32,579 bases of DNA. Source: Rhodovulum euryhalinum (GTDB lineage: Bacteria; Pseudomonadota; Alphaproteobacteria; Rhodobacterales; Rhodobacteraceae). The notes below the pieces were generated by a model that saw only the letters and a program-made list of their open reading frames with translations, was not told the DNA's origin and did no database searches. The stretch is from the NCBI RefSeq assembly GCF_004342445.1, contig NZ_SLWW01000021.1, forward strand, positions 1 through 32,579, read 5' to 3'. The translations under genes and the position numbers were made by a program. Shown piece after piece: positions 1 through 32,579 of this stretch. Numbering within the stretch: position 1 is the first letter of the stretch; each line of letters begins with the position of its first letter.

Positions 1-41
1 TCAATGCCCTCGGCACCGCCGAGATCGTCCGCGTGGCCTGA
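1..41 (+). CDS. 3' end of an unidentified gene (partial)
   Basis: Reading from base 3 gives twelve codons, NALGTAEIVRVA, and then a TGA at 39-41. The codon choice is GC-rich like the chromosome genes that follow, so this is plausibly the tail of a gene that begins before the window. Too little is present to name a family. The call rests only on an open frame into the window edge and could be wrong. Confidence 0.35.
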   Translation, partial: NALGTAEIVRVA

Positions 42-806
42 ACCGGAAGGGGCAAGGGGAAGTCATGCCTCAAGCCACCTTTATGCAACAACGCCGAGAT
101 TTTCCAAAGTCGGAGCCGCCCCGCCAACAAATGGCTGCTCCCAAGAAACGCGCACCTGAGTACCCGCCTGCAGCGAAAGTCGCCTTTCCTGAAGATATGG
201 CCCGAAACAGGAAGACCCCAAAATTGCGGTGACGTAAGTCCGCTTTCGCGGCCTGTGTAATTTCCCACCGCACTGCAGCGAATTCACACTTTCCGCCCTT
301 TGTTGCCTTCTGACTTCCGCAGCTCAATCGCAAGTACCTGACCCTCCGTCGCGCCGCAGCAAGGTGTCCCTGCATCCCATCTTGGTCTTCGCGGCGATGC
401 AGGGCCCGCACCTCCCCTCGAACAAAGGGCACCAGTGACCGATGCAGCCACAGCGGCACGCCCGCAGGATCGCGGGAATGCAACCACTCGGACTGCCGGT
501 CGCAGCAGCCTCAAAGCAGGGGGGTAAGCCGGCACAGTTGGTGCCTAGTGCCAACAACAGCGCGTGGGGCGTCGGTTTTCCGAACGGAACATGGACCGGC
601 GTTCCATCGAACTCATCATCTCATTCGAAAGCCAAGAAGGTTTCTTGCACAGAGAAGGTCGAAACCGGGAGGGGACAAGAGCTCTCAGGGCCACGCAACC
701 CCTTGTATTTGCGCGGGTGGTGAAATCGATGCTTCCATCAGGGAAGCAGAGCCGCCCGTTTGGTGGAAACTATCCTTCCCTCTACACCCGCGGCGGGGCC
801 CGACGA
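42..806. other. About 765 bp with no supportable gene
   Basis: Several frames are open here on both strands, but they overlap one another, have low-complexity or Cys/Arg/Pro-rich translations, and show no motif I recognise. The best small candidate is a 55-codon plus-strand frame at 65-232 that starts 5 bases after a GGGGAAG stretch, but its composition (many P, K, Q, R) does not look like a folded protein. Base composition is mixed and less GC-rich than the coding DNA on either side. It may be old intergenic or degenerate mobile DNA. I see no tRNA, CRISPR or clear promoter in it. Confidence 0.4.
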
Positions 807-1391
807 TCATGCGTCGAGTTCGGCATCCCAGTAGAGGAAGTCGAGCCAGGTCTCGTGCAGGTGGTTCGGTGGGAACTTTCGGCCGACATTGCGCAACTCT
901 TCCGCCCCCGGGCGGCGGGGGGCGCGGCGCAGGCTCATCCCCGCCTGGCGCAGGCTCTTGGACCCCTTGTGCAGGTTGCAGCGCGAACAGGCGGCCACGA
1001 CGTTTTCCCAGCTGGTGATACCGCCGCGGGCCCGCGGCACCACGTGATCGAAGGTCAGGTCGCCCCGCGTGCCGCAATACTGGCAGGTGAACTCGTCCCT
1101 CAGAAAAAGATTGAAGCGCGTGAAGGCCACGCGCTTCTGGGGTTTGACGTAATCCTTGAGCACCACGACCGAGGGTATTCGGATCTCGACCGAGGGGCTG
1201 CGCACGACCTCGTCATATTCGGCGACGATGTCGACGCGGTCGAGCACGGCCGCCTTGACCGCCTCCTGCCACGGCCAGAGCGACAGCGGGTAGTAGGACA
1301 GCGGGCGGTAATCGGCGTTCAGCACAAGCGCGGGATGGTGCTTCAGGCTGCCCGGCTCGCGGACGAAGCTGCTTCTGAAATCACCATCCAT
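807..1391 (-). CDS. HNH endonuclease family protein
   Basis: A 194-residue protein with a complete zinc-stabilised HNH core in its C-terminal half. CQYC (Cys103, Cys106) and CSRCN (Cys135, Cys138) supply four metal-binding cysteines. The catalytic part runs from FDHVVPRARGG (His116) through Asn130 to His141. The first hundred residues, including LVLNADYRPLSYYPLSLWPW, are typical of the short McrA-like HNH proteins found as single-copy chromosomal genes in alphaproteobacteria. The family nicks or cuts DNA, but the cellular role of this subgroup is not settled and it need not be a restriction enzyme. It stands alone on its strand and is not part of the downstream defence island. The ATG start is the first in frame after a GC-rich leader. 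No strong ribosome site is visible. Confidence 0.85.
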   Translation of the reverse strand: MDGDFRSSFVREPGSLKHHPALVLNADYRPLSYYPLSLWPWQEAVKAAVLDRVDIVAEYDEVVRSPSVEIRIPSVVVLKDYVKPQKRVAFTRFNLFLRDEFTCQYCGTRGDLTFDHVVPRARGGITSWENVVAACSRCNLHKGSKSLRQAGMSLRRAPRRPGAEELRNVGRKFPPNHLHETWLDFLYWDAELDA

Positions 1392-1586
1392 CTGAGACTC
1401 GGCCTCCGCCCCGTCTGCCTGACCCCGGCCGCGGAGCGGGACGCGCCCGCCCCTGCCTGAACTTGACTATATATGGCGTTTGCCGCCAAGCAAGCCCCGC
1501 AAGATGAAGTGGACCGCCGGGGTCTGGGTAACGCGTGCAGGTAACGGCGATGTGACGCCGTCCGCGCCCGGGGATCGGGCCCGGCC

Positions 1587-3086
1587 TCAGCCCCGCCGGG
1601 CGCGGCGCAGCCGCCGCCAGGCCGGCGTCCGGGCGAGGAGCATCACGACCAGCGCGAAGCTGAGGGCGCAGGAGATCGGGTGCGTCACGAAGTCCAGCAG
1701 GAACTGCCCCACATCCTCGCGCGCGCCGATCATCGCGCGGCGGTAGTTCGCGTCGATCATCGGGCCGAGGATCACGCCCAGGATGATCGGGGCGACCTGG
1801 AACCCGTACTTCTTGAGGAAATAGCCCAGCACGCCGAAGGCCAGCGTCCAGTAGATATGAACCGGGTTGTTCTGGATCGCGTAGGCGCCCACCGCCGACA
1901 GCACCACGATCAGCGGGATCAGGATCGCGCGGGGACATTCCACGATCCGCGTGAACACCCGGATGCCGGTCAGGCCGAAAACCAGCAGGAACAGGTTTGC
2001 CAGCGTCAGGTTGCCGACGATGAACCAGAACAGGTGCGGCGTCTCGGTCAGCAACAGCGGCCCGGGTTTCAGCCCGTGGATGAAGAGCGCGCCGATGACG
2101 ATGGCGGTGACCGCATCGCCGGGGATGCCCAGCGTCAGCATCGGGATGAAGGCGCCACCCACCGCGGCGTTGTTCGCCGCCTCGGGCGCGATCAGCCCCT
2201 CCTTGGCGCCCTGGCCAAAGGGGGTCTCGGGGGTCTTCGTGCTGCGCCGCGCGTCGTCATAGGCCAGCAGCGCGGCGATATCCCCGCCCGTGCCCGGCAG
2301 CGCGCCGATCAGCGTGCCGATCCCCGAGGCGCGCAGGCCGACCTTGAGATAGCGCCGCACCTCGCCCCAGGCGGGCACAATGCGCGCGACCGCCTGCCGG
2401 ACCGGCCGTGTATCCAGGCGTTCCAGCTGGATCAGCGCCTCGGCCACGCCGAAGAACCCGATCATCGCGACAACATAGGGGATGCCGCCCATCAGGTTGA
2501 TCGAACCGTAGGTAAAGCGCGCCTCCGCGGTCATCGGGTCAAGCCCGACCATGCCGATCAGCACCCCCAGCGCCCCGGCAAACGCCCCCTTGGCAAAGCT
2601 CTCGCCCGACAGGGTGCCGACCAGCAGGATGCCGATGATCCCCAGCAGCATGTAGTCGCGCGAGGTAAAGCGGATCGCGATGTCCGAGATCAGCGGCGCG
2701 GCCAGCGCCAGCGCGGCCACCCCGATCAGCCCGCCGATCACCGACATGACGGTGGACAGCCCGATCGCCTCGCCCGCCAGCCCCTTCTTCGCCAGCGGAT
2801 AGCCGTCGATGGCGGTGGCAATCGCACTGGGCGCGCCGGGGATGTTCAACAGGATCGCGGTGCGCGCCCCGCCATAGACCCCGCCCACATAGACGCCTGC
2901 GATCAGCGCCAGCGCGGAATTGACGTCCCATTTGAAGGTGAAGGAGATCAGGATCGACACCGCCATCGTGACCGACAGCCCCGGGATCGCGCCCACGTAG
3001 ATGCCCGCCAGCGTCCCCAGCGCGGTCAGTATCAACAGCGAGGGGTCGAGCCAGGAAGTTGCGAAAAAGCCCAGCACCTCGGTCAT
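1587..3086 (-). CDS. tctA: TctA-type large membrane subunit of a tripartite tricarboxylate transporter
   Basis: A 499-residue integral membrane protein of the TctA family, the large permease of tripartite tricarboxylate (TTT) transporters, which use an ion gradient and a periplasmic binding protein to import carboxylates. The sequence is a series of hydrophobic helices and carries the family hallmark glycine/proline stretches GAIPGLSVTMAVSIL near the N-terminus and GALPGTGGDIAALLAYD in the middle. The length is normal for the family. I chose the ATG at 3086 because it overlaps the tctB stop in an ATGA arrangement. The frame is open further upstream, but that part is not TctA-like. It is the last gene of tctC-tctB-tctA, so it is probably translated by coupling to tctB. 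The substrate cannot be read from sequence (citrate, tartrate and other dicarboxylates are known for the family). Confidence 0.93.
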   Translation of the reverse strand: MTEVLGFFATSWLDPSLLILTALGTLAGIYVGAIPGLSVTMAVSILISFTFKWDVNSALALIAGVYVGGVYGGARTAILLNIPGAPSAIATAIDGYPLAKKGLAGEAIGLSTVMSVIGGLIGVAALALAAPLISDIAIRFTSRDYMLLGIIGILLVGTLSGESFAKGAFAGALGVLIGMVGLDPMTAEARFTYGSINLMGGIPYVVAMIGFFGVAEALIQLERLDTRPVRQAVARIVPAWGEVRRYLKVGLRASGIGTLIGALPGTGGDIAALLAYDDARRSTKTPETPFGQGAKEGLIAPEAANNAAVGGAFIPMLTLGIPGDAVTAIVIGALFIHGLKPGPLLLTETPHLFWFIVGNLTLANLFLLVFGLTGIRVFTRIVECPRAILIPLIVVLSAVGAYAIQNNPVHIYWTLAFGVLGYFLKKYGFQVAPIILGVILGPMIDANYRRAMIGAREDVGQFLLDFVTHPISCALSFALVVMLLARTPAWRRLRRARRG

Positions 3087-3559
3087 GGCCAGAGCGTCCC
3101 GGTGGGCAGCACCACCTGAAAGACCAGCCGGAAGATCACCCAGACCGCGACAATGGCCGCCAGCGTCACCGCCCCGGCCGCAAGCGGCCCGCGCCGCCAC
3201 AGGATCAACACCGCGGCGAACAGAAACGCTGTCGAGGCGACGAGAAAGCCCGCCCAGGGGATCGCCGCGCCATAGCCCGCCATCAATGCCGCAAAGACCA
3301 CCAGGCGCGGCGAGAACAGGAAGCGGAGCGTTGCCCCCGGCCCCGCGCCGGGCGCCCTGCGCCGCATCACCGCGTCCCCGAGGATGAAGCCCGCGGCCAC
3401 GACCATCACAGCGGCCGCCGTCATCGGCATCGCGCCCCCCGTGGTCAGCCCGGAAAAGCCCGAGATGCCATGGGCCTCGCGGAACGCGAACAGGGCAAGG
3501 CCCAGCAGCACAAGCGCGAACAGGATCTCGCCGGGCCGAAGGCCGGGGGACGGCGTCAT
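3083..3559 (-). CDS. tctB: TctB-type small membrane subunit of the tripartite tricarboxylate transporter
   Basis: A 158-residue protein with about four hydrophobic helices, in the expected size and position for TctB (DUF1468), the small poorly conserved membrane partner of TctA. The first helix follows the start directly (GEILFALVLLGLALFAFREA). The last two are close together near the C-terminus and contain a short RRG turn. The start at 3559 (MTPSPGLR) is preferred over upstream in-frame starts because the upstream translation is Arg/Gly-rich and crosses the hairpin behind tctC. Its stop overlaps the tctA start by 4 bases. Confidence comes largely from the tctC-tctB-tctA gene order, since TctB proteins are weakly conserved in sequence. 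Confidence 0.88.
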   Translation of the reverse strand: MTPSPGLRPGEILFALVLLGLALFAFREAHGISGFSGLTTGGAMPMTAAAVMVVAAGFILGDAVMRRRAPGAGPGATLRFLFSPRLVVFAALMAGYGAAIPWAGFLVASTAFLFAAVLILWRRGPLAAGAVTLAAIVAVWVIFRLVFQVVLPTGTLWP

Positions 3560-3580
3560 GGCGTGCCTCCGCTCGGGGGC

Positions 3581-3601
3581 GCCCCGGCCCTGGGCCGGGG
3601 C
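3581..3601 (-). promoter_or_regulatory. Perfect hairpin between tctC and tctB
   Basis: A 10-base inverted repeat, GCCCCGGCCC and its exact complement, separated by one base, lies in the 50-bp gap between the tctC stop and the tctB start. There is no T-run after it on the minus strand, so it is more likely an mRNA 3'-end stabiliser or partial terminator than a full terminator. That would make more binding protein (TctC) than membrane subunits, as is common for binding-protein transporters. The structure is seen in the sequence. The role is inferred. Confidence 0.5.
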
Positions 3602-3609
3602 GTCGGGCC

Positions 3610-4599
3610 TCAGGGGCGCGGGATGCCCAGTTCCTCGGGGCTGACCTTGGCCGCGCCGGTATCCTGCAACGCCCAGACCGTGACCTGTTGCCACTTTTTC
3701 AGGAAGGCGTCGGCCGCGTCGCCCGAGATGTTCATCATCACGTTGCCGCGGTTGGCCATCAGGTCCTGGAAGCCCGCATCCTCGGCGGCCACGGCATAGA
3801 CCTCGACCAACCGGGCCTTGACATCCTCGGGCACCTCGTCGCGCACGAAGACGCCGTAGAACGGCCCCCAGGGCAGGAAGCGCGCCATGTCGGGCAAGGT
3901 GTCGGTGATCGGCGGCACGTCGGGCAGGATTGCCACCGGCTCGGGGTCGACGACCGCCAGCGCGCGCATCTTGCCCGCCTTGATCTGCTCGGCCGCGGCC
4001 GAGATGCCCGAAGGCATGAAATCGACCTCGCCGCCCAGCATCGCGGTCAGCCCAGGCCCCTCGCCGTCGAAGGGAATCGCCGTCACCTCGAAGGGGGCGG
4101 CATTGGCGACCAGCGCGCCCACGGTCGAGGGCAGCCCGCCCGGCCCGGTCGACCCCATCTTGACCTGCCCCGGGTTGGCCGCGATGTCGGCCAGAAGCTC
4201 GGCCAGCGTCTGGTATTTCGACTCCGTCGGCACCACGATCACCGCGACGCCGCGCCCCAGGATGTTGACCGGGTAGAATGCGTCATAGTCAAGCTGCGAC
4301 ACCCCCATCACGCCATGAAGCTGCGGGTTCTCGGCGCCGTAGAGCAGCGTATAGCCGTCCGCGGGCGCGGCATTGACGAAGGCGGTCGAGATCGCGCCCG
4401 CGCCGCCCGACTTGTTCAGCACCACGATGGGCTTGCCAAGCGCCGCTTCGGCGGCGGGGTTGACCGCGCGCGCCACCGTGTCGGTGGCCCCGCCCGCGCC
4501 CCACATCACCACGCCCAGCACCTCGCGCTCGGGATACTCGGCCAGCGCACCCGTCGCCAGCAGCGCCGCGGCCATGGCGGTTGTCAGGAATTTCCTCAC
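3610..4599 (-). CDS. tctC: TctC-type periplasmic substrate-binding protein
   Basis: A 329-residue extracytoplasmic binding protein of the TctC (Bug) family. The N-terminus is a clear Sec signal peptide: MRK, then the hydrophobic run FLTTAMAAALLATGALA, with probable cleavage just before EYPERE. Mature-protein hallmarks include the loop WGAGGATDTVARAV, the KSGGAGA segment, and GSTGPGGLPSTVGA, which in Bug proteins line the carboxylate pocket. I set the start at the GTG at 4599 because GGAGG lies 6 bases upstream and the signal peptide begins there. The frame stays open for another 350 codons upstream, but that part is Arg/Gly-rich and antisense to the dehydrogenase gene. First gene of the transporter operon, divergent from the SDR gene. 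The ligand is unknown. Confidence 0.93.
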   Translation of the reverse strand: MRKFLTTAMAAALLATGALAEYPEREVLGVVMWGAGGATDTVARAVNPAAEAALGKPIVVLNKSGGAGAISTAFVNAAPADGYTLLYGAENPQLHGVMGVSQLDYDAFYPVNILGRGVAVIVVPTESKYQTLAELLADIAANPGQVKMGSTGPGGLPSTVGALVANAAPFEVTAIPFDGEGPGLTAMLGGEVDFMPSGISAAAEQIKAGKMRALAVVDPEPVAILPDVPPITDTLPDMARFLPWGPFYGVFVRDEVPEDVKARLVEVYAVAAEDAGFQDLMANRGNVMMNISGDAADAFLKKWQQVTVWALQDTGAAKVSPEELGIPRP

Positions 4600-4857
4600 G
4601 TCTGTCCTCCCTCGGATCCGGTCCTTGTCCTTGTTCCCGCATAGCAGGCCGATTCTCGGCCGCTTCGCAAGCCATGAACCGACCCGCTTCACGGTTCCCG
4701 CCCCCTGCCCCGCCCGGAGTGTGAGGCGCAAGGGGATGCCCGCGGCGATGCCCTGTTGCGCGGTTGGGGCATTCCGCTCTTGGATGGCGGCCGTAACGGC
4801 CCCGTCCGGGGCCCGCCCGGATCGCGCAGCGCCCGGACGAAAAGGAGGGGGGAACGG

Positions 4858-5598
4858 ATGCAGTTTTCTGGAAAGCGCGTGCTGGTGACCGGCGCGTCGA
4901 GCGGGCTTGGCGCGCATTTCGCAGGCCTGTTCGCGCATCTCGGCGCCGAGGTGACGGCCGCCGCACGCCGGACCGCCGCGCTCGAGGCGCTTTGTGCCGG
5001 GATCGTGGCGGCGGGGGGCCGGGCACATCCCTGCCCGATGGACGTCACCCGGGCGGAGGACATCCCCGCGGCCTTCGCGGACGGGCCCTTCGACATCGTG
5101 ATCAACAATGCCGGCCTGTCGCTGCCGGGTCCTGCGATCTGCTATCCCGAAGAGGAATGGGACCGCACGTTCGATACCAACCTCAAGGGCGCCTTCCTGG
5201 TCGCCCAGGCCGCCGGGCGCGCCTTGATCGAGGCCGGGCGCAGCGGGTCGATCGTCAACGTCGCCTCGATCCTCGGGCTGCGCGTCGCCGGGCATGTGGC
5301 GGCCTATGCGTCCTCCAAGGCGGCGCTGGTACAGTTGACCAAGAGCCTCGCGCTTGAATGGGCGCGGCACGGCATCCGCGTCAACGCGCTTTGCCCGGGC
5401 TATATCCAGACCCCTCTCAACACCGCCTTCTTCGGAACCGAGGAAGGCCGGGCGCTGATCCGCCGCATCCCGCAGCGCTGTCTCGGCCGGCCCGAGGATC
5501 TGGACGGCGCGGTGACGCTGTTCGCGGGGGATGCGGGGCGCTACATCACCGGCGCGGTGCTGGCCGTCGATGGCGGGCATCTCGTGTCCTCGCTGTGA
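4858..5598 (+). CDS. SDR-family NAD(P)-dependent oxidoreductase
   Basis: A 246-residue classical short-chain dehydrogenase/reductase. The cofactor glycine motif TGASSGLG is at residues 11-18, NNAG at 83-86, the catalytic Ser at about 137, and Tyr150 with Lys154 in YASSKAAL. The usual C-terminal segment PGYIQTPLN follows, then GAVLAVDGGH. All catalytic residues are present, so it should be active. The start at 4858 follows AAAGGAGG with good spacing. Arg37-Arg38 after the second strand suggest NADP(H) use, but this is weak. It is transcribed away from the tctCBA operon across a shared 258-bp gap, which hints that both serve one carboxylate or hydroxy-acid pathway. The substrate cannot be assigned. 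Confidence 0.92.
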   Translation: MQFSGKRVLVTGASSGLGAHFAGLFAHLGAEVTAAARRTAALEALCAGIVAAGGRAHPCPMDVTRAEDIPAAFADGPFDIVINNAGLSLPGPAICYPEEEWDRTFDTNLKGAFLVAQAAGRALIEAGRSGSIVNVASILGLRVAGHVAAYASSKAALVQLTKSLALEWARHGIRVNALCPGYIQTPLNTAFFGTEEGRALIRRIPQRCLGRPEDLDGAVTLFAGDAGRYITGAVLAVDGGHLVSSL

Positions 5599-5601
5599 CA
5601 G

Positions 5602-5639
5602 GGCAAGCGCCAGCCGGCTGAGCACCCCGGGGGCTTGCC
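5602..5639 (+). terminator. Possible terminator or 3' hairpin after the SDR gene
   Basis: GGCAAGC (5602-5608) and GCTTGCC (5633-5639) are exact inverted repeats, with an inner CCCCGGGG able to fold in the loop. The structure begins 4 bases after the dehydrogenase stop. No T-tract follows, so factor-independent termination is doubtful. Confidence 0.3.
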
Positions 5640-5693
5640 AAGTCACCGCGCCGGGTTCATTGTCTCGTGCCCCGATTGCTGCCCGAGTCCCCG

Positions 5694-6293
5694 ATGACGC
5701 TGCGCACCCTGACCCTGCTGCTCCTGGCCTTCCTCGCGGGACTTGTCGTCTACTGGCTGGCCGGAGGCGCGCCGGGGTCGTTCGCCCAGGAGGACGGGCC
5801 GCTCGAGATCTGGTCGGCCTGCCTGTTGTTCCTCGCGGCGGCGAGTTCGCTGATCGTCATGCCGGTCCGGTTCTGGCCGCGCTATGCCTTCGTATTCTAC
5901 GGGTTTTTCCAACTCGGCCTGCGCGAGTTGCCGTTCGATCCATGGATCTTCGACGAGCGTGTTCTGACCGCATCCTTCTACCGCGAGACCGGGGTTTCGG
6001 CCGCCGCGGTGGCGGGCGCGCTCTATGCCGCACTCGCGCTCTGGTCGGTCTTCGCGCTGTTCCGCTGGGGGGTGCCCGCATCGTGGCGCGCGCTGCGCGC
6101 CCGCAGCCGTTGGCTGGTCTATTTCGGCCTCGCGGGGGTCTCGGCCGTGATCGCTCAGGGCGCAGAGGAACTGATTGGGGTGATCCCCATGTCCCCGACC
6201 GTTGTCGGCGCGATGCATGTCGTCGAAGAGGGCCTGGAGGCGGTGTTCGCGCTGGCGCTGTTCCAGGCGCTCTACGTCGCCTGGCGCCGCTAG
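5694..6293 (+). CDS. Multi-pass membrane protein of unknown function
   Basis: About 199 residues with five or so hydrophobic helices: an N-terminal one directly after MTLRT, one around WSACLLFLAAASSLIV, one around AGALYAALALWSVFALF, one around YFGLAGVSAVIAQGAEEL, and a last one ending in a short basic tail. Between helices two and three is a soluble loop rich in aromatic residues (LRELPFDPWIFDERV). Acidic residues inside the last helices (EELIG, VEEGLEA) are unusual and could be functional, for example metal- or proton-linked. I do not recognise the family. A GTG at 5667 in the same frame is an alternative start; neither start has a convincing ribosome site. It converges on waaA with a 4-bp overlap of the two 3' ends. 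Confidence 0.7.
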   Translation: MTLRTLTLLLLAFLAGLVVYWLAGGAPGSFAQEDGPLEIWSACLLFLAAASSLIVMPVRFWPRYAFVFYGFFQLGLRELPFDPWIFDERVLTASFYRETGVSAAAVAGALYAALALWSVFALFRWGVPASWRALRARSRWLVYFGLAGVSAVIAQGAEELIGVIPMSPTVVGAMHVVEEGLEAVFALALFQALYVAWRR

Positions 6294-7585
6294 GCCACCC
6301 CACCCGGCCCCAGTTCTGCCCGTATCGCCGCGAGCGCCGCGCCTGTGGCCGAGGATCCGGATTCGAGCACGCCGCGTGCCGCCCGGGTGAGGGCCGCACG
6401 GGTGTCCGCATCGCTCAACCGGTGCAGCGCCACGGCGATCTCGTCGGCACTGCCCGCCGCCACCGCCCCTTCGACCCGGGCCAGCCGCGCGTAGATCCCC
6501 GCGAAGTTGAAGACATGCGGGCCGTGGATCACCACGCAGTCAAGCTGGGCGGGCTCGTATGGATTGTGTCCGCCCACCCGCGCCAGCGACCCGCCGACGA
6601 AAGCCACCGGGCAAAGCCGGTACCACAGCCCCATCTCGCCCAGCGTGTCCGCGACATAAATCTGCGTGTCCGCCCCGGGGTCCCCCCCCGCCGAGCGCAG
6701 CGCCACGCGCCAGCCCTGTGCGTCCAGCCTGCCGGCCAGCGCGGGCCCACGGTCGGGATGGCGGGGCGCGACGATCAGCAGCGGCGCGCCGTCCCCCCGG
6801 CCAAAGGCGCGGTCATGGGCGTCGACCAGCACCTCTTCCTCGCCCTCGTGGGTCGAGGCGGCCAGCCAGCGGCGCCGGTCGCCCAGCAGCGTGCGCAGGG
6901 CTGCCAGATCGTCAGGCCGCACCTCGGGCGGCGGCAACTCCTCCTTCAACGAGCCGGTCACCGTCAGCACCCCGTCCGCAACCCCGATCGCGCGCATCAG
7001 GTCGGCCGCCGGGGCCTCCTGCACGAGAATCGCGCGGAACGGCGACAAGAGCGCGCCTGCGGTCCGCGGCCAGCGCCGCCAGCGCGCCATCGTGCGATCC
7101 GAGATCCGCGCGTTGATCAACAGCATCGGAATACCGCGCCGGTCGGTCTCGACCAGAAGCCGCGGCCAAAGCTCGCTTTCGGTCCACACCGCGAGATCGG
7201 GGCGCCAGTGATCCAGGAACCGGCGCACCGCGGCGCGGCTGTCGAAGGGCGCGAACTGGTGCACCGCCCGCGCGGGCAGGATGTCCGCAAGCATCCGCGC
7301 CGAGGTGGCCGTGGTGCTGGTGACAAGGATCGAGAGACCGGGATCTTCGGCCAGCAGCCGCTGGATCAGCCCGATCAGCGACAGGCTTTCGCCGACGCTG
7401 GCCGCGTGGAACCAGACCAGCCGCCCGGACGGGCGCGGGCAAGACGCCTTGCCCTGCCGCTCGGCCAGCCGCCCGGGAATCTCCTTGCCGGCGGCCAGCC
7501 TTCGTTTCTGGTGCCAGCGAACCAGCGGGTCGGCCACCGCACTGAATGCGAGATAGGCCCGCAGGATCGGTGTGCTGGTGCGCAT
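6290..7585 (-). CDS. waaA: 3-deoxy-D-manno-octulosonic acid (Kdo) transferase
   Basis: A 431-residue GT30-family glycosyltransferase that adds Kdo from CMP-Kdo to the lipid A precursor at the inner face of the cytoplasmic membrane. The N-terminal domain contains GRLAERQG with the family's catalytic-type Glu (Glu42), then WFHAASVGE (Glu66). The middle has WTESELWP and the nucleotide-side region TGSLKEE. The C-terminal domain has AASTHEGEEE, VAPRHPDRGP and the strongly conserved FVGGSL...GGHNPYEPA. The length fits the family and the gene looks intact. In many Rhodobacterales waaA is followed by lpxK; here nothing follows on the same strand because a membrane-protein gene converges on it. Its upstream side is occupied by mobile-element scraps, suggesting local rearrangement. 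Confidence 0.93.
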   Translation of the reverse strand: MRTSTPILRAYLAFSAVADPLVRWHQKRRLAAGKEIPGRLAERQGKASCPRPSGRLVWFHAASVGESLSLIGLIQRLLAEDPGLSILVTSTTATSARMLADILPARAVHQFAPFDSRAAVRRFLDHWRPDLAVWTESELWPRLLVETDRRGIPMLLINARISDRTMARWRRWPRTAGALLSPFRAILVQEAPAADLMRAIGVADGVLTVTGSLKEELPPPEVRPDDLAALRTLLGDRRRWLAASTHEGEEEVLVDAHDRAFGRGDGAPLLIVAPRHPDRGPALAGRLDAQGWRVALRSAGGDPGADTQIYVADTLGEMGLWYRLCPVAFVGGSLARVGGHNPYEPAQLDCVVIHGPHVFNFAGIYARLARVEGAVAAGSADEIAVALHRLSDADTRAALTRAARGVLESGSSATGAALAAIRAELGPGGVA

Positions 7586-7754
7586 GTGCCCGGGCTCCTC
7601 GCCATCTGCCGCAGGATCGGCCCCTGCCCGGGGCCGACGCTACTGCGCCGGAGGGGCCGAGGTGAAGGCCCCAAGCCCGGTTTTCCCGGCGTGGCGCCAC
7701 GCCGGGGGCCGGGCGCCACACCCGTTCGTCGTCTTGACCGCGATCAGCCGGGAC

Positions 7755-7889
7755 AAACCGGCATTCGAAGAAGTCGCGGCTTGTGGCGATGCGGGGCAGC
7801 AGTTCGCCCGCGTCGCAGGCCTGCAGGATCCGCACCGCGCGGTCGGACATGCGCTGTGCAAGATCGGCATCGAAGGGCACCAGACGGAG
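7755..7889 (-). pseudogene. C-terminal fragment of a phage-type PD-(D/E)XK exonuclease
   Basis: Read on the minus strand, this stretch gives LRLVPFDADLAQRMSDRAVR, then a run ending in ELLPRIATSRDFFECRF. It resembles the end of the prophage-borne nucleases in which a catalytic domain is followed by a helix and then an FECxFCxxRxxC cysteine cluster. The resemblance stops after FECRF, where the second half of the cysteine motif is replaced by unrelated sequence. The upstream (N-terminal) part is missing because an IS5-family fragment begins at about 7880. The result is a scrap of about 45 codons with no start of its own family type. Family assignment is from memory of the motif and is moderate at best. 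Confidence 0.4.
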
Positions 7890-8233
7890 CCTATGACACG
7901 CGCAGGTGCCACGACGCCGTCGTCGACCGCGGCACCGATCCTGTCATACCGCCACGCAAGAACGCCAAGCCTTGGAAGCCGTCGACGGCCGGCGCGATCG
8001 CCCGAAACGAGGCGCTGCGCGCATCGAAATACCTCGGCCGCGCCATCTGGCGAACGTGGAGCGGATACCACCGCCGAAGCCGCGCCGAGACGGAGATGCA
8101 TTGCGTGAAGCTGCTAGGGCAGAGCCTCATGGCACGCGACTTCGATCGTCAGGTCGCCGAACTCCAGATCCGCGCCGCCGTGCTCAACCGCTACACCACG
8201 CTCGGCATACCTGTCACCGAGCCCGTGGGATAA
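7880..8233 (+). pseudogene. 3' fragment of an IS5-family transposase
   Basis: The plus-strand frame from about 7880 to the TAA at 8231-8233 encodes roughly the last 117 residues of an IS5-family DDE transposase. It starts inside the conserved DGAYDTRRCHDAV segment, continues through IPPRKNAKPW and IARNEALRASKYLGRAIW, and then SGYHRRSRAETEMHCVKLLG, which carries the catalytic Glu, followed by the usual tail. The first two catalytic aspartates' region and the N-terminus are gone, so it cannot transpose by itself. Sequence around 8262-8280 (ending CTTTGCGCAAC) resembles the right end of such elements, but no matching left end is present. It abuts the exonuclease scrap on the other strand, marking a deletion or recombination junction. 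Confidence 0.8.
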
Positions 8234-8428
8234 GTGCGTCTGGGAAAGGGGAGGTCCGGGCTTCACCCTCTTTGCGCAACATGTGTAACCGCCCCGTGCG
8301 CAAGAGGTATCTTCGGAGCTGCTTTTTGGCGCGTCATCGGGTGCTGACATGTGTCCGGCCTCTGGTGCGGCCATCTTCATGCCGCGGGCCCGTATGGTGT
8401 CCGCAGGTCGGGTCCAGATCAAAGCCGC

Positions 8429-8512
8429 GTGCTCGCAAAGGCGCAGGGAAAGGCCGGAAAGATCGCAGAGGCGCTGGTGAAGACCGAATTGGTGATCCTC
8501 GACGAGCTGGGA
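8429..8512 (+). pseudogene. Fragment of an IS21-family istB helper ATPase
   Basis: A short in-frame stretch, AKAQGKAGKIAEALVKTE followed by LVILDELG, matches the region of IstB leading into its Walker B motif (usual form: ...RAGRLAEALxRxDLVILDELGYLP). Neither the Walker A part before it nor the downstream YLPF and sensor regions follow: the sequence runs into GSEGMGLKSNVLHP. It is therefore a remnant of about 28 codons. The bases between the IS5 fragment and this one (8234-8428) contain nothing I can name. Confidence 0.5.
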
Positions 8513-8743
8513 TCGGAGGGGATGGGTCTGAAATCGAACGTTCTCCACCCTCTAAGGTATTGTTTTAATTGACATGACTGATGATTTGAATCGCCACTTG
8601 TTTCAGTTGCGACTGGCAGCGAAACACGCGCAAAGGCGCCAACACATCCCACGTTCGGATTTTTCGCGGCCACAACCAGGCCCCAGCATTTTTGGCCTTC
8701 CTGAGCGGGGTGCCAAAATGTAAGCGAGGTCCATCACGCTGAA

Positions 8744-9853
8744 ATGGCAGTAATTTTTTTAAGCGCCGTGGTGGAGCCTGGCAAGATGAATTCGACCTTC
8801 TCACTCCTTATCGTCTTCCTGACCCAGCTCTTCATGCCCCGGCACAACGCGCAGCTGAGGCTGCTCAAGGCCCAAATCCAGATCCTGCGGGCCCGCATCC
8901 CGACGCAGAGGATTATCCTGTCTCCGGAAGAGAAAGCCGAACTGCTGCGCATCGGAGCGGAGTGTGGGCATGATGTCGACGGGCTGCTGGAGGTCGCAAA
9001 GCCTGCGACATACAAGCGCTGGCTTGCCCAGATGCATGGTGGACGCCCCTTCAAGGCCGTGGGCAGGCCGCGCCTGACACAGGAGTTGCGCGACGTTGTC
9101 ATTCGCATCGGGTCAGAAAACCTTCTCTGGGGCTACAAGCGGATCGCGGGGGAACTGAAAAAGCTGGGTCTCCACGCCGGCGCCAACTCGGTAAAGCGCA
9201 TCCTGAATGAGGCAGGCATCCACCCGAGCCCTGAGAAGCGCAAGAAAAAGCCAGCCCTGCCATGGACCACCTTCGTCCGGGCACATATGGAAAGCATGGT
9301 CGCATGTGACTTCTTCACCAAGACCGTGCTCACCGCCCGTGGGCCATTGACAGCCTATGTGCTGATCTTCATCCACCTCGGCAGCCGCCGCGTGTATTGC
9401 AGTGCCCCGACCTATGCCCCGGACTCAGCATGGGTGACGCAGCAGGCACGCAACACGCTTATGTGGTGCTCCAAGCAGGGGATCGAGCCGAGCTTCCTCA
9501 TCCGAGACGCCGACACCAAGTTCAGCGCCAGCTTCGATACAGTCTGGGCATCGGAAGGTGCCAGGGTCATCCAGATCCCGCACAGAGCACCGGACGCCAA
9601 CGCCTTCGCCGAGTCCTTCATCGGTACCATCAAGCGCGAATGTCTGGATTTTTTCGTCTGCTTCAGCCGGTCGCAGCTCGACTACATCCTCCGCACTTGG
9701 GTGCGCCATTACAACACCGAGCGCCCGCATCGTGGAAGGGGTATCGGGAACAATGTGCTGCAAGTCGATTTCCGGCCAGTCGGTGATGGCCCGATCCGCC
9801 GCAACCGCCAACTTGGCGGCATTGTCACATCCTACACCCGCGACGCGGCGTGA
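8744..9853 (+). CDS. DDE integrase-core transposase (solo type)
   Basis: Up to 369 residues with a retroviral-integrase-type (rve) catalytic domain. The triad is Asp189 (VACDFFTK), Asp255 (FLIRDADTKF) and Glu290 (NAFAESFIGTIKREC), with 34 residues between the last two, and then HYNTERPH. Before it is a helix-turn-helix region with YKRIAGELKKLG. The extreme N-terminus is hydrophobic (STFSLLIVFLTQLFMP) followed by a helical stretch rich in Leu/Arg, as in a group of orphan integrase-core proteins common in environmental bacteria. The start is either 8744 or the ATG at 8786 (MNSTFS). I could not find terminal inverted repeats in the flanking 170 bp or 136 bp, so the boundaries of any element are unknown. 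The catalytic residues are intact. Confidence 0.85.
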   Translation: MAVIFLSAVVEPGKMNSTFSLLIVFLTQLFMPRHNAQLRLLKAQIQILRARIPTQRIILSPEEKAELLRIGAECGHDVDGLLEVAKPATYKRWLAQMHGGRPFKAVGRPRLTQELRDVVIRIGSENLLWGYKRIAGELKKLGLHAGANSVKRILNEAGIHPSPEKRKKKPALPWTTFVRAHMESMVACDFFTKTVLTARGPLTAYVLIFIHLGSRRVYCSAPTYAPDSAWVTQQARNTLMWCSKQGIEPSFLIRDADTKFSASFDTVWASEGARVIQIPHRAPDANAFAESFIGTIKRECLDFFVCFSRSQLDYILRTWVRHYNTERPHRGRGIGNNVLQVDFRPVGDGPIRRNRQLGGIVTSYTRDAA

Positions 9854-9989
9854 GTGCTCTCTATCCTGCCGAGACTATGGCGCGCAAATACCACCGTGCC
9901 GCAATTGACTGCAGCGTGCTACAACGGACTGGAGCAAGGAAAGCTGCAAGTGCGGTTGGCCGCCTACGCGATTTTGTCGAACTTGGGTG

Positions 9990-12809
9990 CTACATTTCGG
10001 GGAACTGACGCCTTCTCTTCAGAGCTGCACCCAGGAACACTGACGACGGCATGCGGTCGGCTTCGGCCCAGCGCGAGACAAAACTTTCAATAGCCGGCGC
10101 AAAGGCCTTTGCAATCAACCGGTCCTCGTCTCCGGGCGTAGATGCCGGGACACTCTCCATTGGCCTCAGCAACAGTTCCGCGAACTCTTCGTGCGGCAGC
10201 TCCTTGGCACCGTCCTTGTTACCAGACAAAGCGATCAACTCTTCCTCTAGTAACTCGCCAGAAAGACCCTGCCAGCGAACCTGATGAACGGCGACCACGT
10301 CCTCGTGCTCTTCGGCTTCCGTTTGGGCCTCCGCGTACAGTCCGTCGAAAATCAGCCTATCGTTGGCCAGCTCTGAGAGATCACGCACAAAGCCGGCTTC
10401 GAAGTCCATAGGAACGAGCGACGGGTCAGCGATCGCCTTTGCGTGGTCGGCCGTGAGGCGCACAATGCTACGACGGCCGAACTCTGGCCAGCGACCGATA
10501 TCCCCTTCGGCGAGCTCAATCTCAAGCGTCCTTCCGCCATGTATCTCGGCCCGCACATCGTATCCGGCAATTGGTGCCATCCCTTTCACAAAGCTGACCA
10601 TATGCCGAAAGTCGAAGCCGCCCGAAACGCGCGTCTGATGAGCGGATGCGAATTGCAGAATATCGTCTTCGGCCGCCCGCGCCTTCTGTGCTTCGCGTAT
10701 GGCTTCAGCGATCTCCTCCTCCGTCTGGTCCATCTTCATACTTGTCGCACGCTCGAGGATGCTTTCCATGTCGATGTAGGACATCAGCTCTCCGAGCACT
10801 TCCGCAGCAAAGGCATCCTTCATCTCGCCGGCAACGCTTGCCATGTCCTGTGCAATCGTACTGACACGATCCAACAACAAAGTGATGGCGCTGTTGTCGA
10901 AGCCATCATCCGACTGCAAATTGATAACTTGAACGCGACGCGTCTGACCATAACGGTACAAGCGGCCAATCCGTTGAACCAGACGTGCCGGGTTCCAGGG
11001 CAAATCGTAGTTCACCATGATATGACAGGCGTCTTGGAGGTTTAGGCCTTCGCCCCCTGCTTCAGTCGAAACCATGACCTGAGCCTCTCGACTGTTGAAG
11101 GCGCGGACATTCCTTATCTTTTCATCCAGCGACATCGAGCCGTTGATCGCGGCAACCTGGACCCCAGGACATGCGTGCGCAATCGCCTCTGCTAGGTAAC
11201 TCTGAGTGGCCCTGTACTCAGTAAACACCAAAAGGTTTTGGTCCTGAGCTAGAAGCGGCGAAACCACGTCATTTAGAAATGTCTGCAGCTTCGCATCCGA
11301 TAGCCGAGCCACGCGGATGAGTTTCAGAACGGCCTGAACCTCGCTTGCTTCATCGGCGAAAAAGGCGCCAACCTCACCGATGGGCCCAGTTTCCGCAAGG
11401 TTGTCGTCCCCTTCGAGTTGCTCGTCTGAAGGTATCACTAGTGCCGAAGCAGCATCGAAATCTTGCAGCCGCTCCAAGCGACGTTCTAGTGCTCGCTCGA
11501 TTGCCGCCACGGAAGATGAAGCGAGTTTGCGATACGTCGTCATGACAAAGCCGATGGCTCGGCCGATCATTCTATCCTTCGCGTCGGCACTGGCGCGATA
11601 CCCCTCGCTCAAATACCTCCGAAGTGCCTTGTCTGCAGTGCGCATTTCGGGCGATGGGATTACCATGTGGCGAAGCGTATCGTGACCGCGAAAAATCAGA
11701 TTGCCTTCTGCATCCGTGACGCGGGTCTTCCGGTTGCGAATGATGATGTCCCCAACCACCTCTGGGTTCATTTCTAGCGTTCGGATTTCAGGCAGGAGGT
11801 CCGGTCGTACCAACTCCAATAGAGCCGCGAAACGACGGGTTTTACCTTGGTGCGGCGTTGCAGTAAGCAATAGAAGCGAATGGGTCCGGTCGCGAAGCTT
11901 GTGCGCGAGCGCGTAGCGTTCCGTCTGCTCACCCGTTTCGGACCGGCCGAGCCGATGCGCCTCGTCAAACACAATAACATCCCAGAAGCCAGCTTCGATG
12001 AGCCGCGCCAAATGCTCGTCGCGCTTCGCGAGATCGAGCGAGATTATGACATTCTCCCTCAGTCGCATCTCATCGGCGTATTCGGGGCGGAAGTCGCGTT
12101 GATAGATCTCGAAGGCACGTCCGAATTTGGCGCGCATCTCATCTTTCCACTGCTTAGTCAGCGACGAAGGGCAGACGATCAGAACGCGCCTGCAGCGGTT
12201 ACGCTGCGAGAGGGCGTGAAGAATAAGACCAACTTCAATGGTCTTGCCAAGCCCAACATCGTCGGCGATCAGCCACCGCGCCTGAGGGGAAGTTACGACC
12301 TTCCGCGCCACATCAAGTTGATGCGGTAGAGGGTCGATGTCGAGACGACCGAATGCTCCGGTGTTCGCATTCCATATTTGAAGTGCCTTAGACAGCATTC
12401 GGAGCCGGAATCGCTCCGCATGGTCCATATGCTGGCCGGTTTGTCGCTTTGCGATCCGCAGCTCGACAGGCATCGCCTGCGCGAGGACACGCCAGTCCAA
12501 CCACCTGGTTTCTCCAGTCTCTGCGAACTGAACGAGAACCTGCTCGAAACCTCCGAGCGAACGCGTTGCAAGTACAACTCCGGTCCCAAGGCTCAGTCCG
12601 CGACCTCGCGGTGGCTTGTGCTGTACTTGCTGTCCAGGCGCATATGCGGGCTTTAGGTCCGATAGCGCCACCCATGCGCGGTGATTGCCTGCCATAGCGA
12701 GTTGAGCCTCGTTCGGCTCGGCCTTTGGCCTCAGATCATGGATCACCCCGCGCGCGTCGTCTTCCAATTTCACCAGAGCGCCCTTTGATGGATACAGCGA
12801 TCTATGCAT
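9990..12809 (-). CDS. RapA/SNF2-type DNA translocase or helicase of a defence operon
   Basis: A 939-residue SF2 protein. The first ~110 residues look like two small SH3/Tudor-like barrels (GALVKLEDDARGVIHDL; GTGVVLATRSLGGFEQVLV), as at the N-terminus of RapA/HepA. The ATPase core follows: Walker A ADDVGLGKT (182-190), DEAH (282-285), LLLTATPHQG (313-322), LLVFTEYRATQSY (526-538), STEAGGEGLNLQDA (581-594), and QRIGRLYRYGQ (612-622). About 320 residues follow with no motif I recognise, rich in acidic helices. SNF2 proteins move on duplex DNA and are core parts of several phage-defence systems, for example DISARM DrmD. None of the DrmA, DrmB or DrmC partners is here. It is the last gene of the operon and its start overlaps the preceding gene by 8 bp, which implies coupled translation. 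Confidence 0.88.
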   Translation of the reverse strand: MHRSLYPSKGALVKLEDDARGVIHDLRPKAEPNEAQLAMAGNHRAWVALSDLKPAYAPGQQVQHKPPRGRGLSLGTGVVLATRSLGGFEQVLVQFAETGETRWLDWRVLAQAMPVELRIAKRQTGQHMDHAERFRLRMLSKALQIWNANTGAFGRLDIDPLPHQLDVARKVVTSPQARWLIADDVGLGKTIEVGLILHALSQRNRCRRVLIVCPSSLTKQWKDEMRAKFGRAFEIYQRDFRPEYADEMRLRENVIISLDLAKRDEHLARLIEAGFWDVIVFDEAHRLGRSETGEQTERYALAHKLRDRTHSLLLLTATPHQGKTRRFAALLELVRPDLLPEIRTLEMNPEVVGDIIIRNRKTRVTDAEGNLIFRGHDTLRHMVIPSPEMRTADKALRRYLSEGYRASADAKDRMIGRAIGFVMTTYRKLASSSVAAIERALERRLERLQDFDAASALVIPSDEQLEGDDNLAETGPIGEVGAFFADEASEVQAVLKLIRVARLSDAKLQTFLNDVVSPLLAQDQNLLVFTEYRATQSYLAEAIAHACPGVQVAAINGSMSLDEKIRNVRAFNSREAQVMVSTEAGGEGLNLQDACHIMVNYDLPWNPARLVQRIGRLYRYGQTRRVQVINLQSDDGFDNSAITLLLDRVSTIAQDMASVAGEMKDAFAAEVLGELMSYIDMESILERATSMKMDQTEEEIAEAIREAQKARAAEDDILQFASAHQTRVSGGFDFRHMVSFVKGMAPIAGYDVRAEIHGGRTLEIELAEGDIGRWPEFGRRSIVRLTADHAKAIADPSLVPMDFEAGFVRDLSELANDRLIFDGLYAEAQTEAEEHEDVVAVHQVRWQGLSGELLEEELIALSGNKDGAKELPHEEFAELLLRPMESVPASTPGDEDRLIAKAFAPAIESFVSRWAEADRMPSSVFLGAALKRRRQFPEM

Positions 12810-14232
12810 CTTTGCCTGCCTCCTTTGCCTCGGCTTCCTCTTTTGCTGCTACCCGCTTGGAGTGTGGAAGTAATGATAGAAAGCCAATATCGCGGCGTCC
12901 ATCTTTTGTTTCGAAACGCCAAAACTGACCTTCACTATCCTCGAGGCGGAAGGAACTGGACGGTTGAACGTCGATAGGCTCCTCGTAATACCAAGACTCA
13001 CTATCAGCTAGTTCAATACTTTCGTAATCGAGACTAAGGAAAGCAGGATAGCTCCAGAACCGTGAGTCTATACGAACACCCTCGCCCGAATAATCTGGCT
13101 GCATCTGAAGCCATTCGTTTCGCCAATCGTCAAAAATCTTTCGCTCGGCCTCCACCCGGCCAACCCGATGAATCAATGCCAGCGCGAGTTTCCAAGAAAG
13201 AGCGCTGCGATAGCTCGATCGTTCTTCTGTTTCCCAAGCGCGCTGCATTCTGTTGAACTTCCGATGAGACCAGAGCCAAGGAGCTTCTCGCCAAAGACAC
13301 TTCAGCTCGCATGCATCTTCCAGCTCTTCGAGGCTGTTTCCAGCTTGCACCAACCTTGAGAGAGCCCTGTAACTCGAAGAGAACGGGAACTCTTCCAAGA
13401 CTGCTTTCAAACGACTTTGAAGCAGGGAACGTTGGTCAAGCTTCATGATGCGCATCTGGCTGACTAGCCTTGCGGCGTAATCGTCCAATAAGTGACCATC
13501 GGTGATGGTCTCTTCGTCAATAGATGGAAAAGGTAGATCTGGATCTTCCTCATATAGATCCAGATCCAAAAGGTCTTCCCATTGGGCGCTTTCAGCTTCG
13601 TTCTCGATCTCTCCTGATTCAAACTCCGGAAACTCATAAAAATCAGCAACTTCAAACGCATCACCATCGGTGCGAGCGCGTTCAATTTCCTCACTTACCT
13701 CATAGGAAAGCGCAGTCTCCCAGAGATCGTCGGCCTGTTCATCGAACACATCATTGTCGCCAATGAGTTCATCATATTCGTCATCCGCTTCAACAAGCCC
13801 GAGATCGGCACTCAATCTCGAAGAATCGGGATTTGGTGGAGCCAAGGCGGGATCCGGGTCCGGCTCATGGTTAGCCGACTCGTCATTCTGCGCTTCAAGC
13901 TCTGTGAATGCCTCGGCTGTCGACTGTTGATTCCCAGAAATGGAAACATCTGATTGTTTTGGCGCTTCGGAGCGCGAGTTGTGAGGAAAATCCTCAGCGA
14001 AAATCTGAGAATCGATAAGATGCAGATCTGGGTGAACGTTGTCTTCGATTGCCTCCAGGGCAGCGGCCGGCGGCTCGGCAAGCTCAGAGCCGGCCACAGC
14101 CTGTGAGGTGCCGGGCAAGTATTCGGCTTCGGGCACATCCCAATCGGACGGCGGGTTCAAATCGGGATGATTGGGCGTCTCCGGAGATACACCCAACTTG
14201 CGCCTCAGCTTAGAAAACAGGCTCTTCATCAT
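12802..14232 (-). CDS. Very acidic two-part protein of unknown function in the defence operon
   Basis: A 476-residue protein I cannot assign to a family. It opens with a short basic amphipathic stretch (MMKSLFSKLRRKLG). Residues about 20-245 are then extremely rich in Asp/Glu, Pro and Ser, look disordered and lack cysteine. Residues about 245-460 look folded, with helical segments, many tryptophans (CLWREAPWLWSHRKF; KIFDDWRNEWLQMQ) and a C-terminal beta-like part (EGQFWRFETKDGRRDIGFLSLL). An acidic half may mimic DNA or bind the basic surface of a partner, which is inference only. It ends 8 bp inside the SNF2 gene and starts 54 bp after mcrC. The gene is visibly more AT-rich than its neighbours, which points to a separate origin. 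It may be the specificity or adaptor subunit for the SNF2 motor. Confidence 0.8.
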   Translation of the reverse strand: MMKSLFSKLRRKLGVSPETPNHPDLNPPSDWDVPEAEYLPGTSQAVAGSELAEPPAAALEAIEDNVHPDLHLIDSQIFAEDFPHNSRSEAPKQSDVSISGNQQSTAEAFTELEAQNDESANHEPDPDPALAPPNPDSSRLSADLGLVEADDEYDELIGDNDVFDEQADDLWETALSYEVSEEIERARTDGDAFEVADFYEFPEFESGEIENEAESAQWEDLLDLDLYEEDPDLPFPSIDEETITDGHLLDDYAARLVSQMRIMKLDQRSLLQSRLKAVLEEFPFSSSYRALSRLVQAGNSLEELEDACELKCLWREAPWLWSHRKFNRMQRAWETEERSSYRSALSWKLALALIHRVGRVEAERKIFDDWRNEWLQMQPDYSGEGVRIDSRFWSYPAFLSLDYESIELADSESWYYEEPIDVQPSSSFRLEDSEGQFWRFETKDGRRDIGFLSLLPHSKRVAAKEEAEAKEAGKDA

Positions 14233-14286
14233 TCAGCCGTTTTCGAAAAGGGCAGCGCGCGCAAAGTACTCACCTGTCGCATCTGC

Positions 14287-15618
14287 TCAAACCACTTCAT
14301 GATCTACTGCATCGACGAGCGATGCACCGAAGACCTGAGAATTGACGACCAGCTGTCGCAAACTTTCTCTTTGGCCTCCCTGTGTGCCTGCGAGATCATG
14401 CGTGGCCACGATCAGCGTTTCATTCGCTCCCCTTGTCGCGATGGAGTACCGGCAACGGATCGGATCGGGCGGCAAGTCGCCATGATGTGGGTACAGCAGC
14501 ACAACGTTTGGGCAGTCGTAGAGCCTGCCGTAAGCCATCAGCTGGTAGACGTCCGCTTGGCTGACGCCTTGCTTCGGATCGTCGACCCTCGGCGTCATGC
14601 GCTTCCACTTGGTGTCGATGATTAGCACGATCTTCTCGCCAAGCCGGACGATGAGGTCCGGCCTTGTGCGGAAGCGCCCGGTCTCGCCTTCGTAGAGACA
14701 GTCCCGATGGCCGCCTTGCGACGACACGCGAAAGCCCGTGCCGGCCAGAGATCGCGACAGGATCCGTTCGATGTATGCTTCGAACAAGACGTTCATCTCG
14801 AAGAGCAACGCGTGACCGTCGATGCTCCCCGAGCTCGTCTGCTGGTGCCGGTCCGATAGAAAAAGGCGCGCGAAAGACAGAAGATCCCGCCAACGACGAT
14901 TGGTCCGGTCCAGGACGATCCGGTCCCAGCGGAGGGCGTTCGGAGAAACGTCAGCCACGTCGGCGTACACGAAGCTCAGTTCGCGCAGCGCGCGTTGGTT
15001 GTCCGGTGAGGCAGACAGGCGCGACAGCTTGCGGACCGCCGCCCGCATGACCTGGTTCAGAGCGATGTCAGGCGAAAGGGCATCGAAACGGCATGCGAGC
15101 TTTTGTGGCGAGACCGCGAGCGTTGAGAACTGCCGTGTCACGTCCAGGCGTCCCCGAAGCGCAGGCAAGTCGTCTTCGTGTTCGAGGTAGTGGCGCGGCA
15201 TCCCCTGCCGGACCGCGTCGATGAGCTTCGCACAGAATAGACGGATCAGAAGTTCGAGCACGGTCTCGCGCTGCCAGCCGAGTTGCGTCATCGCGCCGGC
15301 TTCGATTGGCAGATCGTAGGTCACCGCAAGCATGTGGATGAGGCGCTGCCGGAGCACCGCATCCGACACCCCGCTCTCGCCGCCCCCCTCGATCTTTGGC
15401 AGGATCTCCAGCTGGCAGCCGGGGGTGGCAATAACGCCGACGGCGCCAAGTGCGCGGAGACCCTTCCGCCCGTGCTCCAGCACGCCCTCGCCCTCGCGCC
15501 CCGAGAAGGTCGAGGTCCTCGCAACCCCGGCAAGCCGGTCTGCTTGCGTCTCCGGGATTTCGCTGTCGCCGGACCCGTAGGCGATACGCTCCCACTCGCG
15601 GATCGTGCGGCGGATCAT
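14287..15618 (-). CDS. mcrC: McrC-type nuclease subunit
   Basis: A 443-residue protein of the McrC family, the endonuclease partner of McrB. The N-terminal part includes the segment VGVIATPGCQLEILPKI, typical of McrC. The middle contains PRHYLEHEDDLPALRGRLDV, also a family signature. The C-terminal PD-(D/E)XK core is present with Glu279 (LFEAYIE), Asp321 in RTRPDLIV, and DTKW (Asp335, Lys337) after LII, followed by DVYQLMAYG. All catalytic residues are intact, so it should cut DNA when driven by McrB. The ATG overlaps the mcrB stop in an ATGA arrangement, so the two are made together. By family knowledge McrBC cuts DNA with modified cytosines; this pair's target may differ because the McrB N-terminus differs. 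Confidence 0.93.
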   Translation of the reverse strand: MIRRTIREWERIAYGSGDSEIPETQADRLAGVARTSTFSGREGEGVLEHGRKGLRALGAVGVIATPGCQLEILPKIEGGGESGVSDAVLRQRLIHMLAVTYDLPIEAGAMTQLGWQRETVLELLIRLFCAKLIDAVRQGMPRHYLEHEDDLPALRGRLDVTRQFSTLAVSPQKLACRFDALSPDIALNQVMRAAVRKLSRLSASPDNQRALRELSFVYADVADVSPNALRWDRIVLDRTNRRWRDLLSFARLFLSDRHQQTSSGSIDGHALLFEMNVLFEAYIERILSRSLAGTGFRVSSQGGHRDCLYEGETGRFRTRPDLIVRLGEKIVLIIDTKWKRMTPRVDDPKQGVSQADVYQLMAYGRLYDCPNVVLLYPHHGDLPPDPIRCRYSIATRGANETLIVATHDLAGTQGGQRESLRQLVVNSQVFGASLVDAVDHEVV

Positions 15619-18089
15619 GGCCCGACCAACTTGCTGTAGTCGAAGCCTTCATCGACGGATCGAACCTGCCAGCGAAACCGGGCGACAGCATCGCCGTCCT
15701 CGAGGCCCGGAGGCGGATTCAGGATCGCACGCTTGAGAAAGCCACCGGTGATCGAGCTTTCACCCGGTTCCAGGTCGCCGAGAACCGCCGCAATCTTGGC
15801 CCAGTCTTCAAAAAAGTACTCCGCGATGAGCGGGATGACCTTGTGGCGCATGACCTCGTCGACATCGGCTTGCGAACGGCACGCGGTGAAGTAGGCATGA
15901 CCGATTTGATGCTCCCGGTCGTAAAGGTACTCGATCCGCTCGTTGATCTTGGTGAGCAGTTGCGGCAGGTCGATCCCGCATTTCTGACCAGCGTCTTCGA
16001 GGATGGATGCATCAGGCATCATTTCACGGAAGGTGAACCGCCGCCGGAGGGCAGTGTCGAGAAGCGCGACCGACCGGTCGGCGGTGTTCATTGTGCCGAG
16101 GATGTGCAGGTTAGACGGCACGCCGAATTCGTCCCCGGAATAGGGCAAGCGGACCCGTACCGCATTGGGCTGGTTGAGCCGCTTGTCGGCTTCAAGGAGT
16201 GTGATCAGTTCACCGAAGACCTTGGAGATGTTCGCCCGGTTGATCTCGTCGATAATCAGAACGAACTGATCGGGCTCGTCACCCCCGTCGTTCCTCTGAC
16301 TGTTCATGTAACGCTCGAGCGCCGGAATATTGAGCTCGCTGTCGTAGAGCAGATAAATCGACTGCTGCATGAAACCGCGGCTGTAGATCTCGCTGACCGC
16401 TACCCCGTCTCGATCCACCCAGAGCCATCGCACCGTGCGCCGGTGGGCATAGCCCCCTTCCGGCCGTGGCTTGAACTCGTAGTCGCCGGCGAACTCCCCA
16501 ATGGCACGGAACTGCTGGTTTCCCTTCGACACGATCACGATGTCGCCTTGCCGGACCCAGTTCCGGAATCGGAAGGGCATCTGAACCCATCCGGATCTTG
16601 CATCTATGTCGCCGCCGCCGTCTCGGTGGTCCTTGCAGGCCTCAAAGATCGCCTCACGGCTGGCGTACTTCTCATCGCTCCAGTCGATGTCGTCGAAGCC
16701 GAGGAGCGTGTAGCCGCCCTCTATCGATTCCTCGAACAAGTGCGCGTCCTCGGGGTTGTTCGCTTCGCCGATCGACATCTTGAAGACCTGGCGGCCCTCC
16801 AGCCTGATCATGTCATCGCCAGATGAGCGCCCACGGCTGGTCTCCGCGCGCTTCGCGATCCGCCTGAATATCCCGTGGACCGTTTCGAGCCGGAAGCCGG
16901 CCGACTCCGCCTCACCTTCGCCGTCCGCTCCGGTCATGGGCTGCCGACCTTCGACGAAATCCTCGTAGGACATCGACTGGTGGAATGTGACGAACTCGAT
17001 GCGCCCGGCCGCCACGAGCCTCTGGTAGACCGCCATGAGCTCGGCCCGATCCTGCGGCACCGGCTCGCCACACAGCCGCACTGCCTCCGCCGCTGTGGTG
17101 AAGGTCTTCCCGGTCCCTGGCGGCCCATAAAGGATGAGGTTGGTTGCGGACGCCGATATCGTCGTGCTCGCTTGGTCCATTGTGTCCGCTTCCGAGTTAG
17201 ATCCAAGTTGGTAGGTAAATGTTGTTGAGCTGCTAGGATTCGGTTCTGAAATCGCGGGCGGCGGGACCTTCGCAAGCTGCTGAAGCTTCTCGCCACCGAG
17301 AGTTTGGCAGATATTTGGGAAAGCGTTCTTCAGCCCCATTGCGCTGGCCAGGTCTCCAGCACGTACGGTCACAGTCTTTAGGCGTTTCTCCCGAGCCGGC
17401 TCGATAAAGTAATTAAGTGCGCATAGCCTGATACGATCAGCGCCTGAAATAAGGTGCTCGTATCGTTCGGGCGCTTGAACAGGCTCATCCGCCTGATCAA
17501 CGATAATGAAGCCGGAGTTGTGAAGCCTGGCAGCCGCGTCAGCTTTTTGGCCCCAACCACCATTCAGCTCAGTCTTTTTCAGGAGGTATCCAACGAGCGG
17601 CTTACTGGGGAAGACGCGATTCTCACGGTCCTGGCTGGATCGCACCCAGTAGTCCCGCGGATCGCCGAAGTGGCGGAATATTTCGCTTTCTTCGCCGTTC
17701 TTACTGTAGCGATCAAAGGCATCCATCGCCTCTTCGATCTCTCGCCTCGTGAAAAGGCCCCGCGCCTCGACCTGTGTGGGAAGGCTCACCGTTGCGGGTT
17801 GCCAATGACTGCCATTGCTATTTCCGTCGATAACCACGCCCGCTGCACGGCTCTGACTGTTGAACACATGATCGACGCTGAAACGAAAAAGTGCCGGATT
17901 CTCATCGGGGACGAGAATACCCTGTTCAACCAAACGGTCTCGTTCGGGCCTGTCGCGCTTCTTAATTGGGGATCCTTCCCGCATCGCGGTTGACCCCTGG
18001 CGAACAACGAAGCCAGATGGCACTGGCTTGCCGAAGGCGAGAGCCTGCTCTTTCTTGATTTGTAGCCAGCCGTCTTCAGGTTTTGTCAT
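15615..18089 (-). CDS. mcrB: McrB-like AAA+ GTPase with DUF4357 domain and inserted PUA/EVE-like module
   Basis: An 824-residue motor and sensor subunit. Residues ~24-97 match DUF4357 (SGFVVRQGSTA; FRFSVDHVFNSQS). Residues ~110-275 form a second region with a winged-helix look (VTVRAGDLASAMGLKN). The AAA+ GTPase follows with Walker A GPPGTGKT (322-329), the clade motif SYEDFVEG (374-381), Walker B LIIDEINR (611-618), the McrB-type NTAD (668-671), and LRRRF (681-685). Between SYEDFVEG and Walker B lies an insert of about 150 residues (430-585) containing NWVRQGDIVIVSKGNQ and AIGEFAGDYEF, which resembles a PUA/EVE-type fold, a class that reads modified bases. In E. coli McrB the reader is N-terminal. 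The 5' third of the gene is less GC-rich than the rest. It lies 9 bp after the nuclease-helicase gene and overlaps mcrC by 4 bp. Confidence 0.92.
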   Translation of the reverse strand: MTKPEDGWLQIKKEQALAFGKPVPSGFVVRQGSTAMREGSPIKKRDRPERDRLVEQGILVPDENPALFRFSVDHVFNSQSRAAGVVIDGNSNGSHWQPATVSLPTQVEARGLFTRREIEEAMDAFDRYSKNGEESEIFRHFGDPRDYWVRSSQDRENRVFPSKPLVGYLLKKTELNGGWGQKADAAARLHNSGFIIVDQADEPVQAPERYEHLISGADRIRLCALNYFIEPAREKRLKTVTVRAGDLASAMGLKNAFPNICQTLGGEKLQQLAKVPPPAISEPNPSSSTTFTYQLGSNSEADTMDQASTTISASATNLILYGPPGTGKTFTTAAEAVRLCGEPVPQDRAELMAVYQRLVAAGRIEFVTFHQSMSYEDFVEGRQPMTGADGEGEAESAGFRLETVHGIFRRIAKRAETSRGRSSGDDMIRLEGRQVFKMSIGEANNPEDAHLFEESIEGGYTLLGFDDIDWSDEKYASREAIFEACKDHRDGGGDIDARSGWVQMPFRFRNWVRQGDIVIVSKGNQQFRAIGEFAGDYEFKPRPEGGYAHRRTVRWLWVDRDGVAVSEIYSRGFMQQSIYLLYDSELNIPALERYMNSQRNDGGDEPDQFVLIIDEINRANISKVFGELITLLEADKRLNQPNAVRVRLPYSGDEFGVPSNLHILGTMNTADRSVALLDTALRRRFTFREMMPDASILEDAGQKCGIDLPQLLTKINERIEYLYDREHQIGHAYFTACRSQADVDEVMRHKVIPLIAEYFFEDWAKIAAVLGDLEPGESSITGGFLKRAILNPPPGLEDGDAVARFRWQVRSVDEGFDYSKLVGP

Positions 18090-18098
18090 CTTTTTTCT

Positions 18099-21000
18099 TT
18101 AGACTCTGAAATCCACTGCATTCAACGCACAGAGCGTATTTACTAGCCGCATCTGCTCGACCGTCTCACACTTCGCCTCGCGCAGACGCGGCGCGCCGAA
18201 GACCAGCGCCAGGCTTTTTGCGCGCGAGACAGCCACGTTGATGCGGTTGAGGGAGAACAGGAAGTCCATCCCGCGCGGCGTTTCCTCGGCTGATGAGGCC
18301 GTCATGGAGACGAGGCAGACCGGCGCCTCCTGTCCCTGGAACTTGTCGACCGTGCCGACGCGGATACCGGGCGACAGCGCGTCGCGAAGGGCGTTCACCT
18401 GCGCGTTGTAGGGGGCGACGACGATGATGTCTGTCTCGCGCATGGCGCGACCAGTGCCGTCCTTCTCCGTCCATTCGCCTTGCAGAAGATCGGTGACCGC
18501 GGCCTGGATCGCGGCGACCTCCTCGGTCGAGACCTGCGCATTGCCCTCATGCGCGACCGGCACCCAGAAGGCCCCCGCCTCGGAGAACCGGGTGCCTCTG
18601 ACGAGCTGGCGTGCCGTATTGGGGTGGCTGGTCAGCCGACCCTCGTAGACCTGCTCCGAGATGAAGCGGCAGACCTCAGGATGCATGCGCCGCGAGACAG
18701 GAAGGAAGATGCCGCGGTCCGGCGGGATCGTCGCGTGATCGCCCAGCATCCAGTCGAGGCATGAGAGGTTCGCAGGCTCGGGGTGCGCCCCCTGGATGAC
18801 CTGCGGCAGCTGACGCGGATCGCCGACCAGCACGATGTTGCGCGCAGCGCGCCCCATGGCGACCATATTTGCGAGGCCGACTTGTCCAGCCTCGTCAACG
18901 AAGAGCCAGTCCAGAGACTGTTCGAGTTCCGGGCGCGAGAAGAAGAACGCAGTTCCGCCGACGACATGGGCCTCTGTCAGCGCAGGGTCGTCGTTGGACG
19001 TGGCACGAGTGATGCCGGCGAAGCCCTCAGGATAGCCGTCTTCCTCACCGCTCACCTTATGAGCGAGCTCGGCGTTTTCCAATGTGATGTCCGGGTCGTC
19101 GTCCTCCAGCGCATGAAGACAGCCCATCAGCACATTGCGAATGGCCTCGTGGCTGTTGGAGGCCACGCCGACGCGGTGACCGTTCCGTACGAGAGACAAG
19201 ATCGCCCGCGCCGTGACATAGGTCTTGCCGGTGCCTGGCGGCCCTTGGATCGGCAGCACGGTGCCGTCCATCGCGCCAACGGCCGCGATCGTCCCAGCCA
19301 CAGGATCGGCTCCCTCCAGCAGGTCGGATTTCGGGCTGGTCGTGAGGCGCGGGGCTGCGCGGGACAGGAGGTCGTCGATGGCGGTGAACCGACGCGGCCC
19401 GCATTGATCCGCGATGACGTCACGCAGTGCCACGGCAATAACGCCGGTATTAAGCGGCCAGTCTGGGTGCAGCGTGAGACGCTCGCCCAGCAGGTGCGCT
19501 TTCTTTGGTCCCGCCTTAAGAGTGATCTCTCGGCTCGTCCGGTCGAGAGCCGCAATGTCAATGGTGGCAGGCGGCCCGTCGATGACTGGCACGGTCGCCT
19601 TCTTGCCGCCCCGCAGCTTCGTCTCCTGGGGCGGGAACCGATATGTGCGCGCCATGGATCGCTTCTCCGGTTCCGCCGGCCCGAGAGCCTCGAGCCCGGC
19701 AAGCGCGTCGAGGTCGTCGATCAACTCGTCCTCGTCCTTACCAGCGCTGTCGAACACGGCCCATTGCGCGGGTTTCGCCTCGCGTTTGTGGAACAGACCG
19801 AGGTTGAAAAGCATCTGCTGGCGCTCGTCGGGCAGCCCGGACGCGGCAAGCATGGCACGCAGCTCTGAGGCGTCGGCATCCTCCGCCTCCTCTTTGTCGC
19901 CCGCATCGTTGGCCAGACGCGGCCAGGGGCGTTCGGGCCGGACCCGAACCAGCCAATCTTTGAGTTCCTCCGTGGAGATGCAGTCGATGCGGTTGTACTC
20001 CTCGATCTCGTCGAGGATCTGCTGCTCGCCCGTCTCGCGCCAGCGCTCGTAGGCGACCACCGACCCACCTGCCGTCTTCACCGCGCCGTCGCGCTTTCGG
20101 TCATAGAAGGCTTCCATCGACTTGATGGAATAGTTCGCCTCCGAGCAGATCAGTCCGCCGCGCACAACGGCGTAGAGATCGACGAACCGCCGCTCGCGCA
20201 GGAGCCGGTCGAGGAACGCCTCACCGATCCCGTATTTCGTGGTCAGCCGACGCAGCGCGGTGACCTCGTAAGGCGCATAGTGGTAGATCCGCGCATCCGG
20301 GTAGGCGTCAAGCCGCGCCCGGAAGAACGCCAATAGCTCCGACAGGGCCTTCGCCTCGGCCTCATGGTCATGGGCCCAGTAGGCGTAGAACCGCCCGTCG
20401 CACCACACGCCGTGCAGGTATTCGAGGCCGCCCTCGTAGTGAGGATCGCCCTCGATGTCGTAGAAGATGTCGCCAGGCGTCGGCTCGGGCAGCAAGTCGA
20501 AGCCCTTGCCCGGCTCGGGTGCGCGCAGTTCGTAAGCAGGTCCCCCCGTCTTGCGGGCATGTTGAAGCCGGGCCTGGGTGACGAGCTTTGCCCGCGTGGT
20601 CTCGGCCATACCGCGAACGGGGTGGTCGAGGCGAGCCAGCGCCTCCATCGTCGTGATCCCCGCCGCTTCGAGCTTCTTCACCTGTCCGCGGCTGATACCC
20701 GCCACATTGAAGAGGCTGTCCTCGGCGACCCACCCGCTTTCACAATGATCGGCCCAGCGGCATAGCGCGCAGTCGGCGCAGGGGACGGGGCGCGTGGGCG
20801 AAGGGTCAGCCACGAACGCCTCGAGCCGTGCCCGCGCGCCGCGTGCATAATGGGCGTAGTCGGCGAGCCGCAGCGTCGCGCGCTCGCCGGAGCCGAGTTC
20901 GACATGTGCGAATTCGGGCGCGACCCCCTGAATCTCGGTCAAGAGGTCGGAGTAGAGCACGAGCTGGAGGACGTGTTTCGGATGCGGCCGACGCTTCAGC

Positions 21001-21401
21001 TTGGTGTCGGCGACCTCGTAGCTGAAGGGCCCGAGCGCCGAGGGGCGCTCCACGCGCTCTAGGAAGTCCGACCAGCCGCCCCAGTTGCCCGACAGGAACG
21101 CGCCCTGAAAGACCACCTCGGCACCTTCGTTCAACGCCACGCGCGTGGCCTCCGCATCGCGCGCCAGATTGCCGCGCGGGATCTCGACCACGGACCTGCC
21201 AGAAACCTTCAAACGCTCCAGATGCGCGGCCTCATGCGCGTCGCCCTGCTTCTGCAGAAGCGCAGCATCCTCGCTGTCCCCGCCCGGTTCTGGCCCTTCG
21301 CCGCGCAGGCGCATCAGATCAAGTGTCGTCGCATGGGCACAGCCCATGAACCGCATCAGGTCGCTCGCCGAGAAGAGGATGTTGCCGCCGATTTCCCGCA
21401 T
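18099..21401 (-). CDS. TM0106-type RecB-like nuclease / RNase H-like / SF1 helicase fusion
   Basis: A 1100-residue protein with three modules. Residues ~1-225 are a RecB/Cas4-like nuclease: Asp112, then YEVADTK (Asp132, Lys134), and probable iron-sulphur cysteines at 21, 208, 211, 214 and 220. Residues ~300-490 are an RNase H-like exonuclease fold with DIFYDIEGDP (Asp315, Glu317), YHYAPYE and YNRIDCISTEEL (Asp473). Residues ~690-1090 are a UPF1/Dna2-like SF1 helicase: GPPGTGKT (720-727), FVDEAGQ (834-840), GDPRQLPQ (860-867), TVDKFQGQE (1017-1025), and NVAVSRAK (1055-1062). All motifs look intact. I chose the ATG at 21401; a TTG at 21413 is open in frame but overlaps the likely AAGGAG ribosome site. 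It precedes mcrB by 9 bp, so it may process ends made by McrBC. Confidence 0.9.
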   Translation of the reverse strand: MREIGGNILFSASDLMRFMGCAHATTLDLMRLRGEGPEPGGDSEDAALLQKQGDAHEAAHLERLKVSGRSVVEIPRGNLARDAEATRVALNEGAEVVFQGAFLSGNWGGWSDFLERVERPSALGPFSYEVADTKLKRRPHPKHVLQLVLYSDLLTEIQGVAPEFAHVELGSGERATLRLADYAHYARGARARLEAFVADPSPTRPVPCADCALCRWADHCESGWVAEDSLFNVAGISRGQVKKLEAAGITTMEALARLDHPVRGMAETTRAKLVTQARLQHARKTGGPAYELRAPEPGKGFDLLPEPTPGDIFYDIEGDPHYEGGLEYLHGVWCDGRFYAYWAHDHEAEAKALSELLAFFRARLDAYPDARIYHYAPYEVTALRRLTTKYGIGEAFLDRLLRERRFVDLYAVVRGGLICSEANYSIKSMEAFYDRKRDGAVKTAGGSVVAYERWRETGEQQILDEIEEYNRIDCISTEELKDWLVRVRPERPWPRLANDAGDKEEAEDADASELRAMLAASGLPDERQQMLFNLGLFHKREAKPAQWAVFDSAGKDEDELIDDLDALAGLEALGPAEPEKRSMARTYRFPPQETKLRGGKKATVPVIDGPPATIDIAALDRTSREITLKAGPKKAHLLGERLTLHPDWPLNTGVIAVALRDVIADQCGPRRFTAIDDLLSRAAPRLTTSPKSDLLEGADPVAGTIAAVGAMDGTVLPIQGPPGTGKTYVTARAILSLVRNGHRVGVASNSHEAIRNVLMGCLHALEDDDPDITLENAELAHKVSGEEDGYPEGFAGITRATSNDDPALTEAHVVGGTAFFFSRPELEQSLDWLFVDEAGQVGLANMVAMGRAARNIVLVGDPRQLPQVIQGAHPEPANLSCLDWMLGDHATIPPDRGIFLPVSRRMHPEVCRFISEQVYEGRLTSHPNTARQLVRGTRFSEAGAFWVPVAHEGNAQVSTEEVAAIQAAVTDLLQGEWTEKDGTGRAMRETDIIVVAPYNAQVNALRDALSPGIRVGTVDKFQGQEAPVCLVSMTASSAEETPRGMDFLFSLNRINVAVSRAKSLALVFGAPRLREAKCETVEQMRLVNTLCALNAVDFRV

Positions 21402-21545
21402 GGGCTCCTTCAATCGTCAATGAGCGCAACCCGAACCGCGGAAAACGTCTCCTGATTGCAGCTTCTTAAATCACCCCTGTGGGTGTCAATAACTGTCGGC
21501 CCTTACGAAGGTCCGCCGCCTGGAGGGCGTGCGAACAGCCACGCC

Positions 21546-21830
21546 TCAAGCCTGCTTGGTATTCCCGCCACGGACGATCCGGAGGCTCTCCGGAGAAATC
21601 AGCGAAGCTCGCTTTCCATTCGCCCCCATCCACAGAGAGAAGCCTTTCTCGATCAGTTCCGCAGCTTCATCGAGGGTCTTCACATAGACGGTGTGTTCGG
21701 CGTGATGCTTGGCGTTGCCATGGGCAGGGTCGCCAAGGCGGTAACCTTTCGACGTGAAGTCTGGTTCTTCCACAACGCCTTCACGTGGAGAAACTCGTTC
21801 GATCCTGATCACACGCCCACTCATGGCCAT
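21546..21830 (-). CDS. 94-residue protein of unknown function heading the defence operon
   Basis: A small protein with an even, soluble composition and a believable fold: GRVIRIERVSPREGVVEEP at the start, a middle with several histidines (HGNAKHHAEHTVYV), a helix TLDEAAELIEKGF, and a C-terminal strand ISPESLRIVRGG. I do not recognise a family. A GGGAG lies 4 bases before the ATG at 21830; the next ATG, 6 bases on, is an alternative. It is divergent from the WYL regulator across about 130 bp and lies 144 bp upstream of the nuclease-helicase on the same strand, so it is likely the first gene of that transcript. The size and place would suit a small regulator, an inhibitor or a sensor subunit. 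That is inference only. Confidence 0.65.
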   Translation of the reverse strand: MAMSGRVIRIERVSPREGVVEEPDFTSKGYRLGDPAHGNAKHHAEHTVYVKTLDEAAELIEKGFSLWMGANGKRASLISPESLRIVRGGNTKQA

Positions 21831-21961
21831 CCATCTCCCTTTCGAAGCTTCTGTCTGCCTTTCGCCAGTTCCTCTGCAGCGGTGAGAGAATCAGGTCGAC
21901 AGGCAACAGATACCTTCTTAGCCTCCAAGGGTGTCAAAAATTGGCAGGCTGCGAGGCGCGC
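21831..21961. promoter_or_regulatory. Divergent control region between the 94-residue gene and the WYL regulator
   Basis: This gap of about 130 bp must hold the promoters for both directions. TTTGACAC, a fair -35-like match on the minus strand, lies near 21935, but no convincing -10 sits at the usual distance. The palindrome GAAGCTTC at 21844-21851 and two copies of CCTTTCG (about 21838 and 21859) are the only repeats I see, and both are short. The WYL protein encoded alongside is the obvious candidate to bind here. The operator itself is not identifiable by eye. Confidence 0.35.
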
Positions 21962-22936
21962 ATGTCCTTTTCCAAGGCTCAGGATCTGATCCGGCTCGCA
22001 CAGTTGGCTGCGGCAAGACGCTGCGGGATCAGCCTCGAGGAGATCGCGCTGGAATTCGGAGTGTCCCACCGGACAGCGCAGCGGATGACCGACGCGCTGG
22101 AGGAAACCTTTGGAAACGTCTTGGTAGAGGATGGCGAGGACCGCAAACGACGCTGGCGGCTGATCGATGCTGGCCTCGACCGCCTGCAACTTCGCCATGA
22201 AACAGGTGTAGAGGCATTGGAGATCGCCGTTCGCGGGGCGGAGGCCGAGGGTCGGCTACGACATGCACGAGCCTTGGCTGATCTGCGCGAGGGGCTGCTG
22301 GCTCAGGCGCCCTCCCGGTCCCGTATCGAGACCGACGCAGAGGCGGTCCTGGCCGCCATGGGACAGGTCACGCGCCCCGGCCCGAAAGTCAGCGTCGAGA
22401 CAGACGTGCTCGATGCCATCATCGAGGCCCTGCGCGGCCCGTTTCGCCTGAGTGTGCGCTACAACCAGGACGACGCAAACCGCATCCTGGAACCACATGG
22501 CGTCTTGCTGGGCCACCGGACATACCTAGCGGCACGCGACCCCGCCAAAGCAGACGAGGTACGCAATTTCCGCATCGACCTGATCCGCGCGGCGGAAGTC
22601 CTCGACGAGAGCTTCCAGCTTCAGGAGGGTTTCAGCATCGTGGATTACGCTGCACGGTCCTTCGGGGTCTGGCAGGATCCCGAACAATACGGCGAGGTGA
22701 TCTGGCGCTTCGCGCCTGAGGCAGCCGAGCGCGCCGCTGGCTTTCGCTTTCATCCGCGGCAAGTGCTTGAGCCGCAAGACGACGGCAGCCTTGTCGTGCG
22801 TTTCGAGGCAGCAGGCTGGCTGGAGATGACCTGGCACCTCTACCAGTGGGGGAACAAGGTCGAGGTCATTGCCCCGGAGGCGCTCCGGGCGATGGTGGAC
22901 GGATACCGCCGGTCCGATTTCGGCGCGATGCCGTGA
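21962..22936 (+). CDS. WYL-domain transcriptional regulator
   Basis: A 324-residue regulator of the type often found beside phage-defence genes. Residues ~5-70 are a winged helix-turn-helix (ISLEEIALEFGVSHRTAQRM). Residues ~158-222 are the WYL domain (FRLSVRY, LEPHGVLLGHRTYLAARDP). Residues ~244-313 are the C-terminal WCX extension (EVIWRFAPEAAERAAG to NKVEVIAPEAL). The name-giving Trp is Thr here (RTYLA), as in some other members, so ligand contacts may differ. WYL proteins commonly act as repressors released by nucleic-acid ligands. I chose the ATG at 21962; a TTG 21 bases upstream is also in frame. It is divergent from the defence operon and 26 bp upstream of the HEPN gene, so it probably controls both. 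Confidence 0.9.
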   Translation: MSFSKAQDLIRLAQLAAARRCGISLEEIALEFGVSHRTAQRMTDALEETFGNVLVEDGEDRKRRWRLIDAGLDRLQLRHETGVEALEIAVRGAEAEGRLRHARALADLREGLLAQAPSRSRIETDAEAVLAAMGQVTRPGPKVSVETDVLDAIIEALRGPFRLSVRYNQDDANRILEPHGVLLGHRTYLAARDPAKADEVRNFRIDLIRAAEVLDESFQLQEGFSIVDYAARSFGVWQDPEQYGEVIWRFAPEAAERAAGFRFHPRQVLEPQDDGSLVVRFEAAGWLEMTWHLYQWGNKVEVIAPEALRAMVDGYRRSDFGAMP

Positions 22937-22962
22937 ACGAGTATTAGAAACGGAGGAATTCG

Positions 22963-23628
22963 ATGACGGACAGCCTGTCGTTTAGCGCCTTAAAGGAGAA
23001 GCAACGCGCGATCCGTGCAGGCTTCCCCGAGACGATGGGCCTGCGCGTACACCGCTCCATCAGCTGGATCGGACGAGCCGAGTCGTGCGGCGACGATCAC
23101 GATGCGCGCTTCATCTTCCTCTGGATTGCCTTCAACGCAGCCTATGCGGACGAGCGCGAATTCCAGTGGGTTGCACCCGGGGAAAGGGCTGCGATAGTCG
23201 ATTACTTTGGCAAGCTGGTGGCGCGGGATGAAGAGCGACGCGTTTACAAGGCGCTATGGCAACGGTTCTCAGGTCCAGTTCGGATGCTCATGGAGAACCG
23301 CTTCGTCTTCAACCCATTCTGGCAGCATCAGAACGGCATAGACGGATTCGAGGATTGGGAGGAAAGGTTCCGGACCTCCTCGCGCAGCTTTGCACAGGCG
23401 TTCCAGGCCGGCGACAGCGTTCGCGTTCTCAGCTTCGTCTTCGACCGGCTCTACGTGCTGCGCAATCAGCTGGTGCATGGCGGATCGACGTGGAACAGCG
23501 GCGTAAACCGAGCACAGGTCCGTGACGGCGCCGCGATACTCGGCTTCCTCCTCCCGGTCTTCGTGGATCTGATGATGGACAACCCGAAGGAGGATTGGGG
23601 GCGTCCCTTCTACCCGGTGGTCGAGTAG
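22963..23628 (+). CDS. HEPN-domain protein, candidate RNase or toxin
   Basis: A 221-residue, mainly alpha-helical protein. The key motif is RNQLVHGG (Arg167 to His172), which fits the R-x4-6-H signature of HEPN ribonucleases with the common polar residue after Arg. An earlier conserved-looking stretch, RFIFLWIAFNAAYADE (residues 49-64), is the usual first helix pair of this group. HEPN proteins in defence islands often cleave tRNA or mRNA and cause growth arrest. Some are inactive or act as partners, so the activity is inferred. GGAGG stands 7 bases before the ATG, which is a strong ribosome site. It follows the WYL gene by 26 bp, surely in one transcript. No nucleotidyltransferase (MNT) antitoxin is next to it, so any restraint would come from WYL or another partner. 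Confidence 0.78.
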   Translation: MTDSLSFSALKEKQRAIRAGFPETMGLRVHRSISWIGRAESCGDDHDARFIFLWIAFNAAYADEREFQWVAPGERAAIVDYFGKLVARDEERRVYKALWQRFSGPVRMLMENRFVFNPFWQHQNGIDGFEDWEERFRTSSRSFAQAFQAGDSVRVLSFVFDRLYVLRNQLVHGGSTWNSGVNRAQVRDGAAILGFLLPVFVDLMMDNPKEDWGRPFYPVVE

Positions 23629-23676
23629 CCAGACTGTACACAGTTCATACGCTCAATAGTTCGATCAGCGGCGACT

Positions 23677-25716
23677 CTAGTTCTGTGTGAGTTCCGCACA
23701 CCCCGCTGCAAGCAAAGCTTCGGCACAGGCGTCCATCTCATCCGGGGAACGGGTCGGATCATCAGCCTCGCCCCGCGGCACGAAGAGCACGAGACCGGCC
23801 CGGGCCCGGGTAAGCAGCACGCGATAGCCATTCAGCCGAAAACGCTGTTTCTCAGTGTCTCGTGCAATCTGCCATCGAGGCGCACGCATCATCCTCGGCA
23901 GCCAACCCTGATCAGTCCAGATCAGGTCTCCACCCCAACACAGGCACGCATAATCCAACTCGAGCCCCTGGCACCCGAACTCGCTCATCGGGGTCTCAAG
24001 CGCACCAGCGCTGCGGAAATCAGTGAAGGGCTTCAAGAACCAATGGCCGATGGGATTCAACTCATTTGATCGCGGTGAAGGCGGCACTCCCTCGCCGACG
24101 AGGCGGACGGCCCCCGAGCTCGCCAGCAGGCCGACGGTTCGACCGCCCCGTCGCCGTTGACGGAGCCATTGCTTCGCGACGGAGATGTCTCGCGTCATCA
24201 AGGCCGGCGGGGCATCCATTCTGGAGGCCAGGGCCTTCGCCTCCACGATGTCGCCATCCAGAAGACGCGCCACCCACTGCGCATGAAGGGGGTTTCGATA
24301 CGCCCGGATGGCGTTTGCCAGGTGCAGGGCTGACTCCCGTCGAACCTCGACACCGCCGAGCCCGCCCTCAGCGAACATGCCGGATCCTGGAACGTCCGGC
24401 CCGCCGTCAAGCGCCTGGGGCGCGGCGACCACACGCCATCGACTGCCTGCGCTCTGAGCTGAGCGCAGCGTCTCCCCCCAGAGAGCGAGGCCGCCTTCGC
24501 CCCGATTGATCTCTTGGCCAGGACCAACCAGACAGACGAGGCAGGCCCAGTCCAAGCGATCGAGGATCTCGAGAAAGAGTTCGGGCTCGGAGCTCGGCCG
24601 TCCCATAAGCTCCTTGCCAACCTCGGCATCCCAGGCGCGCTGCGCCTCATCGAAGACGATCACATGCTCCGGCGGCGGAGCGCCGTCCGTGTGCTCCTTC
24701 AAATAGCCAAGGAGGTTCTGAATGGCTGCGTCAGCGAAACGTCGCGCTTCGGTCTTCGTCATCGCGCCACGCGCAGCGCTGTCCTCCGCCAGGGCTTCGG
24801 TCAGCACATGGACCAATGGGCGGTTACCCGAGAGAAGCGCTGCGGGACGGGTCCCCGATCTGCTCTTGAGTGCGAGGTCCAATCCGAGCAGCGTCTTGCC
24901 GGCGCCAGGTGCGCCGGTCACGAAGCACACGACCTTGGCACGGAACGCCTCTGCGTCGGCGGCGATTTCCTGCAGCGCTGCTGCCGCAGCCTGCAACTCG
25001 GCATCGGCTGCGTCACCGCGCCCAATGTCTGCGATCTCGTGCCCGGCATAGAGCGCCTGCGCTGCCTCCACGATGTTGGGAGTCGGCCGGTACGGTGAGT
25101 AGTCGAACCCGTGCGCGTCAATCGCGGCAGCATTCGGATCGACATGGCTTTGCAGAACCAGAAACGCGTCTGCGAGCGTTGTCGCATTGGCTTCCATCAA
25201 CGTACCGACGCCTTCGACCAAGGTCGTCGCCGGCGGCCTCGCCCGCGCCCGCTCAGCGCATAGGATCGGCAGGATCAGCCGCTGCTGTGAGGCCTCGTGG
25301 AAATCGCTGAGCGATTGAGCATAACGTTCCGTCTGGACGCGGTCGGCGCTCTGAAACGCCGTCGCATTGATCTTGAATTCGATCACGCCGACGACGCCGG
25401 GCGCGAGCACAACCGCATCGATCCGTTTTCCGAGCCGCAGCAGCGGGATTTCGAGGAGGAGCTGCCAGTCGTCGCAGAGCGAGCCTGACTTTGCGAAGCT
25501 TTCCTTCAGGATCTCGATTTCGCGCGCCCAGGCGCGAAGTTGTTCGGCCTCGGCGGCGGCGTGGAAGGCGACGTGGCGCGACGATAGCCTGCCGATGATC
25601 GTGTCATCGTCAGTGACGCGAAACTCTGAAACCGGCGCAGCATAAAATGAACGGCCTGTGCGACGGCCGGACGTTTGCGGCCGGTCAGTCTCGTCCAGGT
25701 CCAGGGATGAGCTCAT
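23677..25716 (-). CDS. DUF2075-type helicase with N-terminal nuclease-like domain
   Basis: About 679 residues. The N-terminal ~200 residues look like a PD-(D/E)XK fold of the NERD kind: Glu89 in LLLEIP, RIDAVVLAPGVVGVIEFK with Asp100, Glu113 and Lys115. A P-loop motor follows, with Walker A GAPGAGKT (268-275), Walker B VIVFDEAQRAWD (352-363), a later segment VGPGQEINRGEGG, and the C-terminal motif RLNGYRVLLTRARAGLV typical of SF1-like DUF2075 proteins. These often sit in defence islands and near restriction genes. The start is taken as the ATG at 25716; a GTG at 25731 is possible but is too close to its ribosome site. It converges on the HEPN gene (48 bp apart) and has its own upstream region, so it is probably a separate unit of the island. 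Confidence 0.87.
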   Translation of the reverse strand: MSSSLDLDETDRPQTSGRRTGRSFYAAPVSEFRVTDDDTIIGRLSSRHVAFHAAAEAEQLRAWAREIEILKESFAKSGSLCDDWQLLLEIPLLRLGKRIDAVVLAPGVVGVIEFKINATAFQSADRVQTERYAQSLSDFHEASQQRLILPILCAERARARPPATTLVEGVGTLMEANATTLADAFLVLQSHVDPNAAAIDAHGFDYSPYRPTPNIVEAAQALYAGHEIADIGRGDAADAELQAAAAALQEIAADAEAFRAKVVCFVTGAPGAGKTLLGLDLALKSRSGTRPAALLSGNRPLVHVLTEALAEDSAARGAMTKTEARRFADAAIQNLLGYLKEHTDGAPPPEHVIVFDEAQRAWDAEVGKELMGRPSSEPELFLEILDRLDWACLVCLVGPGQEINRGEGGLALWGETLRSAQSAGSRWRVVAAPQALDGGPDVPGSGMFAEGGLGGVEVRRESALHLANAIRAYRNPLHAQWVARLLDGDIVEAKALASRMDAPPALMTRDISVAKQWLRQRRRGGRTVGLLASSGAVRLVGEGVPPSPRSNELNPIGHWFLKPFTDFRSAGALETPMSEFGCQGLELDYACLCWGGDLIWTDQGWLPRMMRAPRWQIARDTEKQRFRLNGYRVLLTRARAGLVLFVPRGEADDPTRSPDEMDACAEALLAAGCAELTQN

Positions 25717-25811
25717 TGTGCGCCACGCCACTTCCTAAAAACTTATGAAGTCATAGGACTTAGCATAGTTCGCAAGCGGGCGGACTCACAAGAGCAGCGA
25801 TCTGCGGAAGG

Positions 25812-26057
25812 CTACTGCCGCGCCTGCTCTCGCATCACAGCATAGTCCGCGAGCATCTCGGCGATCGCTGATCCTTCCGGCAGCAAAGCGAGTTCCGCGG
25901 CCGCCCGAGACTGGAATTCCCTGCTGTATTCGACGACCGGCGGACATGCCCCGTGTCCGCCGACGTCAGAACTGACCGTCGCGCAGCCGCTCAGCCCGAT
26001 CGTCGCGAGAACGAGGGCGACGCGCCGCCGCCTCGAGCATCCGTCTCTGTGCTTCAT
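25812..26057 (-). CDS. Rz1-like outer-membrane spanin lipoprotein
   Basis: An 81-residue protein with a lipoprotein signal: basic start, hydrophobic run VALVLATIGLSGC and a lipobox LSGC ending at Cys25. The mature part is short (about 56 residues) and ends in helical, acidic/alanine-rich sequence (EMLADYAVMREQARQ). The ATG follows GGAG with good spacing and lies inside the preceding gene in another reading frame, with a 92-bp overlap. A small phage lipoprotein starting within a single-helix membrane protein gene, directly after an endolysin, is the classic Rz/Rz1 arrangement. The pair would fuse inner and outer membranes at the end of lysis. The family match itself is not strong; position and architecture carry the call. 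Confidence 0.7.
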   Translation of the reverse strand: MKHRDGCSRRRRVALVLATIGLSGCATVSSDVGGHGACPPVVEYSREFQSRAAAELALLPEGSAIAEMLADYAVMREQARQ

Positions 26058-26223
26058 GGGTTTTCTCCATGGTCTCGAGCCGTTCGACCAGTCGGCCGGC
26101 GCGCGCGCCGGAGCGGCGCAGGGAAAGCAGGAACAGAAGGATCGTGAGTGCGATGACGCCGTAGCGGAGCGCCGTACGCGCCCATGCCGGTCCGGCGAGC
26201 GTGGCGAGGAGCCCGCCGATCAC
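25966..26223 (-). CDS. Rz-like inner-membrane spanin (or holin-like) protein
   Basis: An 85-residue protein with one N-terminal membrane helix (YGVIALTILLFLLSL) followed by a basic linker and a likely coiled coil (GRLVERLETMEKTHEAQRRM), then a charged tail AARRPRSRDDRAERLRDG that recurs in alphaproteobacterial phage lysis regions. The start is a GTG that overlaps the endolysin stop (GTGA), so translation is coupled. One membrane span plus a periplasmic coiled coil is the form of an i-spanin. A class of small holins is the alternative. The Rz1-like gene begins inside its 3' part. Confidence 0.68.
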   Translation of the reverse strand: MIGGLLATLAGPAWARTALRYGVIALTILLFLLSLRRSGARAGRLVERLETMEKTHEAQRRMLEAAARRPRSRDDRAERLRDGQF

Positions 26224-26894
26224 CGCCGCCCCCGGCGCCAGTCATCGAGCCGGGCGTAGATTGTGACCGCGATCCCCCCGAGGGCTACGGCGATGAACAC
26301 CCATCGCAGGGTATCGAGGTACGGTACCAGCGGCAGGATCGCGGATTGCGTCTCCGCCAGAACGCTCTGCGCAACCTCCACCCCGGCAGCGCCCAGCGTG
26401 GCTACGCCTGCCGCGCCACCCCCCTTCATCGTGCGGCTGTGGGCCAGCACTTCGCGCGCGGGCGGCGTTTCGGCTGCAAATGCCGTCGCCCGCACCGGAA
26501 ACCGCTCACCCCACTGGCGCGGGGGGCCGAGGTCGACATGCATGAACCCTGAGCGGGGATAGAAGCCGATGCCGAGGAACCCGACCTCCCGCGCCGCCGC
26601 CTCGAACGCCGCCGGGTTGTGGTTCGCCATGGCGATGTCGAAGGCGGCGCCGTCCATGTGCTTCGACCGGGTCGCGCCGCCGACAGCGCGATTGTGCTCG
26701 GGACTGCGATAGGCCGAGCGCACGATGAGCGGCTTGCCCAGCCGGTCGCGCAGCGCCTGCAGCTTGTCGAGCGCGGGTTCGTTGATCAGCAGCTTACCGG
26801 TGCCCCGGCAGGCGATCTCGGCCGGGCTGAAGTTCGGCCAGCGCCAGGTGCCCTCAGGCACGTCGCGCCAATGGCGATGGAATGTCGTGGTCAT
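26220..26894 (-). CDS. Endolysin-type peptidase M15 with C-terminal membrane anchor
   Basis: A 224-residue protein. Residues ~15-135 are an M15-type zinc D,D-/L,D-peptidase domain: FSPAEIACRGTG, RSAYRSPEHNRAVGG, and the zinc ligands in SKHMDGAAFDI (His, Asp) and FMHVDLG (His). A linker follows, and then a membrane helix (RWVFIAVALGGIAVTIYA) with a basic end, so it is probably held in the inner membrane like a signal-anchor or tail-anchored endolysin. It cuts peptidoglycan cross-bridges during phage release. The ATG at 26894 is chosen because GGAGG lies 6 bases before it. It overlaps the spanin gene at its end and has a hairpin in its leader. Confidence 0.88.
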   Translation of the reverse strand: MTTTFHRHWRDVPEGTWRWPNFSPAEIACRGTGKLLINEPALDKLQALRDRLGKPLIVRSAYRSPEHNRAVGGATRSKHMDGAAFDIAMANHNPAAFEAAAREVGFLGIGFYPRSGFMHVDLGPPRQWGERFPVRATAFAAETPPAREVLAHSRTMKGGGAAGVATLGAAGVEVAQSVLAETQSAILPLVPYLDTLRWVFIAVALGGIAVTIYARLDDWRRGRR

Positions 26895-26915
26895 GCGATC
26901 CTCCAGAAACAAGAA

Positions 26916-26934
26916 ACCCGCCTCGAGAGCGGGT
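26916..26934 (-). terminator. Rho-independent-like hairpin before the endolysin gene
   Basis: On the minus strand ACCCGC, a 7-base loop, and GCGGGT are followed at once by TTCTTGTTTC. It lies 33 bp after the DUF6127-like gene's stop and 21 bp before the endolysin start. It can terminate or attenuate transcription into the lysis genes. The stem is only 6 bp, so partial action is likely. Confidence 0.5.
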
Positions 26935-26967
26935 CATTGCGGGCTGATGAATGGGGATGGGGAGCGG

Positions 26968-27255
26968 CTACGGGCCGCCGCCGAAGATCTTGAGCTTGAT
27001 GGCGATGCCCGCGAGCAGCGCCAGCATGACGCCGGTTGTGATCATGCGTACCGCGGTTTGCATGGCGGTGCGGCGGACCAGCCGGATGCAGTCCACCAGG
27101 GAGCGCAGATCGCGGATGTCGAGGGCCGCCTCGTCGCCGTCGAGGCCGACATCGGCGAGCGCACGCTTCGCGCCCTCCTCGGCCGCCCGGGTCAGGATCG
27201 CCTCGAACTCGGCATCGGGCATGCGCACGAAGCCCTCGGATCGGGGTGGGTTCAT
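26968..27255 (-). CDS. DUF6127-like small phage membrane protein
   Basis: A 95-residue protein. The first two-thirds are soluble and helical (FVRMPDAEFEAILTRAAEEG, then LDGDEAALDIRDLRSLVDC). The last third is one membrane helix (TTGVMLALLAGIAIKLKIF). This layout matches a small family present in Rhodobacterales prophage and GTA-like regions that I believe is DUF6127. I am fairly but not fully sure of the number. GGAGG lies 5 bases before the ATG, 19 bp after the DUF2793 gene. A single C-terminal membrane helix close to an endolysin makes a holin or holin partner possible, but this is inference. Confidence 0.7.
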   Translation of the reverse strand: MNPPRSEGFVRMPDAEFEAILTRAAEEGAKRALADVGLDGDEAALDIRDLRSLVDCIRLVRRTAMQTAVRMITTGVMLALLAGIAIKLKIFGGGP

Positions 27256-27274
27256 TGGGTCCTCCTTGCGCCGC

Positions 27275-28354
27275 TCAGCCGATCTTGCAGCCCCAGAAGC
27301 TGGTGTGATCGGCGGCGACATAGCCGTCAGCAGTGCGGAACGAGGCCTGCAGCTCGACCGTGTCGCCCGCGGCGAGTGGGGTCATGGTCTGCAGCCAGAG
27401 CGCGGTGGCGAGGCTGACATGGGCGGCGTTGCCCGCCTCGCCGAAGGAGCCGCGAACCTCCGCGGTCCCGTTCAGCACCAGCCGCCCGCGCAGGCGCGCC
27501 GTGGTCGCGCTGTTGACCTTGTAGAGCAGCGTCGCGCCGAAGAGGTAGTCGCCGTCCACGGGCGCCACGAACCGGTTGTTGGCGGCGTCGAACGCCCCCT
27601 GATCGTTCACGTCGGTGTTGTTGATCGCGATCGTCGTCCAGGTCCCGACGCCCACGTAGTTGTCGTAGTTCGTGTACGCCTTGAAGCGGGGGAGCCGCGG
27701 CTGGTCGACGATCCCGGTCGCGTTGTCCGCGATCAGCGCGTCGAAGAAGGCGCTGCCGTCGGCCGAGACCGCGAGGCGAAAGCGGTCGGAGCCGAACAGC
27801 CCGAGCAGCGCCTTCGTCACGAAGCCGCTCTGCAGCGTCAGGCCGAGATCGTCGGCCGCGGTCTCCTTGTTCATGGTGTAGAACAGATCGCCCGTGCCGC
27901 CCTCGGCCGCGGTGAGCGCGGTCCAGAGCGCGGCGTTCAGCTTGGCCGAGAACGGGTTCGAGGCATCCGCTGTCGTGCCCAGCCCCAGGAGCGCGAGGTT
28001 CTGCAACGCGGCCGGTGTCGTCCCGACCCAGCCTACGCCGTCGTAGACTAGCAGAAGGCCCTCGTCCTCGACCCACGCCCGCCAGCCCGCACGAGGCGGC
28101 AAGCGCAGCCAGGAACCGTCGGTGAATAGCGCCACGTTCAGATCCCAGCCCGCCCAGTCGCCCGTCGCGCCCGAGCCGACGATGTAGCGGTCACCATCGG
28201 TCGGAGAACCGGGCGGCGCGGTCAGGTTTCGGTCGAGGACCGAGAGATGCACGAGCCCGTCGAGGATCCTCAGCGTCTCGTTGTGGGTGATGTGCTTCTG
28301 GGCCTGCGCCGCCAGGATGTAGGGCAGCAGCAGATGGGTCGTGGCATCGGACAT
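27275..28354 (-). CDS. DUF2793 phage protein with a C1q/TNF-like C-terminal domain
   Basis: A 359-residue structural protein. The N-terminal ~110 residues are DUF2793 (LLLPYILAAQAQKHITHNE, then GDRYIVG, and WAGWDLNVALFTDGSW), found in tail-associated and head-spike proteins of GTAs and related phages. The last ~130 residues form a beta-rich module (VGTWTTIAINNTDVNDQGAF, GDYLFGATLLYKV, ending SFWGCKIG) that reads like a C1q/TNF-type trimeric jelly roll, often a receptor-binding tip. It therefore probably binds the host surface. The start at 28354 (MSDATTHL) is preferred because GGAGA lies upstream and the frame before it has no family character. A hairpin lies between it and the previous gene. 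Confidence 0.87.
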   Translation of the reverse strand: MSDATTHLLLPYILAAQAQKHITHNETLRILDGLVHLSVLDRNLTAPPGSPTDGDRYIVGSGATGDWAGWDLNVALFTDGSWLRLPPRAGWRAWVEDEGLLLVYDGVGWVGTTPAALQNLALLGLGTTADASNPFSAKLNAALWTALTAAEGGTGDLFYTMNKETAADDLGLTLQSGFVTKALLGLFGSDRFRLAVSADGSAFFDALIADNATGIVDQPRLPRFKAYTNYDNYVGVGTWTTIAINNTDVNDQGAFDAANNRFVAPVDGDYLFGATLLYKVNSATTARLRGRLVLNGTAEVRGSFGEAGNAAHVSLATALWLQTMTPLAAGDTVELQASFRTADGYVAADHTSFWGCKIG

Positions 28355-28377
28355 GGACGGTCTCCAGAACGAAGAAC

Positions 28378-28398
28378 GCCGCCTGCATGGCAGGCGGC
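28378..28398 (-). terminator. Perfect hairpin before the DUF2793 gene
   Basis: GCCGCCTGC and its exact complement are separated by 3 bases, followed on the minus strand by GTTCTTCGTTCTGGAG. It sits 30 bp after the 126-residue gene's stop and 23 bp before the DUF2793 start. The tail is only moderately T-rich. It could terminate in part, or protect an mRNA end. Confidence 0.45.
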
Positions 28399-28428
28399 GA
28401 ACAGTGGCGCAGCGGTGGTGCTGACGAG

Positions 28429-28809
28429 CTACCCGTGCTCGGGCGTCTTCCCCGGAATCGCGGACAGAACTGGGTCGGGTTTCGCCGCGTCCCACTTCGC
28501 GGTCATCGCGGCCCAGCGATCAATTTCGGCACGGAAGGCCGGGTCATCGATCCGCAGATGGAAGGTGTAGAGCCGATCGACAATCTCGCGCATGACCGCG
28601 CGCATCTCGTCGTCATCGATCCGAGAGACCTCGGACCAGGGAATGCGGTTGCCTTCTGCATCTTGGACGATGACGTCGCTGCCGTCACCGGTGCGCGAGA
28701 TGGGCGTCCGGCCCGCATGCAGGGCCTCCAACTGCGTGTTGCGCACGCAGGCCACGGCCATCACTCTGGCAAGCTGGGCTGCTATACGGTCTTCGTCTTC
28801 AGGGCGCAT
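28429..28809 (-). CDS. 126-residue phage protein of unknown function
   Basis: A soluble, acidic protein: helical start (EDEDRIAAQLARVMAVACV), a central part with short strands (SDVIVQDAEGNRIPWSEV), and a helical end (DEMRAVMREIVDRLYTFHLR). It lies 53 bp downstream of the tail protein gene and upstream of the DUF2793 gene on the same strand, so it belongs to the prophage late unit. I recognise no family. The position suggests a tail-fibre or spike chaperone or connector, but nothing in the sequence proves it. Confidence 0.72.
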   Translation of the reverse strand: MRPEDEDRIAAQLARVMAVACVRNTQLEALHAGRTPISRTGDGSDVIVQDAEGNRIPWSEVSRIDDDEMRAVMREIVDRLYTFHLRIDDPAFRAEIDRWAAMTAKWDAAKPDPVLSAIPGKTPEHG

Positions 28810-28862
28810 GACCCAAGCTTACGCCGCAGGATGCGTGCTCTTCCAGAACTCATTGCGATGCC

Positions 28863-31800
28863 TCAAAAGGTCAGCGTGACAGTCTTGGGCGCGCCCCGCC
28901 CGACGAGGGCGGAGAGCTGGAATATGCGGATGTCGAGCGTGTCGCCGGGGGCGAGCGGCGCGCTCCAGTCTGCGGTCTGCTGGCCGGCGGTGTAGACCAC
29001 GCTGGAGGTTGCGGTGCTCAGCACCCGCTTCACGGTGGCGCCGTCGAGGATCTCGACTTCATAGGCTTCGAGTTCCTCGCCGAGCGGCACTTCGAGCCCG
29101 CCCCAGTTGTCGGCCGAGAGCGCGCGGGACCGGCGGGTCCAGCGTATCGTCAGATCGCCGGGCGTGCGTGGGCGACGCCACGGCTGCTCGACATGGGCGA
29201 CGGAGAACGGTCGCAGTCCGACGCCCTCGGGCGTGAAGGACTGCGCCACATAGGTCTCGTCGCTGACCGGACGGCTCGCCGGGCCAATGCGCCAGTTCCA
29301 CGGGATGCCGAGGTCGGCCTCGGCGATCGGCAGCGACGCCAGCGCGGTGTCCAGCACGACGACCCGCGCGCCTGCGGGCGCCGGGTTGCCCATGGCGCCC
29401 TCGGTCCCGCGCTGGCCGCGCAGGAGCCGGGTCAGGCGATACCGGCCGGGCGCCAGAAGCTCTGCCGCGCCAGCCTGCACGATCTCCCAGACGCCGGGCG
29501 CGCTCTCGATCGCGAGCGCGTTCGCCCCACCGAACAGCGTCAGGTCGGTGACGCTCTCCAGCGTGCCGGTCAGCAGATCGACGACGAGCGCGTTCCCGAG
29601 ATCGAAGCGTGAGGTGGGACCGGAATACAAGTCCGAGACCAGCGCCCCGATCCGGGCGCGACTGCCGAAGGTTGTCAGCAGCTCGAACCCGTCGGTCGAC
29701 GGGCTGCGAAACACAGCCATTTCGCCCGGCCAGGGAATTGCGTGGGCGGCGACCAGCGGCCGATGCGCGGGCTGGTCCTCGGTCAGCTGCGGCAGGTCCA
29801 TCAGCAGCACATCCGGCGCGCCGAACACCACGGCCCGCGTCAGCGACGCCGCGCGCGGATCGCCGGGTGGCAGATCGTAGGTCGCCCGGTCCTGGCGGAC
29901 CGCCTCGATGCCGCGCACCTCGGCATCGGCGATGGAGACGAGCCGCAGATCGACCAGCCGCCCGTCATGCTCCAGCCGGACCGCATCGGCGGGGTCGAGC
30001 GCGAGGTGCGAGGGCGGCAGACGGAACGCCGCCGTCTCGCGCCCCACCCACGCCTCCATCAGCGCGCGGCGGCAGCGGCGCTCGGCCTCCTCGGGCGGCA
30101 CCGCCATCGGGAAGGACTCGGAGGCGATGCGCGTCGTATCCACGGTGATGCGCCGGGCCTCGACGAGGGCCGCGTCGTAATCCTCGTCGGCGCGCGCGAT
30201 CTGCCATTTCAGCGCCTGCGGCAGTTCGGTCTCCTGGCCGCGCGTCAGTTCCAGCAGGTCGCCCTCGCGGGCGGCCACCAGATCGTCGGGCGCAAGGGTG
30301 GCGACGGAGGCCCGGCCGCGCATGACGAAGCGGATCACGCCCTCGGTCTCCACCGCATCGAAGCCGAAGTGGCGCGACAGCGTGGTGATCGAGGCGCGCG
30401 GGCTTTCCAGCGCGGTGATGGCGTAGCCCTCGACCGCGCCCCAGAGCCCGGTGACGTTGATCAGGTCTTCGGGCAACCCGGCGCGCAGGCAGAGGTGCCG
30501 GACGAGCGCCGCCAGCGACACCGCGCCAAGCCGTCCGGTCAGCCAGTGCCCGAGCCGCCAGTTCGCGCCGTCGGTCCAGACGTCGGTCAGCGCGGGGAAG
30601 AATGGGTACGGCCGCGCGTCCCATGTCCAGGCGGCGCATTCGGGAACGTGCACCATGCGGCCGCCATAGACCGACGACAGCGGGTTGTTCGCGGCCTCGC
30701 CCCACCAGAGATACGTCGCCTCGAGATAGGCCCGCTGGATGGCGTCATCGCGCCAGCCCCGCGAGAAATGCGGCGTGAAGCTCTCCGACGACTTCGGATC
30801 GAAGAAGACGTTGGGCTGGTTCGTTCCCCGGTCGATGGCGGGACAGCCAAGCTCGGTGAACCAGATCGGCTTGGACTGCGGCGCCCACGCCGTTGGCGTC
30901 GCGCTCTCCACCCCGCCCGGACGGTCGTAATGCGGGTTCGCCCACCAGCTGCGCAGATCCTTGTAGCGGTACACCCAAGGCTTGCTGGCGGCGCCGTCGG
31001 TGATCGAGGTGCGAACCTGCGCGGTTCGGTCGGCGGCGCTGGCATAGAACCAGTCGAAACCTTCGCCGCCAGCGATGTTCCCCTGCAGGTAGGCCCGGTC
31101 GTAGATCGCGGGCCAGCCCTCGGCCGCGTCGGCATGCTCGAACCCATCGCGCCAGTCCGACAGCGGCATGTAGTTGTCGATACCGACGAAATCGATCTCC
31201 GGGTCCACCCAGAGCGGGTCGAGGTGAAAGAACACGTCGCCGCTGCCGTCGCCCGGCTGGTGCCCGAAATACTCCGACCAGTCCGCCGCATAGCCGATCT
31301 TCGTCCCGGACCCGAGGATAGAGCGCACATCTGCGAGCAGGTCCCGATACGCCTGCACCGCGGGATAGGTGCTGGGGCCCGACCGGATCGTCGTCAGCCC
31401 CGGCATCTCGGTCCCGATGAGGAAGGCATCGACGCCACCCGCTGCCGCGCAGAGATGGGCGTAGTGCAGCACCATGCGGCGCAGGCCCCAGTCGCCGGGC
31501 GTGCCTGTCCACGAAACCGACTGACCCGAGACGCTGAAGCTGGCGGGCGTCGCCGCGCCAAATAACGCCGTGACCTGCGTGGCGGCCGTGGCGGTCTTGT
31601 CCACGGTCCCGGCGAACCCCGCCGCCGGAGAACAGGTGATCCGCCCCCGCCAGGGGAACGCGGGCTGGCCCGTCTCGGCGGCATTGTCGGAATACGGGTT
31701 CGGCAGGGTGTTGCCGGGCGGCACGTCCATCAGGATGAACGGATAGAAGGTCACCCGCAGCCCGCGCGCCTTCATCTCCTGGATCGCCTGCACCACGGCG

Positions 31801-32491
31801 AAGTCGGACGGCGTACCGCCATAGACGGGGCGGTCCTGGTCATCGCGGCTGACGAGGAAGGCATTGGCGCGGCTGACGCCATTGACCGACCAGCTGACCG
31901 GCGTGGTCGATTTGGCCGACACCTCGACGCCCGGCCGCACCTTGCAGGAGCCCGCGCGCAGATCGTCGCCGAACCAGGCCACGACGAGGCTGACGCTCTG
32001 GACCGCAGGCGCCATCGCCTGCAGCCGGTCCAGCGCCTCCACCATGTCGGTGGCGTCCGGCAGCGCGTTCAGGTTCTCGGGCACCGTCGCGCCGCCATCG
32101 GTCTTGCGGATCGCCTGCGTCGCATAGGTGAACTCGCCCGAGGCCGGGATTATGGTGACGGCCTGCACCAGCCCCTCGGCGGTGTCGGGATCCGCGAGCG
32201 GCCGAAACACCTCGAAGGACAGCTGCGGCAGGCGGTTGCCATAGGTCGAGAGCGCCAGTTCCTCGAAGACCACATAGGCGGTGCCGCGATAGGAGGGCGT
32301 GCTGGCCGCGCCCATCTTCGCCGCGATGAACGGGTCGGCGGTCTGCGTCTCGTCGCCGGGATACCAGCGCCAGGTGACGCCGGAGAGGTCCATCGGCTTG
32401 CCGTCGGCCCAGATGCGCCCGATGCCGGTGATCGGGCCCTCGCAGAGCGCGACGGCGAAGCTGGCGTAGTAGAGATACTCGGTGTGTTGGC
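28863..32491 (-). pseudogene. GTA-like TIM-barrel tail/host-specificity protein, 5' end lost to an insertion
   Basis: The frame is open from 32543 and encodes about 1209 phage-like residues. The N-terminal remnant reads TEYLYYASFAVALCEGPITG then GRIWADGKPMDLSG, a strongly conserved part of GTA/phage tail proteins that normally lies about 100 residues after the start. Next comes a GTA_TIM-type barrel region (GSGDVFFHLDPLWVDP, then IDFVGIDNYMPLSDW; later WFTELGCPAIDRG), then a phage tail domain (MVHVPECAAWTWDARPYPFF) and a long beta-rich C-terminal part (FVGGSL-free, with LLRGQRGTEGAMG). Upstream coding sequence ends at 32491, where an IS-like terminus begins. An ATG at 32393 is in frame but is internal to the family. 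Unless the missing part is supplied, the product should be non-functional and the prophage tail defective. Confidence 0.85.
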
Positions 32492-32534
32492 TGTCACTGA
32501 GAACTGACCCGGCGTTGTCACCGAGAACTGACCC
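32492..32534. repeat. Two 19-bp direct repeats at an insertion end
   Basis: TGTCACTGAGAACTGACCC (32492-32510) and TGTCACCGAGAACTGACCC (32516-32534) differ at one base and are separated by GGCGT. Multiple short internal repeats at a terminus beginning with TG are a hallmark of IS21-family elements, where they serve as transposase binding sites. Confidence 0.8.
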
Positions 32535-32579
32535 GCCCGGTCGTTATGTTTGCTACTTCATGCTGGGGTCAATGGTGCC
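32492..32579 (+). mobile_element. Terminus of an IS21-like insertion sequence, cut by the window edge
   Basis: The phage tail reading frame changes from recognisable protein to the repeat array exactly here, and a stop codon appears at 32544 in the tail frame. The visible 88 bp hold the two tandem repeats and a short leader (to GGGGTCAATGGTGCC). No istA or istB coding sequence is visible yet, so family assignment rests on the TG start and the tandem repeat layout. Confidence 0.6.

Follow-up and report, generated by a model that had tools for sequence, protein, structure and literature searches.

The window analysed here, a 32,579-nucleotide stretch of Rhodovulum euryhalinum DNA, is the entire contig 21 of its assembly. 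Eight genes and four further features were delimited in it:

9990..12809, minus strand: SNF2 gene, encoding a RapA-like ATPase; open frame
12802..14232, minus strand: acidic partner protein, with an acidic N-terminal half (low-confidence model) and a helical C-terminal domain
14287..15618, minus strand: McrC nuclease, its last residues scar-derived
15615..18089, minus strand: McrB, with an N-terminal DUF4357 region, Walker motifs and an NxxD motif
18099..21413, minus strand: TM0106, a RecB-like nuclease with RNase_H_2 and SF1 (SMUBP-2/UPF1/DNA2-like) helicase domains, 1104 aa
21941..22936, plus strand: WYL/WCX regulator, divergent from TM0106 across a 527-bp gap
22963..23628, plus strand: HEPN-type protein with an RNxxxH motif, 26 bp behind the WYL gene
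23677..25731, minus strand: DUF2075/SLFN-g3 helicase; open frame, on a separate insertion
18123..23628: constant block, from the HEPN stop codon to TM0106 codon 1097
14341..18122, minus strand: inserted McrBC cassette (TM0106 tail, McrB, and McrC to codon 426)
14254..14338, minus strand: scar, a vestigial copy of the last ~85 conserved bases of TM0106
23629..25817: separate 2.2-kb insertion with the DUF2075/SLFN-g3 gene

All eight genes are open at the coordinates given in a preliminary description of this DNA, and five of them are packed exactly as it claimed (9-bp gap, 4-bp overlap, 54-bp gap, 8-bp overlap), which supports its operon-like array. The six minus-strand genes that it placed in a row are not contiguous, however, because the plus-strand WYL-HEPN pair sits between the DUF2075 gene and the other five. 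Nor does the DUF2075 gene (an SLFN-g3 helicase, PADLOC candidate PDC-S41, 688 bits) flank the system as part of it: its insertion is independent, and is missing at the matching place in loci L011, L107, and L102. Outward of this gene lie phage tail and peptidase genes, which also adjoin the block in L011, L107, L117, and the viral contig L172, and are partly present beside it in L103 and L112. The opposite flank holds an IS-type integrase gene, then TctC, TctA, and a Kdo-transferase gene. G+C content ranges from 51.5% (acidic gene) to 65.9% (TM0106).

Family matches in Pfam, PADLOC, and NCBIfam, together with motifs, bear out the gene identities, and the catalytic motifs looked for are present in the gene products. 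TM0106 belongs to its family by TIGR03491 (276 bits against an NCBIfam cut-off of 97.45) and also matches RNase_H_2 and AAA_11/AAA_12, while the regulator exceeds the cut-offs for WYL (PF13280, 33.8 against 21.8) and WCX (49.9 against 23.9). The HEPN-type protein carries the Rx4-6H motif, whose R167, N168, and H172 are conserved without exception in 28 relatives; its model is all-helical (mean pLDDT 84.7), but neither the PDB at E ≤ 0.001 nor a sequence search to E = 1 yielded a match. Neither this protein nor the acidic one matched Pfam, PADLOC, NCBIfam, or PHROGs. The adjacent McrB GTPase and McrC PD-(D/E)xK nuclease identify a McrBC (type IV restriction) pair: McrC matches PF10117 at 231 bits, McrB matches AAA_5 and solved McrB chains (E 2.3e-56), and the motifs MNTAD, GPPGTGKT, RPD, and IIDTKWK are present. 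Judged by its NCBIfam scores (McrB 116.9 against 637 bits, McrC 105 against 338), this pair is a distant family member and not the E. coli equivalog. The SNF2 protein contains SNF2-rel_dom and Helicase_C, its best PADLOC matches being BrxHI/BrxHII and DrmD. Its acidic partner (pI 4.26, 22.7% D+E) yielded a model with a mean pLDDT of 50.5, in which only residues 251–310 reach block means of 79–89, and no PDB fold match. The profile of the acidic family matches TPR structures at N-terminal positions; the protein of the window itself has no Pfam TPR match. No relative of it was detected in viral contigs (pattern scan) or on plasmids.

No family library names the five-gene combination, and no methyltransferase occurs among the eight genes, in line with the preliminary description. 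DISARM is defined by DrmA, DrmB, and DrmC with a methyltransferase in the locus, and none of these is found among the eight genes; the SNF2 protein scored 315.5 bits against NCBIfam DrmD, for which the cut-off is 610. BrxC, PglX, and PglZ of BREX are likewise absent among the eight. The window shares a RapA-like SNF2 motor with BREX, BREX-related systems, and DISARM (BrxHII, DrmD), as presented in the available excerpts of PMC12839542, but differs in that the constant partner of its SNF2 is the acidic protein. Resemblance also extends to the CoCoNuT superoperons as outlined in the available part of PMC11090510, in which McrBC-type and other restriction genes follow a regulator in one direction and HEPN provides an RNase layer. 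The CoCoNuT signature of that text is an NxD variant of the McrB motif, whereas McrB of the window has the canonical NxxD (MNTAD), its regulator is WYL rather than RtcR/CARF, and its front gene is TM0106.

Of the 394 genomes of the family, 37 contain TM0106, and 34 loci were analyzed, leaving out G415, G117, and G434 (all fragments). Homology of the constant block to other loci begins at the HEPN stop. WYL and HEPN were both found within ~7 kb of TM0106 by tblastn in 22 of the 34 loci (fragments only in L110), while 2 had WYL alone, 3 had HEPN alone, and 7 had neither, one of these 7 lying at a contig end and another having a truncated TM0106. The WYL-HEPN pair thus belongs with TM0106 and is more than the mere flank it had been taken for. 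In L121, L123, and L124, where TM0106 is 60–63% identical, WYL, metallophosphatase, SMC, and TM0106 all run in one direction, an arrangement that would be the older form of the operon. HEPN comes after TM0106 in L123, L124, and L125, and McrBC lies behind HEPN in L124 and L125; cargo therefore seems to be added behind whatever gene closes the operon. Eukaryotic end resection relies on Mre11-Rad50 with Dna2, and the metallophosphatase and SMC genes of L121, L123, and L124, which stand ahead of the Dna2-like TM0106 in the same orientation, may recall it; the window lacks this pair. TM0106 is missing from L012, where WYL is followed by the metallophosphatase-SMC and acidic-SNF2 pairs in the opposite orientation.

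TM0106 also occurs on mobile elements. Nine plasmid records were examined of 64 with a match, spanning Rhodobacterales, Hyphomicrobiales, and Sphingomonadales, and five of them are typed conjugative. A divergent WYL gene is annotated beside TM0106 in eight of these nine and a HEPN gene nearby in three; their cargo comprises McrBC-like pairs (three records), DUF3883 (Tiamat-like; one), an exonuclease-AAA pair (one), other genes (two), and none evident (two). Phage records contained no TM0106 at E ≤ 1e-20, and IMG/VR pattern scans returned two TM0106 loci and five HEPN loci, with both in UViG_2838952725.

Gene models in the relatives' loci are longest-ORF calls and so include antisense shadows. 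Cargo behind TM0106 could be judged in 32 of the 34 family loci, as two loci end too early. It consisted of McrBC in 10 (in 2 after an intervening HEPN), Tiamat-type genes in 3, a metallophosphatase in 3 (with SMC in two), a SACS-type ATPase with a DrmD-like SNF2 in 2, and a PsyrT-like helicase, a set with a weakly UvrD-like gene, and an ABC-type pair in 1 each. The remaining 11 had no recognised cargo, i.e., no match to the queries used or to the proteins chosen for scanning, and among them are five TM0106 proteins of 35–43% identity without WYL and HEPN. McrC occurs in 36 of the 394 genomes, 16 of which also have TM0106, and in 11 of these 16 the two lie ≤20 kb apart on one contig. DUF4357, considered as a general adapter between TM0106 and its cargo, was rejected, being present in only 4 of 38 first-downstream proteins. 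Defence systems alternate at one place, as in a hotspot or a modular superoperon, and we consider it probable that the locus is a modular defence operon, in which interchangeable cassettes follow a constant block at the 3′ end of TM0106 and two are stacked in the window. The loci without recognised cargo, and L123–L125, where HEPN and not cargo stands behind TM0106, point against this reading.

This modular reading leaves undecided whether TM0106 and its cargo cooperate, and it overlaps with an alternative to which we give an even chance, namely that the block is simply a spot on prophages, plasmids, and islands where insertion is tolerated, each cargo acting alone and sharing at most a promoter with TM0106. 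The great variety of the cargo would fit such a passive hotspot, and so would the presence in it of McrBC and Tiamat, which elsewhere act independently, the frequency of McrBC and acidic-SNF2 without TM0106, and the 11 loci devoid of recognised cargo. Against it, cargo often begins a few bases from the TM0106 stop on the same strand (−4 in L011, L100, and L131; 0 in L103 and L182; +9 in the window), a proximity that suggests selection for coupling. Genomic-island hotspots of Pseudomonas, as covered in the accessible part of PMC12629846, similarly have a fixed place and alternating defence systems, and the most frequent systems of their GI-Hotspot 9 are Tiamat and type IV restriction; in the window, by contrast, a nuclease-helicase gene forms the boundary with its 3′ end, which is close to the cargo and marked by gene-end scars.

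Cargo exchange is delimited with single-codon precision in most cases: of 12 comparisons, 11 have DNA homology stopping at one shared codon of TM0106, and TM0106 alleles more than 90% alike can carry different cargo. Loci L011 (acidic-SNF2) and L107 (Tiamat), for instance, share a 7.9-kb stretch that covers phage-type genes, HEPN, WYL, and TM0106 and shows 90.6% identity; their homology stops at L011 base 8557, where L110 (McrBC) and L180 (Tiamat) also cease to match L011. Even alleles 95.9% identical in protein go from homology to none at this base. In the window, homology is lost at 14453–14459 of the reverse complement (window 18127–18121), ~25 bases before the TM0106 stop, against 8 of 9 other loci and whatever their cargo, the exception being L009 with its damaged TM0106, where the match stops at 14405. 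Two further McrBC carriers, L010 and L102, also break at 14453–14459 and match again inside McrB. The TM0106 residues past EQMRLVNTLCAL vary and tend to go with the type of cargo: PEFGD-like tails accompany one McrB type and KSYQPESTR another, TALAEIKG the SACS gene, and PLIK the DUF4357-Tiamat. Since the breakpoint is the last conserved TM0106 codon, its shared position alone is no proof of a special site. Cargo changed at least 16 times on a tree built from 35 TM0106 proteins, in which 14 of 32 inner branches are weakly supported, or 9 times when only the 24 proteins with recognised cargo are counted.

A second line of evidence came from remnants of TM0106 3′ ends between cassettes, which were sought with a DNA profile of the last 150 TM0106 bases up to the breakpoint codon over the loci collected by then. 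The gap between McrC and the acidic gene in the window holds EQMRQVSTLRAL, a vestigial TM0106 3′ end. Across the six reading frames of the window, no non-self match scored higher than this peptide (37, against 26 for the runner-up), and none of 2000 peptide shuffles in this gap was as good; at the DNA level, 52 of 87 columns are identical, and none of 5000 shuffles reached the score. With an nhmmer E-value of 0.03 (14338–14254, minus strand), this scar is weak on its own. L010 has a scar in the same place (E = 8.1e-8), and G019 has one between SACS-SNF2 and McrB (L144, 3654–3745; E = 4.6e-8); further rows of the search were the same DNA under other locus identifiers. In both the window and L010, the last 15 McrC residues (VFGASLVDAVDHEVV in the window) align with TM0106 VFGAPRLREAKCETV, and this scar-derived end replaces a different C-terminus present in L102 and L144. 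Beginning mid-profile and falling inside an annotated AAA gene, a weak match in L187 (E = 0.0047) was discounted as probably fortuitous. No distal scar was seen in loci with one cargo, and none of 26 plasmid records had a second TM0106 3′-end copy, a search too insensitive for a scar as worn as that of the window. Overall, the scars appear to represent only two independent events, one shared in place by the window and L010 and the other in G019. A vestigial TM0106 end between McrC and the acidic gene indicates that McrBC was probably inserted into a pre-existing TM0106/acidic junction, i.e., between TM0106 and an older acidic-SNF2 pair.

We regard it as improbable that these copies are chance likenesses or the remains of ordinary tandem duplication and that the breakpoint only marks where TM0106 conservation ends. 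The E-value of the window copy and the coincidence of the breakpoint with the last conserved codon would agree with such an origin, whereas the L010 and G019 copies (E < 1e-7) lie exactly at cargo-cargo junctions, no other copy of that strength was found in the loci searched, the window copy beat all shuffles, and homology between near-identical alleles vanishes at one base. Less credible still is the obligate composite of five genes proposed in the preliminary description, which tight packing and the same genes and order in L010 favour, but which is contradicted by TM0106-acidic-SNF2 without McrBC in L011, by several loci with TM0106-McrBC only, and by the scar that marks McrBC as an insertion.

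The five packed genes resolve instead into the constant block plus two cassettes, and sub-sets of them recur: TM0106 with acidic and SNF2 genes and no McrBC in L011 and in L009 (damaged TM0106), and TM0106 with McrBC and no acidic-SNF2 in, for example, L103, L109, L110, and L116. The same five-gene order was indeed found elsewhere, in one other genome, as L010 (on the same contig as L101/G372, Salinihabitans). The nuclease-helicase-McrBC trio and the acidic-SNF2 pair are otherwise rarely neighbours, in which case the preliminary description would have had them as independent systems that happen to adjoin; they do look like separate modules, though joined at a recurrent point and not merely adjoining.

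The kinship of cassettes and blocks was gauged at fourfold sites as plain identity, uncorrected for gene-specific rates or codon bias. Between the window and L011, identity was 41.6% for TM0106 and 32.6% for HEPN, against 73.7% for the acidic gene and 68.4% for SNF2. Between the window and G019, whose McrB is 94% identical to that of the window yet stands behind different cargo, it was 71.0% for TM0106 and 51.1% for HEPN, against 82.6% for McrB and 83.3% for McrC. In L010, McrB (53.4%) and McrC (58.6%) are no closer than TM0106 (62.0%), and only the acidic gene (81.0%) and SNF2 (79.1%) are closer; if the scar of the window and L010 is one shared event, acidic-SNF2 was exchanged again later or evolves more slowly. 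In most comparisons, then, cassettes are closer kin than the blocks that carry them.

The acidic-SNF2 cassette can also be followed outside this context. A scan of the genome collection for SNF2 relatives gave 47 loci, and the list of gene models likewise covers 47, i.e., the window, L006, and 45 scanned loci, without L034 (broken frame) and L047. Thirty of these 47 models exceed 500 bits, and 29 of the 30 have a member of the acidic-protein profile (34 matches among 3273 mechanical ORFs) at the SNF2 gene, L014 being the exception, although this pairing is no independent test because the profile was seeded and iterated on the same loci. Among the 17 lower-scoring loci, 3 of them at contig ends, an acidic member was found only in L035. 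The two genes thus look like a conserved unit and form a widespread module, for which the open-access literature yielded no description. TM0106 stands in front of it only in the window, L009, L010, and L011; in L008, TM0106 is followed by a fragment of the acidic protein, 149 residues long. Elsewhere, scans of chosen neighbours identified Mrr with HsdM, HsdS, and HsdR (L018), HsdM with HsdR (L022), N6/N4 methylases (L019, L027, L034, L042), BrxC (L030), GmrSD (L026), and McrBC (L021). A relative of the HEPN protein of the window lies directly upstream of the pair in five Alcanivorax-group loci (41–46%; L015, L016, L018, L024, L034) and downstream of it in L022 (33%).

The modular make-up, the breakpoint, the cargo-linked tails, the scars, and the cassette kinship can all be read from the sequences themselves, while from the kinds of genes present we infer a defence function, control by WYL, and cooperation of the genes. 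Cassettes would most likely enter by recombination in the TM0106 3′ end, and a new one placed in front of an old one would leave an 85–92-base duplicate. In the window, acidic-SNF2 would be the older cassette, with McrBC having entered between it and TM0106. Under WYL, which would control one transcript, McrBC would cut modified phage DNA and TM0106 would resect or degrade the resulting ends, while the acidic partner would hold or recruit SNF2, and this motor would clear or remodel bound DNA; HEPN may serve as an RNase of last resort. A search of the open-access literature returned no description of this locus; in the available parts of PMC12839542, PMC12458937, PMC11090510, PMC3710099, PMC9122601, and PMC12629846, the block, the docking point, and acidic-SNF2 are undescribed, and that of PMC11090510 contains no cargo exchange at one codon with scars.

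A bolder proposition, which we hold to be rather unlikely, is that many defence systems share TM0106 as a motor for processing DNA ends, and that the TM0106 gene offers a dedicated docking site in its 3′ end. If so, incoming cassettes would capture this 3′ end and become coupled to the motor gene, and older ones would be pushed downstream behind a duplicated gene end, so that the array would record past immunity. Defence islands are well known, but how systems get added to them is rarely visible, and the junctions, cargo-linked gene tails, and scars described here allow past exchange at a defined point to be read. They raise the question of whether unrelated defence systems gather behind one nuclease-helicase for shared regulation only, or for a shared end-processing motor.

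The McrB bodies match between loci, yet their N-terminal parts differ (window, 15615-18089; L010, L102, L103 and L109 in other genomes), so the reader domain also seems to have been swapped between loci. Free-standing proteins resembling the DUF4357 N-terminus of the window McrB lie between the nuclease-helicase TM0106 and a Tiamat-type gene in two loci:
L107 7879-8283, DUF4357-like protein
L180 12312-12638, DUF4357-like protein

The pair of an acidic protein gene and a SNF2 ATPase gene is a widespread module. It was noted in L015, L016, L018, L019, L022, L026, L027, L030, L034 and L042, with SNF2 near 9.8-12.9 kb and type I restriction, Mrr, N6/N4 methylase, BREX or GmrSD genes nearby; directly upstream, five loci carry a member of the window's HEPN family. 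One further locus may preserve what is left of a lost cassette, with an ABC-transporter-like pair after it:
L008 6588-7037, acidic gene remnant (149 residues) directly behind TM0106

WYL, metallophosphatase, SMC and TM0106 genes share one direction in L121, L123 and L124, with HEPN after them in the latter two. There, metallophosphatase and SMC resemble a Mre11/Rad50-like pair adjoining a Dna2-like protein (TM0106).

Two features lie on the HEPN side of the block of WYL, HEPN and divergent TM0106 in the window:
23629-25817, 2.2-kb insertion between phage genes and HEPN, its single gene PDC-S41 (SLFN-g3 helicase)
25812-32393, phage tail genes of gene-transfer-agent type
Such tail genes also adjoin the block in L011, L107, L117 and L172. 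For the peptidase gene next to the block, some genomes of the genus contain several strong copies. Prophages may serve as a vehicle for the block.
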